Assembly (NCBI GenBank): GCA_030145055.1
Contig: JAQYWK010000002.1
Location: 919,341 to 978,888 of the forward strand
Reading direction: 5' to 3'
Length of the DNA stretch: 59,548 nt
Source: Desulfovibrio sp.
GTDB taxonomy: Bacteria > Desulfobacterota > Desulfovibrionia > Desulfovibrionales > Desulfovibrionaceae
Shown here one piece after another: positions 1 to 59,548 of the stretch. The notes beneath the pieces are model-generated. The model ran no database searches. It was not told the origin of the DNA and was given only the letters and a program-made list of their open reading frames with translations. The stretch's first letter is position 1. Every line of letters starts with the position of its first letter. Made by a program: the position numbers and the translations under genes.

Positions 1-52
1 CATGCTTATCAGCATGCAGGCACGATTCTACATTTTACCAGCAGGGTTAATC

Positions 53-2332
53 ATGGAACAAGATTCACTTCACGAGTGGGAATCAAAATGTATTCAGGAA
101 GAACCGCCCCGCTGCAAGGCAGCATGTCCTATTCATGTTGATGGACGGGAATTCTCTAAACTTATGGCTGCGGGACAGACTGATAAAGCTTGGGCTGTGC
201 TTTGCCGTACACTTCCGTTTCCAACAGTAACCGCCCGCATCTGTGATGGTCCGTGCATAAAGTCCTGCCTTCGTGAAGAAGTTGGTGGCGGTATAAAGCT
301 CAACTCCCTTGAGCGGTATTGCGCTGAAAACACAAAACGCACGCCTCCGTTCCGCCCCTTACCTGCACGCGGAAAAACCGTTGCAATCCTTGGCGCATTT
401 TTACCAGGGCTAACCGCAGCATGGGATCTTGCTAAAAAAGGATTTACTGTCACCGTTTTTACAAATGACTCCGCAGAAGCTTTCGCAACAATCCCTCAAG
501 AATTTCTTTCCGTTGATATTTTTAAGCAAGAACTGGCTACCCTTAAAAAAATGGGTGTTAGTTTTGATGAAAACAGTTCACCCAGTCTAGAGCTTGCGAC
601 AAAGTCTCTCGAGGATTTCGACGCTGTATTCGCCGACCCATTTGCATGTGACGCAAAAGCTCTAAAAATTTCTCCCCCTTCCATCACCACTCTCAAAACT
701 GAAAAAGACGGACTCTTTGCTGCATCAATGCCGGAAAAGAACACCTCGCCCATTGCCCTGATAGCAATTGGACGAAAAGGGGCATTATCCATTGAGCGTT
801 TTATGCAAAGCGCATCTCTTTCAGCAGGACGTGAGCGCGAAGAGCCCTTTGAAACAAAACTTTATACTAACATCAGTAAAGTAGAACCCGTTACACCATC
901 TGCTGTTCCGGCAGATGGTTACGACGTAGAATCCGCACGCGAAGAGGCTTCCCGCTGTTTGCAATGTGAATGTATGGAATGCGTTAAGAATTGTGCCTAT
1001 CTCGAAGAATTCAAGGGATATCCAAAAGTTTATGCGCGCCAGATATACAACAATGCATCCATTGTAATGGGCACGCGCAGAGCAAATAATCTAATTAATT
1101 CGTGTATGCTCTGTGACCTATGCAACGAAATATGTCCCGAAAACTTTTCCATGAAAAATCTGTGCATAGAAGCGAGACAGGATCTAGTTAAAAAAGGTCA
1201 TATGCCACCGTCCGCACATGAATTTGCACTGCGCGACATGGAACATGCAGACCGCGATACTTGCACTATTAACAAGCACCAATCCGGAACGAGCGAAAGT
1301 GAATGGGCCTTTTTCCCGGGATGCCAGCTGCCAGCATCTGACCCGAGCGCAGTTGATCGAGTTTACAAATACCTTTGCGATTCCTTAACCGGAGGAACAG
1401 GGCTTATGCTCCGTTGTTGCGGCGCACCTGCAGACTGGTCTGGCCGCATTGAACTTTTCGACACAAAATCAGAATCTATCCGCGCCGATTGGGAATCTTT
1501 GGGGAGACCCAAAGTAATCGCGGCCTGTCCTTCGTGCATGGAATCTTTGCATAAAGCTATACCCGAAGCAGAAGTAACCTCACTGTGGTCAATACTCTGC
1601 GAGCACAAAGAGAATCTTAATCCCGTTTTACCTGAAACAATTTCATCACTCCAAGATCCATGCACAGCAAGGCACAACGACAAATTACTGGCGGACGTGC
1701 GTCTTTTGCTCTCTGATCTTAGTATTGAATTTACTGAACCTGAGCTATCAGGACTGCACACTGAGTGTTGTGGATTCGGCGGACTTCTTTCTGGAGCAAA
1801 CGAACCATTATCAAAAAAAGTAGCCGAAAAACGCGGTTCTAAACTCGATGGTGATGGAATCACCTATTGCGCCATGTGCCGCGATCTGCTTGCTAAAAGC
1901 GGAAAAAGATGCCTCCACTTATTAGACGTAATATTTCCTTCGGGAAACTCCGACCCCGCAGCGCGCGCTGTACCCCAATACTCAGAGCGGCGCGAAAATA
2001 GAGTCAGGCTTAAGGAGCAGATGCTAGATGTAATCTGGCGAACCCCATCTGCTCCTCGTCCTGACTATGAATCAATTTCTGTTTCTTTCACGAGCAAGGC
2101 GAAAGAACTGATGGAAGAGCGACGCATTCTCCATTCTGACATTCAGAAGACAATTCAAGCTGTGCAGAAATCAGGGCAAGCACTTGAAAGCACAGAAACA
2201 GGTCACAAATTGACATACTACAGGCCTGTCACTGTGACCTATTGGATCGAATATGAAGAACAAGATGCAAACAACTATTTGATCCACAGAGTGTGGAGCC
2301 ACCGTATGCGCATACTTGGAGCTAGCAAATGA
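53..2332 (+). CDS. Pyridine nucleotide-disulfide oxidoreductase-like / dicluster-binding Fe-S protein with two CCG domains
   Basis: Probable cytoplasmic electron-transfer protein of about 759 residues. The N-terminus resembles the Cys-rich Fer4_20 domain of glutamate synthase small subunits (CKAACP and CDGPCIKSC motifs). It is followed near residue 110 by a degenerate Rossmann segment (GAFLPGLTAAW) lacking a clean GxGxxG, so FAD binding is doubtful. Next comes a two-cluster ferredoxin segment (CLQCECMECVKNC and CMLCDLCNEICP). Two heterodisulfide-reductase-type CCG modules follow (LRCCGAP with ACPSCME; TECCGFGG with YCAMCRD). I chose ATG 53 because AGGG lies six bases upstream; an in-frame ATG at position 2 has no visible ribosome site. 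The stop overlaps the next gene by four bases (ATGA). Known: this architecture occurs next to molybdenum aldehyde oxidoreductases in Desulfovibrio. Inferred: it supplies or removes electrons for the radical SAM partner or the oxidoreductase. Confidence 0.8.
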   Translation: MEQDSLHEWESKCIQEEPPRCKAACPIHVDGREFSKLMAAGQTDKAWAVLCRTLPFPTVTARICDGPCIKSCLREEVGGGIKLNSLERYCAENTKRTPPFRPLPARGKTVAILGAFLPGLTAAWDLAKKGFTVTVFTNDSAEAFATIPQEFLSVDIFKQELATLKKMGVSFDENSSPSLELATKSLEDFDAVFADPFACDAKALKISPPSITTLKTEKDGLFAASMPEKNTSPIALIAIGRKGALSIERFMQSASLSAGREREEPFETKLYTNISKVEPVTPSAVPADGYDVESAREEASRCLQCECMECVKNCAYLEEFKGYPKVYARQIYNNASIVMGTRRANNLINSCMLCDLCNEICPENFSMKNLCIEARQDLVKKGHMPPSAHEFALRDMEHADRDTCTINKHQSGTSESEWAFFPGCQLPASDPSAVDRVYKYLCDSLTGGTGLMLRCCGAPADWSGRIELFDTKSESIRADWESLGRPKVIAACPSCMESLHKAIPEAEVTSLWSILCEHKENLNPVLPETISSLQDPCTARHNDKLLADVRLLLSDLSIEFTEPELSGLHTECCGFGGLLSGANEPLSKKVAEKRGSKLDGDGITYCAMCRDLLAKSGKRCLHLLDVIFPSGNSDPAARAVPQYSERRENRVRLKEQMLDVIWRTPSAPRPDYESISVSFTSKAKELMEERRILHSDIQKTIQAVQKSGQALESTETGHKLTYYRPVTVTYWIEYEEQDANNYLIHRVWSHRMRILGASK

Positions 2333-2544
2333 GTACTTTGAAAGTAATTGATGAAGATTATTCTTCGTGGAAATGTTCGGCATGTGGAAAAGCTCTCACT
2401 CCTACGCCAATTGAACTTGAATATCTTGAAAGCAAGTTTACTGTTGAACTTCCGGCCTGCCCAGAATGCGGGTTAGTTCTGATTCCAGAAGATTTAGCTC
2501 TTGGTAAAATGGCAGAAGTAGAGTCTCTCTTGGAGGATAAATAA
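2329..2544 (+). CDS. Small two-CxxC redox / zinc-ribbon protein (DVU_1557 family)
   Basis: A 71-residue cytoplasmic protein with two CxxC knuckles, CSACG near residue 16 and CPECG near residue 46. This fits a rubredoxin-like or zinc-ribbon metal site. It starts inside the stop codon of the upstream dicluster protein and is separated by one base from the methyltransferase gene, so translational coupling is likely. Proteins of this size and position are known in Desulfovibrio clusters as the DVU_1557 family; I assign the name by context and motif, not by search. It may be a small electron carrier or metal-holding partner for the Fe-S proteins around it. Whether it binds iron or zinc cannot be told from sequence. 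Confidence 0.75.
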   Translation: MSTLKVIDEDYSSWKCSACGKALTPTPIELEYLESKFTVELPACPECGLVLIPEDLALGKMAEVESLLEDK

Positions 2545-2545
2545 C

Positions 2546-3217
2546 ATGACGCAAACGGGTCCAGCTGTTCCATTATGGGAAAAAGCAACTCTTAGAGAGG
2601 CGGCGGGCACAACTTTACGTCCGGGCGGCTTAAAACTCACCGACCGCGCATTTTCTTTAGCCGCAATCCCTCAGCATGGCCGTGTGCTTGATGTCGGGTG
2701 CGGGCTTGGTACAACCGTTAATCATCTGAATAAAATACATTTATTTGAAACTTACGGTGTAGACATTTCTATGCACCAAATGAAAGAAGCCCCGATGGAG
2801 CTAGGACTTTCACAAGCGAATGCGACACGTCTTCCTTTTGCCAGCAAATCATTTGATGCTGTCGTTTGTGAATGTGTACTATCTATTTTACCGAACATGT
2901 CCCAAGCGTTAACTGAATTTAAACGGATTCTAACTCCATCTGGAACATTAATTATCTCTGATATTATTCAGCGTGGACCATTAAACGCAACCGGAATTTC
3001 TGATTCATGCGCAAGCAACCCCATTGATGCAAAACGGCTCAATCACGAGCTGCACATCCAAGGGTTTCGCACCACAGTTCAAGAAGACCATTCAAAAGTG
3101 CTGACAGAGCTGGCGGCGCGGCTTATTTTCTTAGGAGAAAAGTCTATCACTCCCAAAGGGAGCTGCTGCAACAAACCGGGGTACATGCTACTTATCGCCA
3201 AAGTAAACGACCTCTAA
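2546..3217 (+). CDS. trsM: SAM-dependent methyltransferase TrsM (DVU_1556 family)
   Basis: Class I methyltransferase of 223 residues. The SAM-binding motif I is LDVGCGLG near residue 49, the acidic loop of motif II is YGVDIS near residue 73, and a conserved late strand reads GTLIISDI. The C-terminus carries a CC pair (GSCCNKPGY) not required for methyl transfer, which may be a substrate or metal thiol site. ATG 2546 follows a TGGAGG ribosome site by nine bases. The product is probably cytoplasmic. Its fixed place beside a radical SAM gene (TrsS) and a ligase suggests that it methylates a small cofactor or intermediate; the substrate is unknown. The name TrsM rests on my recall of Desulfovibrio family naming plus neighbourhood. 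Confidence 0.8.
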   Translation: MTQTGPAVPLWEKATLREAAGTTLRPGGLKLTDRAFSLAAIPQHGRVLDVGCGLGTTVNHLNKIHLFETYGVDISMHQMKEAPMELGLSQANATRLPFASKSFDAVVCECVLSILPNMSQALTEFKRILTPSGTLIISDIIQRGPLNATGISDSCASNPIDAKRLNHELHIQGFRTTVQEDHSKVLTELAARLIFLGEKSITPKGSCCNKPGYMLLIAKVNDL

Positions 3218-3235
3218 TTTTGGAGACTTATATAT

Positions 3236-3700
3236 ATGAATGATACAGATCTACGCATCCTTCAATTGAACGGTTCCGGCTATTGCTGCGCACAAATAAT
3301 GATTCTTCTTTGTCTGGACAATTTGCAACGGGAAAACCCCGACCTAGTACGTTCCATGCAGGGGCTTTGCCTCGGAACTGGTGATTGCTCAGGAACATGT
3401 GGAATCATGACCAGTGGAATATGCGCGCTTGCCCTATATGGCGGCAAGGGAGTTGAAAACGAAGAGGAAGATGACCGCCTCCCATTGGTCGTAGAGAATT
3501 TCAGAGAATGGTTCGTCTCAACATCTTTAGGACAGTACGGTGGAACTAAGTGCAGCGATATATTAGGCGAAAACTGCGCTGCACCAAAGCCTGATCGTTG
3601 CGGTAAATTGCTGGTTGACGCATACGCCAAGCTTATAGAAATTCTTGTTGATGCTGGATTTGATCCATACACAGGCAGAGAAATAAACGATGAATTCTAA
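3236..3700 (+). CDS. C-GCAxxG-C-C family protein (DVU_1555 family)
   Basis: A 154-residue protein of the C_GCAxxG_C_C redox family. The spaced cysteines are GYCCAQ near residue 17, then CLGTGDCSGTCG near residues 43-55, then a third block with KCSD, NCAAP and RCGK. The family is commonly found with redox enzymes and is thought to hold a metal or disulfide site. The usual GCAxxG block is altered here to GDCSGTCG. The gene sits 18 bases after the methyltransferase and overlaps the radical SAM gene by eleven bases, so it belongs to the operon. There is no signal peptide. Its specific role in the pathway is unknown; a sulfur or metal carrier to the radical SAM enzyme is one possibility. Confidence 0.75.
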   Translation: MNDTDLRILQLNGSGYCCAQIMILLCLDNLQRENPDLVRSMQGLCLGTGDCSGTCGIMTSGICALALYGGKGVENEEEDDRLPLVVENFREWFVSTSLGQYGGTKCSDILGENCAAPKPDRCGKLLVDAYAKLIEILVDAGFDPYTGREINDEF

Positions 3701-5066
3701 TGTGAATATCCATGAAACGGTCAGCGTCTGCCCCATCTGTTTGAAAAGGCTTACAGCAAGCAGAGTAACCGAAAAGGGTGAAACACGCATATTAAAAGAG
3801 TGTTCTGAGCATGGCATATTCAGCACCCCAGTCTGGCGCGGTGAGCCTGCTATTCAAAATTGGAATCGTCCCAAAACACCTTCTGCACCTCCAGTTACCG
3901 ATACCACCCAGCAAAAAGGGTGCCCTTTTGATTGCGGGCTATGCCCTGATCATAATCAACATACATGTACAACACTGGTTGAAATCACTTGGCGTTGTGA
4001 TCTAAATTGCAAAATATGTTTTGCGTCTGCGGGAAATTCTGAGGGAGATTCTAAGCACAAACCATTGATGCGCCCCGACCCAACTTTAGCAGAACTTAAA
4101 GTACTACTTAAGAAAGTCCGTAAAACGGCTGGCCCTTGCAATTTACAACTTTCAGGCGGAGAACCTTCTGTCCGTGATGACCTTCCGCAAATCGCTACGA
4201 TTGCAAAGGAACTTGGATTTCCTTTTGTACAGGTCAACACTAACGGAATGCGAGTCGGACGTGAAAATGGTCTAGCCCAAATATGGGCGGATGCAGGTGT
4301 CGATTCTGCCTTTTTACAATTTGATGGAACCCGCGACGATATTTATGAATCCATTCGTGGACGCGCACTGATAAATGATAAAATGGCGGCAATCAAAAAT
4401 TTAACCGACGCTGGTATCGGAGTTGTTCTAGTTCCGACAATTGTCCCAAACGTAAATGACGACAATATCGGTGAGATTTTAAAGCTGGCAGTGGCTCATT
4501 CTCCAGGAGTGCGCGGCGTTCATTTTCAACCTGTCAGCTACTTTGGGCGCTACCCCGAACCACCATCCGATAACGCCCGCATAACACTTCCAGAAATAAT
4601 GACTAAGCTTGAAGACCAAACAGGCGGACTGGTTAGCAAAACTGATTTTATGCCACCAGCCTGTGAACATGCATTGTGTTCATTTCACAGCAACTACATG
4701 GTTATGGAAGACGGTAAATTGAAAAAACTTTCAGGCAAAGGCGAACCATGCTGCACCCCACCCACTGCTTCCGAAGGAGCTGACAAATCAAAAGCATTTG
4801 TACGCAGGCAATGGGCTGCCCCCGCAACAAAAGATTGCGGATGTAATAAGCCGCTTGATGATTTAGATCGTTTTATTCAGCGTGCAAAAACTCACATCCT
4901 TGCGATTTCGGGCATGGCTTTTCAGGATGCATGGACGCTTGATCTCGAGAGACTCAGAGGATGTTGTATTCATGTTGCCGCCCCAGATGGGAAATTGATT
5001 CCATTTTGCGCATACAATTTAACCTCAATGGATGGGGAATCACTCTACCGAGGTAAAAATGCATAG
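3690..5066 (+). CDS. trsS: Radical SAM protein TrsS
   Basis: Radical SAM enzyme of 458 residues. The N-terminus has a rubredoxin-like knuckle (CPICLKRL) and an extra cysteine cluster (GCPFDCGLCPDH). The CxxxCxxC motif that binds the catalytic 4Fe-4S cluster is CDLNCKIC near residue 106, followed by the SGGEPS glycine-rich SAM motif. The C-terminal third has more cysteines (GEPCCTPP, KDCGCNK, RGCCIH and PFCAYN), suggesting auxiliary clusters. This layout recalls the MJ0619-like group whose members modify lipids or cofactors. TrsS families elsewhere include selenoproteins; here no in-frame UGA interrupts the gene and cysteines fill all candidate positions. It overlaps both neighbours, so expression is coupled. 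The reaction and substrate are unknown. Confidence 0.82.
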   Translation: MNSNVNIHETVSVCPICLKRLTASRVTEKGETRILKECSEHGIFSTPVWRGEPAIQNWNRPKTPSAPPVTDTTQQKGCPFDCGLCPDHNQHTCTTLVEITWRCDLNCKICFASAGNSEGDSKHKPLMRPDPTLAELKVLLKKVRKTAGPCNLQLSGGEPSVRDDLPQIATIAKELGFPFVQVNTNGMRVGRENGLAQIWADAGVDSAFLQFDGTRDDIYESIRGRALINDKMAAIKNLTDAGIGVVLVPTIVPNVNDDNIGEILKLAVAHSPGVRGVHFQPVSYFGRYPEPPSDNARITLPEIMTKLEDQTGGLVSKTDFMPPACEHALCSFHSNYMVMEDGKLKKLSGKGEPCCTPPTASEGADKSKAFVRRQWAAPATKDCGCNKPLDDLDRFIQRAKTHILAISGMAFQDAWTLDLERLRGCCIHVAAPDGKLIPFCAYNLTSMDGESLYRGKNA

Positions 5067-6372
5067 TAAGTCCCTAAGCCAGTGGCTAAACTTACGCATG
5101 GGCAGGCCTCTTCATTCTGAGGATGTTTCTCTAGAACAATTGCAAGAATGGCAATTTAATCAATTACGTAAAACTCTTGGCCAAGCCGCAACAAGCTGCC
5201 CGTTCTATGCCAACCACTTGCAAGGCGTAACGATAGAAGAAATAAAGAACCCAGCGGACCTCAGCACCCTGCCTTTCACAACAGCAGAAGACCTACGCAA
5301 TAACCCAATCAATTTCTTATGCACTTCCCAAGATGATATTGCGCGAGCCATAACACTATCAAGCTCAGGCTCAAGCGGCCCTCCGAAGCGCCTTTTTTTT
5401 ACAGCCGGAGATTTAGAACGCACGACCGAGTTCTTTCATTACGGAATGGGGCCTTTAGTGGATGAAGGTGAAACAGTCCTAGCTCTGCTCCCAGATTCTC
5501 GTCCCGGCGGCGTAGGCAAACTTTTTTCTGAAAGCATTTCACGCCTTGGGGCTAATACAGTTTATCCCGAAGATCCTTCAAACATTCCCGCTCTTGTAGA
5601 TTTGCTTATAGATTCGCGGGCAACCTGCATTTTAGGTCCGGCAATTCACATTCACGCACTGGCTCGCCTATGGGAAAGCCACGGTTTGCCTGACAATCAA
5701 ATACACTCAGCCCTTTTATGTTGGGACGTTTTACCTGAAATCGCAATTCAAACAATTTCAAAAGCGTTAGGGTGTGAAATATTTTGTCACTGGGGCATGA
5801 CAGAAACGTGCCTCGGCGGCGCAGTAGAATGCGAAGAAGGGTCCGGTATGCATCTTCGCGAACCAGATTTTTATTTAGAGATAGTTGACCCTGAAACGGG
5901 TTTATCTGTACCAGACGGAACCAGCGGGGAGATTATATTTACCACGTTATCTAGAAGAGCAATGCCTCTCATCAGGTACAAAACTGGCGATATCGGTAAA
6001 ATAATCCCGGAAAAATGCACATGCGGACTTCCCATGCGCAGACTTGATGATGTAAAAGGACGCTTAAAAAGTGATATAATTCTACCCAACTCAGAAAATT
6101 TATCGCTATCAGAACTCAACGAAATAATTTTACCATTTGTTGAAGTGCTCGATTTTAAAGTCAGCTTTCAGCATCTGCCACCTATACTCGAGATCACTCT
6201 GGATATCGCTCCCGATGCGAAGGCTTCATCCTGTTTTTTTAATTCTATAATGTCCCATCCAAAGATCAAAATAATAACGGCTGAAAATGATTTGAACATT
6301 AATATTAGAGTTGATAATCATAATGGCAGCATCAGTTCCGGCTTTGGTAAAAGACTAATAACATCAGCTTAA
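5059..6372 (+). CDS. AMP-dependent synthetase/ligase, PaaK-like (DVU_1553 family)
   Basis: Adenylate-forming enzyme of 437 residues resembling phenylacetate-CoA ligases. The ATP-binding loop is SSSGSSGPPK near residue 110, the A5-type motif is HWGMTETCLGG near residue 246, and YKTGDIG near residue 316 is the ribose-binding Asp motif. The start was set at ATG 5059, with GAGG five bases upstream and an eight-base overlap with trsS. The longer frame from 5032 would overlap by 35 bases with no visible ribosome site. A short Cys patch (CTCGLPM), common in PaaK relatives, follows the A7/A8 region. It presumably activates a carboxylate as an acyl-adenylate or CoA thioester. The acid is unknown, and involvement in cofactor maturation rather than catabolism is inferred from context. 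Confidence 0.82.
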   Translation: MHSKSLSQWLNLRMGRPLHSEDVSLEQLQEWQFNQLRKTLGQAATSCPFYANHLQGVTIEEIKNPADLSTLPFTTAEDLRNNPINFLCTSQDDIARAITLSSSGSSGPPKRLFFTAGDLERTTEFFHYGMGPLVDEGETVLALLPDSRPGGVGKLFSESISRLGANTVYPEDPSNIPALVDLLIDSRATCILGPAIHIHALARLWESHGLPDNQIHSALLCWDVLPEIAIQTISKALGCEIFCHWGMTETCLGGAVECEEGSGMHLREPDFYLEIVDPETGLSVPDGTSGEIIFTTLSRRAMPLIRYKTGDIGKIIPEKCTCGLPMRRLDDVKGRLKSDIILPNSENLSLSELNEIILPFVEVLDFKVSFQHLPPILEITLDIAPDAKASSCFFNSIMSHPKIKIITAENDLNINIRVDNHNGSISSGFGKRLITSA

Positions 6373-6394
6373 CTCCCCTGAAGGTCAGCCTCTA

Positions 6395-7447
6395 ATGAAA
6401 AATTTAATACACAATATTCGCGTACAGCTTGAATCAGGTAACGACATTATCCTAGCATCCATTGTTAAAAGCTCAGGCTCTACCCCGCGCTCGTCCGGCA
6501 GTAAAATGGCTATCTACCGGGATGAACGAATCGACGGAACCATAGGCGGGGGGCTAGTAGAAGCTCTTGTTCAGCGCGCAGCAGCGGAGCTTTTTGACAA
6601 AGATGATCACGCGATAGTTTTTAAAGAATTTGACCTATCAAATGAACTTGCAGCCAATGCGGACATGATCTGCGGCGGTCACGTAACAGTTATGCTGGAA
6701 CACCTTGCGGCCAATAAAAGCACCACAGAAATTTACAAAGCTTTTGATGACAGCCTTCAGAGCGGACAAAAAGTGACCCTCGTAACCACAATAGATAACG
6801 GCGAACACTCCAAAACAGCGGATAGGCTTGTTTTCGCGCATAATTGCAACATACCGACTCTACATAGTTTTACAGGTGATGAAATTTTAGAACTCTCAGA
6901 AGAATCACGAAAAACAGGGAAACCTGTGATTCTGGATAAGGACAATCAGCGTATCGTCGTTGAGAGCTTCGTACCGCAACCTACCGTATTTATTTTCGGA
7001 GCAGGCCATGTATCCCGGCCTACAGCAGCACTAGCGACATCTGTTAATTTTAGAACAGTTATTCTTGATGACCGGAAAGACTTTGCCAGTACTGAACGGT
7101 TCCCGCTTGCCGATGAAATTATAGTCCTGTCAGACTTCGATATTGCACTTGAAGGCTTAAACATCACCGAAGATTCATACATTATTATAGTTACGCGCGG
7201 ACATCTGCATGACAAAACCGTACTTGCGCAGGCATTAAAAACGGACGCTCATTATATCGGAATGATCGGCAGTTCCAAAAAGCGCAATGCTATTTATGAG
7301 GCACTCCTTGATGAAGGTACTTCACAACAAGATATCAACCGCTGCACCTGCCCTATCGGCCTCACAATCGGGGCACAGACTCCAGAAGAAATAGCTGTAA
7401 GCATCGTGGGTGAACTCATTCAAAAACGAGCGGATAAATTGGTATGA
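6395..7447 (+). CDS. xdhC: XdhC family molybdenum cofactor insertion/sulfuration protein
   Basis: A 350-residue XdhC/CoxI family protein. The N-terminal XdhC domain has the characteristic SSGSTPRSSGSKM stretch near residues 26-38 and a GTIGGGLVE motif. A central Cys (MICGGHV) is near residue 92. The C-terminal Rossmann half begins at VFIFGAGHVSRP near residue 198 and ends with a conserved GLTIGAQTPEEIAVSI segment. XdhC proteins bind molybdenum cofactor and protect and sulfurate it before insertion into xanthine dehydrogenase-family enzymes. The gene overlaps the nucleotidyltransferase gene by four bases, a natural pairing because MocA-type enzymes make the dinucleotide form that XdhC delivers. 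The target enzyme, probably an aldehyde oxidoreductase, would lie outside the window to the left. Confidence 0.88.
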   Translation: MKNLIHNIRVQLESGNDIILASIVKSSGSTPRSSGSKMAIYRDERIDGTIGGGLVEALVQRAAAELFDKDDHAIVFKEFDLSNELAANADMICGGHVTVMLEHLAANKSTTEIYKAFDDSLQSGQKVTLVTTIDNGEHSKTADRLVFAHNCNIPTLHSFTGDEILELSEESRKTGKPVILDKDNQRIVVESFVPQPTVFIFGAGHVSRPTAALATSVNFRTVILDDRKDFASTERFPLADEIIVLSDFDIALEGLNITEDSYIIIVTRGHLHDKTVLAQALKTDAHYIGMIGSSKKRNAIYEALLDEGTSQQDINRCTCPIGLTIGAQTPEEIAVSIVGELIQKRADKLV

Positions 7448-8601
7448 GAACCTATGGAATTATTCTTGCCGCAGGACTGTCCTCCCGCATGGGGAAGCTA
7501 AAAGCGTTACTACCACTAGACGGAATGACTGTGCTCGAAAACTGCATCCACACCTTGCTTGATGGTGGTGCTGACGATGTTTTTGTAGTTACAGGATATA
7601 GAGCAGAAGACATTTCGAAGGAAGCAAATAGGCTCGGAGTTCGCACAATTTACAACCCGGACTACGAGCAAGGGATGTTTTCTTCCGTGATTGCTGGAGT
7701 TAAGAATATTCCAGTTGATACTATCGCACCATCAGCTTTTTTTATTTTACCTGTAGATATTCCACTGGTCAGATCATCTACAATCCGCTCACTTGCTTTA
7801 GATTACAAAAATTCTCCTGCAAAAATTTACTATCCGTGCTTCAAAGGAGAAAGAGGACATCCTCCCCTTATAAGCACGGAGCTAATCCCCGAAATTTTAG
7901 CACACAATGGAACAGGAGGATTGCGGACAGTTCTCGAACGACATGATTCAGATGCAAAGAACAAAAAAATGCCGGATATCGGTGTAATACATGACATGGA
8001 TACCCCTGAAGATTATAAAAAAGCGTTAAAATTTTATAACAAAAAGCGGTTCCCCCTCACTGAAGAATGCGAAGCGCTTTGGGAGATTGCGCGCACTCCG
8101 CTAAAAACACAGGCCCACTGTAAAACAGTGGCGAAGGTAGCCTGCATATTAGCCGAGATTCTCAATAAATCCCGCAATGACAAAGCATTACTTGATGTTG
8201 AGGTTGTGCAGAGTGCCGCCATGATGCACGATGTCGCAAAAGCCATACGAAACCATGAAGCAATGGGCGGGACTATTTTGAGTAACTACGGATTCACGTC
8301 CATATCCGATATAGTAGCATCCCATCGTGATACAAACCTACCCCCGACTCATCCCATCACTGAAAAGGAAATCGTTTTCCTAGCCGATAAATTTATAAAA
8401 GGAACTAAACTAGTCTCTATTAGAGAGCGCTACGAAAAAACTTTTTGCAAATGGGCAAATGATCCTGATGCGGCCAAAGCCATCAAAGAGCGCCGCATTC
8501 GCGCCGAATCATTACTGAGCCGATATGAAAATGAAACACAAGTCGATGTGCTCACCCTTCTGAAATGTGAATGTGAAATGGATAGTTTGGCAGTAGCATG
8601 A
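7444..8601 (+). CDS. MobA/MocA-like NTP transferase fused to an HD phosphohydrolase domain (DVU_1551 family)
   Basis: Two-domain protein of 385 residues. Residues 1 to about 195 form a nucleotidyltransferase: AAGLSSRMGKLKALLP at residues 9-24 is the NTP-binding signature, LPVDIPLV near residue 101 carries the metal-binding Asp, and GERGHPP near residue 137 is MocA-like. Residues from about 215 to 340 form an HD domain with MMHDVAKA at 260-267 and later His residues (IRNHEAMGG, ASHRDTNLPP). MocA enzymes add CMP to molybdopterin to give MCD, the cofactor of xanthine dehydrogenase-type enzymes. The attached HD domain could hydrolyse a nucleotide by-product or regulate turnover; that is inference. 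The gene overlaps xdhC and the phosphatase gene by four bases each, a tight translational unit. Confidence 0.83.
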   Translation: MRTYGIILAAGLSSRMGKLKALLPLDGMTVLENCIHTLLDGGADDVFVVTGYRAEDISKEANRLGVRTIYNPDYEQGMFSSVIAGVKNIPVDTIAPSAFFILPVDIPLVRSSTIRSLALDYKNSPAKIYYPCFKGERGHPPLISTELIPEILAHNGTGGLRTVLERHDSDAKNKKMPDIGVIHDMDTPEDYKKALKFYNKKRFPLTEECEALWEIARTPLKTQAHCKTVAKVACILAEILNKSRNDKALLDVEVVQSAAMMHDVAKAIRNHEAMGGTILSNYGFTSISDIVASHRDTNLPPTHPITEKEIVFLADKFIKGTKLVSIRERYEKTFCKWANDPDAAKAIKERRIRAESLLSRYENETQVDVLTLLKCECEMDSLAVA

Positions 8602-9191
8602 TTATCCTAGTCCGCCACGGAGAAGCCGATAAGGCTAAAGGACGCGCCATTGGACAAGAAGATTTACCTCTTTCAGGTGCGGGTGAAAAACAAGCTGACG
8701 CTTTAGCAAAGTCTTTAAGTTCTCTATCAATTGACTACCTATACACCAGTCCTTTGAAACGCACACGTGCAACCGCCGCCCCTATAGAAAAAGCGTGCAA
8801 TAAAAAAGCGATCATCTGTCCGGAACTTGCAGAGATTAATTTGGGATTATGGGATGGGCTAAGCTTTGAGCAAATCAAAAACAATTTCCCGATCGAGTAC
8901 GAAAAAAGAGGACTAGATATCGCAAACTACCGCCCTCCCAAAGGAGAAAGCTTTGCGGATCTAGCAGAAAGAGTGCGAGGTAAATTTCATGAGATCGCGG
9001 TCAAAGACGCGCCTACTATAATAGTCACCCATGCCGGAGTAATCAGAGTCATCATGCATCTGGTATTGGGAGTTCCGCTGAATAATATTTTCCAATTTTC
9101 GCCCAAACATTGCCACTCAACCATTTTGGAAAAATCCCACGACAAGCTATGCCTGAGAGGATTCAATATCCCTCCTGACGCAAATAAGTAA
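8598..9191 (+). CDS. Histidine phosphatase family protein
   Basis: A 197-residue cytoplasmic phosphatase of the phosphoglycerate mutase-like histidine phosphatase superfamily. The catalytic histidine is in LVRHGEAD at residues 4-11. The second half of the active site is TSPLKRTRATA near residue 50, with EINLGLWDGLSFEQI near residue 74 and the late catalytic histidine in VTHAGVIR near residue 144. Length and motifs resemble alpha-ribazole phosphatases, but there is no cobalamin gene nearby. In this operon it more likely dephosphorylates an intermediate of the cofactor pathway. It is the last gene of the operon, overlapping the upstream NTP transferase by four bases and ending directly at a terminator hairpin. 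Confidence 0.8.
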   Translation: MIILVRHGEADKAKGRAIGQEDLPLSGAGEKQADALAKSLSSLSIDYLYTSPLKRTRATAAPIEKACNKKAIICPELAEINLGLWDGLSFEQIKNNFPIEYEKRGLDIANYRPPKGESFADLAERVRGKFHEIAVKDAPTIIVTHAGVIRVIMHLVLGVPLNNIFQFSPKHCHSTILEKSHDKLCLRGFNIPPDANK

Positions 9192-9219
9192 AACCCCTAA
9201 CATTAAAATGTCAGGGGTT
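9192..9219. terminator. Terminator after the TrsS operon
   Basis: Inverted repeat immediately after the phosphatase stop codon: arms at 9192-9204 and 9207-9219 (AACCCCTAACATT paired with its near complement, one A-C mismatch), followed by TTTCT. It lies between two convergent genes and may act in both directions. Confidence 0.7.
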
Positions 9220-9258
9220 TCTAAAAATCAGAATATAGTGTCTGCGCTAATTACCTGA

Positions 9259-10332
9259 TCAGGTAATACCGTTCTCGACATAAGATTTTGCGACAAATGG
9301 CGAAGTCATGCACGAAAGCAAAGCGGCATAATCAAGGCTGAAGCGTACGTCATCACCAACCTGCAAAGGTGACCGCGTAGCATCTAAAATCAAATGATCA
9401 CTGCTGGAGCCAATTATATCAACGTCAATAAACGGAGTTAGCCCCGGAACATGAACATCCTGCTTGCCAACGCTCAAAATGGTTCTGAGCATATCCCCTT
9501 TATCTACAAATATCGTTGTATTACCAAAAGCATCTTGCCCGACTTCGCCCTCTGGAAAAGAAGGTTTAGTTTTGGATTCAATTACTTCAGCCACCAAGGT
9601 GATTGCATCGAGGTGCAGCCCCTCAATATGTTCGCGGGTGAGAGTTTCGCGTCCTATAAAAATGGATTCACCAAGCCTGACATCATTAATGCGGCCCAGA
9701 TCTTCATTTGCAAAGAACCAATCAAAATTAGCAGAATTTCCACCTGAGATAATATCAAACTTAATCTGGTATTTCTTTTCATATGTTTCAGCTAAAAGCG
9801 ACAGTTGATCCATATTCTTTTTAGATGGCTTCACTCCGCTGAAACAGGCTAAATTCGCACCTAAACCCTTAAGGTTTACACCTTTCAATTTTACAATCTG
9901 ATCTATTGTTGCATCAAGGTTCTTCTGAAGTATACCTTCACGAAGATCGCCCAACTCAACCATCAGCACGATATCGTGAACTTTATTTTGCTTGATAGCA
10001 GCTTTAGATAGTTCCGAGATTATCGACACTTCCGTGTTGAAACTAACATCAGCATATTTCACAACATCGTTAACTTCTGTCATTGAGGGGGTTCTAATTA
10101 AAACGAATGTAGCCTTAACGCCTGCCTGCCGCATGCGTTTAATATTGGCAATCCGTGAGTCACCGAGTGAAGTTAACCCTGCTGATACTAAACAATTCGC
10201 AACTCTCGGTTCCCCGAGAGCTACTTTTGTTATGCCAGTAATATCAATATTTCTGGCTCCAAACATTTTAACTAATTCCTGGGTATTGCTAAATAATTTA
10301 GCTAAATCAATTTCGAGATAGGGAGTGTCCAT
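9259..10332 (-). CDS. Alanine/ornithine racemase-family PLP-dependent enzyme
   Basis: A 357-residue fold-type III PLP enzyme with an alanine racemase N-terminal barrel. The PLP lysine is Lys36 in ITGITKVALG, the expected position after strand one. LGDSRIANIKRM near residue 57 and VELGDLREGI near residue 146 match conserved barrel segments of the alanine/ornithine racemase group, and SGGNSAN near residue 197 is the phosphate-binding loop. The family racemises amino acids such as ornithine or alanine. The start codon immediately follows the stop of the DUF1611 gene, so the two are co-translated. Adjacent DUF1611 proteins are known elsewhere in D-amino acid metabolism, so the pair may make and then modify a D-amino acid; the amino acid itself cannot be told. 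Confidence 0.83.
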   Translation of the reverse strand: MDTPYLEIDLAKLFSNTQELVKMFGARNIDITGITKVALGEPRVANCLVSAGLTSLGDSRIANIKRMRQAGVKATFVLIRTPSMTEVNDVVKYADVSFNTEVSIISELSKAAIKQNKVHDIVLMVELGDLREGILQKNLDATIDQIVKLKGVNLKGLGANLACFSGVKPSKKNMDQLSLLAETYEKKYQIKFDIISGGNSANFDWFFANEDLGRINDVRLGESIFIGRETLTREHIEGLHLDAITLVAEVIESKTKPSFPEGEVGQDAFGNTTIFVDKGDMLRTILSVGKQDVHVPGLTPFIDVDIIGSSSDHLILDATRSPLQVGDDVRFSLDYAALLSCMTSPFVAKSYVENGIT

Positions 10333-11411
10333 TACGCGAGCTTAGCTTTAAGGTGCGGGAATAAAGTGAGTATTTTTTCGATTAAAGAGTCGCAGTCAAA
10401 TTTGAGAACGTCTGTAGTAGGGATTTCAAATTTCTGTTCATAAGCTTCAATTGTCTCGGTAAGCTCTGAATCAGACATGTTCTCATGATTAATGGTAATT
10501 CCGATAACTGGTGCTCTAGAGAATACTTCTATTAGCTCAATCTCTTCTTTCAAGTCAGGCATGTTTATATCAGGATAATCACCCAATTTTTCTCTTTTCG
10601 GAGGATGCTGAACAATCACTGCGTCCGGCTTTCCACCACGAATTATAAAACACGAACTTAAATAGGCAGGATGACTTAAAGAGCCCTGCCCTTCTAGAAT
10701 CATGATGTCGGGATGTTTAGCTTCCCACGCTTCGAATACAGCTTTTTCCATTTCACCGGAAATAAACTGCTCCGTCAGTGCGTCGAGCGGCACACCAAAT
10801 TCAGCCCCCTGAATAATTCCAGTCTGACCTGTTGCGATCATGACTGTGTTTAGTCCAAGAGCTTGCAGAGCTTTCGTGATAATAACTGAGGTTGTTCTTT
10901 TACCGACCGCACTGTCTGTTCCAAGTATTGCGATTCTAGGGCATTCAACCTTGTTGATATTGCCTTTAAAAACATTTCGCTGATTGCTGTTTTGCTGCTT
11001 TCTAACATCATGCAATTCAACATTACATTCGGCGGCTTTTTTAATGAAGGATACTTTGTCGGTTAAGAATTCATGCAGCCCATTAATGATATTCAGTTTT
11101 CGTTCCATCGCATAAAAAATAACACTGCTATCTTCTGCGGAGAATGATCCTGATAAAGGAGCCATTCCATAAATGAAATATTTTACGGTATAGCCAGTGC
11201 CTTCTAATGCATCAGCAATATTTTTGAATATTTTAATACCATTTGGTATTCCGTCCAGCACTTCTCCGGCATCTAGGCCAGCTTTCGTGCTATCAATAAT
11301 GCCAACAATTTCGTATTTGCCGGAATATCTTGCTAAGCCATTGGCGGTCTTTCCATCCATCTTTCCAAAAAAATCTTCACAGTATACAATAGCCGGTACT
11401 TTTTCAGTCAT
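10332..11411 (-). CDS. DUF1611 family ATP-binding protein (DgcN-like)
   Basis: A 359-residue DUF1611 protein. The N-terminal third is a Rossmann-like domain; the C-terminal two thirds are a P-loop domain with a Walker A-like GTDSAVGKRT at residues 164-173 and an acidic Walker B-like segment (DIMILEGQGSLSHP) near residue 235. A later conserved block is VQHPPKREKLGDYP. A DUF1611 protein, DgcN, has been described as a D-glutamate N-acetyltransferase in marine bacteria, although the domain looks like an ATPase. Here the partner is a PLP racemase. The start ATG at 11411 has AGGA upstream (CAGGATAAATT). No signal peptide. Function in D-amino acid acylation is inferred from family and neighbour. Confidence 0.8.
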   Translation of the reverse strand: MTEKVPAIVYCEDFFGKMDGKTANGLARYSGKYEIVGIIDSTKAGLDAGEVLDGIPNGIKIFKNIADALEGTGYTVKYFIYGMAPLSGSFSAEDSSVIFYAMERKLNIINGLHEFLTDKVSFIKKAAECNVELHDVRKQQNSNQRNVFKGNINKVECPRIAILGTDSAVGKRTTSVIITKALQALGLNTVMIATGQTGIIQGAEFGVPLDALTEQFISGEMEKAVFEAWEAKHPDIMILEGQGSLSHPAYLSSCFIIRGGKPDAVIVQHPPKREKLGDYPDINMPDLKEEIELIEVFSRAPVIGITINHENMSDSELTETIEAYEQKFEIPTTDVLKFDCDSLIEKILTLFPHLKAKLA

Positions 11412-11444
11412 AATTTATCCTGGGTAAATGTTGCTAACGCTTGC

Positions 11445-11461
11445 CTCCATATAAAATGGAG
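11445..11461. promoter_or_regulatory. Small palindrome upstream of the DUF1611 gene
   Basis: CTCCAT-ATAAA-ATGGAG, a perfect six-base inverted repeat with five-base spacer, 34 bases upstream of the DUF1611 start. It could be an operator or a leader hairpin. The rest of the 488-base gap (11412-11899) is AT-rich; besides the sigma-54 element at 11683 I see no gene in it. Confidence 0.3.
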
Positions 11462-11682
11462 AACAATTTCGAACAGCATTACCTAACATATTTTTCGCAT
11501 ATATAAGCTAAATTAGACAAAAAATTTTCTTCTGAGAATTCACCAAGAATTAACATGTTCAGAAACGTCACTGTAAGATGTTGTAATGCCATCAAAACTT
11601 TGATTATTTTTCACTTAATATATTATAATTGAATGAGTAAATATAAAGGGCAGTCTAATCTCTAAAGATAAGATTGCAACTT

Positions 11683-11699
11683 CGGCATGACTTTTGCTT
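11683..11699 (+). promoter_or_regulatory. Sigma-54 (-24/-12) type promoter for the CotH operon
   Basis: CGGCATGACTTTTGCTT holds GG (11684-11685) and GC (11696-11697) separated by exactly ten bases, close to the sigma-54 consensus TGGCACG-N4-TTGC. Transcription would start near 11709, leaving a leader of about 190 bases before the CotH gene at 11900. No activator-binding sites could be assigned, and no sigma-54 activator gene is in the window. Confidence 0.5.
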
Positions 11700-11899
11700 T
11701 ATTTGCGTGAATGTCCATATTTTTACCCATAAAGTGGATTAAAGCGCGGAAAATACGTAAACAACCGTTGATTGAATCATTTTTTTGACACAAACCCAAC
11801 AATCTGAAACGGTAATATCTTCCTAAAAAAAGACGCGAGCAGTAATTTAAATAGACTATGTGAGTTGGCACTCTTTAGAGTTTAATTCAGGAAATAATT

Positions 11900-14605
11900 A
11901 TGAATAGAATTTTCAAGATGAAATTTGTTCCGGCAATAATCATGGCAGCATTGCTGCTAGGGGTTCTTGCTGATTTTGGCTACCGCGCGCTTGCTAAACT
12001 GTATGCCATTGAAAAAATAGTTGATGTTGAAGTTGATCAGGATTTAACTATTGATCATTACCATTTACTTTTACGAAATGAGTTTAAAAGCGCGTGGATA
12101 CAACTGACGTCAACCGAACCAGCCTCTGATAAAGATACTGACCTTAAAACCTTTCATATTACCGTTGATCAGGCAGGACTGAACACGCTTAATAAAAATT
12201 TACCTGAAAGCGGAAAATCAATTTACGCTGACGGACTTATGAAAGTTAGCGGCGAAAAAAAGATGCGTAAAATAAAAGTACGCTATAGAGGTCTGATTCC
12301 GCCTCATTGGCTTTACAAGCAAAAATCATTACGCATCAAACTGGGCGGTAACGACACTTACACCATGGACAATGTGTTTAACCTTGTAAATCCAGTTCAC
12401 GATTACATTGTTACCGACCAGCTTGCGTACGGAATGGCTCGTGATCTGGGCTTAATTGCACCCGATTTTTATCCGGTACGTGTATACCTGAACGGTCAAT
12501 TTATGGGTGTTTACATGTACTTAAGTCAAGTGAATGAGTACCTACTTAGAAAAAACAAAAAAATGCCGGGAAGCATATACTACGGAGAAAGTTCTACAGA
12601 AACGGAAAATGGAGTTGCTTCTCTTTGGTTTCATCCTGATTTCTGGGATAAAAAAGCTTCGCGTAATGCAGAACAAAAAACCAACAGAGAAGACATCAAC
12701 CTTTTCATTAATACAATTGCAAACGACACACCTGAAAATTTTTATAAATTCTTCAACACCTATGCTAACAAAGATGATTTCTACAATTTTATGGGCATGG
12801 ATGTTTTATTCGGCAGCGAGCATCATGACTGGGCGCATAACCACAGGATTTATTTTGACCCATACAAAGGGAAGTTCAGCCCTATTGCCTGGGATTTGAG
12901 ATTTTGGAACGACTCAACGAATAAAGACCTTTCATCATACCTGCTTCTTCAAAATATTCAACTAAACCCAATTTTAGAATACGAGCGAGATCAGGCGGCC
13001 TATAAACTATACCAAGAATACACCCCAGAAAAAATAAACCACAAATTAAGCACTTTAAGTAAAATTCAAAGAGATGAACTTAACTCTGATAGATACCGCG
13101 ATACAGCGATAACAGTTGATAATTTAAATGTATGGGTAAGCGAACCATTTACAATTGATGAATATGATAAAGCTATTGAAAAGCGTAAGTTCATTTTTAA
13201 GAGAAGACATGAAATTCTTCAATCTACATTCAACTCAACTTCAATTGCATGTGGTGCTGAAACTGTCGGAGAGTACAAAAAAATAAGTTTTTATATCGGA
13301 GGTTTCTCTCCAGTCTCACTATACAGTGGTAAGCAGATGATATTAGATTACAATTTCAACCAAGTAAGAGACGAAAACGACCCGGTAACCAATCATACAA
13401 TCTTATACCCAGGCAGAAAGTTCTTACCAGGGAATACTGTTAACGGTTTGATCAACGGGTTTGGACATCAATATTTAGTTCCAACCAGAATGAAATACGT
13501 AATCTTTTTTAAATCCTCTTCTCATAAATTTTTGCTCAATCTTGTTGCACGAAATGCCATAACAAATCAACCTGTTGAGATATTCTTCACCGATAACGAC
13601 ATAAAAGACGAATCTGCTTCCATACATCCTTGGAAACTGCCAAGAAGTCATAAAAAAGAGGTGATAGTTTACAAAGGAGACGTTGCAATTAACCAGTCGA
13701 TTGAGTTTCTCGAAAACGTACACGTTAAAATTGAACCAGGTACCACCTTCACTATGGCAGCAAACGCATCTATGTTCTTCTATGGCAGAGTTGAAGCTGC
13801 CGGAACAAAGGATAAACCGATTAAATTTATGGCTGCAAACCCGGCCAAACCTTGGGGGGCTGTTGCAATACAAGGCAACGGAACTACCGGTTCAACTTTT
13901 AAGTACTGCGAATTTGAAAATGGCTCTTTAGCAACAATGCGGATGATCCATTATACCGCGCCTTTTAATATTCACGACATGGACTGGTTTGAAGTTTCCA
14001 ACTGCAAAATTGGCAGGAACTTCGTAGGTGATGACGGCATGCATATTGCTTATGCAAATGGAACTATTCAAAATAGTATCTTTTTCAACTCGCGTAGTGA
14101 TGGACTGGATATTGACATTGCGACCGTGACTCTAACAGACAATATATTTTACAACACAGGAAACGACGGACTCGACATTATGACATCTGAAATATCAGCC
14201 TCAAACAATGTATTTATTGACATCGGTGATAAAGGGATATCTGTCGGAGAATGGTCAGAAGCGAACATCTCGGACTCTTTATTCATACGGGCAGTCATAG
14301 GCATGGCTATCAAGGACAAATCTGTTGTTAAAGCCGACAATCTCGTGTTTATCGATTCCCAAAAGACACCCATAGATCTATTCCATAAGAATACGAGCTA
14401 CGACGAAGGCGGTTTTTTAGAAGCTGCCAATATATATCTGATAGGCAATACAAAAATCAAGAAAGACGATATGTCTAAATTCTTCATCAAGAACAAGGTT
14501 GAAAACAAAAAGCCTGATTTTACCCAATTTAACTGGCTTAATAATCTTAAAAAACAATCTTTTAAGCCACTTTCTGATGAAATGGAGAGTTTGTATGTTA
14601 ACTAA
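11900..14605 (+). CDS. CotH kinase family protein with C-terminal parallel beta-helix
   Basis: A 901-residue membrane-anchored extracytoplasmic protein. Residues 9-30 form an uncleaved or signal-anchor membrane helix. Residues of about 90-440 are a CotH-type protein kinase domain: KVRYRGLIPPHW and LRIKLGG in the N-lobe, FMGVYMYLSQVNEYLL near residue 201, and the catalytic-like Asp residues D310 (HHDWAHNHRIYFD) and D332 (IAWDLRFW). From about residue 610 to 850 short repeated strands (ANGTIQNSIFFNSRSDGLDI and similar) indicate a right-handed beta-helix. CotH proteins phosphorylate surface proteins in spore formers; in Gram-negatives CotH genes recur beside VTC and DUF4956 genes, as here. A ribosome site (CAGGAA) precedes ATG 11900. 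The beta-helix suggests polysaccharide binding. Confidence 0.82.
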   Translation: MNRIFKMKFVPAIIMAALLLGVLADFGYRALAKLYAIEKIVDVEVDQDLTIDHYHLLLRNEFKSAWIQLTSTEPASDKDTDLKTFHITVDQAGLNTLNKNLPESGKSIYADGLMKVSGEKKMRKIKVRYRGLIPPHWLYKQKSLRIKLGGNDTYTMDNVFNLVNPVHDYIVTDQLAYGMARDLGLIAPDFYPVRVYLNGQFMGVYMYLSQVNEYLLRKNKKMPGSIYYGESSTETENGVASLWFHPDFWDKKASRNAEQKTNREDINLFINTIANDTPENFYKFFNTYANKDDFYNFMGMDVLFGSEHHDWAHNHRIYFDPYKGKFSPIAWDLRFWNDSTNKDLSSYLLLQNIQLNPILEYERDQAAYKLYQEYTPEKINHKLSTLSKIQRDELNSDRYRDTAITVDNLNVWVSEPFTIDEYDKAIEKRKFIFKRRHEILQSTFNSTSIACGAETVGEYKKISFYIGGFSPVSLYSGKQMILDYNFNQVRDENDPVTNHTILYPGRKFLPGNTVNGLINGFGHQYLVPTRMKYVIFFKSSSHKFLLNLVARNAITNQPVEIFFTDNDIKDESASIHPWKLPRSHKKEVIVYKGDVAINQSIEFLENVHVKIEPGTTFTMAANASMFFYGRVEAAGTKDKPIKFMAANPAKPWGAVAIQGNGTTGSTFKYCEFENGSLATMRMIHYTAPFNIHDMDWFEVSNCKIGRNFVGDDGMHIAYANGTIQNSIFFNSRSDGLDIDIATVTLTDNIFYNTGNDGLDIMTSEISASNNVFIDIGDKGISVGEWSEANISDSLFIRAVIGMAIKDKSVVKADNLVFIDSQKTPIDLFHKNTSYDEGGFLEAANIYLIGNTKIKKDDMSKFFIKNKVENKKPDFTQFNWLNNLKKQSFKPLSDEMESLYVN

Positions 14606-14978
14606 AAAAATTCTTCCCAGTGCAGGGTTTATAATTTTGGTAGCAACAATAACAATCTGCGTTACAACGGTCCTTTGGACATTCACTCCCCTGAATTACG
14701 AAATTTGTAATAAAAAATTAAGAATAGGCCTTAAACTTTCTACTGCCGGGAAAAAAAAGGAAGCTTTTAAATATTTTGTTGAAGCTGCGCCGTATGCACC
14801 GACAGATGTGGAGCGGGCAAATCTGTATATGTATGCCGGAGCCATGGTCACCGATAAAGACACAAAATACAAATACTACAAACTGTCACTACTTGCCAAC
14901 CCGGATACAAACGTGCTGACTAATACGCTGCAGACAAATGGTATTCTAGACGATGTTATGAACACCAAACTGGATTAA
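14595..14978 (+). CDS. Small membrane-anchored protein of the CotH/VTC operon
   Basis: A 127-residue protein I do not recognise. It has one N-terminal transmembrane helix (about residues 9-31, IILVATITICVTTVLW) and a short soluble tail containing a helix-turn-helix pair that resembles one tetratricopeptide unit (GKKKEAFKYFVEAAPYAP). The start ATG 14595 lies inside the end of the CotH gene (11-base overlap), with GGAGAG five bases upstream; a further in-frame ATG at 14577 is less well placed. The VTC-domain gene follows after 11 bases. It is probably a scaffold tying CotH and the VTC/DUF4956 proteins together at the membrane, which is an inference from position only. Confidence 0.65.
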   Translation: MLTKKILPSAGFIILVATITICVTTVLWTFTPLNYEICNKKLRIGLKLSTAGKKKEAFKYFVEAAPYAPTDVERANLYMYAGAMVTDKDTKYKYYKLSLLANPDTNVLTNTLQTNGILDDVMNTKLD

Positions 14979-14989
14979 GAGGTGAAGTA

Positions 14990-15703
14990 GTGAACAATAT
15001 AGAAGTTAAACGTCATGAGCTGAAGTATTTGATCTCGAATACAGCTTACCATGAACTTGTAAACAAGCTTGAACATATCCTTAAGCCAGATGCATATAGC
15101 ATCCCCCGTCAGGGATATTTCATTCGCAACCTTTATTTCGATTCGCATGATGACGAGTGTCTTTACGCAAAACAATCTGGAATTATGCATCGTCAAAAAT
15201 ACAGAATGAGGATTTACGACCTCAACTCTAATATCGTTAAGTTTGAAATAAAAAGTAAACATAACAATCAGATTTTTAAAGAGTCTGCGACTATTTCAAA
15301 AGAAAGTGCTCTCCGAATAATTGACGGAGATTTTAATGAACTACTTACATATGAAAACCCTATACTGAACAAAATTTACAAACGTTTTACTGGAAGGATG
15401 TACAGGCCTAAAGTTATAATCGATTACACTAGAGATGCGTTTGTTTATGATTTCTTCAATACGAGAATAACGATCGACAAAGATCTGCATTCAAACAACA
15501 GCGACTATGATCTTTTTTCGGACAACTTACACACAATTCCAGTAATTCTGGAAGGTAAACAAATTTTGGAAATCAAGTACGAACATGTTTTGCCGGAATA
15601 TATCCACAGAACGATTCAGATCGATTCTGCGGAAAGATTCGCAATCAGTAAATACGTGCTTGGTAGAAGATTTTTCAAAATAGAAAAATGGGAGGACAAT
15701 TAA
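14990..15703 (+). CDS. VTC domain (polyphosphate polymerase-like) protein
   Basis: A 237-residue cytoplasmic protein with a VTC/CYTH triphosphate-tunnel domain. The tunnel strands carry alternating charged residues: RHELKYLI near residue 8, NLYFDSHDD near residue 46, RQKYRMRIYD near residue 67, VKFEIKSK near residue 84, RPKVIIDYTR near residue 139 and LEIKYE near residue 194. VTC4-type domains make polyphosphate from ATP. The start is GTG 14990 with AGAGG seven bases upstream. It is followed after three bases by a DUF4956 membrane protein, its usual partner. In such pairs the VTC protein is thought to feed or sense polyphosphate at the membrane; the product here is not proven. Confidence 0.85.
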   Translation: MNNIEVKRHELKYLISNTAYHELVNKLEHILKPDAYSIPRQGYFIRNLYFDSHDDECLYAKQSGIMHRQKYRMRIYDLNSNIVKFEIKSKHNNQIFKESATISKESALRIIDGDFNELLTYENPILNKIYKRFTGRMYRPKVIIDYTRDAFVYDFFNTRITIDKDLHSNNSDYDLFSDNLHTIPVILEGKQILEIKYEHVLPEYIHRTIQIDSAERFAISKYVLGRRFFKIEKWEDN

Positions 15704-15706
15704 ATC

Positions 15707-16399
15707 ATGGATACACTAACTTACGGTGACATTTTCAAGAAGAGTTTTGTGGCAATGCAGAATGGAATGGAGCGTTTCACAGCCATTGAGATTATAATCA
15801 ATCTCGGTGTTTCATTTATGGTCGGTATGTTTATTTACTATGTCTATAAAAAAACATTTCAAGGCGTTCTTTACCAAAGAAGCTTCAACGTATCACTAGT
15901 AGTGCTGGCAATGGTCGTTACGCTGATCATCATGACCATCAGTGGTAATCTAGTGCTTTCTCTCGGTATGGTTGGTGCGCTCTCGATTGTTCGTTTCAGA
16001 ACCCCTATTAAAGATCCTGTTGATCTCGTTTTCATATTTTGGGCAATCACGGTCGGCATTGCTAATGGCGTTGGGTATTTCAACATCACCATCATTGGTT
16101 CCATCGCTATGACCCTTGTTCTACTTTTCATGACACGCAAATCAGAAGAAGAACAACCCTACCTACTTGTGCTTCAGATCCCGACAGCAACCAAATCTCA
16201 GCCAGTTCTCACAGAAGTTAAAAAGAACGTCCAAAGATTCATGCTGAAATCTAAAACTGTCACACCGAACTATACCGAAATAACCGCTGAAGTTCGTCTT
16301 AAGAGTGATGAGACAGATTTTATTAATGAACTGCATAATGATGGCAAAGTTCTGAAAGCGACCCTGATCACGTACTCAGGCGATATCTCTCAAATATAG
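15707..16399 (+). CDS. DUF4956 domain-containing membrane protein
   Basis: A 230-residue inner-membrane protein with about four hydrophobic helices between residues 27 and 145 and a soluble C-terminal tail of roughly 85 residues. The conserved segment SLGMVGALSIVRFRTPIKDPVDLVFIFWA (residues 86-114) contains a charged motif, RFRTP, between helices, characteristic of DUF4956. These proteins accompany VTC polyphosphate-polymerase-like proteins and CotH kinases in many bacteria and may form the membrane channel or anchor for the product. The gene begins three bases after the VTC gene. No catalytic motif is known for the family. Confidence 0.83.
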   Translation: MDTLTYGDIFKKSFVAMQNGMERFTAIEIIINLGVSFMVGMFIYYVYKKTFQGVLYQRSFNVSLVVLAMVVTLIIMTISGNLVLSLGMVGALSIVRFRTPIKDPVDLVFIFWAITVGIANGVGYFNITIIGSIAMTLVLLFMTRKSEEEQPYLLVLQIPTATKSQPVLTEVKKNVQRFMLKSKTVTPNYTEITAEVRLKSDETDFINELHNDGKVLKATLITYSGDISQI

Positions 16400-16458
16400 C
16401 TCCATTTTCTTATGAATTGAATATAAACAGTGCCAATCAGAAGTGGAGTCATTTTTAA

Positions 16459-17328
16459 ATGAAAAAATGGACAGTATACATAATTATTCTGTGTTTAAGC
16501 ATAGGAGCATTTGCCGAGAAGGCATGGTCCGCGCAAAAAACAGACTACTTCGTAATTTTATCGGAAGTCTCCCCTTCTGAACTCGAATCTAAAGTCGTCG
16601 AAATGTTTAATGCTACTGAATATCAACATAAAACAAAAAGTAGAAAGTACTATGAAATGTTCTTCGATTTCGACGATTCATCTCTTCTTAATAGCAAACG
16701 GTACATTAAATATATTGCGCAAGAAGTCCTCACCCCAAAAAAACGAGTAAAATACAATGAAGAAGTTCAATTTTTGGACAAAAAAGGAAAACTGTTTCAT
16801 TTCCCGGTTAAACATTACGACAGTGCTGAACGATATGAAGGAAAACATCCCCTCATAAGTATGATTCAAAGAAAATACCGAGAAAGTGTTTTTAAATTTC
16901 TCGAATCAAAAGGTTTACCATATCCTTTAAGACTTAAAGCAAAATTCGGTATATCTAAAAATGATACAGCATTCGGCGTCTATGCTGACAAAAGATTCAT
17001 CGGGTTCATGAATCTCAGTCACATAAATTCTGAAGAACATAGTAAACTATCATTCTGTCTTGTAAAAATAGTTACCAGTGACAGAGATACGCGTCTTCAC
17101 AAAATAGGTGATGAACTGAAAAAGATGTACAGCACACAAAACTTCACAATAAGTGATACTCTTCAAGGCAATGACTACCTAATCATAACCAAGCAAATGG
17201 ATAAAGTTGACAGATTCTTTAAGTTTAAGATTGAACATCCGTATGCAGTAAAAGTAATATACTCATTGATTACTGCCCTAATAGGTTTTCTCATCATTAA
17301 ACTTCTATTCTGGAAACGCATGTTCTAG
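16459..17328 (+). CDS. Secreted, membrane-tethered protein of unknown function, possibly CYTH/VTC-like fold
   Basis: A 289-residue protein with an N-terminal signal peptide (cleavage near AWSA, residue 25) and a C-terminal transmembrane helix (about 263-284), so the middle lies in the periplasm. The middle has a run of motifs reminiscent of a triphosphate-tunnel domain: FFDFDDSSLLNSKRYIKYI, VKYNEEVQF and LRLKAKFG. These resemble the FD-x-x-LL-x-x-R-x-x-R-x-R pattern of CYTH/VTC proteins, but I cannot prove homology. It is the last gene of the CotH/VTC/DUF4956 operon, 59 bases after the DUF4956 gene, with GGAG about eleven bases upstream of the ATG. A periplasmic partner recognising phosphate polymer or phosphorylated surface protein is one hypothesis. 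Confidence 0.65.
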   Translation: MKKWTVYIIILCLSIGAFAEKAWSAQKTDYFVILSEVSPSELESKVVEMFNATEYQHKTKSRKYYEMFFDFDDSSLLNSKRYIKYIAQEVLTPKKRVKYNEEVQFLDKKGKLFHFPVKHYDSAERYEGKHPLISMIQRKYRESVFKFLESKGLPYPLRLKAKFGISKNDTAFGVYADKRFIGFMNLSHINSEEHSKLSFCLVKIVTSDRDTRLHKIGDELKKMYSTQNFTISDTLQGNDYLIITKQMDKVDRFFKFKIEHPYAVKVIYSLITALIGFLIIKLLFWKRMF

Positions 17329-17364
17329 AAAGTTCATTTAACATCTACCGTATTTTTATCTACT

Positions 17365-17407
17365 AACAAATAAGGGGAGTCTCAATTGAGGCTCCCCTTA
17401 TTTGTTT
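17365..17407 (+). terminator. Strong terminator of the CotH/VTC operon
   Basis: Nineteen-base stem with one G-T wobble (AACAAATAAGGGGAGTCTC at 17365-17383 pairing with 17388-17406, four-base loop AATT), ending in TTTGTTTCTT. It lies 37 bases after the last stop codon. Confidence 0.88.
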
Positions 17408-17469
17408 CTTATGTGATCTATACACTAGTAATATCATTCCACTCCATTGATACAGCCAGTGATAATCCC

Positions 17470-17805
17470 TCCGAAAAACGGATCGGTCGTGATAAAGCAA
17501 AACCACTAGCTAAGCCAGAAAAGTTAAATAATTTTTGGTCAATGAATTTTATACATGACCAACTTGAGACTGGACGTAGTTTTAGATTATTCAATGTAAT
17601 TGATAATTTGAACCGTGAAGGGTTTGGCAATTGAAATTGATTTATCGTTGCCAGCAGATCGTGTGATAAGGAGATTGAACCAACTTATTGAATGGCGTGA
17701 AAAACCTAAAGCTATCAGATGTGATAATGGACCAGAATATATCAATGACAAATTTCAAACTTGAGCAGAAACTGAAAAAGAAAGCGCAGTACCTTTTGTC
17801 AGAAC
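17470..17805 (+). pseudogene. IS3-family transposase OrfB fragment, frameshifted and truncated
   Basis: Remnant of the integrase core of an IS3-family OrfB. The first frame reads PLAKPEKLNNFWSMNF and LFNVIDNLNRE, matching the usual WSMDFM and NVIDDFNREAL segments. After one extra T near 17620 the other frame continues with AIEIDLSLPADRVIR and then RCDNGPEYI. A stop codon replaces the expected Trp near 17763 (KFQT-stop-AETE). The first catalytic Asp of the DDE triad is Asn (WSMN), the second (DNG) is kept and the third Glu region is missing. Neither terminal inverted repeats nor OrfA are visible, so the element is dead and heavily eroded. It marks past insertion at the edge of the pilus locus. 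Confidence 0.82.
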
Positions 17806-17816
17806 AAGTATAATAG

Positions 17817-20800
17817 TTACACCTTGAATAGGGTTTCTATCTTTGTTAACTCAGCACGCCCTTTAATTCCTTTGACAACAACATTAAATTTATCACCATC
17901 TTTTTGGTATGATACATTGTAGTTGCCAAGTTCCTGTTCATACATTTTATTGTAATGTTTTACAGCTCTCTTGGCACTTTTTTCCAACTTAAATCTATCT
18001 ACCACGAAAAGGCTGTCTTCTTTTGAGGTTGTGCCGAATGCTGAAGTTTCCACAGGGGTGGGTGCAGCACTAATTGCTTGTTCTTCACATATGAAAAGGT
18101 TGGCAATTTTCGTTAATTTATCACGCCCTTTAATTCCTCCGACAACCACATTAAATTTATCACCCTCTTTTTGGTACGATACAATACAGTTGTTAAGTTC
18201 TTCTGCATAAATTTTTCCATAATGATTCACAGCTCGTTTCGCACTCTTTTCAAGGGTGAAAACATCAACGATGAGTGAATATATTTTATTATCCTCTTTT
18301 TTTACTTTCGGAACTGACGCAAGGACTGGAGCTGGAGCTAGTATCCCTGTATCCTCTTTGATGTCATCCAAAGTTAAAATCGCAGGCTTTTCAAACGAAA
18401 TGTCGCTTTCTTCATCGAGATTAGTGAAGTTTGCAAAAAGGATAGAATCATTATCCGCGGCCAAGACCCTTCTGAATTTACCTGCCAAAGTGTTCACACT
18501 GTTAGAGTCCCCGACAAATATTAGAGGTGAAGTTGATGCTTCGCCCTCCCTAGATACCGTTACATGCAAAACAGGGCTATCTATGTACGATTTTTTATCT
18601 AAATATTTAGGATCAACTCTTACAGTGTATTCTCCTGGTATAATCTTCTCAATGATATAATATCCGTCTGGAAGGGAATACCCCTTGCCAACGACACTAC
18701 CATCTCTTCCAACAACTTGAATTGGTACTTGGCCAAAAGCCTGAGCCGTGTCACGAGCTAAACGGTAAACATATCCATCAATGAGCCCACATAGTTGCAC
18801 AGGAAACTCTAGATCATACAAAAATCCTTTACGAGCGGCTATAGCTGTTCCATTTTGTGCATACAGTCCAGCATCGCTCAGGGTAGTTTCATCAACAACA
18901 ATATCAGTACCGGATAATGGTGGAAGTCTATAAAACAAGGCTCTACCATTATCGTTTGTAGTCGCTTGTTGCCCTGCTTGAAGAGCCTTGAGCTGTACAT
19001 CTCTTAGAGGCTGATCATCTCCATCAAATTTATTATTATAGTTATTATCCTGATAAACAAGACAAGATGCACCAGAAATTATGTTGGTATTCCCAGATAT
19101 TCTAGGTTCGTAAGTGTCTGGATCAAATCCTAAGCTAAGTCCAACCCCCGCTTGCATGCTGTAGCCACCCTTGCTATCGACGCTACCAGTTAGGTATGGA
19201 GTGTAATCTGCGATTTTATGACTCCATGAGTTTCTAAAGGTAATCAATTCGGTACCAATAAAAGATTTACTAATTGAGGCTGTTGTCGATGTTTCATCGC
19301 TAATTTGATAGTTACCCGAAATCTCTGCTGAGCCAAGTCCTACTTCGTTATCTTCCACAGTACCGAATACTATATTCCCGCGGAGACTTCCTTTATCTAA
19401 ATTTAGGTAGTAGTTCACTACTCCCGTCCAATGGTCTTTTGCTTCAACCTTTGATTTTTCGTAAAAACGATATGTTAAACTATTACTTAGTGTTCCCCAC
19501 AGAGAATTGATATTGAAATTTGCACTAAAATCATCGTATACTTTTGAATCTTCACCCTGATCCAGGGCGTCCTCTGATCTTGCTATGCTACCACCATAGG
19601 TAAGATATATGTCCTTAGAATATTCCGTGGAATCACTTATGGCAGCCCTAACTCTATATTTTGTATTACTATCTATATACTTCTCAGTTATTTGACCATG
19701 TCCCGTTAGGGAATAGCGAGCTTTCTTTCCTAGCTTTCCATTTAGGGTCGCCTTAATAATAGTAGCCTCGTTTGTTGAATACCCTATATCTGTTCCGAAA
19801 AGAGCATCAGCAAAGCCCCAGTTAAACCCTGCTGAACCAATTATACGTTCCTTGCCCAAGTATGTGTCTGCTGTTAGGCCCGTTCTGATTCCTATCCCTC
19901 CACCTATTCCAATATTTATACTACTTTTGCCTCGGAAGTTGCCAGAATCGGCATCAGCACTAGTATTAACTTTACTAATTTCGTCACTGAAAATGCCTTT
20001 TTTTTGTTGAGATGCAGAAATATCGTATCTTACTTCTCCAGCTTTTAAACTCGACGCCATGGTAACTATTTCTTCTCGGTTTTCTTCTTGCCCTTCTGGA
20101 CCATACAAAGCTATCCGAAAGCGGTTATCGCCATAAAAGAGTTCGATATCTTCAAATATATAATTACCATCAGCTCCAACAGTTCGAAATCCGACTAGCT
20201 GATCATTTCGATATAATTCGACTTCCCAACCCGGGAGAGCTTTCCCAGCAAATGTTTTTGTATCATTCTCTGTAGTTCCAAGGATTTGCGAGTTAGAGAC
20301 TCTAACACCTCGTTCTAGCGCCCCACTACTCCCGATAGGGGTTGTGGCCGGAATAATATCGCCTAACGTAAACTTGGTTAAGTATGGATTCTCATCAAAA
20401 ACGCGTTCACCAGTAAACGAAAAGTTGTTGAAGTCAATATCTGAGGACTTTTCACCCTTATTTACGGCTACGGCACCATATAGGACAGAGGACAAATACA
20501 GAAAATCTCCCCTGTATATGCCAGACAAATTCGCATTATAAGAGGGATTAGAGTTTTGATTTGTATGCCCTACTGTAGCGCGTAAATCTAAAATCGGAGC
20601 TGTTATCGCAGCATAGTCAAGATCTTGCAGAGGGTATCGCAAACCATCACGTCCCCTTGCGAGACGGCGACCGTCAATACGCTGCTGAAGTAGCTCAAAG
20701 GATAATAAAGCAGCGGGGGTCAACCGGAGTATCATAGAAGACATCTCAAACGTCATGTTAAGCGGAAATAAATTGTTAAACCATTCTAAATTTAAATAAA

Positions 20801-21689
20801 TCTCATCCCCATCAACAAAGTAGCTTTGTTTTGGCACTTGAAATGTTCTAACACCAACATTTGCTACACCAGAAGATGCAGAGAAAGAAAATTTACGATC
20901 TTCTTGCAAAAACCAGCCTGAAGCCCCTTCATTGTTTACTTCAATAGGAAATAGTATGGTTTCAAACAATTCCCCCATAGGAACATAAAAGGAATTTTTT
21001 TTGTACGGGCAAAACATCCCCCGGTAGATGAGGTTACGCTTTAAATATACATCTACAATCATTTCGCCATCTTCTAAGCTAATATTATTCTCTAATGTGT
21101 AAGAATCCAAAACTGAATTTACAACAGAAACTTCTTTCTTAGGTGGAGTCTCGGCAATAATGTTAGTTTTGGCTTCAGGAGCCTCCACCTGAGGCAAAGT
21201 TTCGCTCGGAACTCCGATGATTACAGGTGGTACCATAACGACAGGTGCTACAGTACGCACTTTGGAGGAAGATTTAGAAACTTTTGTCTTAGATCTCTTC
21301 TTTGATACTTTGGTGGTTGAAACCCTTACCGGGCGTGCTTTTTTAGATGGTTCCGTTTTAGGGCTATCTAAATCATCATCAGAGTATCCAATAACCCGAA
21401 ATTGTTCTTCCGTTGTTTCGGGTAAGGCCGAGCTGCTTTCTGCAACTGCACTCTCATCAAATGTTTGTTCTTCAAAGCTTTCTTCCGATGATTGTGGCAG
21501 ATTATCTGTGGCAGAAGGAGAAGATATGGCCCGCCTGACTTCGGAATTTTTTTCTGGAGAGTTGTCAATAAGTTGGCTTTTATCGGCAGAAAAGTACTGA
21601 ATAGCAGCAAACAACGCAATGGTCCCCACAAGCATTGCCGGAGCAATCTTTAGAGCTATTTGCAATATTTTGGTTGTTAATGCGGCCAC
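17817..21689 (-). CDS. Outer-membrane usher of a CS1/alternate chaperone-usher pilus, with N-terminal membrane segment and two C-terminal SPOR-like repeats
   Basis: A 1290-residue protein. A hydrophobic helix at about residues 12-32 is followed by a long Ser/Lys/Pro-rich linker to about residue 200. The usher part follows: an N-domain (VDVYLKRNLIYRG, then LRLTPAALL), a large beta-barrel, and the plug/E-set motif GWEVELYRNDQLVGF with LYGPEGQEE near residue 520. SDxNYNNKFDGDDQPL-like and later carboxypeptidase-regulatory-like beta domains come next. Two near-identical domains of about 66 residues end the protein (about 1135-1204 and 1225-1290), each with LEKSAKRAV, SYQK and KFNVVV, resembling SPOR. 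The start is GTG 21689, directly after an in-frame stop, without a good ribosome site. The preceding chaperone gene is separated by a terminator hairpin. Ushers export pilin; the added ends are unusual. Confidence 0.8.
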   Translation of the reverse strand: MAALTTKILQIALKIAPAMLVGTIALFAAIQYFSADKSQLIDNSPEKNSEVRRAISSPSATDNLPQSSEESFEEQTFDESAVAESSSALPETTEEQFRVIGYSDDDLDSPKTEPSKKARPVRVSTTKVSKKRSKTKVSKSSSKVRTVAPVVMVPPVIIGVPSETLPQVEAPEAKTNIIAETPPKKEVSVVNSVLDSYTLENNISLEDGEMIVDVYLKRNLIYRGMFCPYKKNSFYVPMGELFETILFPIEVNNEGASGWFLQEDRKFSFSASSGVANVGVRTFQVPKQSYFVDGDEIYLNLEWFNNLFPLNMTFEMSSMILRLTPAALLSFELLQQRIDGRRLARGRDGLRYPLQDLDYAAITAPILDLRATVGHTNQNSNPSYNANLSGIYRGDFLYLSSVLYGAVAVNKGEKSSDIDFNNFSFTGERVFDENPYLTKFTLGDIIPATTPIGSSGALERGVRVSNSQILGTTENDTKTFAGKALPGWEVELYRNDQLVGFRTVGADGNYIFEDIELFYGDNRFRIALYGPEGQEENREEIVTMASSLKAGEVRYDISASQQKKGIFSDEISKVNTSADADSGNFRGKSSINIGIGGGIGIRTGLTADTYLGKERIIGSAGFNWGFADALFGTDIGYSTNEATIIKATLNGKLGKKARYSLTGHGQITEKYIDSNTKYRVRAAISDSTEYSKDIYLTYGGSIARSEDALDQGEDSKVYDDFSANFNINSLWGTLSNSLTYRFYEKSKVEAKDHWTGVVNYYLNLDKGSLRGNIVFGTVEDNEVGLGSAEISGNYQISDETSTTASISKSFIGTELITFRNSWSHKIADYTPYLTGSVDSKGGYSMQAGVGLSLGFDPDTYEPRISGNTNIISGASCLVYQDNNYNNKFDGDDQPLRDVQLKALQAGQQATTNDNGRALFYRLPPLSGTDIVVDETTLSDAGLYAQNGTAIAARKGFLYDLEFPVQLCGLIDGYVYRLARDTAQAFGQVPIQVVGRDGSVVGKGYSLPDGYYIIEKIIPGEYTVRVDPKYLDKKSYIDSPVLHVTVSREGEASTSPLIFVGDSNSVNTLAGKFRRVLAADNDSILFANFTNLDEESDISFEKPAILTLDDIKEDTGILAPAPVLASVPKVKKEDNKIYSLIVDVFTLEKSAKRAVNHYGKIYAEELNNCIVSYQKEGDKFNVVVGGIKGRDKLTKIANLFICEEQAISAAPTPVETSAFGTTSKEDSLFVVDRFKLEKSAKRAVKHYNKMYEQELGNYNVSYQKDGDKFNVVVKGIKGRAELTKIETLFKV

Positions 21690-21773
21690 TTAACTATCTA
21701 TTTGCCTTTTAAGCTTGGTGTTTAAAAAATAAAAAAGTCAATAATTATTCAGTACCTTGTGTCACATTGCAAA

Positions 21774-21820
21774 AAAAATGCCACTCCTTCGATCGGTCTG
21801 ATCAAAGGAGTGGCATTTTT
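21774..21820 (-). terminator. Terminator between the pilus chaperone and usher genes
   Basis: Sixteen-base perfect stem (arms 21774-21789 and 21805-21820, core AATGCCACTCCTT) with a 15-base loop; on the minus strand it ends in a run of eight T. It would limit usher transcription relative to the upstream pilus genes, or imply a separate usher promoter in 21690-21773. Confidence 0.8.
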
Positions 21821-21865
21821 ACAAAAGTGCTAAACTTATTTTTTTGAGGAGAATTTGCCTAAATA

Positions 21866-22687
21866 TTAAATGTTATACTCATAGACTTCAATAATTTTTG
21901 GTTCTGTTCCCCTTTCTTGAAACTCTCTTAGCTCAACTCGAATAGGCCCACCTTTAAAATCTTTTTCGTATAGTGGGATATTTTTGAACCTTTCCTTGAG
22001 GGGAACGAGAGTTACTACCCTTTTAGCGGCAGCAATTACTTTTTCTTCACCGTTAACTTTTCCAAAAATATAAATCCCTACATAGCTTGAAGCCTTCCCT
22101 GTGCGTGCTATTTTTACTTTAAAGGATTTCATTTTATCTATTATTTCTGGCTCAACTGAAAGAATTTTAGCGGAGGAGCTTATGTTCCCTTGTTTAATTA
22201 TAATTGGAATGGAGACTCCTACGAGCATATCAACAGACATACCCACTGTTTCGCCCCCAGTTTGTCCTGACTTTATTTCTTCCTTCGCAGTGGGGGTAAC
22301 GTTCATGTAGGTATAATATTCACCATCGGGCAGGTTTGGAGGCCTACGGACGGCTATACGCACTATCTGTTTTCCCCCTGGCTTGAGACTAGCTTTTTTA
22401 GGAGAAAAACGAACCATAGCCTGAGCTAAAGCCTCTCTTTTTGTTGTTTTCAATGGTTTTTTCATATCGCCATTTTCATTCATCCTAAGGAGACGCGTAC
22501 GAACAGAATATATTACAGGCTCATTGGGTGACTGGTTAAGAACGGTAACCGTTGCATAATTTTTCCCGTCCTCAAGAACGACTCGTAAAGGGGAAAGCAT
22601 TATCCCTTTCATTTCGGCAAAAGAAGCACCAGCACTGAAGGATAAAAGTAACAAGCAAGTGAATACCCACAATAAATACTTTTTCAT
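21866..22687 (-). CDS. Periplasmic pilus chaperone (PapD-like, alternate chaperone-usher type)
   Basis: A 273-residue periplasmic chaperone. A signal peptide (about residues 1-24, ending SFAE) precedes an immunoglobulin-like domain with LSPLRVVLEDGKNYATVTVLNQS, the donor-strand region QAMVRFSPKKASLKPGGKQIVRIAVR and DGEYYTYMNVTP, typical of pilus chaperones of the CS1/alternate class. The start was placed at ATG 22687, seven to eight bases after AGGGG, rather than at the longer frame beginning at 22735. It follows the minor pilin gene by eleven bases. The chaperone caps pilin subunits and delivers them to the usher encoded downstream. Confidence 0.83.
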   Translation of the reverse strand: MKKYLLWVFTCLLLLSFSAGASFAEMKGIMLSPLRVVLEDGKNYATVTVLNQSPNEPVIYSVRTRLLRMNENGDMKKPLKTTKREALAQAMVRFSPKKASLKPGGKQIVRIAVRRPPNLPDGEYYTYMNVTPTAKEEIKSGQTGGETVGMSVDMLVGVSIPIIIKQGNISSSAKILSVEPEIIDKMKSFKVKIARTGKASSYVGIYIFGKVNGEEKVIAAAKRVVTLVPLKERFKNIPLYEKDFKGGPIRVELREFQERGTEPKIIEVYEYNI

Positions 22688-22698
22688 TAGATCCCCTT

Positions 22699-23181
22699 TT
22701 AGTTTATAATAATAGTGATAATAGCTGAACCCCATAAAGATAGGCCCACAACATCGGGAGAAAAGTTTAATTGCCCACCAACAAGGGCTTCCTGTATAGG
22801 ACCCACGACACTGGCTGTTGAATGGCTATATGTATTCATTCGGTAAATAGTTCCTTGGCGTGTATTCTGGCCGGAATAAAGCGGAACTTCTGCGGGGAAA
22901 GATAATGTTATAGTGACTGCCCCGAAATCGTGAAACTGAATAACTCCAGGAGCTCCCCCTTGTATAGAACAGCGACCTGAAGGGACACATACTGGCACGC
23001 CACTTCCGGTAGCATCTAAAACGATGTGTTGCACGCCAGTCATCATCGCAACCGTACCAAAATCAAGTCCTCTGGTTACGTATATGTCAGGAGCTGCATA
23101 GGCAAGATGTGGGCCGAAGCAAAAAAAGAATAGCAGTAGAGAAAAAAAATTTTTTGCTATCATGTTTATATTTCTATCCAT
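22699..23181 (-). CDS. DUF4402-type minor pilin or adhesin subunit
   Basis: A secreted protein of 160 residues (154 if it starts at the second Met, 23163). The signal peptide ends near LAYAAPD. The mature part has the DUF4402 pattern: LDFGTV near the N-terminus, a beta-rich middle with two cysteines (VCVPSGRC), GAVTITLSFP and a final Tyr-less strand, WGSAIITIIIN, which suits donor-strand exchange. Such proteins are subunits of alternate chaperone-usher pili. It lies between the major pilin and the chaperone; an unusually strong hairpin separates it from the pilin gene. The disulfide-forming cysteine pair and low copy suggested by that hairpin fit a tip or minor subunit. Neither start has a clear ribosome site. 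Confidence 0.72.
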   Translation of the reverse strand: MDRNINMIAKNFFSLLLFFFCFGPHLAYAAPDIYVTRGLDFGTVAMMTGVQHIVLDATGSGVPVCVPSGRCSIQGGAPGVIQFHDFGAVTITLSFPAEVPLYSGQNTRQGTIYRMNTYSHSTASVVGPIQEALVGGQLNFSPDVVGLSLWGSAIITIIIN

Positions 23182-23225
23182 TGAAAACTTTCAGTAAAAT
23201 TCAATAAGTTAAAATGTCCTACAAA

Positions 23226-23266
23226 TACAAAGGGCTGTAGATCATTTAGATCTACAGCCCTTTGTA
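23226..23266 (-). terminator. Perfect 18-base hairpin between major and minor pilin genes
   Basis: Arms 23226-23243 and 23249-23266 are perfectly complementary (TACAAAGGGCTGTAGATC), with a five-base ATTTA loop. On the minus strand it is followed by only a weak T-rich stretch (TTTGT). It is either a leaky terminator or an RNA-stabilising stem that would make the pilin message more abundant than downstream messages. Confidence 0.65.
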
Positions 23267-23286
23267 TTACAATTTCAAGAAGTTGT

Positions 23287-23874
23287 CTAGTTAAGGATCA
23301 AATCGATGTTCATAGTTCCTTGGTAGGTACCGGGAACAAGAGCTGCCGTAGTGGCAATGGTTGGAGCTATGTACAAAGGGATGCTATTCGCTGCTGTAGT
23401 AGTACCAGGAACAAGAGTTTTAGATGCGATAACGAATGCATTTGATGATATCCCGGTAATGGAAGGAGCATTCGCAACTACAGCTCCACCAGATGTCATA
23501 GCGATAGGTGCGTTTGTTATTGATACGGCTAGATCAAGAGTTGCTACTTTGGAATTTAAAACCATGTATCCACATGTTACTACCGCAGCGTTTGCTGCAC
23601 CATCTACGGTTAGTGTCGGCAACGCAGCATTGGATGAGGCCTTAGTTCTTGCAACAGCTATAGTCGCAGGAGTAGTTCCCAATGCTGAAATATCCATTCC
23701 GTAGATGACATCAGCATTTGTTAAGTAGATCGTTTTAAAATCTGCGGCTCCAATTGTGGCGTCAACGGTAAAGGGATCTGCAAATGTTGCAGATACGTTC
23801 ATATTCTCTGAAACTGCGAATGCTGAGCTTGCCATACAAAGAGTGATAAGTAGTCCGAATAGAATTTTTTTCAT
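23287..23874 (-). CDS. Major pilin subunit of the chaperone-usher locus
   Basis: A 195-residue secreted protein rich in Ala, Thr and Val. The signal peptide (about residues 1-20, MASSAFA) is followed by a mature N-terminus (VSENMNVSATFADPF) typical of short polymerising pilins of this class. The C-terminal strand is QGTMNIDLILN, which parallels the end of the minor subunit and fits donor-strand complementation. There is one Cys (VTCGYM). ATG 23874 has a GGAG ribosome site (GGAGTGGAGAA). It is the first gene of the locus, and 95-bp repeats lie upstream of it. It should form the pilus shaft, assembled by the chaperone and usher downstream. Function is by context; sequence similarity to a named pilin is not claimed. 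Confidence 0.72.
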   Translation of the reverse strand: MKKILFGLLITLCMASSAFAVSENMNVSATFADPFTVDATIGAADFKTIYLTNADVIYGMDISALGTTPATIAVARTKASSNAALPTLTVDGAANAAVVTCGYMVLNSKVATLDLAVSITNAPIAMTSGGAVVANAPSITGISSNAFVIASKTLVPGTTTAANSIPLYIAPTIATTAALVPGTYQGTMNIDLILN

Positions 23875-23950
23875 TTCTCCACTCCTAAAAGTTGTTAAGG
23901 TTTAGATTGTTGCCTACTTACTTACACTGTGTAGCAAATAAACAGTCCCC

Positions 23951-24300
23951 AAAAAAATTGTTGTCTAAAGCTATTTCGACTTCTACGGAAAAAACTTTAG
24001 GGCTAAATATTAACTTTTAAAATTGAGCCCCTTGTTAACTAACTTCCCGTTTTTGTCGCCTAAAGTCTTCTCGGTTTGTACGGAAAAAACTTTAGTGATA
24101 AATGTTAAATTTTAAATTTGTGCCCTAATTAAATAGTATTCATTTGTTAGTGTCTATCTCTTTTTCGGTTTATACGGATAAACCTTTAGGGCTAAATATT
24201 AACTTTTTAAACTTGGGCTCCTAGTCAAATAATCTTCAATTTTGTTGCCTATAGTTGTTTCGACCTCTACGAAAAAAACTTTAGTATAAATCATATTTTT
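23951..24300. repeat. Four imperfect 95-bp tandem repeats upstream of the pilin gene
   Basis: The core ACGGAAAAAACTTTAG recurs at 23985, 24080, 24174 (as ACGGATAAACCTTTAG) and 24269 (one base lost), giving periods of 95, 94 and 95. Units share CTAAAG...CTTTAG ends; in the first two copies these make a perfect six-base inverted repeat around about 24 bases, and a second block (GGCTAAATATTAACTTTT) follows in copies one and three. The array fills most of the 552-base gap 23875-24426. No gene is seen in that gap. Confidence 0.8.
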
Positions 24301-24426
24301 ATTTGAAATCACTTATATAAATTAGATAAACAATTGACTGGGGTGAAGGAATGAGCATGACAAGCCCATGTTTTTCCATGTAAAGATAAACTTCCTTAAA
24401 TCAAATTAAAAACAATTGGAGATATT

Positions 24427-24801
24427 ATGGGTATACTTGACGGGCTACTTGGAAACGCAACCGAAGTTTCTGTTGAAGATGTAGAAGAAGAGCTCTCGCC
24501 GATCATGGGAGATAATGAAAGAGTAGATCGCGCCTTTAAAGTTGTTCGCGATATGTACGTGTTCACCAGCGGACGCCTTATATTAATAGATAAGCAAGGA
24601 TTGACAGGAAAAAAAGTCGAATACCTTTCCATTCCATACAAATCGATAAACACTTTTTCAGTAGAATCATCGGGCCATTTCGATATGGATTCAGAGCTGA
24701 CATTGTGGATGTCAGGTCGCGATCCAATCAAAAAAGAACTCAAGAAAGGCAGTGATGTAGTAGGTATTCAAAAACTTTTAGCCAACAAAATCTTGTCATA
24801 A
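24427..24801 (+). CDS. PH domain-containing protein (bPH_1 type)
   Basis: A 124-residue protein with the bacterial pleckstrin-homology pattern: FVFTSGRLILID-like strand (YVFTSGRLILIDKQGLTGKK near residue 48), then YLSIPYKSINTFSVE and ELTLWMSG. It matches the small PH-domain proteins of the PF08000 group, usually 120-130 residues, without catalytic residues. No signal peptide or membrane helix, so cytoplasmic. Neighbours are unrelated, and a clear terminator follows about 30 bases after the stop. Role unknown; such proteins are linked to membrane stress or cell-envelope functions in some bacteria. Confidence 0.8.
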   Translation: MGILDGLLGNATEVSVEDVEEELSPIMGDNERVDRAFKVVRDMYVFTSGRLILIDKQGLTGKKVEYLSIPYKSINTFSVESSGHFDMDSELTLWMSGRDPIKKELKKGSDVVGIQKLLANKILS

Positions 24802-24829
24802 CTCTTCAAAAAAATCTCATACATAAATC

Positions 24830-24863
24830 ATGGAGCCTGCGTTAAATCGCAGGCTCCATTCTT
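24830..24863 (+). terminator. Terminator after the PH-domain gene
   Basis: Twelve-base perfect stem (24830-24841 ATGGAGCCTGCG; 24848-24859), six-base loop TTAAAT, followed by TCTTC. It is 29 bases after the stop codon. Confidence 0.78.
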
Positions 24864-24960
24864 CATAAACTAAGTATTCCTCCACTCCACTCCCTTGACC
24901 ACCAGTATTCATTTGAATACAAAGAAAGCCTGAAAACAAATTGCACATATAATAATTATT

Positions 24961-24984
24961 AAGCGGGCCAATCCCGCTTTTTTT
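24961..24984 (+). promoter_or_regulatory. Terminator-like hairpin in the leader of the UbiD-family gene
   Basis: AAGCGGG-CCAAT-CCCGCTT followed by TTTTTC, a seven-base perfect stem with a U tract, ending 23 bases before the UbiD start. Such a stem directly before a coding region is either an attenuator or a terminator of a short upstream transcript. No riboswitch fold was recognised in 24864-25007. Confidence 0.5.
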
Positions 24985-25007
24985 CATACGAAAGAAGGGA
25001 CTCAGAT

Positions 25008-26852
25008 ATGGGATATAAAAACACACAAGAATGCCTACAAGCTTTAGATAAACGCGGAGAACTTCTGCGTATAGACCAGACTATTGATGCAAACGTAGAG
25101 ATAGGTGCTATCCAGCGCAGAGTATTTCAAGCCGGCGGACCAGCACTCCTTTTCACCAACGTGAAGGGATGTCAGTTCCCCATGGCCGCGAACATATACG
25201 GCACCAAAGATAGAATGAATTTCATATTCCGTGACACCATAGAGATGGTCGAAAAGCTGATGAAGCTAAAACTCAATCCCATGGAAGGGCTCAAAAAACC
25301 GTGGAACTACCTTGGTGCACCGAAGACCGCGTGGCATACCATGCCCAAAAAAGTTGCCAGCGGGCCTATCATGCAAAACGAAACAACGCTGTCCAAACTT
25401 CCACAACTTGTATCGTGGCCCATGGACGGAGGCGGCTATGTGACTCTGCCGCAAGTTTATTCTGAATCTCCTGAAACACCGGGCTATGGCGGTTCCAATA
25501 TCGGAATGTACCGAGTTCAATTGTCCGGTAACGATTTTATTCCTGACGAAGAAGTGGGATTGCATTACCAGATTCATAGAGGAATAGGCCACCATCACGC
25601 ACAGGCCATCAAGGCTGGTTCCCAACTAAAGGTGAACATCTTCGTCGGCGGAGCGCCAGCCATGACCATGGCGGCAGTTATGCCTCTTCCAGAGGGATTA
25701 GCTGAAATTTTCTTTGCCGGAGCTATCGGAGGACATCGCATCCCCATGGTCACGCGTCCAAACGGATTGCCCATTCCTGCCGAAGCAGATTTCTGCATCA
25801 GCGGTACTCTAGAGAGCGGTACAGGCAAGCCCGAGGGACCTTTCGGCGACCACCTAGGCTACTACAGTCTTGCGCACGATTTCCCAGTCCTTAAAGTGGA
25901 TAAAGTCTACCATAGAAATGATGCCATCTGGCCATTCACTACTGTAGGTCGTCCGCCGCAGGAAGACACAATGTTCGGCGAATTTATTCACGAACTCACG
26001 GCAGATCTCGTCCCTTCCGTCTTTGCGGGAGTGCACGAAGTTCATGCTGTGGACGCGGCTGGAGTTCATCCGCTACTACTAGCAGTAGGCAGTGAGCGTT
26101 ACGTACCATACGCAGAAGAAAGACAGCCGCAGGAGCTGCTCACCAATGCAATGGGGCTACTTGGTAACACTCAGACATCATTATCAAAATACGTATTTAT
26201 TGCGGCTAAAGAAGACATGCAATCCGGCGAATCATGCCACGATATTCCAGCCTTCTTCCGCCACATGCTAGAGCGCGCAGACTTAACCCGCGACCTTCAT
26301 TTCATAACAAGAACAACCATCGACACGCTGGACTATTCAGGTATCAGTCTGAATCAGGGTTCCAAGTTGGTGCTTGCGGCTGCAGGTTCGAAGAAACGCA
26401 CCCTATCCACTGATATGCCCACAAATATTAATCTGCCAGACGGTTTCCGCAACGCACAAGTATTCGCACCGGGTATCCTGATCATAAAAGGAACCAAACA
26501 TCAGATGAAACGCGATCAGCAGGATTCGCAGATGGATAGACTAGGCGAAGCACTTAAAACAGCCAAAGGAATCGAAGGATTCCCAATGATAGTGGTTGCA
26601 GATGATGCAAACTTCACCGCCCAGAATTGGGATAACTTCTTGTGGGTAACCTTCACCCGTTCCGACCCGGCAACCGATATGTACGGAGTGGGAGCATTCA
26701 CCCATGCCAAGCATTGGGGCGCAGAAACGGCCCTCATCATAGATGCGAGATTAAAAACATATCATGCTCCGGCCCTCGAAGTAGATCCAGAAATTGAAAA
26801 AAGAGTTGATGCATTGGGGGTCATAGGCGGACCACTGCACGGAATTATTTAA
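25008..26852 (+). CDS. UbiD family decarboxylase (prenylated-FMN dependent)
   Basis: A 614-residue enzyme of the UbiD/MqnL family, cytoplasmic. UbiD-type features are the N-terminal GGPALLFTNVKG, GYGGSNIGMYRVQLSG near residue 160 (prFMN and metal binding), LHYQIHRGIGHHH near residue 184, GKPEGPFGDHLGYYS near residue 275 with the conserved Glu and Asp residues, and GRPPQEDTMFGE near residue 315. Length matches the longer bacterial UbiD proteins used in menaquinone synthesis (4-hydroxy-polyaryl-carboxylate decarboxylation). No ubiX partner or other menaquinone gene is nearby, so the substrate is not fixed; an aromatic-acid decarboxylase is possible. Ribosome site AGAAGGGA precedes the ATG. A terminator-like stem lies in the leader. 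Confidence 0.85.
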   Translation: MGYKNTQECLQALDKRGELLRIDQTIDANVEIGAIQRRVFQAGGPALLFTNVKGCQFPMAANIYGTKDRMNFIFRDTIEMVEKLMKLKLNPMEGLKKPWNYLGAPKTAWHTMPKKVASGPIMQNETTLSKLPQLVSWPMDGGGYVTLPQVYSESPETPGYGGSNIGMYRVQLSGNDFIPDEEVGLHYQIHRGIGHHHAQAIKAGSQLKVNIFVGGAPAMTMAAVMPLPEGLAEIFFAGAIGGHRIPMVTRPNGLPIPAEADFCISGTLESGTGKPEGPFGDHLGYYSLAHDFPVLKVDKVYHRNDAIWPFTTVGRPPQEDTMFGEFIHELTADLVPSVFAGVHEVHAVDAAGVHPLLLAVGSERYVPYAEERQPQELLTNAMGLLGNTQTSLSKYVFIAAKEDMQSGESCHDIPAFFRHMLERADLTRDLHFITRTTIDTLDYSGISLNQGSKLVLAAAGSKKRTLSTDMPTNINLPDGFRNAQVFAPGILIIKGTKHQMKRDQQDSQMDRLGEALKTAKGIEGFPMIVVADDANFTAQNWDNFLWVTFTRSDPATDMYGVGAFTHAKHWGAETALIIDARLKTYHAPALEVDPEIEKRVDALGVIGGPLHGII

Positions 26853-26916
26853 TGAAACTAGCTACTATTTAAGCTACCTATTTTAGCAACCGCAGACTAA
26901 TCACCACGGAAAAATT

Positions 26917-27369
26917 ATGCATATATGGATTGACGCCGACGCGTGCCCTAACGTGATCAAAGAAGTGCTCTATAAGGCGGCAATTAGGTGTAAAGTAGAA
27001 CTTACACTGGTTGCAAACTCTACCCTTCCCACCCCGTCCTCTCCGCTCATAAATTCAATTAGAGTCGGGGCCGGATTTAATGTTGCGGATGATGAAATTG
27101 CGCGTCTGGCAGAAGCGGGAGATCTCGTAATTACGGCTGATATTCCACTGGCAGATAAAATCGTTGAGAAGGGAGCAACAGGTCTTAACCCCCGCGGGGA
27201 ACTATACACAGAAGAAAATATCAAAGGTATTTTAAGCATGCGTAACCTAATGGAAGAATTGCGCACGGGTGGTATGGCTTCAGGTGGTCCTGCCCCACTC
27301 GGCCCCAAGGACAAGCAAAAATTTACCAACCAACTTGATAAATTTCTCACTCAAAACCTTAATCGCTAA
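26917..27369 (+). CDS. yaiI: YaiI/YqxD family protein (UPF0178)
   Basis: A 150-residue cytoplasmic protein of the UPF0178 family, a PIN-like fold. The metal-binding Asp residues appear in IWIDADACPNVIKE at residues 3-16 and in DLVITADIPLADK near residue 68. A C-terminal RNxxEELR...GGPAPLGPKDKQKF block (residues 108-137) is characteristic of the family. The fold suggests a nuclease, but no substrate is established. It lies 64 bases after the UbiD gene on the same strand. No terminator is visible between them, so they might be co-transcribed, though functions look unrelated. Confidence 0.9.
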   Translation: MHIWIDADACPNVIKEVLYKAAIRCKVELTLVANSTLPTPSSPLINSIRVGAGFNVADDEIARLAEAGDLVITADIPLADKIVEKGATGLNPRGELYTEENIKGILSMRNLMEELRTGGMASGGPAPLGPKDKQKFTNQLDKFLTQNLNR

Positions 27370-27515
27370 GATTAATCCACCAATTTGGCCGCAATTAATG
27401 TGTAAAAGAAGTGCACTCAGTCCACTAAATTATGGACACCCTTCTGATGAACTGTCATTGTTGAGCAAATAGTTTTGCTACCATCTAATGAAACTTTCAC
27501 TCAGAGGGGTTGAAC

Positions 27516-29171
27516 GTGCCTAAAACTGTCATCATACATTTGCTTGAACGGCTGAAAGAAATTGGGATCACAAATATTTTTGGAGTTCCCGGCGACTATG
27601 CCTTTCCTGTCAATGACGCCATATGCAATGACCCCGAGCTAAAGTGGATTGGTTGCTGTAACGAACTAAATGGTTCTTTTGCGGCAGATGGCTATGCCAG
27701 AATCAAAGGATGCGCTGCGCTCTGCACAACTTACGGAGTGGGAGAACTCAGCGCGCTGAACGGTATTGCCGGCGCTTACGCCGAACATCTCCCAATATTT
27801 CATATCGTAGGTATGCCAAAAAACTCTATTTTACAGGGTCATAACATCATGCACCACACCCTCGGAAATGGTGAGTTCGACCTATTTTATAAAATGACTC
27901 AGCCCGTTGTTTGCGCAAGTTCAATTCTTACTCCTGACAATGCAGCCTCTGAAATTGAGCGGTTAATTGATGCGGCATTAACAAAAAAACTACCTGTCTA
28001 CATAGGTATTCCTGCTGATTTTGCGCTAATGGAACTAGGCTGCGTAATTCCTCTGACGCACGCAAAACCTAAAAGCGATCCTAAAACTTTAGCGACCGTA
28101 ACCCAAATAATTTCAGATAAAATTAATAGTGCGGTTTCACCTGTTGCCATGGTGGGAACACTTATAGGCAGATATAATCTGCAAAGAGAAACGCAGAATA
28201 TTATTGAAAAAGCAGGTCTGCCTTTCACTTCAATGTTCATGGGCAAAGGGACTCTTTCAGAACAACATCCTAATTTCATAGGTGTATATAATGGGCGTAT
28301 TTTAGCAAAAGACGTATGCGAAATTGTCGAAAACAGCGATCTCGTTGTAAGCTTTGGGACAATCCGCTCAGACATAAATACCGGAGCTTTCACGGTTAAA
28401 ATCGATCCAGTAGGCGAAATAAACATTCACCCGGATCATGTCCATATTGGACACGCGGTCTATGAGAATGTGCTTATCGGCGATGTAATAAAAACGTTAG
28501 CCCCACTGCTAATTTCAAAAGAATTAAATGCCACGCACGAAGTTATTTCACTTGGAAAAGGTCAAGGTGCTGCCGAGGACGAGATCACCCCAGAATCACT
28601 ATACCCGCGCATAGAAAAGTTTTTTAGATCTGGCGACATTGTTATTGCTGAAACGGGCACAGCTTCAATGGGTTTAGTCACAGCCAAACTTCCGGAAGGA
28701 ACCACCTTTTACAATCAGACTCTATGGGGTTCCATCGGCTGGGCAACTCCTGCGGCATTCGGCGCGGCGATGGCGGATCCAGAACGCAGAGTAATACTTA
28801 TTACGGGCGAAGGTGCACACCAGCTCACAGTGCAAGAAATCAGTCAATTCGGAAGGTTCGGTCTGAAGCCTGTCATCATATGCCTAAATAATAATGGATA
28901 CCTTATAGAGCGCATGCTGTGCGAAGATCCGCAAATCTATTACAATGATCTAGCACAGTGGAATTACAGCAAGCTTCCGGAGGCATTTGGGATGACTGAT
29001 TGGTTTAGCGCAAAAGTCGTAAATAATCAGGAGCTCGATGATGCTCTGAACAAAGCAGCAGAAGCAGACTGCGGAGTCTATATCGAAGTTGTCACAGATA
29101 AAATGGCCGCCTCCGAAATGGCCGTTGCTTTAAATCAAATAGTTTTCCATGGCGGAGGCTGGAAAGAATAA
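27516..29171 (+). CDS. ThDP-dependent 2-ketoacid decarboxylase (pyruvate/indolepyruvate decarboxylase type)
   Basis: A 551-residue enzyme. The catalytic Glu lies near residue 50 in CNELNGSFAADGYAR; two adjacent His occur in GHNIMHHTLGNGEFDLF near residue 110, as in pyruvate decarboxylases. The ThDP-Mg motif starts at GEGAHQLTVQE near residue 430 and ends at NNNGYLIE; the usual GDG is GEG. It probably decarboxylates a 2-oxoacid to an aldehyde; pyruvate, phenylpyruvate and indolepyruvate are all possible. GTG 27516 was chosen because AGAGGGG ends six bases upstream; the longer TTG frame at 27510 starts right against that site. The stop is two bases from the convergent kinase gene. Such an aldehyde producer fits with aldehyde oxidoreductase chemistry on the same chromosome. 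Confidence 0.85.
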   Translation: MPKTVIIHLLERLKEIGITNIFGVPGDYAFPVNDAICNDPELKWIGCCNELNGSFAADGYARIKGCAALCTTYGVGELSALNGIAGAYAEHLPIFHIVGMPKNSILQGHNIMHHTLGNGEFDLFYKMTQPVVCASSILTPDNAASEIERLIDAALTKKLPVYIGIPADFALMELGCVIPLTHAKPKSDPKTLATVTQIISDKINSAVSPVAMVGTLIGRYNLQRETQNIIEKAGLPFTSMFMGKGTLSEQHPNFIGVYNGRILAKDVCEIVENSDLVVSFGTIRSDINTGAFTVKIDPVGEINIHPDHVHIGHAVYENVLIGDVIKTLAPLLISKELNATHEVISLGKGQGAAEDEITPESLYPRIEKFFRSGDIVIAETGTASMGLVTAKLPEGTTFYNQTLWGSIGWATPAAFGAAMADPERRVILITGEGAHQLTVQEISQFGRFGLKPVIICLNNNGYLIERMLCEDPQIYYNDLAQWNYSKLPEAFGMTDWFSAKVVNNQELDDALNKAAEADCGVYIEVVTDKMAASEMAVALNQIVFHGGGWKE

Positions 29172-29173
29172 GA

Positions 29174-31849
29174 CTAACAACTAGGGTTAACGGGTAGCTG
29201 AACAATAAAACGGGTCCACTCTCCTGGAGAAGATAAGACTTTCATACAGCCCTTGTGTTGATCTGTTATAATAAAATAAGAAACAGACAACCCAAGCCCT
29301 GTGCCCTGTCCAGTCTGTTTCGTCGTAAAAAAAGGTTCGAAAGCCCTTTTTCGACAAGCTTCGTCCATACCTAAGCCGTTATCTTCAACTTCCACAGAAA
29401 CCATACTGGATTCATAAAATAACCTGAGGGTCAAACACGGCACCATTTCAATATAATTTTTCTCAGCTATTGCATGAACGCAATTTTTAATTAAATTGAG
29501 GAAGACTTGCTTAATTTCAGTTCCTTCGCAAAAAATTGCAGGGATATTCTCCCCATATTCGCGCTTTATTTTAATTTGTCGTAAATCAAATTTTCTATCT
29601 GAATCATATTCATCGACAGCCTGCTCAAGAGAGCTATCTAAAAGATCCGACAGATTATAATTAACAGAGCTTTTACAACTCTTACGGCTAAATCCAAGCA
29701 TATTAGAAATTATCTCCCCGGCGCGAAGCCCGGAAGAGCTAATTCCTTCAATAATTTTATATATATCACGATCTTGAAGATACCCTTGCATGTTTTCTAA
29801 ATCCAAATTCCAACGTTGTGCAACTTCAAAATTCGCAGGGAGTTGAAGAGACAGGCGGCGATTAAGATTTTGTGAACCTTGAATAATGGCTCCAAGTGGG
29901 TTGTTTATTTCATGAGCCATACCTGCCGCAAGGCTTCCAACCGACATCATTTTTTCACTTTGCACGATCATCTCTTCAAGCCGCACGCGCTGAGTGACGT
30001 CATCTACCCTGACGACAACTCCTTCAACACCAACATCAGAAAGCGGATAAATGGTAATATCTTCATACCTTTCTGTTCCGCTATTATGACTATAAACATT
30101 TCTTTCAGCATGAATCTCATGCTTAGAAATAGACTCATCCAGCCATTTCATCCGTAATGATAGACGAGGGAAAACATCTGATAAAACTCTTCCTTCCGCA
30201 TCAGCAAAACTAATTCCCGTGACTTCCTCAGCCTTACTATTCCACTGAGTAACCACTCCGTTTACATCTAATCCTATAAGGACAGAAGGCATAGAATTAA
30301 TGATGCTATTCAGATAGTTACGCAAACGGATCAGCTCGCTTTCTACTTGTTTACGCTCGGTAATATCTGAATGCGTCCCAACAACTCTAGCCGCCCGTCC
30401 GTTTTCATGACGAGCAACAGCCTTTCCGCGTCCGCAAATCCAACGCCATCCACCATCTTTCGCCTGCATGCGAAATTCAACTTCGAAATCTTCCCTTTTA
30501 TTTTCAATACATTCAGAATTTATCTTCAATGTAGCCTCGCGATCCTCGGAATGTATTAAATCAACCCATGAATCCACATGTGCAGGAACTTCATCAGGAC
30601 CATATCCGAGTATCACTTTATAACCAGGACTGTAATAAACAACATTCGTATCTATCTCCCAATCCCAGAGACCATCGCGGTTAGCTTCCATTGCCAAGGC
30701 AAACCGTTCTTCACTTCTTCGAATCTTTTCTTCTGCCTTGCGAAGCCTGAAAAGAGAAATCAAAAGAACACCTGATGACAATAAAAGAAGCGCGATAAAG
30801 AGAAGCGCTATGAGAATAGAATTACGGTGATTTTTAAAAACGGATATGGGTTTATTAAGGACTTCAATATTATCAGGCAGCAGAGTTGAGGAGACTCCAA
30901 ATTTATTTAACACTTCGTAATCAAAGATAATTTTATTTACATTTCCACCGGCAACGACATCAATATCTTTCACTATAGTTCCAGCAATAATGTCTGTAGC
31001 AATACTTCCGGCAGCAGCGCCCTGCTCAAAATGTGAAATAACTTTCCCGCCAATTACCCCTTGCCCAAGCCCATGTTCCCATAAGTGAAAGATAGGAACT
31101 TCACTATATTGTTTCATTATTTTAAGGGCTTCATCAAATGATTTGGTAATTAGATTTTTATCCCTATAAGCCGATAACAACAATACCGAGCTAGACTCAG
31201 AAAGTTTTGCCAATCTACGCTCGAGCTCTTCCCACGATAAATGTTGCAAGGCGAGAACTTCAAATATTTGTTCGGGGAAATTAATTTTCTGTTTTTCAAA
31301 AGTGGCAAGGTCACCTTGCCCACTGAGAGTTCCATCCACAATTACATATATTTTTTCAGTTTTAGGACGCAGCTTCAAAATCAAATTCAAAGTCTCACGC
31401 ATTGAGACTTCTTCAATAACCCCTGTAACAAGATTATTTGAGTTCATGGACAAAGCTAATTTACGATCATTTACACCACAAAAGACAATTGGTGTGCCTG
31501 GAAAAAGCTCTTCCATATATTTTAATGAAAATTTTAAAGCATTATCATCAGATGTAATAACAACATCATAGGGACTACTATTATCGAGTTTTATTTTTAA
31601 AAGATTATGAAAAGCTGCAAAATGCTCAACCGCAAAAAACCGCTTACTATCCATAAATTCAACATCAAGTTTCACGCCAGCAGGATCAAGTACAGACTTA
31701 ATGCCGTCGATCTGCTGAAAAAAAGTCGGAAAAGCAGGATGGTATGAGCTGAGAAGAAGCACACGTTTTTCGGAGGCAAACAAATTTACTGGATTTATCA
31801 GCAAGGAAAGAATTAATAAGGGAAAAAATATCGTAAAAAATCTTCGCAT
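29174..31849 (-). CDS. Sensor histidine kinase with periplasmic ABC substrate-binding-like domain and two PAS domains
   Basis: An 891-residue membrane histidine kinase. A signal segment (1-25) precedes a periplasmic domain of about 28-330 resembling ABC substrate-binding (PF04392) proteins: RVLLLSSYHPAFP, TSDDNALKF and FCGVNDRKL. A transmembrane helix lies at about 344-366. PAS 1 (about 380-500) ends THSDITERKQ, and PAS 2 (about 505-625) ends VRVDDVTQRV. The phospho-accepting His646 is in AAGMAHEINNPLGA. The ATPase has an N box (VFLNLIKNCVHA), a G1 box (VEDNGLGM), an F box (FEPFFTTK) and a G2 box (GQGTGLGLS). No response regulator is adjacent, so its partner is encoded elsewhere. The ligand may be a small molecule, unknown. 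Confidence 0.88.
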   Translation of the reverse strand: MRRFFTIFFPLLILSLLINPVNLFASEKRVLLLSSYHPAFPTFFQQIDGIKSVLDPAGVKLDVEFMDSKRFFAVEHFAAFHNLLKIKLDNSSPYDVVITSDDNALKFSLKYMEELFPGTPIVFCGVNDRKLALSMNSNNLVTGVIEEVSMRETLNLILKLRPKTEKIYVIVDGTLSGQGDLATFEKQKINFPEQIFEVLALQHLSWEELERRLAKLSESSSVLLLSAYRDKNLITKSFDEALKIMKQYSEVPIFHLWEHGLGQGVIGGKVISHFEQGAAAGSIATDIIAGTIVKDIDVVAGGNVNKIIFDYEVLNKFGVSSTLLPDNIEVLNKPISVFKNHRNSILIALLFIALLLLSSGVLLISLFRLRKAEEKIRRSEERFALAMEANRDGLWDWEIDTNVVYYSPGYKVILGYGPDEVPAHVDSWVDLIHSEDREATLKINSECIENKREDFEVEFRMQAKDGGWRWICGRGKAVARHENGRAARVVGTHSDITERKQVESELIRLRNYLNSIINSMPSVLIGLDVNGVVTQWNSKAEEVTGISFADAEGRVLSDVFPRLSLRMKWLDESISKHEIHAERNVYSHNSGTERYEDITIYPLSDVGVEGVVVRVDDVTQRVRLEEMIVQSEKMMSVGSLAAGMAHEINNPLGAIIQGSQNLNRRLSLQLPANFEVAQRWNLDLENMQGYLQDRDIYKIIEGISSSGLRAGEIISNMLGFSRKSCKSSVNYNLSDLLDSSLEQAVDEYDSDRKFDLRQIKIKREYGENIPAIFCEGTEIKQVFLNLIKNCVHAIAEKNYIEMVPCLTLRLFYESSMVSVEVEDNGLGMDEACRKRAFEPFFTTKQTGQGTGLGLSVSYFIITDQHKGCMKVLSSPGEWTRFIVQLPVNPSC

Positions 31850-32177
31850 ATACTTATCTCATAATTTTTAGAGAATCATAGTTAAAATTGTAATGAATAA
31901 TATTTCCATAACAATATATAATCAGTCATTAAGACATGAATAGTTAATTGTATTAAATATATAATAACACACTTACTTTATCAATGCTAGAAAATGAATA
32001 AATTCTAAAAGTGAACACTTAATAACATAGAATTTTATTCACAAAAAACTATCGTTGGATATATGTTTTTTTGAATTTAATAACACAAAACAGTAACCAT
32101 TCTTGACAATATGATGTATTTATAAAATAAATTAGTATAATCTAGGTCAAAGACAATTTAACATAAGGAGAATAAGA
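31850..32177. promoter_or_regulatory. AT-rich intergenic region between kinase and superoxide-reductase-like gene
   Basis: A 328-base divergent gap with no open frame that I support. It contains TATAAT at 32136-32141, 42 bases before the downstream start, with a TTGACA at 32103-32108; their 27-base spacing is too long for one sigma-70 promoter, so the TATAAT may rely on an activator. The Shine-Dalgarno AAGGAG lies near 32165. Confidence 0.4.
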
Positions 32178-32591
32178 ATGACTTCAAGAAGAAATTTTAT
32201 GGCTATGTCAGCAGTAGCAGTTGCAGGAACCCTTCTCGCTGGTGGCACAGCTTCTGCCGGAGACGAGCTGGAATTCCCTTATAATGTCGCTTTCACCGAA
32301 AAACACCCCGGCCATTGGACAAACAAAGCAGGTAGCCACGTTCCCGAGGTTGAAGTAAAAAATGACACACTCATCGTGCGCACTCCTCATCCAATGTCCG
32401 AAAAACACTATATTGTTCGCCACACTCTTGTTGATAAAAAGGGCAACTTTATAGCAGGACATACCTTTGCTCCAACCGATGAAAAAGCAATTTCAAGATT
32501 TAAACTACCAGCTGATAGTGCAGGTAAAAAATACTACGTAACAAGTTTTTGCAACAAGCATGACTTGTGGGTACATAAAGTCAAATTATAA
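32178..32591 (+). CDS. Tat-exported superoxide reductase-like (desulfoferrodoxin/neelaredoxin family) protein
   Basis: A 137-residue protein. A twin-arginine signal peptide (SRRNFM at residues 3-8, hydrophobic stretch, cleavage after TASA at 27) exports it folded. The mature domain has every metal ligand expected of superoxide reductases: EKH at residues 41-43, two His six apart (His71 and His77), and Cys125 with His128 (CNKH). No N-terminal desulforedoxin-type Cys4 site is present, so it is of the one-iron class. It should reduce superoxide in the periplasm, using an electron donor not seen here. Most superoxide reductases are cytoplasmic, so export is unusual. AAGGAG lies before the ATG. 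The MBL/rhodanese gene follows after 72 bases. Confidence 0.85.
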   Translation: MTSRRNFMAMSAVAVAGTLLAGGTASAGDELEFPYNVAFTEKHPGHWTNKAGSHVPEVEVKNDTLIVRTPHPMSEKHYIVRHTLVDKKGNFIAGHTFAPTDEKAISRFKLPADSAGKKYYVTSFCNKHDLWVHKVKL

Positions 32592-32663
32592 AATACAACT
32601 GCTGCGGTCAGTCTTTGAAAGTATTATTAGTCATTAACCAGAACTGTAGGAGAATCCCCGTAA

Positions 32664-34046
32664 ATGTTTTTTAAACAGATAACCACCGAAGGCCTTGGTT
32701 GCTATTCATACATAATAGGCTGTCCCGCAGCAGGACAGATGGCTGTTGTAGACCCTAAACGTGACGTGCAAGAATATCTCGATATTTCCCGTGAAGAGGG
32801 AATGAAGATTACTCATGTTATTAACACTCATGTTCATGCTGATCATGTAGGCGGTGAGCAAGAGCTTAAGTCCTTAACCGGGGCTGAGTTATTCATTCAT
32901 GAAAACGCGAAAGTGGCTTACAAACACACACCTCTTGCTGAGGGAGATTCCATTTCACTAGGTAGTTCCAAAATGGACTTCATATACACTCCGGGACACA
33001 CACCCAATGCCGTTTCTATTCTCATTACTGACACCTTGCGCGGAACTGATCCGTGGATGATCCTTACAGGAGACTTGCTCTTTGTCGGCGACATTGGCCG
33101 TCCCGATCTCCCCGGTGATGAAATCCTAGATCAGCAGGTAGCAAACCTATACAACAGCCTTTATGTTAAACTGGGTAAACTGCCTGACTACCTAGAAGTA
33201 TTTCCTGCTCACGGACAAGGATCGCTTTGCGGCAAAGGCATGAGTGCGAAACCCAGCACAACACTGGGCTACGAAAGACGCAACAACCCCATGTTGAAAT
33301 TTGAATCATTTGAAAAATTTAAAGAAGTGGTTATGCAATCATTTCCAGCACGCCCTAAATCGTTCAGTCATATCATTGAAACAAATTTCAAGGGAGCTCC
33401 CCTTCTTGAGCGTTGTCCTTTAGATAGGGCAATGAACCCCGAGAGATTCAAGCAAATTATGGATGGAGGAGCGACTGTCATCGATGTTCGTGATGCAGCT
33501 GGATTCGGAGGCTTCCATATTCCGGGAAGTATCAGTATCGGGCTTGAAAAACAGCTTGCAAACTGGGTAGGAATGGTTGTCGAACCGAAAGCGGACATTT
33601 TGCTGGTCGTTAACTCAAAAGCAGACTATGACCGCATGTGTCTTGAACTTCACCGCATTGGATATGATAATATATTTGGCTATTTGCTTGGTGGAATAAG
33701 CTCATGGCTCCTTGCTGGATATCCAGTAAAAAGCTTGGCACAAAAATCTACAGCGGATCTGCAGGAAGCGATTGAGACAAATCAGGATTTCATATTATTA
33801 GATGTTCGCACTCCCGTAGAATGGGATGCTGGACACGTAAATGGAGCCGTTCACATCCCTCTTGCGCAAGTTCTCGAAGAAGGTTTTGATGTGAACAAGA
33901 ACACTCCTGTAATTGTAATGTGTGGATCTGGTTATCGGTCAAATATTGTAGGAAGCTTTCTACAGAATAACGGCCATAAACACGTTTGCTCTCTTGCTGG
34001 CGGAGCGCTTGCGTGGGGACGCTCAGGGCATCAATTAGTTCAGTAG
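32664..34046 (+). CDS. MBL-fold hydrolase fused to two rhodanese domains (persulfide dioxygenase-like)
   Basis: A 460-residue cytoplasmic enzyme. Residues 1-245 are a metallo-beta-lactamase domain with HVHADH at residues 56-61, TPGHTPNAVS near residue 110, TGDLLFVGDIGRPDL near residue 135 and the late His in FPAHGQGS near residue 180, resembling ETHE1-type persulfide dioxygenases. Residues of about 260-355 are a first rhodanese domain without its catalytic Cys. Residues of about 365-455 are a second rhodanese with Cys420 in MCGSGYRS, so active. The family oxidises or transfers persulfide sulfur. It follows the superoxide-reductase-like gene and ends at a strong terminator. Together they suggest protection against oxygen and reactive sulfur. 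Confidence 0.87.
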   Translation: MFFKQITTEGLGCYSYIIGCPAAGQMAVVDPKRDVQEYLDISREEGMKITHVINTHVHADHVGGEQELKSLTGAELFIHENAKVAYKHTPLAEGDSISLGSSKMDFIYTPGHTPNAVSILITDTLRGTDPWMILTGDLLFVGDIGRPDLPGDEILDQQVANLYNSLYVKLGKLPDYLEVFPAHGQGSLCGKGMSAKPSTTLGYERRNNPMLKFESFEKFKEVVMQSFPARPKSFSHIIETNFKGAPLLERCPLDRAMNPERFKQIMDGGATVIDVRDAAGFGGFHIPGSISIGLEKQLANWVGMVVEPKADILLVVNSKADYDRMCLELHRIGYDNIFGYLLGGISSWLLAGYPVKSLAQKSTADLQEAIETNQDFILLDVRTPVEWDAGHVNGAVHIPLAQVLEEGFDVNKNTPVIVMCGSGYRSNIVGSFLQNNGHKHVCSLAGGALAWGRSGHQLVQ

Positions 34047-34073
34047 AAAAACTAGATAGATCCAACAAAAAAA

Positions 34074-34105
34074 CGCCCGACATTTATAATGTCGGGCGTT
34101 TTTGT
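34074..34105. terminator. Bidirectional terminator between MBL/rhodanese and MCP genes
   Basis: Eleven-base GC-rich stem (CGCCCGACATT at 34075-34085 with 34089-34099), three-base loop, A tract on the left and T tract on the right. It serves two convergent genes. Confidence 0.9.
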
Positions 34106-34131
34106 ATTCTGTTTAAGATAAGCTGCTGCGA

Positions 34132-35841
34132 CTAACTGCTACCAAGTTTCTGTACAATTGAATTCAAGTTATCAACAAGGCGATTAATCTCAGATAGTGA
34201 TTCTGCCGATTTAGCCATTCCTTCAGCTGTCTCAGAAGCAACAGTAGAAACATCGCCCAATGCGCGATTAATTTCTTCGGATGTAGCAGACTGCTCTTCA
34301 CTTGCAGTAGCAATTGATTCAATCTGACTAGCAGTTTCATCAACTATATTAACAATTTCATCCATAAACTCACCAGATTCAGAAGCAGCTTCAGTACTTA
34401 CAATAATATCTTTTGCTGCAAGTTCTACAGCTTGAATATTTTCTCTAGCATTAGCTTGAATGTTTGAAACTGCGCTTCCAACTTCTTTAGTCGCATCCAT
34501 AGTCTTTTCTGCCAGCTTCCGGACTTCGTCGGCAACAACTGCAAATCCACGTCCAGCTTCACCAGCTCTAGCGGCTTCAATTGCAGCGTTTAGAGCGAGC
34601 AAATTTGTCTGATCAGCAATATCAGTAATAACATTCATAATATGACCAATGCTGTCAGCCTGTTCACCAAGAGCGCCCATAGTTTCCTTCAGTTTCATAA
34701 TACGCTGCTGAATTTGTCCAATTGAGTCGATAGCTCTCTTAACACCCTTTGCTCCAGTTTGAGCATTCTCTTTCGATTGCTCGGCACTTTTGGCTGCATC
34801 TGAGGCATTACGCGCCACTTCAAAAACGGTACTGTTCATTTCTTCCATAGCCGTTGCCGTTTCAGCAACTCTATCTCTTTGAATATCAACACCGCTGTTT
34901 ACCTGCTCTACCTGAGCTGCAAGTCCGCTGATTGCCATAAAAACTTCTGCTGAAATTAAGCCGGCTTCCTCAGCGCCCTCTTGCATTGCCAGAACCAAGC
35001 TTGAAACTTCGTCTTGCTTTTCCTTCGCTGCAACCAGAGCCTTTTCTGTCTTCAAAGAACTCTGCTCAGCCAAAGTCCCTTTCTCTACAGCCACATCAAT
35101 GGTTTCACCTATCTTTCGAACCATTCGCGCTAATGCGTCTTTAAGAGTTAAAAGCTCAGCGGTGTAATCGCCAGAAATTTTAGCATGAAGATCACCATCA
35201 GCTACAGACTTCGCATAATTTCGGAGTCTTTCGAGCGGCACTGTTATCTTACGATTAACCATTATTAAAACTATTAACACCGCTAACGCTGACAATATTG
35301 TGAAGCCGACCTGAATCCAGACAAGCGTTGCTATTTTGCCTTCCGCATCGGCCTGCATCATAACCACAGCTTTATTCATATTTTGCAAAACATTTACACT
35401 TTTAGCTGAAAGCGTCTCTGGTGTAACTTTATCGGATTTTGCAAGAACACTATCGAGCATTACTAGAAATTCATCCCACTGCGAATTTACCAAAGCAAGC
35501 TGAGACCGGACAGCATCATTTGGACCGGGAATAAAAACTGAAGGTCCATTCATATTTAAAGTCAAAGGGGCCTTTCCAGAGTAAGTGAGAGCTGCTAATG
35601 TTGATGTAAAAACTTCTTTAGTTTTTTCAACCTGACTTGTACCAGCGACTCCACCTGTTTGCATAAACAACAGGGCTTCCTTGGTCACTTTCTGTGAAAG
35701 CATCCTTTGTCGCCCGGCAAGGTTAATAACCAACCCGTCATCTTTCTGGCTTGAAGTTACATAAGTAGTTCCGGCAAACATGCATAATACGATCAAAAAT
35801 ATACCCACAAAAGACGCCACAAGGCGAAATTTCAAACTCAT
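34132..35841 (-). CDS. Methyl-accepting chemotaxis protein with PilJ/NarX-type sensor domain
   Basis: A 569-residue chemoreceptor. A first membrane helix (about 9-29) precedes a periplasmic sensor domain with the type IV pili methyl-accepting/NarX-like signature [18 protein letters not shown] near residue 40. A second helix (about 185-207) leads into a HAMP domain ([17 protein letters not shown]) and a long signalling coiled coil. The tip is [25 protein letters not shown], the CheA/CheW contact. ATG 35841 has GAGGG seven bases upstream; the longer frame from 35889 lacks a site. The gene lies 122 bases after the HDOD gene and ends at a strong terminator. The ligand is unknown; the sensor type is often tied to redox or surface sensing. 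Confidence 0.88.
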
Positions 35842-35963
35842 GCCAACACCCTCATATAATACAAACATCAACACATTGTTAAATAACACAAGCTTAATAA
35901 ATTATATCAGCCGCAAAAAATATAACCCATAAAAAAATTAGAAAAAACTTGATATCATCGTCT

Positions 35964-37049
35964 TTATACGGGGCGTAATATTTCAAACACATCTTCGATA
36001 AGTGACTCAAAATCAGGTAGAAGTTTTTTGAAAGAATCCACACTCAACCCAATGTTTACCCATGCAGCTTCACTAATTGTCCCCAAAATAGGAGAAATAC
36101 CAAGATCATAACCAAGAGCGCGAGCGATATAATCTGCAACATGAACAACCCCTGCATCGGGATCATTTTTAGCTTTTTCAGGATTATGATGACCGGCTGC
36201 GGATATAACTAAATGTTTAGGGAAGCTCCAATCCTTAATAATCACTCCCCCGAGAATTGCATGGTTAAATCCCAGAACGTCCTGTTCAGCGGTATAAAAG
36301 CTTGTCCCTTCTTTATTCGCTCTCTTAAGGAGTTCAACAGCCAGACTTTTCTGGCTTTCAAAAACAACATACAATCCAATATCATGAAGCAATCCGGCCA
36401 CAAAGAACCGTTCTGGATCCCCAAGATTTGCCGCACGCGCAATCTCCTGAGCAATTACTCCACATGCGATGGAATGCTTCCAAAATTTTTCAACCTCTAA
36501 AACCGAAATTTTAGAGCGCTTAAAAAGGCTCAGTGAAACTGTTCCTAGAGCTAAAGATCCGGCCTGCTTAAAACCGAGCAAAGCGACAGCTCTAGTGGGC
36601 GTATCAACCTCAGTCCTAAAACTGAACATAGCACTATTTGCAAGCCGAAGAATCGCAGCAACAAGTTTAGGATCTTTACTTATTACGGCAGCAAGGTCAC
36701 TTGCAGAACTGTCAGAATCATTAATAACTTTTTGAATTTGGATCAGTACCTGCGGCAGTGAAGGTAAAGATACTTTTTTCTTCAAAAAATCACGCGGCCC
36801 TGCAGGCTTTTTCCCATCCCACGGTTCAACAGATGCAATCTGCGGTTTTGCCTTATACTCATCAGGACGTTCAATCATATCATTATAAATACGTCCCTCA
36901 GCCATTGTGCGCAGCACTGAAACAAGCTCAAAATCAATATTAGATTTGCTGAACACTTTATCAACAAACCCATCCGCAGCCTCTTTAATCTCAGGATTAA
37001 TGACAGCTTTTTTCTCTTCGCCTAACTCAATTTCACTTTCGACCATCAT
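35964..37049 (-). CDS. HDOD domain-containing signalling protein
   Basis: A 361-residue cytoplasmic protein. After a charged N-terminal region of about 95 residues comes an HDOD domain: LPSLPQVLIQIQKVI near residue 95, KDPKLVAAILRLANS near residue 125, WKHSIACGVIAQEIA near residue 188, GLLHDIGLY near residue 215 and AGHHNPEKA near residue 285. HDOD proteins are non-catalytic relatives of HD phosphohydrolases that join regulatory complexes, often with c-di-GMP turnover proteins or chemotaxis systems. It sits 54 bases downstream of the PelX-like gene on the same strand without a visible terminator, so it may be the tail of the pel operon. The chemoreceptor gene follows. Confidence 0.85.
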   Translation of the reverse strand: MMVESEIELGEEKKAVINPEIKEAADGFVDKVFSKSNIDFELVSVLRTMAEGRIYNDMIERPDEYKAKPQIASVEPWDGKKPAGPRDFLKKKVSLPSLPQVLIQIQKVINDSDSSASDLAAVISKDPKLVAAILRLANSAMFSFRTEVDTPTRAVALLGFKQAGSLALGTVSLSLFKRSKISVLEVEKFWKHSIACGVIAQEIARAANLGDPERFFVAGLLHDIGLYVVFESQKSLAVELLKRANKEGTSFYTAEQDVLGFNHAILGGVIIKDWSFPKHLVISAAGHHNPEKAKNDPDAGVVHVADYIARALGYDLGISPILGTISEAAWVNIGLSVDSFKKLLPDFESLIEDVFEILRPV

Positions 37050-37103
37050 ATAGACCTTTGCTATTATTTAAATTTTTTATCTTTCTATATTATATTAAAT
37101 TCA

Positions 37104-38060
37104 TCAAGAAGACTTCGCCCATTCAATAGTTTTTGTAAGCCCCTCTTCAAAAGAAACTTGCGGACTGAACCCAGATTTAGACATTTTACTCACGTCTGCT
37201 CTTGAGTGCTTAATGTCTCCAGCACGCGTAGGCTGAAAATTTATTTCCGTTGGAGCAGCTGTCAATTTAGCTACAGACTTAGCAAGTTGGAGAATGGAAA
37301 TACCTATTCCTGTTCCAACATTATATATACCACAAAGAGGTCCGCGGCCCTGCGGGTCTAGTCCTGTTGCTATCAGATATGAATCGACAACATCGGATAC
37401 ATATAAAAAATCACGAGACTGTTCTCCGTTACCGAATATCACCATTTTTTTCCCGGCCAAACCGAAGTCGACAAATCTTGAAATTACTCCGCTATACTGG
37501 CTTGTCGGATCCTGTCTCGGCCCGAATATATTGAAAAAACGGAGAGAACATCCGTATCCGCTATTACCTATCAAAGAAGAAGACTTATATTTTGCAGTCC
37601 CGTATGGACTCACGTGCTCAACTAAGTCCGTTGCATACTCTTCGCGCACGGGCAATCTTTCCTCATTGCCATACTCCGCAGCAGAACCTGCAAAAACGAA
37701 TTGCGTAATGCCAAGGTCCTTAGCTGACTTATGCATCTTTTTTGTGGCTTCAAAATTGGTATTCATCGTAAGTTCAGGATGATCCACAGAGTAAGGGACG
37801 CTCACGATAGCAGCTAAATGATAAACAACATCTAGTTCTGGGTAATCCGCTTTTAAACTTTCAAGAAGCCCCTCATCCAAAATAGAGACTTCGTGAAATT
37901 TAAAATTAGGATGATCTGCAAACCCCTTCATATTGTGAACATAGCCAGTAAATAAATTATCAACTCCAACAACAAAATGACCTAGATCAATCAATCGCTG
38001 AGTCAAATGACTTCCTATAAAACCAGCACACCCTGTAACCAGACAGACTTTTGATTTCAT
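37104..38060 (-). CDS. pelX: NAD-dependent epimerase/dehydratase (PelX-like UDP-sugar C4-epimerase)
   Basis: A 318-residue extended short-chain dehydrogenase. The NAD-binding motif is TGCAGFIGSHLTQRL at residues 9-23, followed by VGVDNLFTG; the catalytic Ser is near residue 125 (FAGSAAEYG) and the Tyr-Lys pair is YGTAK near residue 152. FNIFGPRQDP near residue 176 and LYVSDVVDSYLIAT are typical of UDP-hexose 4-epimerases. It is 18 bases after pelG. A UDP-GlcNAc C4-epimerase called PelX is known to support Pel synthesis in some pseudomonads by making UDP-GalNAc. The enzyme here likely has that role. The name is inferred from gene position and family; the substrate is not proven. Confidence 0.8.
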   Translation of the reverse strand: MKSKVCLVTGCAGFIGSHLTQRLIDLGHFVVGVDNLFTGYVHNMKGFADHPNFKFHEVSILDEGLLESLKADYPELDVVYHLAAIVSVPYSVDHPELTMNTNFEATKKMHKSAKDLGITQFVFAGSAAEYGNEERLPVREEYATDLVEHVSPYGTAKYKSSSLIGNSGYGCSLRFFNIFGPRQDPTSQYSGVISRFVDFGLAGKKMVIFGNGEQSRDFLYVSDVVDSYLIATGLDPQGRGPLCGIYNVGTGIGISILQLAKSVAKLTAAPTEINFQPTRAGDIKHSRADVSKMSKSGFSPQVSFEEGLTKTIEWAKSS

Positions 38061-38078
38061 GATGCCAACCCTTATTTA

Positions 38079-39449
38079 CTAAACCACCGGCTGACCGGCA
38101 AAAGTTATATATTCAAGATCTGTTACACTTTTTGAAACGAAATAATATGCGAACATCAGAGAAATAAAACAGGAATAACAATATCCGTATCCATAAAAAG
38201 TGAAACCCAATTTCATGCTGAGCAAGGTTAGCCCAGCATTACTAATAAGAAATATCAGAGTGATGAAAAGGACCTCTTTACGAAGGTCAAAATAAAACAA
38301 TATAATAACAGAAACCGAGAGCATAACCTGCATAAGCGAGCCTATCAAGGCGATCTGAAGCAAAGGCTTCTGGATAGGAGAAAGCCCCACTATTTCGATA
38401 AAGTCAGACGCCATAAACAGGCAAAGCAGTGTTAATGATCCCTGAACAATCAAAATTTCGCGCAAACTTTCTTTAAGCATTCCGACCATACCTTTCTTTT
38501 CTTCCAATATACTGGAAAGGTCTTTCTTAGACATTATTTTTGCGAAATAGTCATGATAATGCTCATAAAATTTAGTTTCAATCTTAACCAAAAAAATTGC
38601 TAAAGTAGGTACAATAGTCAAATATGCAAAGAAGATGGGACCTTCATACATATCATGAGTTCGAAGGTATGGAACAACCATTCTTGAATCTGGCGCAAAC
38701 CAAAATAAAATTTTATCTATCCAGATTGCCAGATTAAACAGCATGCCGATCAATGCCAGTTCCCAGTACTTGATAAAATAAGTAAACATGGACCAATCCA
38801 TGACCCTTCTTGGCGGAAACTCTGCTAGAAGCCTAGCTAGAAGCCAGAAATATATTACAGCCTGACCAATAGTATACCCGAGTAAATACCCATCGAGCCC
38901 CATAACCGGATAAAGTAGAAAAGCTCCACCCACACTGATAGAGGTTCCAACAGCAAAAGCCTGAACAATGCTCCTGAAATCCTTTACGGCTGAAAGAAAA
39001 ATCATCGCAAGCCAGATCATTGCCACAATGAGGAAAAGTACAATCGCGATAACTTTATATGTAAACGTGAGCTCAAAGGTCCATAAACCGCCTACCCCAA
39101 TAATAGATCCAATAATAAGCACCATCACTGAACTTGAAAAAAAGGCCGTAAGAGTTATACGCTCTTCGCCCATATAAAATTTATCGGCAAGATATCTAGT
39201 CACCACCAGCTGAATATATCCGACATAGACCAGCGTAAAAGCATAAACATATACAATTGTAGTCCTGAAAATTTCCTGATCAAGCCGAGTAAATCCAGAA
39301 TAGGAGTACAACCCAAGAACTGACAGGCAAAGAACGCTCATGAGCCAAGGACCAGACGAAACCATTGCGGCATATAAATAAGCCGACATCTCCGATAAAT
39401 AGCTGTCTTTGCCCAGCATTCGTCTTAATTCAAATCCAATTCCCGCCAT
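38079..39449 (-). CDS. pelG: PelG, Wzx-like membrane protein of Pel export
   Basis: A 456-residue inner-membrane protein with roughly twelve transmembrane helices. The family start is MAGIGFELRRMLGKDSYLSE, as in PelG proteins. A cytoplasmic charged stretch (YEHYHDYFAKIMSKKDL near residue 300) interrupts the hydrophobic segments. PelG belongs to the MOP flippase superfamily and, with PelD, PelE and PelF, forms the synthase complex that polymerises and moves the Pel polymer across the inner membrane. The gene starts three bases after pelF. Confidence 0.93.
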   Translation of the reverse strand: MAGIGFELRRMLGKDSYLSEMSAYLYAAMVSSGPWLMSVLCLSVLGLYSYSGFTRLDQEIFRTTIVYVYAFTLVYVGYIQLVVTRYLADKFYMGEERITLTAFFSSSVMVLIIGSIIGVGGLWTFELTFTYKVIAIVLFLIVAMIWLAMIFLSAVKDFRSIVQAFAVGTSISVGGAFLLYPVMGLDGYLLGYTIGQAVIYFWLLARLLAEFPPRRVMDWSMFTYFIKYWELALIGMLFNLAIWIDKILFWFAPDSRMVVPYLRTHDMYEGPIFFAYLTIVPTLAIFLVKIETKFYEHYHDYFAKIMSKKDLSSILEEKKGMVGMLKESLREILIVQGSLTLLCLFMASDFIEIVGLSPIQKPLLQIALIGSLMQVMLSVSVIILFYFDLRKEVLFITLIFLISNAGLTLLSMKLGFTFYGYGYCYSCFISLMFAYYFVSKSVTDLEYITFAGQPVV

Positions 39450-39452
39450 CAG

Positions 39453-40964
39453 TTACTCCAAATCATCCATCTTCATGAACTTACGGTAAATCTTCAAATA
39501 TGTTTCATTAAGATCAGATTCGCGATAAAAAGTTTTCACCCGCTCAATACCAGCCAGCGACATCTTTTTTCTTAAAACAGGCTTTTGCAAAATAGTTAAA
39601 ATAGCCTCCCCCGTTCCAACTGGGTCCGCAACCTTTGTCACAATCCCGGACGGCCCGAGCGATTTATCAGAAACGGTTCTACCTTCAAGAAGTTCTCTAC
39701 ATGATCCTACGTCAGATGCTACAGCGGGTATCCCGGCGCAGTTCGCCTCCATGATAACAAGAGGCTGTGCCTCACTAATACTCGTCAGCACAATCACATC
39801 AAGATTAGGAAGGTAATCCGTAACCTTAACCTTTCCGGTAAATTCTACAATATCCTCAAGATGAAGCAGCTTCATAAGATTTACGCACTCTTCGTAATAC
39901 TCTTCATCTTCCTCAGTAGGACCCATTATATAAACTTTCAGCTTATCAATTTTCAGAGCAACAATTTTGCAAGCTCTGAGAAAAGTTTTCACATCTTTAA
40001 TAGGCACAACCCTGCCCACAAAGCCGACTGCAAATTCGGTCTGTCCCTTATAATCATGATCTTCAGACTTTAATCCGAGAAAAGCATCAAGACTGATCCC
40101 GTTCGGGATAATCTTAATTTTGTCAGGATCAGCTCCCTCTAAAATTTCGAGCTCTTTGTTGCCTTCATATAGAGTATATATTTCAGATGAATAATTATAG
40201 CACATTTTTCCAAGCTGCTCGAACATGCGTATCCAAAAAGTTTGAAATGCACCAAGCTTGCTATCTACCCGAAATCTTTCATCCTGTTTACGATAAACCC
40301 ACTCAGCCTGTGAAATCTCGATTTTACGCTCTTTTACATAAATTCCATGCTCAGTCAGCAGTAGAGGACGCCCTGTCATAACCCTGGCTACAACACCTAA
40401 AAGCCCTGCATATCCAGTTGAAATAGTGTGATAAACCTTGGCCTTTGGCAGATCAAGCGGCAACATTTTAAAAATTGGCAAATGCGTAAAGCGGTATGTC
40501 CAAAAATAATCTATGAAGGACTCCTTATTATGGTCTACATTATACCTTTCTACTAGCAAGTCCCATGCTTTCTTGCCGTGCATCAATTCGCCGAGCGGAA
40601 ATTTCTTATTCCGGAAAAGATCGACCATTTCAGTCATATTACCAGCACTTTCATTATCAAGATGCTTATGAAATTTCTTCATCCTTTCAATATTTTTAGC
40701 AGAAATTTTCTTAAACGGATTCTTAGAAACTTCGATAGGATCATGAATGTAAACAACTTTAAGATCTACAAAATTATCAGGAACTTCATAGCGGTATTCT
40801 GCTTTTTCCTTAGATGTAGCCAAAATACACACAGCCGTAAAAGTCAGCTCAGGCATCCCCTTAATAAGGTTATGAACCCACGAAGAAACCCCTCCGGCCA
40901 CGAAAGGATATGTTCCCTCAAGTAAAAGGCATACGTCATATTTTTTTTCATCTTTGCTATGCAT
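39453..40964 (-). CDS. pelF: PelF, GT4 family glycosyltransferase of Pel synthesis
   Basis: A 503-residue cytoplasmic glycosyltransferase. The N-terminal domain has LLLEGTYPFVAGGVSSWVHNL, the PelF hallmark. The C-terminal donor-binding domain has VGFVGRVVPIKDVKTF near residue 325 and the EX7E pair in SEAQPLVIME near residue 415. PelF uses UDP-sugars to build the cationic GalNAc-rich Pel polymer. ATG 40964 shares a base with the pelE stop (TAATG) and has AGAGG seven bases upstream; the longer frame from 40988 was rejected. Gene order and length (507 residues in Pseudomonas aeruginosa) support the name. Confidence 0.93.
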   Translation of the reverse strand: MHSKDEKKYDVCLLLEGTYPFVAGGVSSWVHNLIKGMPELTFTAVCILATSKEKAEYRYEVPDNFVDLKVVYIHDPIEVSKNPFKKISAKNIERMKKFHKHLDNESAGNMTEMVDLFRNKKFPLGELMHGKKAWDLLVERYNVDHNKESFIDYFWTYRFTHLPIFKMLPLDLPKAKVYHTISTGYAGLLGVVARVMTGRPLLLTEHGIYVKERKIEISQAEWVYRKQDERFRVDSKLGAFQTFWIRMFEQLGKMCYNYSSEIYTLYEGNKELEILEGADPDKIKIIPNGISLDAFLGLKSEDHDYKGQTEFAVGFVGRVVPIKDVKTFLRACKIVALKIDKLKVYIMGPTEEDEEYYEECVNLMKLLHLEDIVEFTGKVKVTDYLPNLDVIVLTSISEAQPLVIMEANCAGIPAVASDVGSCRELLEGRTVSDKSLGPSGIVTKVADPVGTGEAILTILQKPVLRKKMSLAGIERVKTFYRESDLNETYLKIYRKFMKMDDLE

Positions 40965-42028
40965 TAAAAAGCCTCTTCCTTTACCCAAAAATCATACAAA
41001 ACTTTTTTAAATGGATCAGAACTCTCAAGATTAGGTTCTACCCGCATTCTCTCAACTTCATGAAAAAGTGCTATAAAGTTGCCCATCTCAAAAAAAGCTC
41101 TGCAAATACCTAGGCGCGATTCTAGTTCCAGTTCTGGCTTAACTTTAGTCTTACTATATATTTCGACTGCTTCTACAAATTTTCTGCTCTCAATGTAAAT
41201 CTCAGCAAGGCGCATCCTGTAGTCATCATTATCAGGTTCTATCTCGGACGCTTTTTTCCAATTCTCGCATGACAAATCCATTGAGTGTTCTTGAATGTTC
41301 CGCTCAGGCAAGCCGCTCTGCGCGTAGTTTCTATAAACCGATCCAAGTTCCGCGTGAGACTGGGCGCTGCCATATCTTTCAGCTCGGAACACCGCTTTTT
41401 CCAAAGACTGCGAGTAATCTTCTTCGAGGCGGGTCAAAGCCGTGTGAGCATAAAAACGGACCTCAGCATTTTCATCGGAAAGACTTTTTCTAAGAAGAGA
41501 TACTGCCTCATAAGAACCTATTCTCCTTAGTAAATTCACCGCGCCACGTTTCATTCCGACGTCTTCACCTGCTAAAATATCCGCTATAGGATGAACATCT
41601 AACTCATCGTACAAAAAGGAATTGATCTCAGCTGGCGAGTCAACTTCAATACTGCTGCCTTCAAAAGCCTTTGCCTTATAATCTTCTGCCAAACCATGAC
41701 GTTTCATCATAATTTTAGCAAAAAAAAGTGTCAGAGACATGCCAAGTAGTCCTATTCCCGGCATAAAAAAGGTAAAGAGAGCGACAACACGGGGATAGTA
41801 ATAACCAACTCCGGGCAAAGATCTCGGCCTCGGTTTGGTGATAAAGAAAGAGAGTGCAGATAGAGCGTGAGCTAGAAAGGCGGCATAAACAAAATAAAGA
41901 GAATCAGACCTGTTAATATAAAACCAGATTGCACTGATTTCAAACAGATACGCAAAGAAGAAGGCAACAGCAAAGCAAAGCCGCCCCATTCGGATAATCT
42001 TACTCCGCGAATAAAACACTGACAACAT
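40964..42028 (-). CDS. pelE: PelE-like membrane protein with TPR repeats
   Basis: A 354-residue inner-membrane protein: two N-terminal hydrophobic helices (about 14-36 and 40-60), another at about 76-105, then a cytoplasmic alpha-helical region from about residue 165. That region begins with HEAT-like paired helices (GAVNLLRRIGSYEAVSLLRKSL) and continues with TPR-type repeats (EPDNDDYRMRLAEIYIESRKF). Pseudomonas PelE has the same arrangement of membrane segments plus TPRs and forms part of the PelDEFG complex. The first Met at 42028 overlaps pelD by 29 bases; a second Met at 41989, giving 341 residues, is equally possible. The extra HEAT-like section makes it slightly longer than usual. Confidence 0.82.
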   Translation of the reverse strand: MLSVFYSRSKIIRMGRLCFAVAFFFAYLFEISAIWFYINRSDSLYFVYAAFLAHALSALSFFITKPRPRSLPGVGYYYPRVVALFTFFMPGIGLLGMSLTLFFAKIMMKRHGLAEDYKAKAFEGSSIEVDSPAEINSFLYDELDVHPIADILAGEDVGMKRGAVNLLRRIGSYEAVSLLRKSLSDENAEVRFYAHTALTRLEEDYSQSLEKAVFRAERYGSAQSHAELGSVYRNYAQSGLPERNIQEHSMDLSCENWKKASEIEPDNDDYRMRLAEIYIESRKFVEAVEIYSKTKVKPELELESRLGICRAFFEMGNFIALFHEVERMRVEPNLESSDPFKKVLYDFWVKEEAF

Positions 42029-43409
42029 CCCCTTCTACAGCCGTAACCATTTCCATAGGATCTTCCATTTCTTTAGAATATCCAGCCACACCCGCTTTGA
42101 TTTCAACTAAACTTTCATCCGATTCAAAAGCCATCATACTCAAAGCTCTAAACGCGCTCAGGATGTTTTTGACAACGACTCTTGCCCCTGCCGGAGGTGT
42201 TGTCGGCAAAATAAGGAAAAATGACCCGGGCTTATTATTCAAAAATAAAATATCAATTTCACGAATCTGATTTTTCAGAATCATACTAAAAGCCATCAAT
42301 ACTTCCTCTCTACCCTCATCCGATGCATTCTCCATGGACGGAAATTCAAGAAGAATCAGTGACAAATCTAACTCATACCTTCGTGAGCGGATAAACTCTT
42401 CACGCAATCTTCTTTTGAAATAATCATAAGTATATGCATCTATCATCTCATCCGCGATAAGCTTATCTTTAGTATCTTTAAACAGTGTTGCGTTTTCAAT
42501 ACTACTTCCGCACCAGTCAGCCACAAGTCCGGCAACTCTTACAGAATCGCTATTAAACTTCATAAACGGCATTTTCTCTACGTTCAAAACACCAACGACA
42601 TGTTTTAGATTATCCGCAAGAATCGGAGCGGAAATAATTATACCGCTCGGTGCCATGTGCGCAGTGGCAACATCTTTAATCGAAACAGCTCTTTTATCTT
42701 CTGCAGCGATCCCCATCAAGCCTTCCGTATATGGCATGCGATCAGGCAGGATGCTTTTCCCATGACGAATAGCGGTGTTCAATTTGAATTCATCCCCTTC
42801 GAGGAGATAGACAGAACAATCTTCCACGCTCATAAAATCTCTTAAAATTTCAAGAACGGCAGGGAAAATACTTTCCTGGTTCAATGTACGGAGTCCTTGT
42901 GCGGCTTCATACAAAGTACCCAATGTATTTTCCTGAGAAATTATGCGGGTATCTATTTCCTGCTTTGCTTCTCTTAAAACATCAAATTTAGTTTTAATTT
43001 TATTAAATGCATCTTTATAAGCATCGCGCTCCTCACTAAGAACATCATATTCCTTAATGCTGAGTTCTTTCATTTCTCCGATTATGACCCCTACAATAAA
43101 GAAAAGTGCCGGCTTTCCCCACATGCCAAGGCTTTTGAAGTCCACCAGTGATATATCCGGTACTAAAAGTGTCGCAAAACCCAAGTACATCAAAGCTGTC
43201 AGCAATCCGGAAAATGCTCCGGCGCTGAATCCGTAACGGGACGCTGTTAAGATTACCACTAACCAGTATGGATGCGGCGAAACATTGATAAATCCGGGAT
43301 CAGTGCGGAAAAAAATCAAATTAATAACCGTGAGCCCTATTACTCCGGTAAAAGCTTCAAAATATTTTGAAAGCTTATATTTCTGTACGACCCCATTAAC
43401 CTTCAACAT
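42000..43409 (-). CDS. pelD: PelD, membrane c-di-GMP receptor with GAF and degenerate GGDEF domain
   Basis: A 469-residue regulator. About four transmembrane helices fall between residues 17 and 112, followed by a coiled coil (120-165), a GAF domain (about 165-310) and a degenerate GGDEF domain (about 330-469). The inhibitory-site motif RxxD is kept as R383-E-I-D386, while the place of GGDEF has become NNKPGSFF, so it should bind but not make c-di-GMP. This is the known mode of PelD: c-di-GMP binding activates the PelDEFG synthase after translation. It starts 44 bases after the porin gene. An Arg near residue 421 may complete the binding site. Confidence 0.92.
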   Translation of the reverse strand: MLKVNGVVQKYKLSKYFEAFTGVIGLTVINLIFFRTDPGFINVSPHPYWLVVILTASRYGFSAGAFSGLLTALMYLGFATLLVPDISLVDFKSLGMWGKPALFFIVGVIIGEMKELSIKEYDVLSEERDAYKDAFNKIKTKFDVLREAKQEIDTRIISQENTLGTLYEAAQGLRTLNQESIFPAVLEILRDFMSVEDCSVYLLEGDEFKLNTAIRHGKSILPDRMPYTEGLMGIAAEDKRAVSIKDVATAHMAPSGIIISAPILADNLKHVVGVLNVEKMPFMKFNSDSVRVAGLVADWCGSSIENATLFKDTKDKLIADEMIDAYTYDYFKRRLREEFIRSRRYELDLSLILLEFPSMENASDEGREEVLMAFSMILKNQIREIDILFLNNKPGSFFLILPTTPPAGARVVVKNILSAFRALSMMAFESDESLVEIKAGVAGYSKEMEDPMEMVTAVEGDVVSVLFAE

Positions 43410-43453
43410 TATATTAAACTCACTTATAAAAATGATCTTTAAGACAAATTAAA

Positions 43454-45352
43454 TTAGAACACATACTGAATTCCGCCGGTAATCAACTGACTTTCTCCGC
43501 CACCGACAAGGCCGGAATCACTGCTATATTCGTATCCTGCGTTAAATTCCCACCGCTCTCCAAGACGCAAAATCAAATTAGGCGAAGCGAAGTAACTTGG
43601 AGATCCTTTAAATTCATCCTGACGAATACCACCTGCGACCTGAAATCCAAGAGTCTCACAAAACCACTTACTAAAACTGGTGCTAAGCGTATGGATGCTC
43701 TCATTTTGAACAACAGCAATAGGAGTATAGTTTTGATCGTCATACTTAAAATGTGAGCGGTAATATGAATAGGAAACATAAAGTTCAGGTTCACTTAAAA
43801 GCTTCCGAGTAAGGATAAAATTATAGATACCTTTGGTTCCGTAAAGTTTGTCATTATCAACTACATACTGACGAACCTGCCCATTCATGAACAGCCCCCA
43901 CGTATCATTGTAGAAACCATCATAAGTGAGCGAGACTTGATTATAACGTCCCTTATAATTCGTCGCAGTAGGCTCATCAATCCACGGATTGTTGTAATCG
44001 AACATAAACGAAAGCGGTCCTGATTTATGAACCATCCAATCAAAACCTAGAGCTCCGGTGAATCCTTCAGCTGAACCTTCAAAGGCTCCTACGCCGACCA
44101 CACCTGTAAACTTGCGTGAAAGCTCTCTGCGTAATAGAAATGCAGCGCGGTTAATGGTTTTATCAACCTTCTCAATACCCTCACCTTCTGGACGGTAAAT
44201 ATCTGCAAAATCATAAACAAAATCTGCGCGAGTCACCTTATCAAGTTGCATCGAAAAATTAGTGCTAAGCGAAGTTGTAATAGTATCATTAGCCTGCAAA
44301 TATACCCTCGGAACAAAGCTTAGACGAGGCCTGTATTGCTTTAAAAGTCCAGATAAAGCCCTGCGTGCGTCAACATTATTAGGTTCACGGTCGATAAGTT
44401 CGGAAAAGTTTTCGATAGCACCAAGCCAGTCTCCGCCTTCCTGACGTCCATATGCACTTGATGACAACGCATCAGTATCACCAGGACGTAATCTTAAAAT
44501 ATAATTCAGCGAGGCCTGCTGTTGACCGTAATCCCCAGTCAAAAGCTTAAGCCGGGCAGACTGACGCAAAGCCCCCCCAGCAATAGGATCATCATCCAGC
44601 CACCCCTGAAGCAACCGATCAGCTATGTTATAGTCCTCATTATCTATCAGAGTAGAAATATACTCTTCACGCAAATCCATGTCTTTTGGATAAGTTTTAA
44701 CTAATTTTTCATATAATCTGAGACCATCGTAGACCTGCCCACGCCGCATCATCACGCGAGCTAGAATGATTTCCCGCTGGCGCTGCGAAACAGCCCGTAA
44801 GATATCGTTCTGGTCAATTTCATAGAAAAATTCTTCAGTACCAGCTTCCAGATTAATAGGCGTAATATTCTCAGCAACTGGTGTTGCCCCTACTTTTACA
44901 GGAGTTATGGGACGATTCGCGCTGCGGACAGCTTTAATTACTGTCGGATTAACTGGCAACGGTGTTTTGCGAGAAGTTGCGATTCGTGACTCTAAAAATT
45001 TGGCGTTCATCCCCTTGATCACATAATCAAGTTTCATTTTCCTTTTAAAGGAACGACCAGAGGCCTTGGCCTGACTACGAGTCGGATAATCGCCAATCTG
45101 TACAGCATTCCATAGACGTCCTTTCGAATCATACAAACGCACAACTTTAGGATTATACCCTTTCTCTTTGAGGTACGAAGTAAAGTTCCAAGCATTATCA
45201 GGGATTGAAAACGTAGAAATTCTGACAGTCCATACTTTTTTGGCGACAGGAGATTCTACCCCTTCTTCAGCACGAAGAAGGGAGGGAAAAATCAACAACG
45301 GCAAAAATGCTACTGCTAAAACCATTAATTTTATGACTCTTACCTTTTTCAA
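43454..45352 (-). CDS. pelB: PelB C-terminal half: SPOR, TPR and outer-membrane beta-barrel protein
   Basis: A 632-residue outer-membrane protein with a signal peptide (about 1-29). A SPOR-like domain (about 40-115, WTVRISTFSIPDNAWNFTSYL) is followed by a linker, TPR repeats (about 190-340) and a 16-strand-like beta-barrel from about 345 to the end. The last residues (LITGGIQYVF) end in Phe, an outer-membrane assembly signal. In Pseudomonas the Pel exporter PelB is one protein of about 1190 residues with TPRs and a C-terminal porin; here the porin is separate and carries its own export signal and SPOR domain. The gene follows the TPR-only protein by two bases. It should form the Pel export pore together with PelC. 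Confidence 0.85.
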   Translation of the reverse strand: MKKVRVIKLMVLAVAFLPLLIFPSLLRAEEGVESPVAKKVWTVRISTFSIPDNAWNFTSYLKEKGYNPKVVRLYDSKGRLWNAVQIGDYPTRSQAKASGRSFKRKMKLDYVIKGMNAKFLESRIATSRKTPLPVNPTVIKAVRSANRPITPVKVGATPVAENITPINLEAGTEEFFYEIDQNDILRAVSQRQREIILARVMMRRGQVYDGLRLYEKLVKTYPKDMDLREEYISTLIDNEDYNIADRLLQGWLDDDPIAGGALRQSARLKLLTGDYGQQQASLNYILRLRPGDTDALSSSAYGRQEGGDWLGAIENFSELIDREPNNVDARRALSGLLKQYRPRLSFVPRVYLQANDTITTSLSTNFSMQLDKVTRADFVYDFADIYRPEGEGIEKVDKTINRAAFLLRRELSRKFTGVVGVGAFEGSAEGFTGALGFDWMVHKSGPLSFMFDYNNPWIDEPTATNYKGRYNQVSLTYDGFYNDTWGLFMNGQVRQYVVDNDKLYGTKGIYNFILTRKLLSEPELYVSYSYYRSHFKYDDQNYTPIAVVQNESIHTLSTSFSKWFCETLGFQVAGGIRQDEFKGSPSYFASPNLILRLGERWEFNAGYEYSSDSGLVGGGESQLITGGIQYVF

Positions 45353-45354
45353 TT

Positions 45355-48192
45355 TTATTCCCTATCAATTATCTTTTTAGCTTCAGAGGAAAGGACTTTA
45401 TCAGTCACCCCTTGACGCTTAAGTATCCGTTTAGCGGCTTTAAACTCGCGTAAAGCGTTGCCTTCCCGATTAACCAGTAAATACAATTCCCCGAGTTGGA
45501 ATCTAGAATCAGCATCATCAGGAACAAGTTTGTTATACGCTCTAAATTTACTAATGGCCCGCTTATATTCGTTCCGCTGCGTGTAAACCATCGCAATCCC
45601 TTTAAGCGCGGTATGGTTGTTCTTATCCAACCGAAGTGTGGATAGGAACAGATTGAAAGCCTCATCAGTATGGTTATTAAACAACGCTTCAGCTCCAAGC
45701 CGAGCTAGATAAACCCCGTCTTTACTATGTTCACGCCCAAGTCTTTTATAAACAGACGCAGCTTCGCGCCCGCGACCGAGCTGATCATAAACAGTTGCAA
45801 GCAAAAATCCTTCGAACCGAGGAAGCACTTTAAGCCGAGCATACGGTTCTAAAATTTTAAGAGCTTTTTCAGGGTCTTTCTCTTCTATATAAGCCCTTGC
45901 CAGCTCGATCTTTTCAGCTTGAGGCAATACACCCTGATTATACAGTTCATTCAGCAGAATGATTCTTTTCGCGTTCATCCCTGCAAAACCGTAAGTTTTT
46001 GCAAGCTCAATCTTTAACTCATAATCCGTCGGCTTAAGAGCCAGCGCCCGCTCATAGTAAGTTACAGCGTCACCATATGCTAAAGCGTCCGAATACCCTT
46101 TTGCCGCTTGCAGAGCCAAAGAAAGATTACGCGGTTTCTCGTCCGACATTTCTCCAAACAATTTAGCTGCGACTTTCGGCCGATTCGTCCAACCCGCAAG
46201 CCTTGCAAGGTTATCGCGGATCTTTTTATTCCTAGAACTCAGCGAATACAGCTGATCGTAGAGCCTATACGCTTCTTCTGTAAGCCCTGAGCTGTCCGCA
46301 AACTCAGCCCACTTAAGGAGCATGTCATATGTTTCGCCTTTCCTGTCAGCAAACGTAACAATGAGCTGTTCAGCCTTTGCCGTATCTCCCGCAGCAGCCC
46401 AAACGCTGGCAGCAAGTAATGCAACCTGCTCATCGTATGGCCTTAACTTTACAGCGGTTGAAGCTGCGTCTCTGAAAATTTTACGGTTCGTTGTAAATGA
46501 AGCCACCTGCATGAGCTTCATAACCGACTCTTTTTCTCCCCCATTGAGAACCGCAACCTTCTTAAAGTACGGATATCCATCAATCGGAGAATTAAGCCAA
46601 AGCATTATTTCGCCAGCCTGCGCTAAAACCTTTACGTTGTCAGGCAGAGCCTTGACCGCAATTTCAGCCGCTTCCTTAGCTATGCTTAGATTCTGCGTTT
46701 CCGCTGCGGTTGTAAGCATCGCAAGAATATCACTCTCGCTCCCTTCTGCCGCTACAACTTTGCGATACAAGTTATACGCTTTCACCGGATTACCAGCAGC
46801 TAACCATGCCTCCGCGCCCTGACGCATCAGTGAAATATCATCAGGCTTGAAACGCAGTGCGATATCTACCGTCTCCGCTATCAATTTAGCATCACCAGTC
46901 GCACCCGCGGCATCAAGAAGTCTTACATAATCCTCAACAACACCCCCGGGCCCCTCGGCTAAAGCTCTGAGCATTGCATACGCTTCTTTAGGACGCTTAA
47001 GTCCAAGCAAAAGCTCTGCTCTGGTCCGCAAATAATCCGGCTCGGAAATATTAAGATGCTCTGTCTCAGTGACGACTTCCGCCATAAGCTTAGTATCGGA
47101 ACTATAAAGAGCCGCCCTGAGCATATCATGAGCATACTTGAAGAAATTACCAACCCGATCCGCCAAATCCCTAAACAAAGCGACAGCCTGATCGAACTTC
47201 CCGGTTTGCATGTAGACATTACCGAGATCTTCGCGGTGCTTATTGTTATCCGGCTCTAGCTGGACCAGTTTTTCCAGCACAGATTCGGCAAGTAGAAATT
47301 TATTATCGTTCTGCGCGAGCCAAACCATCTCTTTCAATAATCCGGCATTATCTGGATCAATTTCATATAATTTTTCAGCTAATGCCAACGCATCTTTGTA
47401 ATTTCTGGACCAACCCAGAAGTTTAACTAGCTGAATTCTGCTATCAATCCCCTTACCAAGATTCTCATCCATGTTAGCTGCAAAAGTATAAGCCTCGCTT
47501 ACTCTTCCTACAGCAATAAAATATTCCAAAGAATAGGTCACATAAGTTAGAATATTAATATTTTCTTCATTTTTTGCCGCAATTTCAAACTGATTGCCAA
47601 CAATAAAAATTTGTCTAATCAAATAATCAAGATACGGATCTTCAGCTTGCTTATCGTAATCAGCAGAAAGCCGCTTCACTTCAACATGGATAGTATCTAA
47701 AAATTTATCAGTTAATAACCTGCCTGATTGCAAATCATTGAGAACAATTATTGCGGAAACTTCGTCATGAATCTCATTGAAAAAACGATAATACATAACC
47801 ATTTTCTCAAGCGGGATCATACTCTTGGTCTTAATTGCAGCGATTCTTTCCCAAGTTTCGAGAGCCTTGCGCGGCATCACGTTCCATTCATAGAACTTTA
47901 CCAGCTTCTCAAGAGCATCTACGTCATCAGGCTTAAGCTCCAAACTCCTATTCAAACTGGCAATAGCTTTATCCGGCAACCCTCGCACCAGAAAAACATC
48001 TGCGGCAATCGAAAGCAGTTCTAAATCATCCGGGTTTTCCTCAAGTAAGACTGTAAGAATATCAGTCGCTTTAGCAATTTTCCCGGCTTTCAGGTACAAC
48101 GGAACCATATCTCTCGGAAAAGGATAGATAAGAACTGTCGCTCCGATTATAACGAGCGCAAATAAGAGTATTCGCCAAAGCTTAATATTCAA
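45355..48192 (-). CDS. pelB: PelB N-terminal half: membrane-anchored TPR protein
   Basis: A 945-residue protein. A single N-terminal membrane helix (about 6-25) is followed by almost continuous tetratricopeptide repeats, for example LPDKAIASLNRSLELKPDDV near residue 74 and DALAYGDAVTYYERALALKP near residue 695. It has no beta-barrel and no cleavage site, so the TPR scaffold projects into the periplasm. In PelB the TPR region binds and guides Pel and stimulates PelA activity. Here the scaffold and pore are separate proteins encoded next to each other (two-base gap). The start overlaps the pelA stop by four bases (ATGA). Confidence 0.85.
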   Translation of the reverse strand: MNIKLWRILLFALVIIGATVLIYPFPRDMVPLYLKAGKIAKATDILTVLLEENPDDLELLSIAADVFLVRGLPDKAIASLNRSLELKPDDVDALEKLVKFYEWNVMPRKALETWERIAAIKTKSMIPLEKMVMYYRFFNEIHDEVSAIIVLNDLQSGRLLTDKFLDTIHVEVKRLSADYDKQAEDPYLDYLIRQIFIVGNQFEIAAKNEENINILTYVTYSLEYFIAVGRVSEAYTFAANMDENLGKGIDSRIQLVKLLGWSRNYKDALALAEKLYEIDPDNAGLLKEMVWLAQNDNKFLLAESVLEKLVQLEPDNNKHREDLGNVYMQTGKFDQAVALFRDLADRVGNFFKYAHDMLRAALYSSDTKLMAEVVTETEHLNISEPDYLRTRAELLLGLKRPKEAYAMLRALAEGPGGVVEDYVRLLDAAGATGDAKLIAETVDIALRFKPDDISLMRQGAEAWLAAGNPVKAYNLYRKVVAAEGSESDILAMLTTAAETQNLSIAKEAAEIAVKALPDNVKVLAQAGEIMLWLNSPIDGYPYFKKVAVLNGGEKESVMKLMQVASFTTNRKIFRDAASTAVKLRPYDEQVALLAASVWAAAGDTAKAEQLIVTFADRKGETYDMLLKWAEFADSSGLTEEAYRLYDQLYSLSSRNKKIRDNLARLAGWTNRPKVAAKLFGEMSDEKPRNLSLALQAAKGYSDALAYGDAVTYYERALALKPTDYELKIELAKTYGFAGMNAKRIILLNELYNQGVLPQAEKIELARAYIEEKDPEKALKILEPYARLKVLPRFEGFLLATVYDQLGRGREAASVYKRLGREHSKDGVYLARLGAEALFNNHTDEAFNLFLSTLRLDKNNHTALKGIAMVYTQRNEYKRAISKFRAYNKLVPDDADSRFQLGELYLLVNREGNALREFKAAKRILKRQGVTDKVLSSEAKKIIDRE

Positions 48193-50273
48193 ATCTGCGA
48201 AATCTCCAGTGTTTCAGACGGTACGTCCTTAACAACAACTTCACCCTTTGAATTACTGCGCACCTCTGACACCAAAGAATTCTTACCAACAACTTTATAT
48301 CTCTGATCCGGATTAAGACCACCAATTACAATTTTCCCTTTCCCAAAACATTCAAAAACAAACTGTGCTCCATCTGAATTGCGCTTAAAATCTTTAATCC
48401 AACCTGAACCGTTTTTAATATACGCATATCCAGCGTTTACATTTAAATCAGCTGAAAGCAGCAATTCAGCGCTTTCCTGCCCCGGATTCAAATGAACAAA
48501 AACACCTTCCGGCGTAATGTCATAGCCGATTATATTTTTACACTTAACTAAATCAGGTACTTTATCCATTCCATCCAAACGCAGACTCAAACAATCTCTA
48601 TAATCCGTGACTATAAACTTATCGGAACCGATCTTCTCAAGCTTCCCAGTAAGGTAACCGCGTACCATTTTAATATAAGCCGAAGCGTAAATATTTGCGG
48701 TATCCTGCGATAAAACCCACTCATAAACATCTTCCAGAGCTTTTAGGGAAGCGAATTTCTCACCACTGTAGAAATGGTAATAGATATCAATGGGCATTAC
48801 GCGGCGCGGAGAACCAGTGCGTTTCATAGTATCAATGATATTTCGGAACCCGTAAAAAGGACCTTCCCATAAATTAGTCAGAATATTTTCGTTGGCCTGC
48901 CCCGTGTAGATCTGGTTGTTTTTACCAAGTTCACGATACAATGGAGACACTCCGAAATATGAATTACGGCGGGCATCAAAAACAGTATCCCCTCCATTCA
49001 TGTTCAGGATTCCAGCCTTCTCAGCAATTGCCACTTGCTCTTTAGTGGGGTCACACATGCCAGACCAAAAAAAGACTTTGCACGGTTTATCAGCAGGAGC
49101 TAAATCTGTAGAAATATATTCGCAAGATCCAACAATTTCATATCTTGCATCAAATTTATATCCGGGCTTTTCATACTGCCCAACAACGAAGTTGTCAGAA
49201 TAGTCAGCAGAGTCCCGAACTTCCGCCTCCCATGCGAACGGATGAGTATAAGAATGTGATGATGTCTCGACATTATCCATTTCAAAGAGAGTTCTAGCCT
49301 GCTCAACGTTATCTTGGCTTCCCTTGACAGCAGGGTTGATCTCTCCGGCGATAACAGATGCAGAGTTTGGGAAATCATAGCGTCCGAAAATTCGTTCCAT
49401 TATCATTTCACCGGAATTCTTATACTTATCTATCTCAGTATAGCCGACAAAACCGTCGCCATCGATATGAGCAAACGCGACTCTAAGCCCGTTTAATGTG
49501 GTGGGAGTTAAAGCGGGAATTCCTTGCAGCCCCAGAGATTCCCGTAAAAAGTCAAAGGGATTCATAAACCACTGTTTTTGGAAATCAACAGGATCCTGCC
49601 AGCGCATATATCCATCAAGAGCAAAGCCTCCTTTTGGCCCGACCCCGATAGCACTACCTGCTGTGCCCGGTTTATTCTTTAAACTTATAGTTACCCACGA
49701 CTTAGACTTTTCATCCGAAGGAACAACGTGAATATATTTGAAAGGGAAAAGAGGAAGCTTGCGCTCAAAATTCATCGTTTTCTGATCGATGTAATCATAC
49801 TTCAACTGGGTGCGATCATTTGTAGCGTTATCTGTCCATGTAAAACCTAAATTCGAATAAACTCTTTTGACCAACTTACGGTCGGTCTGCTCTTCATTCG
49901 TACTGCGCATGGCTCCTAAAGTGCCAGCAATAACTATTTTCCGATCACTTTCCTGCTGTTTAATGAGCCACTTCAAATACTCGGCAGGCTGATCCATCAT
50001 GTCATCAGCAAATGTTGTAAAAACAGCTGAGAATTCGCTCATCTCTTTATCGCTAGGTAATGGCCGCAAGTTAACATCCCGAACTTCATAAAGAAATCCA
50101 AAATAGTTAAGTGGCATGGCAAATCCTTCCATGAAAAGACTTGTCCGGGCTGTACGCTCCTCAGCACTATTATACAAAACCAAAACTTTACGTTTAATAG
50201 GGACTGCATAGCTTGCAGGAACCACACACGATATGGATAATAGGAGAATAATAAAACTAAGGAGTATGCGCAT
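48189..50273 (-). CDS. pelA: PelA deacetylase (NodB-like CE) protein without hydrolase domain
   Basis: A 694-residue secreted protein (signal peptide 1-24). The N-terminal half is a PelA-type middle region (RKVLVLYNSAEERTARTS). The carbohydrate esterase domain holds the metal and catalytic residues HIDGD at 269-273 and HSYTH at 340-344, matching the Asp-Asp and His-His pairs of Pseudomonas PelA. A beta-rich C-terminal domain follows. PelA partly deacetylates Pel during export. The N-terminal glycoside hydrolase domain of PelA is missing here; it is encoded by the gene just upstream, which overlaps by 17 bases. The next gene, pelB, overlaps by four bases. Confidence 0.9.
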   Translation of the reverse strand: MRILLSFIILLLSISCVVPASYAVPIKRKVLVLYNSAEERTARTSLFMEGFAMPLNYFGFLYEVRDVNLRPLPSDKEMSEFSAVFTTFADDMMDQPAEYLKWLIKQQESDRKIVIAGTLGAMRSTNEEQTDRKLVKRVYSNLGFTWTDNATNDRTQLKYDYIDQKTMNFERKLPLFPFKYIHVVPSDEKSKSWVTISLKNKPGTAGSAIGVGPKGGFALDGYMRWQDPVDFQKQWFMNPFDFLRESLGLQGIPALTPTTLNGLRVAFAHIDGDGFVGYTEIDKYKNSGEMIMERIFGRYDFPNSASVIAGEINPAVKGSQDNVEQARTLFEMDNVETSSHSYTHPFAWEAEVRDSADYSDNFVVGQYEKPGYKFDARYEIVGSCEYISTDLAPADKPCKVFFWSGMCDPTKEQVAIAEKAGILNMNGGDTVFDARRNSYFGVSPLYRELGKNNQIYTGQANENILTNLWEGPFYGFRNIIDTMKRTGSPRRVMPIDIYYHFYSGEKFASLKALEDVYEWVLSQDTANIYASAYIKMVRGYLTGKLEKIGSDKFIVTDYRDCLSLRLDGMDKVPDLVKCKNIIGYDITPEGVFVHLNPGQESAELLLSADLNVNAGYAYIKNGSGWIKDFKRNSDGAQFVFECFGKGKIVIGGLNPDQRYKVVGKNSLVSEVRSNSKGEVVVKDVPSETLEISQI

Positions 50274-51177
50274 AAGTATTCACCTGGTCGAGTGCCGGAG
50301 TGCTGACGTATGGCACAAAACCTTGTTTACGAGAATATTCAAACGCTTTTGCCGTTTCAGCCGCATCATCAAAAGGAACATAATCCAGGCTGAGGACAAC
50401 CAACTTACGGTTTTCCTTCAAAGCTGTATCCGTCTTAGAAAGCAAAAAATCGCGATCAGCGTTTGAAACGTCCGTTCTTGTCTGAGTCGCGATATCCATG
50501 GAACTGCTAAGCCCTTCGATCAAAAGGTAATCAATGGATTTGGCGGTTCTACCTAAAATTTCGAATCCGCGATTCTGGCAAAGTAATAATTTCGGAAAAC
50601 TCTTTCTGATCTCTTTGATAAGCTCTACCGCGCTTCGCTCAGTTCCCTTGTAAGTATCAGGGTCACGGTTCTGCATATCTATAGGAGAATCCAATGTATC
50701 AAAAAAAAGTCCATCATAACCTGCCTTCAGTGCGTCAGGAATAATCTGCTCAATGAGCATCGCTTTCCATTCAGGGCGCCGAATATCGACAACCCACGAA
50801 TCCCAATTTTCATTGTACCGGACGAGCAATCCTCGCTCTTTAGCCTCTAGGTAATACGGACCGCTTACGCTGACCTCACCGAGACTAACATAAACAAGAC
50901 ATTTTACTCCGGCTTTACGGAGAGGAACTGGGTTTTGGCCATCAACAGCTAAAACAGCAAGATCGAACTGAATTAAATCTTCAGTCCTGTCTTTCTGCCC
51001 GTAATAGCAACTCCACGACGAAACCTGCGTCTTTGATTTACCAAACGCAAAGCTAGTGCCGAGCAGAGAAAATGAGATTAGAGCCACAGCAAAAACTATT
51101 GAGCAGAAGTAGCCGACATCGAAGCGACCATTTCTGTCAAAGCTTCTTGAGCAACGCTGTTTAGGGATTCTGAACAT
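50257..51177 (-). CDS. Stand-alone PelA hydrolase domain (endo-alpha-1,4-polygalactosaminidase, GH166/GH114-like)
   Basis: A secreted glycosidase of about 306 residues. A hydrophobic export segment (about residues 21-44) precedes a TIM barrel: WSCYYGQ, LVYVSLGEVS, WVVDIRRPEWKAML, GYDGLFFDTLDS with the likely catalytic Asp, and LLIEGLSS with the likely catalytic Glu. These match the Asp-Glu pair of the PelA hydrolase, which cuts Pel between GalNAc units. The start is uncertain: 51177 (GGAGG twelve bases upstream), 51219, or a GTG at 51087 just after the pelC stop. The first two overlap pelC by 82 or more bases, but they are needed for a positively charged signal peptide. It overlaps pelA by 17 bases. 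Confidence 0.82.
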   Translation of the reverse strand: MFRIPKQRCSRSFDRNGRFDVGYFCSIVFAVALISFSLLGTSFAFGKSKTQVSSWSCYYGQKDRTEDLIQFDLAVLAVDGQNPVPLRKAGVKCLVYVSLGEVSVSGPYYLEAKERGLLVRYNENWDSWVVDIRRPEWKAMLIEQIIPDALKAGYDGLFFDTLDSPIDMQNRDPDTYKGTERSAVELIKEIRKSFPKLLLCQNRGFEILGRTAKSIDYLLIEGLSSSMDIATQTRTDVSNADRDFLLSKTDTALKENRKLVVLSLDYVPFDDAAETAKAFEYSRKQGFVPYVSTPALDQVNTYAHTP

Positions 51178-51656
51178 CCGAACACACAACCTCCGCTCTT
51201 GGATACAGATGAAGCCCAAAGAACTTTACCAGAAGAAACATCAATCATTCTGAGGTTTAATCCGACAGTAGGACTTTGATTTACGCCACGTTTGTACTGA
51301 TATTCAGACACAGAACCGTAAATGATTGTATCAACACCAAGACGGGTGCCGACTTTCTGAGCAACAACATCTTCCATGACGAACTCGAGGTCGTCATCTT
51401 CGCCTTTAACTCGCTTGAGCATGTCTGTAGATTCCATCAAATCGAATTTTGTGGAAGAATACAGTTCCGTCACGAGCAAATCTCCGACCATACGTCCGGC
51501 ATTAGGAGTGTTGGTTAAATTGACTAAAGGAAGAACTGCCGCGTGGCGAGCTTCACTAGCTACACCTTGAGGTTGAACATACCCTTTCATGTATGAGCCT
51601 GAACATCCCGCCAAAAAGAAAACCAAACAAATTACTACAACTAAATTACGTTTCAC
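51096..51656 (-). CDS. pelC: PelC outer-membrane lipoprotein
   Basis: A 186-residue lipoprotein with lipobox LAGC, the acylated Cys being residue 18. The mature domain reads AAVLPLVNLTNTPNAGRMVGDLLVTEL and later VDTIIYGSVSEYQYKRG, a fold like CsgG/TolB-type lipoproteins typical of PelC. PelC forms a ring that docks on the PelB pore at the outer membrane and helps guide the polymer. The start is GTG 51656 with an AGGAGGGG ribosome site four bases away. A late CxxxC pair (GGCVFGC) is an addition not essential to the fold. It is the first gene of the operon. Confidence 0.88.
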   Translation of the reverse strand: MKRNLVVVICLVFFLAGCSGSYMKGYVQPQGVASEARHAAVLPLVNLTNTPNAGRMVGDLLVTELYSSTKFDLMESTDMLKRVKGEDDDLEFVMEDVVAQKVGTRLGVDTIIYGSVSEYQYKRGVNQSPTVGLNLRMIDVSSGKVLWASSVSKSGGCVFGCSESLNSVAQEALTEMVASMSATSAQ

Positions 51657-52111
51657 TTTACCCCTCCTAAATCTAGGTCAAAAAATAATTATCTAAATAT
51701 TTATCCAAGATCAAAACACAAACAAAAATAACTTCAATAAAATTCTTTCAAGAAAATCATAAGCGCAACAAAATTACGTATAACAAGGCAGTTACGTAAT
51801 AATATATACAGTTAGTTCACGCATCCCAGATTGCAAAATAACGCAAAATGCAACATCAAAAAAACCAGTAAACTGATTAAAAAAATTGCTAAAACAGCTT
51901 TAATAAAGTCAGTTACACGTTGAATAACTCTAAACTTTAATACTTACTTTGGGAAGCATTTATCAAGTGTTTAAGCCACTTCAACCTACATTTATAACAC
52001 CATAATATGCAATCTTACTTTTGTTTTAAGCAATGAAATGATAGTGTCGATATAGAATTAATATTTCCTTCAACAATTATAAATAAAATATCAATTTAAC
52101 CAAACAGTACT
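51657..52111. promoter_or_regulatory. Divergent intergenic region between pel and the second glycosidase gene
   Basis: 455 AT-rich bases containing the start signals of pelC and of the divergent lipoprotein gene. An inverted repeat at 51773-51800 (ATTACGTATAAC, six-base spacer, GTTACGTAAT; two-base bulge) is a candidate operator. I could not assign convincing -35/-10 or sigma-54 elements. No gene is seen here. Confidence 0.4.
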
Positions 52112-53071
52112 ATGAAATTTAAAAACATATTTGTCATACTTCTTCCGCTGTTAATCCTATCGTGCGTTGCAAAAGAACCTCAAAAACCACAAGCATCCCA
52201 AACTATGCAAACAATCAATCATGAGCTGAGAAAACCAAAAGAGATCACAAGCTGGGCTTACTGGCTTCAAGGTCCATCCATTGCCGCGCTTGCTGAATCT
52301 CCTTACGACTTGATCGTAATGGATTATTCCGCTGATGGAACCGACAAAAGGAAATTTTTAGCGAAGGACATTTCGGTTCTGCATAAATTTGATAAAACGG
52401 TTCTGTCTTACTTCTCCATAGGTGAAGCTGAAGAATATCGCTTTTACTGGCAAAAAAAATGGAAGGATAATCCGCCCAATTTCCTTGGACCAGAGAACCC
52501 AGACTGGACCGGAAACTACAAAGTAAAGTACTGGCGCGAAGATTGGTGGGAAACGGGATTAAGGCCGTATCTAGACCGTATATTAGAAGCCGGATTTGAC
52601 GGAGTTTATCTAGATATTATAGATGGATATTGGTTCTGGCATGAACAGGGTGTAGATGTAAATTCCACAGCAGACGACATGGTAAAGCTGATCAAAAGAA
52701 TAGCTGACTACTGCCGCGCAAAAGCTGGTAAAGATTTCATAGTCTGCCCGCAAAACGGACTCGGCATCATCAATGATTGTTCACCTGTTTACCGCGACCT
52801 CTATCTTAAAACAGTAAACATGGTCGGCCTTGAAAGCTTACTGGCGAACATTCATAGCAAGGATGATCAAAATTACAGACTGAAGCTAGCCAAAGAAATT
52901 GCAGATTCAACCATAACAATTCTTGATGTGGAATATATAGATGAGCAAGAATACCCAGATTATCTTGAGCAGTTGAAAGCATTAGACTTTAAGATAATTC
53001 CGTACGGTTCTACACCGGACGCAGCCTTGGACAGCTTGACCAATTTTAATAAATATCATCAGTCCAAATAG
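52112..53071 (+). CDS. Lipoprotein endo-alpha-1,4-polygalactosaminidase-like glycosidase (GH114/GH166-like)
   Basis: A 319-residue lipoprotein (lipobox ILSC with Cys18). The barrel shares the pattern of the pel hydrolase: ITSWAYWLQG, LIVMDYSADG, VLSYFSIGEAEEYRF, WWETGLRPYLDRIL, GFDGVYLDIIDGYW with a candidate Asp near residue 169, and VGLESLLAN with a candidate Glu near residue 247. The group includes TM1410/MJ1477-like proteins and poly-GalN hydrolases. It is transcribed away from pel across a 455-base gap, so it may trim or release Pel at the surface, or cut a related polymer from a competitor. It is only a distant paralogue of the pel hydrolase. No clear ribosome site precedes ATG 52112. 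Confidence 0.8.
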   Translation: MKFKNIFVILLPLLILSCVAKEPQKPQASQTMQTINHELRKPKEITSWAYWLQGPSIAALAESPYDLIVMDYSADGTDKRKFLAKDISVLHKFDKTVLSYFSIGEAEEYRFYWQKKWKDNPPNFLGPENPDWTGNYKVKYWREDWWETGLRPYLDRILEAGFDGVYLDIIDGYWFWHEQGVDVNSTADDMVKLIKRIADYCRAKAGKDFIVCPQNGLGIINDCSPVYRDLYLKTVNMVGLESLLANIHSKDDQNYRLKLAKEIADSTITILDVEYIDEQEYPDYLEQLKALDFKIIPYGSTPDAALDSLTNFNKYHQSK

Positions 53072-53091
53072 TAGCTTTGCTGTCTGTGGAT

Positions 53092-54459
53092 TTATGGAAA
53101 GAAGCGCAAAATACCACCAGCCTGAAGAGCATTCAGAGCGATAGCAATTCCAGCGAGCATAACAAGCCCCGCACTGGCAACGGGCAAGTTTTCAATCAAC
53201 TTTCGTGATCCCGAGAATCTTTCTGTTAATTTTGAAGCTCGAACGGTCAAAATACCGATTATTATCAGCACTGCGGCGAGTCCCAGACTAAACGCAAATA
53301 TCAGTAACAGCCCGAAAACAATACGCCCGAGCGCAACTGCAGCTAATAGCACAACAAGCGCGGTCGGACATGGAACCATTCCGCCGGCAATCCCCAGACT
53401 GAGCATGGACCACCACGAAACTGGTTCGCTTTCTTCCTTTGAATCATCATGATGGTGATGATGATGCGCGCCGTGCAACGCTCTTTTCGCAAGCATAATA
53501 TAGCCCACAAAAAAGACGAGAACACCTGAAAAAGCTCCAAGCCACGGGTAAAGATCGCCGGGCAAAAAATACCGTGAAAGCAACAACGCCGCAATTCCAA
53601 GCACTATGACACTGGCAACATGGGTGATGGTGACAATTATCCCCAATGTAAAAGCATCTTTAACTTTTCCGCTACGTCCTATCAGATACGCCGCAACCAT
53701 TGCCTTGCCGTGACCGGGACTTAACGCATGGCCCATACCAAGAACAAACGCCAGGCCGAGCGCAAACAATGCTGCGCCAGTTCCTAAATTTTCGCGAGAC
53801 AGATATTCGCGAAGCGCGGCCTGACTGGATTCTTCCTGCGGCTGGGGCGCAATTCCGTTCTCCGAGGCAAGATTGTTGTTAATAGATGCGACGGAGTTAG
53901 TAGCATCTCTCGCATTAACGGCGCTCATAAAAGTTAGCTCTAAAGTCCTAGAATCTATGGTTGTAGAAACCTTGCTGGCCAGTGGATCAGCCTGCACAAA
54001 CCACTTCAACCATTTAAGTTCACCAGCCTTAAAATTATTATCTGACACTTTCAGAACATGGCTGACTGATTTTTGATCTCCGATAGGCACTGAATAGATC
54101 AAATTAGCCCGCACACCATTACCGTATCCACCGAGTGCTGGTGCGACAGAGTCATAGTACAACTCTAGCGCTACGGGCTTATCATCTAATGTTACAACTA
54201 TATTAGGATACAAAATTTTATTGATAGTGCGAGACAAAGCACCCTCTTCTAAGGACGAAACTTTACCATCGCGATCAGAATCAGGGATTAGAGTTGCCGT
54301 GATAGAGGGACCAATCGAAGTACGGTAAATAATGAGAAGACGCGTTCCTTCATTCTGAACAGTAGTTTCCTGCACAACCTCTCCAAGCGGATGCGCACCA
54401 GCCACCAGCGGGATAAGACAGAAAGCCAATAACGAAAGGAACAAACTAGTAATTTTCAT
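53092..54459 (-). CDS. NicO family nickel/cobalt transporter with N-terminal extracytoplasmic domain
   Basis: A 455-residue membrane protein. A signal segment (1-22) leads to an extracytoplasmic domain of about 200 residues that contains a canonical EF-hand loop (DSDRDGKVSSLE, residues 60-71). Six transmembrane helices follow from about residue 228, with the NicO motif GMGHALSPGHGKAM near residue 240. A histidine-rich loop (GAHHHHHHDD near residue 330) is typical of metal exporters such as RcnA. The final helices have GIAGGMVPCPTAL. It probably exports Ni or Co, or moves them inward; direction cannot be read. It is divergent from the TetR gene, with its ATG at 54459, and shares the 168-base gap. 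Confidence 0.82.
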   Translation of the reverse strand: MKITSLFLSLLAFCLIPLVAGAHPLGEVVQETTVQNEGTRLLIIYRTSIGPSITATLIPDSDRDGKVSSLEEGALSRTINKILYPNIVVTLDDKPVALELYYDSVAPALGGYGNGVRANLIYSVPIGDQKSVSHVLKVSDNNFKAGELKWLKWFVQADPLASKVSTTIDSRTLELTFMSAVNARDATNSVASINNNLASENGIAPQPQEESSQAALREYLSRENLGTGAALFALGLAFVLGMGHALSPGHGKAMVAAYLIGRSGKVKDAFTLGIIVTITHVASVIVLGIAALLLSRYFLPGDLYPWLGAFSGVLVFFVGYIMLAKRALHGAHHHHHHDDSKEESEPVSWWSMLSLGIAGGMVPCPTALVVLLAAVALGRIVFGLLLIFAFSLGLAAVLIIIGILTVRASKLTERFSGSRKLIENLPVASAGLVMLAGIAIALNALQAGGILRFFP

Positions 54460-54533
54460 TAAAAATTAACCTCAATATATAAAATCATAAAAAATAATAT
54501 TAAACACCATGAATCACCTCATACCATATACTC

Positions 54534-54590
54534 TTGACAGCTTAAACTCTCCTGTATATATACCGACTAAATGACCGATGGTCATTTAGT
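54534..54590 (+). promoter_or_regulatory. Sigma-70 promoter with overlapping TetR operator palindrome
   Basis: TTGACA at 54534-54539, 17-base spacing, TATATA at 54557-54562. Directly downstream is a perfect 11-base inverted repeat, ACTAAATGACC at 54566-54576 and GGTCATTTAGT at 54580-54590, with a three-base spacer, over the expected start point. This is the classic layout for an autoregulated TetR gene; the TetR start is 38 bases downstream. Confidence 0.85.
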
Positions 54591-54627
54591 GACCCCTGGT
54601 TACAACTCGATTCTTGGAGAAGTCTAA

Positions 54628-55224
54628 ATGGCTAGAAAACAGCAGGAAAAATCAAAACAGACGAAAGAAGAGCTGATGCGCTCGGCGGGTGATCTATTCG
54701 GTCAAAAAGGGTTCATGGCTACGACGGTTGCTGAAATAACCGCCCATGCGGGATATTCTAAAGGTAGTTTTTACAGACACTGGGTGAGCAAAGACAAATT
54801 GTTCATGGAGATCATTGAAAACAAGCTGAAAGAATACCGCAGCTCTCGGGACGAACGCCTTGATAAGGCTGGCAGTCTTGAAGAAGTGATGCACATTATT
54901 TGGGATTTTCTCGAAATAATAGTGCGTGACGAAAATTGGGCAAAAGTTTTTCTCGAGTTCACGGTTTATGCTTCACGCATTCCTGAGCTGAGAAATGATC
55001 TTAGTCTAAGCCAATACCGCCTTTCCGAAAAAGTTTTTGCAGAATTAGTCAGAGATTTCGTTGAAACGGGTTATCCACCTGAAAAACTCGGTGCGTTCAA
55101 CACCGTACTTTTTGAAGGTTACATGGTCCAAAGTGCACTTGGAACCGGAATTGTAGATTTAAAAGACATTCGCGAGGCCGCATTAACAGTAGCCCTCGCT
55201 AATGGACTTAAAAAAGTTCAATAA
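54628..55224 (+). CDS. TetR/AcrR family transcriptional regulator
   Basis: A 198-residue repressor. The N-terminal helix-turn-helix is KEELMRSAGDLFGQKGFMATTVAEITAHAGYSKGSFYRHW at residues 13-52. The C-terminal ligand-binding half is helical (LEEVMHIIWDFLEIIV). The palindrome over its own promoter is a likely binding site. The TRAP transporter genes follow on the same strand after 23 bases, so it may control them and bind their substrate or a product. The NicO gene diverges upstream and could also be affected. A GGAGAA ribosome site precedes ATG 54628. Confidence 0.88.
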   Translation: MARKQQEKSKQTKEELMRSAGDLFGQKGFMATTVAEITAHAGYSKGSFYRHWVSKDKLFMEIIENKLKEYRSSRDERLDKAGSLEEVMHIIWDFLEIIVRDENWAKVFLEFTVYASRIPELRNDLSLSQYRLSEKVFAELVRDFVETGYPPEKLGAFNTVLFEGYMVQSALGTGIVDLKDIREAALTVALANGLKKVQ

Positions 55225-55247
55225 AACCATTCCTTATGGAGGGAAGC

Positions 55248-56258
55248 ATGAAAAAGATTTTACTAACTATTATGGCAGTTTTTATCGGTTTTGCCGCAAT
55301 GCCACTTTCTGCGAGCGCAGAAACCATCTCTTTGACGTATTCAAATTTTTTCCCTCCTACCCATATTCAGTCAAAGCTAGCTCAGCAGTGGTGTGACGAA
55401 GTCGCCAAACGAACTAACGGCAAAGTAAAAGTCTCCTACTTCCCAGGCGGAACTCTTACTAAGGCAAAACAATGCTACGACGGAGTTGTTGAAGGACTTT
55501 CAGACATAGGTCTTTCCGCTCTTGCATATTCACGCGGACGCTTCCCTACCATGTCTGTAGTTGACCTTCCATTAGGTTACAAATCCGGCATGTCCGCAAC
55601 AAAGGTTGCAAACGAAGTTTACAAACATTTCATGCCGAAAGAACTTAGCGACGTAGCACCAATGTACTTCCATGCTCACGGCCCTGGATTACTTTTCACA
55701 GCTAAAAAACCTGTTAAAACTTTAGCTGACATTAAAGGTCTCAAGTTACGCGGAACAGGTAACTCTGGAAAACTAATCAAAACACTTGGCGGCGCACCTG
55801 TAGCCATGTCTATGCCTGATACATACCAAGCAATTCGCAAAGGCGTTGTAAGCGGAGGAATGTACCCAATGGAAACAAACAAAGGCTGGAAAATGGCTGA
55901 AGTTGTTGACTACTGTACACTTGATTTCCCTGTAGCATACACAACCACATTCTTCGTTGCCATGAACAAAGACAAATGGAATTCAATTCCTGCTGACCTC
56001 CAAAAAATTATCACTGAAATCAACAAAGAATGGGCTGTTAAACATGGTCAGGCTTGGGACGATAGCGACGCGGCTGGTAAAGAATTCTTTGTAACAAAAG
56101 GTGGAAGGTTTATAAATCTTACCGAAGCTGAAGGTAATGCATGGAAAGAAAAAGCTGCACCTATGATGACTGAATATGTTGAAGCAACAGACAGCAAGAG
56201 TCTTAAGGGGAAAGAAATTCTTGACTTCACACTTAAATCACTGGAAAAAGCTCAGTAG
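55248..56258 (+). CDS. dctP: TRAP transporter substrate-binding protein (DctP family)
   Basis: A 336-residue periplasmic solute receptor with a signal peptide ending near SASAE (residue 22). DctP-type features are LTYSNFFPPTHIQSKLAQQWC, FPGGTLTKAKQCYDGV, LKLRGTGNSGKLIKTLGGAPVAMSMPDTYQAI near residue 163 with the conserved Arg for a carboxylate, and YTTTFFVAMNKDKW. The start was set at ATG 55248, with GGAGGG four bases upstream, instead of the in-frame ATG 55236. It is followed by a hairpin and then the membrane subunits. The ligand is a carboxylate, identity unknown. Confidence 0.9.
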   Translation: MKKILLTIMAVFIGFAAMPLSASAETISLTYSNFFPPTHIQSKLAQQWCDEVAKRTNGKVKVSYFPGGTLTKAKQCYDGVVEGLSDIGLSALAYSRGRFPTMSVVDLPLGYKSGMSATKVANEVYKHFMPKELSDVAPMYFHAHGPGLLFTAKKPVKTLADIKGLKLRGTGNSGKLIKTLGGAPVAMSMPDTYQAIRKGVVSGGMYPMETNKGWKMAEVVDYCTLDFPVAYTTTFFVAMNKDKWNSIPADLQKIITEINKEWAVKHGQAWDDSDAAGKEFFVTKGGRFINLTEAEGNAWKEKAAPMMTEYVEATDSKSLKGKEILDFTLKSLEKAQ

Positions 56259-56298
56259 CAATCAAACCATTCATATACGATTATCAAACTTCAATAAA

Positions 56299-56346
56299 TA
56301 AAGTTCAAGGTCTCACATATAATTTGGTGAGGCCTTGAACTTTTTA
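56299..56346 (+). terminator. Intercistronic terminator after dctP
   Basis: Stem of about 16 bases (AAGTTCAAGGTCTCAC against its complement with one G-T pair), a nine-base loop, then TTTTTA. It lies between dctP and dctQ and should make the receptor message more abundant than that of the membrane subunits. Confidence 0.75.
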
Positions 56347-56425
56347 TAAATTATAAGCCAGCAATAATAAACGCATCATATAATATGAACATAAACAATT
56401 TTCCAATTCTGCTATGGAGAGAATA

Positions 56426-56911
56426 GTGAGTGAATCAAAACCGGACTTTGTCACCAGACTTGAAGAAGTTCTGAAAGCAGTTGCGGCAATCAGCCTAATA
56501 GGTATGGCTCTTTTAACTGGCGCAGATATTATTTGCCGAGGGGTTTTCGGATCACCAATTTTCGGGGTAGAGGAATTAGTCGCGGTTCTGGCAGTTTTAA
56601 CAACAGGACTGGCCCTCTCCTACACTCACTCCCAGCAGAGCAATATTGGCGTTGAATTTTTAGTTAGTAAATTTCAGAAAAGAACTCGTGATAGTATTCG
56701 ATGCGGAACAAATACCGCGAGCGCAATACTTTTCGGAATAGTTACGTGGCGACTATGTTTATACGCTGAGAGTTTGAAAAAGGCCGGCGAAGTTACCATG
56801 ACTCTCGAAATACCGACTTATTTAATTATATATGCACTGGGCTTCGGTTTTGCATGTTTTACTTTAACTCTGCTTCGCGATGTAGTCGCGCACCTCAAAG
56901 GAGGCAAGTAA
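56426..56911 (+). CDS. dctQ: TRAP transporter small permease subunit (DctQ family)
   Basis: A 161-residue four-helix inner-membrane protein (helices at about 20-38, 46-70, 83-100 and 122-145). Conserved DctQ pattern: LEEVLKAVAAISLIGMALLTGADIICRGVFGSPIFGVEELV. The start was set at GTG 56426, with GGAGAG four bases upstream; an in-frame ATG at 56414 has no site. It lies one base upstream of the large subunit gene. It couples with DctM to form the sodium-driven permease. Confidence 0.87.
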   Translation: MSESKPDFVTRLEEVLKAVAAISLIGMALLTGADIICRGVFGSPIFGVEELVAVLAVLTTGLALSYTHSQQSNIGVEFLVSKFQKRTRDSIRCGTNTASAILFGIVTWRLCLYAESLKKAGEVTMTLEIPTYLIIYALGFGFACFTLTLLRDVVAHLKGGK

Positions 56912-56912
56912 C

Positions 56913-58226
56913 ATGGAACCAAGCAGCATCGGAATTATCGGAGTTTTAATAATGTTGGGACTTTTCCTGACACGCATGCCGGTAGCATACGTTATGACGC
57001 TTGTCGGGTTTGTCGGGTTCGCATTTCTTATCTCAATGAAAGGCGGGATGAACTTACTTTCAAGAAGTTTTTACGATTCATTTTCATCATACAGTTTAGC
57101 AACAGTTCCACTTTTCATTTTAATGGGACAACTCGCATTTAATAGTGGTATTAGCCGAAAACTTTACAGCACGGCATATCATTTCCTCGGTAATATTCAG
57201 GGTGGACTGGCAATGGCGACAGTTGCAGCTTGTACCGCATTTGGTTCCGTATGTGGATCAAGTCCGGCAACAGCGGCAACCATGGCAACAGTTGGTATCC
57301 CTGAAATGAAACGGTACGGCTATTCCAATTCATTGGCAGCTGGATCAGTCGCATCAGGTGGCGGACTTGGAATGATAATGCCGCCAAGTGTAGTTCTTAT
57401 TGTCTACGGAGTTCTAACCGAGCAATCTATCGGCGAACTTTTCATGGCTGGAATAATACCGTCCGTAGTGCTGACAATACTTTTCATAATTGCAATTGCA
57501 ATTCAGTGCCACATAGACCCCACTCTCGGGCCAAAAGGTGAAACTTTCAGCTTCGCAGCAAAGATGAAATCACTTCTAGGATTGGCTGACACATTCGCAA
57601 TATTCGGACTCGTTATTGGCGGTATGTTTTGGGGATTCTTCACACCGAATGAATCTGCTGCGGTGGGTGTTTTAGGAATATTAACTCTCGGCATTATCAA
57701 ACGCCAATTAACATGGGAAGCATTCAAGAACTCCCTCTACGAAACACTCCGAACCTCATGCATGGTTTTACTGTTGGTTGCAGGAGCTGTAATTTTCGGA
57801 AAATTCCTAGCTGTCACACGTATCCCATTCGATGTAGCTGCTTGGACATCGTCCTTTGATCTGCACCCGCTGATCATCATGGCAATGATCCTAGTCATCT
57901 ACTTCATCGGCGGCTGTTTCATGGACGCTCTGGCACTCATCATGCTTACAATACCAGTCTTCTACCCCGTAGTTATGGGGCTGGGTTTTGATCCAATCTG
58001 GTTCGGAATAATTATCGTTTTAGTTACGCAGATAGGAGTCATTACCCCTCCGGTAGGTATCAACGTTTACGTTGTTTACGGCATGGCCCAAAAGTTCGAA
58101 CCATCCATTACACTGGAAGAAATATTCAAGGGAACCATTCCATTCTTACTGGCAATTATAGTCGGACTTGTGCTGTTCGCCATATTCCCACAAATCATTT
58201 TGTACTTGCCGCAAGCTATGTACTAA
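56913..58226 (+). CDS. dctM: TRAP transporter large permease subunit (DctM family)
   Basis: A 437-residue polytopic inner-membrane protein, roughly twelve helices, with typical DctM motifs: TAFGSVCGSSPATAATMATVG near residue 105, GGLGMIMPPSVVLIVYG near residue 148 and TQIGVITPPVGINVYV near residue 370. It transports the carboxylate captured by DctP, driven by a sodium or proton gradient. It begins one base after dctQ and ends before a strong terminator. Confidence 0.92.
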   Translation: MEPSSIGIIGVLIMLGLFLTRMPVAYVMTLVGFVGFAFLISMKGGMNLLSRSFYDSFSSYSLATVPLFILMGQLAFNSGISRKLYSTAYHFLGNIQGGLAMATVAACTAFGSVCGSSPATAATMATVGIPEMKRYGYSNSLAAGSVASGGGLGMIMPPSVVLIVYGVLTEQSIGELFMAGIIPSVVLTILFIIAIAIQCHIDPTLGPKGETFSFAAKMKSLLGLADTFAIFGLVIGGMFWGFFTPNESAAVGVLGILTLGIIKRQLTWEAFKNSLYETLRTSCMVLLLVAGAVIFGKFLAVTRIPFDVAAWTSSFDLHPLIIMAMILVIYFIGGCFMDALALIMLTIPVFYPVVMGLGFDPIWFGIIIVLVTQIGVITPPVGINVYVVYGMAQKFEPSITLEEIFKGTIPFLLAIIVGLVLFAIFPQIILYLPQAMY

Positions 58227-58248
58227 AAATCTAATTAACTGCTTATTA

Positions 58249-58288
58249 AAAAAGCCGCCTATCGTTTAAACGATGGGCGGCTTTTTTA
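58249..58288 (+). terminator. Terminator after dctM
   Basis: Stem AAAAAGCCGCCTATCGTTT paired with AAACGATGGGCGGCTTTTT (one mismatch, minimal loop), with a flanking T tract, 23 bases after the dctM stop. On the opposite strand it could also serve the AEC gene that ends at 58330. Confidence 0.88.
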
Positions 58289-58329
58289 ATGAATGATCAC
58301 AATTCAACTTGTAAGCGATTCGAAAAATA

Positions 58330-59289
58330 CTATTTAAAAACTAATCCAAACTGTGACGCAACGATTAAAGTTAGAAATAAGGCGGGCATATAAAGTATCA
58401 TAGAAACAAGTACACTAGCCGATGTTTCCATTTCCAAAGTTTGATATTCCTGCGCAAGTACACAGGACAATGCAGCAGACGGCATCCCGGACAGAACAAT
58501 TCCCATAAGAAGCATGTTACCTTTCACTCCAAAAAACATGAAGAGAAAAGTTGCCAATAAAGGATGAATAACCATTTTGATAAGATTAACTGATGAAATT
58601 TTAGTCCATTCAATCTTCATCTTCTGTTTACAAATAAGCATCCCAATTGAAAAAAGAGCGCAAGGAACGGATGCCATTCCAAAATCATGCAGACTCGTTG
58701 CTAAAAATTCAGGCAACGGGATCTTAAAAACCGAAAAAAGAATTCCTAATACGGCACAACCGATTAAAGGAGTTTTCAACATTGAAAAAGAAATTGAGCC
58801 AACAACTGACAATTTAGACAATGATTTGTCTGCCTTATGTATTGAAAATTTAGCGACTACTAGTATTATTACAAGCGTAGGTAAAATTATAGCAAGCGTT
58901 GTGGCAATCAGTACTTCTTTACTATCTCCAAATAGAGAAAGCATAACAGGAATGCCTAAATAGGCGGAATTTGGGAAACTAGCGGTAATGGCACGAATAC
59001 CACTTTCTGTATAATGAGCATTAAAAAAATACTTAGAAATTAAAAACATCAACAAGTAAGATAATAACATTGCAGCCGCATAACCTGAAATATAGCCGAC
59101 TCGCGCGATTTCGTGAAAAGGCGTAGTAGCAAGAGTTCCAAATAACAAAGCTGGCAAAGTAAAATAGTAAACAAAACCATTTAATACGGATGAACTATTC
59201 TCGGGAAGAATTTCTCTTCTATAAGTAAAGGCTCCCGCGATAATCATCAAGAATAGTGGAATTAAAGAAGTTGCAACTAAAATTGCCAT
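58330..59289 (-). CDS. AEC (auxin efflux carrier) family transporter
   Basis: A 319-residue inner-membrane protein with about ten helices in two repeats: LIPLFLMIIAGAFTYRREIL near the N-terminus and FPNSAYLGIPVMLSLFGDS near residue 100, a conserved AEC motif, then GIVLSGMPSAALSCVLAQEY near residue 270. The family moves organic anions or amino acids such as malate. ATG 59289 has GAGGG five bases upstream, so the longer frame from 59331 was not used. It is a lone gene between the TRAP terminator and the 5S rRNA terminator. Substrate unknown. Confidence 0.86.
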   Translation of the reverse strand: MAILVATSLIPLFLMIIAGAFTYRREILPENSSSVLNGFVYYFTLPALLFGTLATTPFHEIARVGYISGYAAAMLLSYLLMFLISKYFFNAHYTESGIRAITASFPNSAYLGIPVMLSLFGDSKEVLIATTLAIILPTLVIILVVAKFSIHKADKSLSKLSVVGSISFSMLKTPLIGCAVLGILFSVFKIPLPEFLATSLHDFGMASVPCALFSIGMLICKQKMKIEWTKISSVNLIKMVIHPLLATFLFMFFGVKGNMLLMGIVLSGMPSAALSCVLAQEYQTLEMETSASVLVSMILYMPALFLTLIVASQFGLVFK

Positions 59290-59425
59290 AATATCCCTCA
59301 GGAAATAGTTTTTAAGATGTATATGATACAATACTCCTTAACACTAAACCTCAACTATTATTTGAAATATAGCGCGATGTTAATTCATACGACTTCAAAT
59401 CTCCCCCCCCCCCGCAAACGTAAGA

Positions 59426-59455
59426 AAACCCGTACAAAATTAATTGTACGGGTTT
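59426..59455 (-). terminator. Terminator of the rRNA operon (minus strand)
   Basis: Perfect 12-base stem: AAACCCGTACAA at 59426-59437 with TTGTACGGGTTT at 59444-59455. On the minus strand it follows the 5S rRNA and ends with TTTTC. A run of eleven C at 59403-59413 lies beyond it. Confidence 0.85.
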
Positions 59456-59467
59456 CTTTAAAAAAAA

Positions 59468-59548
59468 GTCCTTGCGACGACCTAGTTTCCCACCAGCTAC
59501 CTGGCAGTATCATCGGCGATGGAGGTCTTAACTTCCGAGTTCGGAATG
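59468..59548 (-). rRNA. rrf: 5S ribosomal RNA, 3' part
   Basis: The reverse complement reads CCGAACTCGGAAGTTAAGAC and CGCCGATGATACTGCC, the conserved core of bacterial 5S rRNA, and ends GGTCGTCGCAAGGAC before a T run. About the last 80 of some 115 bases are present; the 5' end is off the window. The rest of an rRNA operon should lie beyond the right edge. Confidence 0.93.

Follow-up and report, generated by a model that had tools for sequence, protein, structure and literature searches.

The molybdenum aldehyde oxidoreductase (AOR) of Desulfovibrio gigas was crystallised decades ago. According to the passages of PMC10223205 cited here, it was the first enzyme of the XO family with a crystal structure, a later structure was solved at 1.28 A, and its cofactor is ordinary molybdopterin cytosine dinucleotide (MCD). 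In the open-licence literature we found no role assigned to the genes which accompany D. gigas AOR and, among the matches listed, no functional study of the module described below. Clostridium ljungdahlii has AOR-linked gene sets (CLJU_RS11830-11815 and a tandem copy) which likewise combine AOR, a fused pyridine-nucleotide/CCG protein, a four-Cys protein and a C_GCAxxG_C_C protein, and which the cited passages of PMC5640608 already call possibly redox-active; the term radical SAM is absent from the main text of that paper. For D. vulgaris, the AOR gene tag DVU1559 appears in a table in the portions used of PMC10920352 and PMC11784015, and the portion used of PMC10102598 contains no DVU1559 tag, its chlorate-related AOR being the different, putatively tungsten-dependent DVU1179.

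The genes in question are known to NCBIfam as the DVU_1551-1557/TrsS neighbourhood (NF045645, NF045646, NF045663-NF045669). One model name mentions AOR maturation; the model names give no function. A 2026 review crediting Haft and Tolstoy 2025 (PMC13188914) counts TrsS among the radical SAM selenoproteins, whereas the TrsS studied here has Cys in place of Sec. The TrsS passages cited from that review do not contain the separability, the CT90 fold or the conserved DVU_1557 tail reported below. A further precedent is the sHdr-LbpA system of sulfur oxidisers, in which LbpA carriers with a covalent redox group and dedicated ligases serve Hdr-like complexes (PMC6067878, passages cited).

Gene content of the locus

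The window (the whole stretch of DNA analysed, 59,548 nucleotides from Desulfovibrio sp.) carries the following features:

53 to 2332, plus strand: DICL, dicluster protein (NF045663 969.9 bits, cut-off 530; Pfam Fer4_20, Fer4_17, CCG)
2036 to 2329, plus strand: CT90, the C-terminal domain of DICL, about 90 residues
2329 to 2544, plus strand: DVU_1557-family two-CxxC protein, 71 aa (NF045645 103 bits, cut-off 60)
2546 to 3217, plus strand: DVU_1556-family class I methyltransferase (NF045667 204.9 bits, cut-off 155)
3236 to 3700, plus strand: DVU_1555-family C-GCAxxG-C-C protein, optional part (NF045669 171 bits, cut-off 103)
3690 to 5066, plus strand: TrsS radical SAM protein, Cys form (NF045646 668.5 bits, cut-off 490)
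5032 to 6372, plus strand: DVU_1553-family PaaK-like adenylate-forming ligase (NF045666 428.6 bits, cut-off 300); the true start may lie inside this reading frame
6395 to 7447, plus strand: XdhC-family AOR maturation factor (NF045664 448.9 bits, cut-off 350; XdhC_C, XdhC_CoxI)
7444 to 8601, plus strand: DVU_1551-family MocA-like nucleotidyltransferase-HD fusion (NF045665 442.4 bits, cut-off 315; NTP_transf_3, HD)
8598 to 9191, plus strand: histidine-phosphatase family protein (PF00300 171 bits)

All nine reading frames which the first-pass annotation had placed at 53-9191 were found exactly there, on the plus strand; for DICL the list of open reading frames begins at an earlier in-frame start, position 2. 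To call the nine genes overlapping was slightly too strong, since overlap occurs at five of the eight junctions and gaps of 1, 18 and 22 bases separate the genes at the other three. Eight of the nine proteins pass the curated cut-offs of NCBIfam models specific to this neighbourhood, so that the cluster is catalogued, though unexplained. The designation TrsS/TrsM is correct for TrsS; the methyltransferase was matched as DVU_1556 family, with no match named TrsM. The histidine-phosphatase protein falls just below the cut-off of the CobC model (156.4 versus 162.9 bits), and the MocA-like protein falls below that of the equivalog MocA model TIGR03310 (143.4 versus 186.45 bits).

AOR here means the D. 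gigas type, defined by NCBIfam model NF045668 (cut-off 1100 bits). The Mop-family AOR of our locus is encoded outside the window, directly upstream (7242-9959 of locus L002), and scores 1674.2 bits against NF045668 and 1395 bits against 1sij. The tie to a molybdenum hydroxylase is borne out by those TrsS loci, 49 in number, that have 8 kb or more of flank on each side (31 of 80 loci, with short flanks, being left out): AOR lies within 45 of them. XdhC and the MocA-like protein are each present in 36 of the 49 and the phosphatase, often missing, in 30. XdhC and the MocA-like protein are thus an optional, ordinary molybdenum-delivery part, and the idea of one nine-gene pathway was not sustained. 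The annotation was right that the set holds more than molybdenum-cofactor delivery, the remainder including TrsS, the methyltransferase, the PaaK-like ligase, the DVU_1557 protein and CT90, hereafter the quintet, which is separable from the other genes.

Distribution of the quintet

The quintet marks one set of 35 among 297 phylum genomes, a non-independent sample with 11 members of the window's own family. The ligase (at least 275 bits at the listed places, the next genome reaching 240 bits) and CT90 occur in the same 35 genomes, and DVU_1557 occurs in 35 when weak partial matches in two others (G168, G238) are set aside. TrsS was found in 34 of the 35, over the cut-off in 33 and split in one (G039). 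For the methyltransferase the survey covered 65 genomes: all 35 of the set give 143 bits or more, and none of 30 controls exceeds 105 bits. Exceptions occur in both directions: genome G241 holds the ligase, methyltransferase, DVU_1557 and CT90 with no TrsS match over the cut-off, and the genomes of loci L142 and L140 hold TrsS with no match to DVU_1557 or CT90. Locus L142 looks decayed.

The members of the quintet can be unlinked from AOR and from each other. Quintet and AOR lie on different contigs in G296, ligase and TrsS on different contigs in G075 and G262, and in C. ragsdalei a long distance separates DVU_1557 and CT90 from the TrsS copy at L109. The nine genes could nevertheless serve unrelated functions (molybdenum uptake, maturation, detoxification), merely co-regulated with AOR and without a common product, a reading which the modABC and MoeA-like genes upstream in the operon region and the often absent phosphatase would suit; co-occurrence of the quintet across the 297 genomes (65 for the methyltransferase), in some even unlinked, argues against it, and we regard it as very improbable.

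AOR itself is over the cut-off in 26 of the 35 module genomes and in none of the remaining 262. All 26 carry the ligase, DVU_1557 and CT90, and 25 carry TrsS over the cut-off, which is the co-occurrence that had been proposed as a check. The quintet is also present in genomes without any AOR-model match, where it stands beside other anaerobic redox genes. Its contexts include double-cubane-like/activase genes in L077 and L079, and what we take to be corrinoid-activator-like/TRAP transporter genes in L086 and L092. Tentatively, we regard the quintet as an obligate unit that is not specific to AOR.

This distribution bears on the target originally suggested for the module, AOR itself or its molybdenum cofactor. 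The presence of the quintet in AOR genomes speaks for it, as does the zinc ribbon (PF23545) that TrsS shares with HMPTM, a pterin methylase. Against it stand the genomes lacking AOR-model matches and two operons in which the module adjoins AOR genes of solved structure: the AOR of G311 is 100% identical to 1sij (D. gigas AOR) over 309 aa, and that of G521 to 1dgj (D. desulfuricans AOR) over 312 aa. Given that the operons of crystallised AORs carry the module, and that the passages cited above name MCD as the cofactor of the D. gigas enzyme, a permanently modified molybdenum cofactor is unlikely; we have dropped it as the main reading, and modification of AOR or its cofactor is altogether quite improbable. 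The idea that an extra chemical group is attached survives, with DVU_1557 rather than the molybdenum cofactor as the better candidate recipient.

Properties of the encoded proteins

Residues 9-323 of TrsS align with the tetraether lipid synthase Tes (7tol, E 1.4e-80); however, TrsS stays below the cut-off of the Tes model NF045702 (332.5 versus 450 bits) and its partners differ. The radical SAM cysteines C103, C107 and C110 (CxxxCxxC) are invariant in 16 aligned proteins, together with the C-terminal C425 and C440. Overall, the likeness of TrsS is to radical SAM enzymes of the lipid and pterin kind, not to LipA.

For the methyltransferase, metal methylation of the ArsM kind, suggested by NCBIfam side matches, was considered and set aside: two cysteines are conserved, C110 in 100 of 100 sequences and C155 at 92% among the 93 sequences that have its column, but the PDB matches (E 1e-5) include none named ArsM.

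The C-GCAxxG-C-C protein is helical, with four invariant Cys in 40 sequences. Its structure model (pLDDT 93.8) had no PDB match at Foldseek E <=0.001, which does not in itself imply a new fold. It is over the cut-off in 28 of the 35 module genomes; as it is missing or below the cut-off in the other 7, it was rejected as a universal scaffold.

The ligase is a relative of PaaK (4r1l, E 1.4e-40) and not a lipoate ligase. A catabolic route could be built on this relationship, AOR oxidising an aldehyde, the ligase making the acyl-CoA, and TrsS and the methyltransferase acting on the same carbon skeleton; AOR and enzymes of the aldehyde:ferredoxin oxidoreductase (AFOR) type both handle aldehydes and acids. 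Such a route leaves unexplained the partners DVU_1557 and CT90 as well as the AOR-less contexts named above (L077, L079; L086, L092), and we consider it unlikely.

DICL consists of a Fer4_20/shortened flavoprotein-like half, a 4Fe-4S dicluster, two complete CCG motifs (HdrCB-like) and, at its C-terminus, CT90. The five plus five CCG cysteines are invariant in the DICL family, and this holds for five short forms encoded at AOR-less loci. The CCG part has a profile match to 9ojn (6e-22) and a weak match to HdrB, and a phmmer search of the PDB with whole DICL retrieved relatives of the front half only. By pattern, a double-CCG protein is encoded in 91 of 115 TrsS loci (a few regions being counted twice and some cut by contig ends), and none was found in the AFOR-type loci L102, L126 and L156. 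An HdrB-like partner is therefore not universal; as 24 of the 115 loci lack the pattern (contig ends cut some of these), the back half of DICL was rejected in that role.

In most cases CT90 forms part of an electron-transfer protein, and in several AOR-less loci it is a separate gene. None of five CT90 stretches passed any Pfam cut-off, and a fold model was therefore made; it points, tentatively, to a RelE/ParE/BrnT-like fold.

DVU_1557 as a putative carrier

For the DVU_1557 protein of the window, NCBIfam and Pfam give DUF7479 and, just over its cut-off, a YgiT finger (TIGR03831 YgiT_finger, 21.2 versus 20.2), and no lipoyl model. Both CxxC pairs are invariant in 98-99 sequences. Its tail reads L-E-D-K-stop, and in 95 of 95 distinct loci above threshold the protein ends Glu...Glu-Asp/Glu-Lys-stop, with Lys at -1 and Glu at -3 and -7. 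The tail is encoded by 34 codon strings with all three stop codons in use, so that the constraint acts on the protein. Its length has a standard deviation of 0 in 99 matches; ten other families have variable ends (0.9 to 48). Reading from the gap after CT90 in divergent AOR-less loci, we found Lys last in L082, L086 and L092 and third from last in L077, L078 and L079.

DVU_1557 may donate electrons to TrsS, the redox enzyme or both in the manner of a rubredoxin, or dock with them; its tail would then be a binding helix, and the quintet would make a free small molecule (electron carrier or cofactor) for proteins of the DICL type and for AOR, AFOR-type and other anaerobic enzymes. The invariant CxxC pairs are consistent with this, and the metal-transport-like genes (transporters, as we take them to be) that stand close to TrsS copies in L109 and L110 would suit a diffusible product. 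9ojn and HdrB, the matches of DICL, are presumably CCG proteins acting on small carriers, which we also count in its favour. In our judgement, on the other hand, a simple docking helix would seldom be kept unchanged down to its final residue across several phyla, as this tail is, and the loci examined contain no constant exporter or product-binding gene. We see this alternative as possible but doubtful.

Our best explanation, held with clear reserve, is that a D. gigas-type AOR operon ends in these nine genes, which form three layers. XdhC and the MocA-like protein, perhaps with the phosphatase, would make and insert molybdopterin cytosine dinucleotide. DICL would be the electron partner of AOR, with its Fe-S/flavoprotein-like front and its HdrCB-like back offering two complete CCG cluster sites. 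The quintet, as third layer, might assemble a prosthetic group on the DVU_1557 tail, a swinging carrier for the Hdr-like partner; this, too, is a cautious proposal. The ligase would activate a carboxylate to acyl-AMP and transfer it to the invariant C-terminal Lys, TrsS would perform radical chemistry on the bound group, and the methyltransferase would complete it, if the steps run in this order. CT90 would keep DVU_1557 on the redox enzyme while the completed group moves back and forth between active sites and passes electrons. What the analysis itself shows is which genes the loci hold and how they are distributed, that the quintet is separable, that the tail is conserved and the CCG motifs complete, the CT90 fold resemblance and the position of the module beside crystallised AORs; attachment to Lys, the order of steps, the chemistry and the electron flow are inferred.

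The swinging group is modelled on the supposed role of lipoyl-LbpA for Hdr-like complexes. Likeness to sHdr-LbpA lies in the HdrB-like double CCG of DICL and its short forms, in the fraction of loci given above; the systems differ in that DVU_1557 is a two-CxxC protein without a lipoyl domain, its bound group is putative, and the ligase is PaaK-like, not LplA-like. Several observations tell against the carrier: the tail may serve as a docking helix, Lys is third from last in three divergent loci, the HdrB-like partner is not universal, genome G241 and the genomes of L142 and L140 break the co-occurrence, and neither the ligase nor TrsS belongs to the lipoate type (lipoate ligase, LipA). Rather unlikely, in its full form, is a redox prosthetic group of a new, protein-bound class, built by the ligase, TrsS and the methyltransferase on the C-terminal Lys of DVU_1557, a protein which CT90, as a domesticated RelE-fold domain, would tether to Hdr-like and Mo/W enzymes.

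If the carrier-bound group were real, sulfate reducers, acetogens and other anaerobes would possess a redox cofactor of a new kind with its own class of carrier, and the view of how D. gigas AOR hands on electrons would change, its physiological partner being the DVU_1557 carrier with DICL rather than flavodoxin. The carrier claim hinges on the mass of one 71-residue protein and is directly testable.

The order of a RelE-fold-like CT90 and a DVU_1557 protein with a YgiT_finger match also recalls, by analogy and on the predicted fold, mqsRA-like pairs of a YgiT/MqsA zinc finger and a RelE-fold partner. CT90 differs in being mostly fused to an electron-transfer protein, and toxin activity is not suggested. 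The DVU_1557 stop lies 100-700 nt past the CT90 stop in 93 of 99 loci.

The cluster and its aldehyde oxidoreductase operon

The nine-gene cluster outlined by the first-pass annotation is borne out, and two further groups follow it in the window:
53-9191, + strand: nine-gene cluster
9259-11411, - strand: gene pair which we take to resemble PLP alanine-racemase-like and DUF1611-like proteins
11900-17328: presumed CotH-like protein with small genes after it, which together may be a cluster of the CotH/VTC/DUF4956 type

Eight of the nine cluster proteins score above cut-off with NCBIfam models built for this neighbourhood; the ninth belongs to the histidine-phosphatase family. The window corresponds to 919341-978888 of contig C3 in its own genome (G000). 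The stretch 5' of the cluster, beyond the window, holds modABC-type genes, another modA/modB-like pair, and genes for a MoeA-like protein and a D. gigas-type molybdenum aldehyde oxidoreductase (AOR); one protein encoded among these upstream genes has no NCBIfam match. Against the PDB, this AOR scores 1419 bits with 1dgj (D. desulfuricans) and 1395 bits with 1sij (D. gigas), the next best entry reaching 264 bits. The window therefore carries the 3' portion of a long AOR operon. The MoeA-like protein (locus L002, 6154-7173, just 5' of the window) has a Cys-rich C-terminus, the length of which is conserved too (tail s.d. 0.9, n=43).

The families, their AOR link and TrsS, a radical SAM enzyme, are already known by name (NCBIfam; PMC13188914; partly PMC5640608). 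In the literature searched, the module has no assigned function, and a conserved tail, the CT90 fold and separability go unmentioned. The cluster is already catalogued, yet without explanation.

The module also accompanies the CRYSTALLISED enzymes. With PDB sequence stretches as queries, the D. gigas AOR is matched by genome G311 (100%, 309 residues) and the D. desulfuricans AOR by G521 (100%, 312 residues). Both share the order AOR, DICL (a dicluster protein with two CCG motifs), DVU_1557 (a small two-CxxC protein), methyltransferase (DVU_1556), C-GCAxxG protein, TrsS and PaaK-like ligase (DVU_1553); of the stretches fetched, that from G311 alone showed XdhC and that from G521 alone the nucleotidyltransferase. 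A review of the D. gigas AOR (PMC10223205) describes its cofactor as molybdopterin cytosine dinucleotide, with well-defined pterin rings in a later structure at 1.28 A, and names flavodoxin as putative partner. Since the D. gigas AOR operon has the module and the cofactor is so described, the modified cofactor considered possible in the first-pass annotation is disfavoured as far as the Mo cofactor goes. The finding weighs against a permanent alteration of that cofactor by the module, which may still have a transient role.

Distribution of the module and its separation from AOR

TrsS, methyltransferase, ligase, DVU_1557 and CT90 (the C-terminal ~90 residues of DICL) very probably belong together as an obligate unit in its own right, with this AOR among its clients. 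In a single fixed draw of 297 genomes from the phylum, TrsS exceeded the cut-off in 33, AOR in 26 and both in 25. The genomes are related, 11 of them belonging to the window's family, so that the co-occurrences are not independent events. The anticipated co-occurrence with aldehyde oxidoreductase genes was thus found in 25 of 26 AOR genomes; in the 26th, G241, AOR is present as fragments at the edges of contigs and no TrsS match exceeds the cut-off. TrsS without over-cut-off AOR occurs in eight genomes (G104, G253, G125, G152, G075, G108, G131, G212), G104 having half an AOR and G253 its TrsS on a 4.9 kb contig. The AOR model found some match at E 0.001 in 158 genomes; G075, G108, G131, G212 and G039 (split TrsS) are outside these and seem to be without XO-family enzymes (stated completeness 85 to 100%).

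DVU_1557 was matched in 37 of the 297 genomes, or 35 after partial matches of 23 bits in G168 and G238 were set aside. Among the places listed, a ligase of at least 275 bits occurs in exactly these 35, the next genome reaching 240 bits (33 over cut-off, 32 of them among the places listed; G219, G241 and G262 at 275-289 bits), and CT90 is present in the same 35. Methyltransferase and C-GCAxxG-C-C protein were tested in these 35 module genomes and 30 hand-chosen controls (65 in all): the former scored at least 143 bits in 35/35, 31 of them over cut-off, and no control exceeded 105; the latter passed its cut-off in 28/35 and 0/30. Co-occurrence extends to unlinked genes, as the ligases of G075 and G262 lie on contigs other than that of TrsS. 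The only module genome without over-cut-off or split TrsS, G241, has one row, with no TrsS match between the genes:
contig C51, 13422-16186: ligase, C-GCAxxG protein, methyltransferase, DVU_1557, CT90

A GTDB genome scan for TrsS gave 555 confirmed candidates, the best 80 of which were taken as loci; by record titles these 80 belong to Desulfobacterota, Bacillota, Chloroflexota, Campylobacterota, Pseudomonadota and Acidobacteriota. Partners were counted in the 49 that are flanked on both sides by 8 kb or more: DICL, CT90 and ligase 47 each, AOR and C-GCAxxG protein 45 each, methyltransferase and DVU_1557 44 each, XdhC and nucleotidyltransferase 36 each, phosphatase 30, MoeA-like protein 22. 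DVU_1557 and CT90 were each present in 60 of the 65 loci that extend 4 kb or more upstream of TrsS, and neither in loci L121, L140, L109, L110 and L142. When the genomes of these five and of L118 were searched, both were found elsewhere, beyond the fetched loci, in four of six; those of L142, which holds a broken CT90 remnant, and L140 gave no match to either.

AOR-less loci keep the quintet whole or mostly (the ligase is absent from locus L079). A short dicluster/CCG protein stands beside it in L077, L078, L079, L086 and L092; L077 and L079 have double-cubane-like proteins (under that model's cut-off) and an activase as neighbours, and L102, L126 and L156 an aldehyde:ferredoxin-oxidoreductase-family protein under the cut-off of the nearest model. 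The neighbours of L086 and L092 are presumably a TRAP transporter and a corrinoid-activator-like protein. In G296, contig C3 (L181) carries AOR, DICL, DVU_1557, XdhC and nucleotidyltransferase; physically apart from this set, contig C12 (L063 and L102, one same region) carries CT90, DVU_1557, methyltransferase, C-GCAxxG protein, TrsS and ligase.

The C-terminus of DVU_1557

In 95 distinct loci with a DVU_1557 match of at least 40 bits, Lys is the last residue in 95/95, Glu stands at -3 and at -7 in 95/95 each, and Asp at -2 in 94/95. The last four residues are encoded by 34 different codon strings, followed by any of the three stop codons, so the constraint acts on the protein. The s.d. of tail length is 0 for DVU_1557 (99 matches) versus 0.9 (MoeA-like) and 2.2 to 48 (the rest) in ten other families, the spread of which is inflated because ORFs cut by contig ends and stop-to-stop frames that are too long were left in. 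Seven further copies end in E-D-K or E-E-K, the only ends sought by the script. In the divergent AOR-less homologues, read from the gap after CT90, Lys is terminal in L082, L086 and L092 and third from last in L077, L078 and L079.

The radical SAM enzyme, methyltransferase and adenylating ligase that are its obligate partners, and the Lys fixed at its very end, lead us to suggest tentatively that the small protein DVU_1557 could be a carrier with a bound group, our leading reading though less likely than not. Its nearest rival takes DVU_1557 as an electron donor or docking protein, the product being free. The proposed carrier may be likened to lipoyl-LbpA, which has its own ligase and an Hdr-like complex (PMC6067878).

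Variants of the module in other loci

In L109 (Clostridium ragsdalei, 8234-20375), TrsS lies apart from the AOR set. We take the gene directly before it to encode a CobW-like GTPase, and those downstream ModA-, ModD- and Fec-like metal-transport proteins and another methyltransferase, a relative of which lies in L110 near TrsS and genes taken to be CbiMNQO-like. L110 (9998-12175) encodes a 725-aa TrsS fused to an MbdU-like domain (metal-binding double selenoprotein; 117.9 bits, cut-off 600). The module in the Sporomusa loci L157 and L154 also encodes, around 8500-9970, a small unknown protein and a cysteine-desulfurase/selenocysteine-lyase-like one, a hint that sulfur or selenium may be delivered in this branch. 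Sporomusa sp. KB1 carries two module copies on one contig (L131, L157; TrsS ~32 kb apart), with AOR detected only at the edge of one locus, a pairing with some likeness to the tandem sets of C. ljungdahlii.
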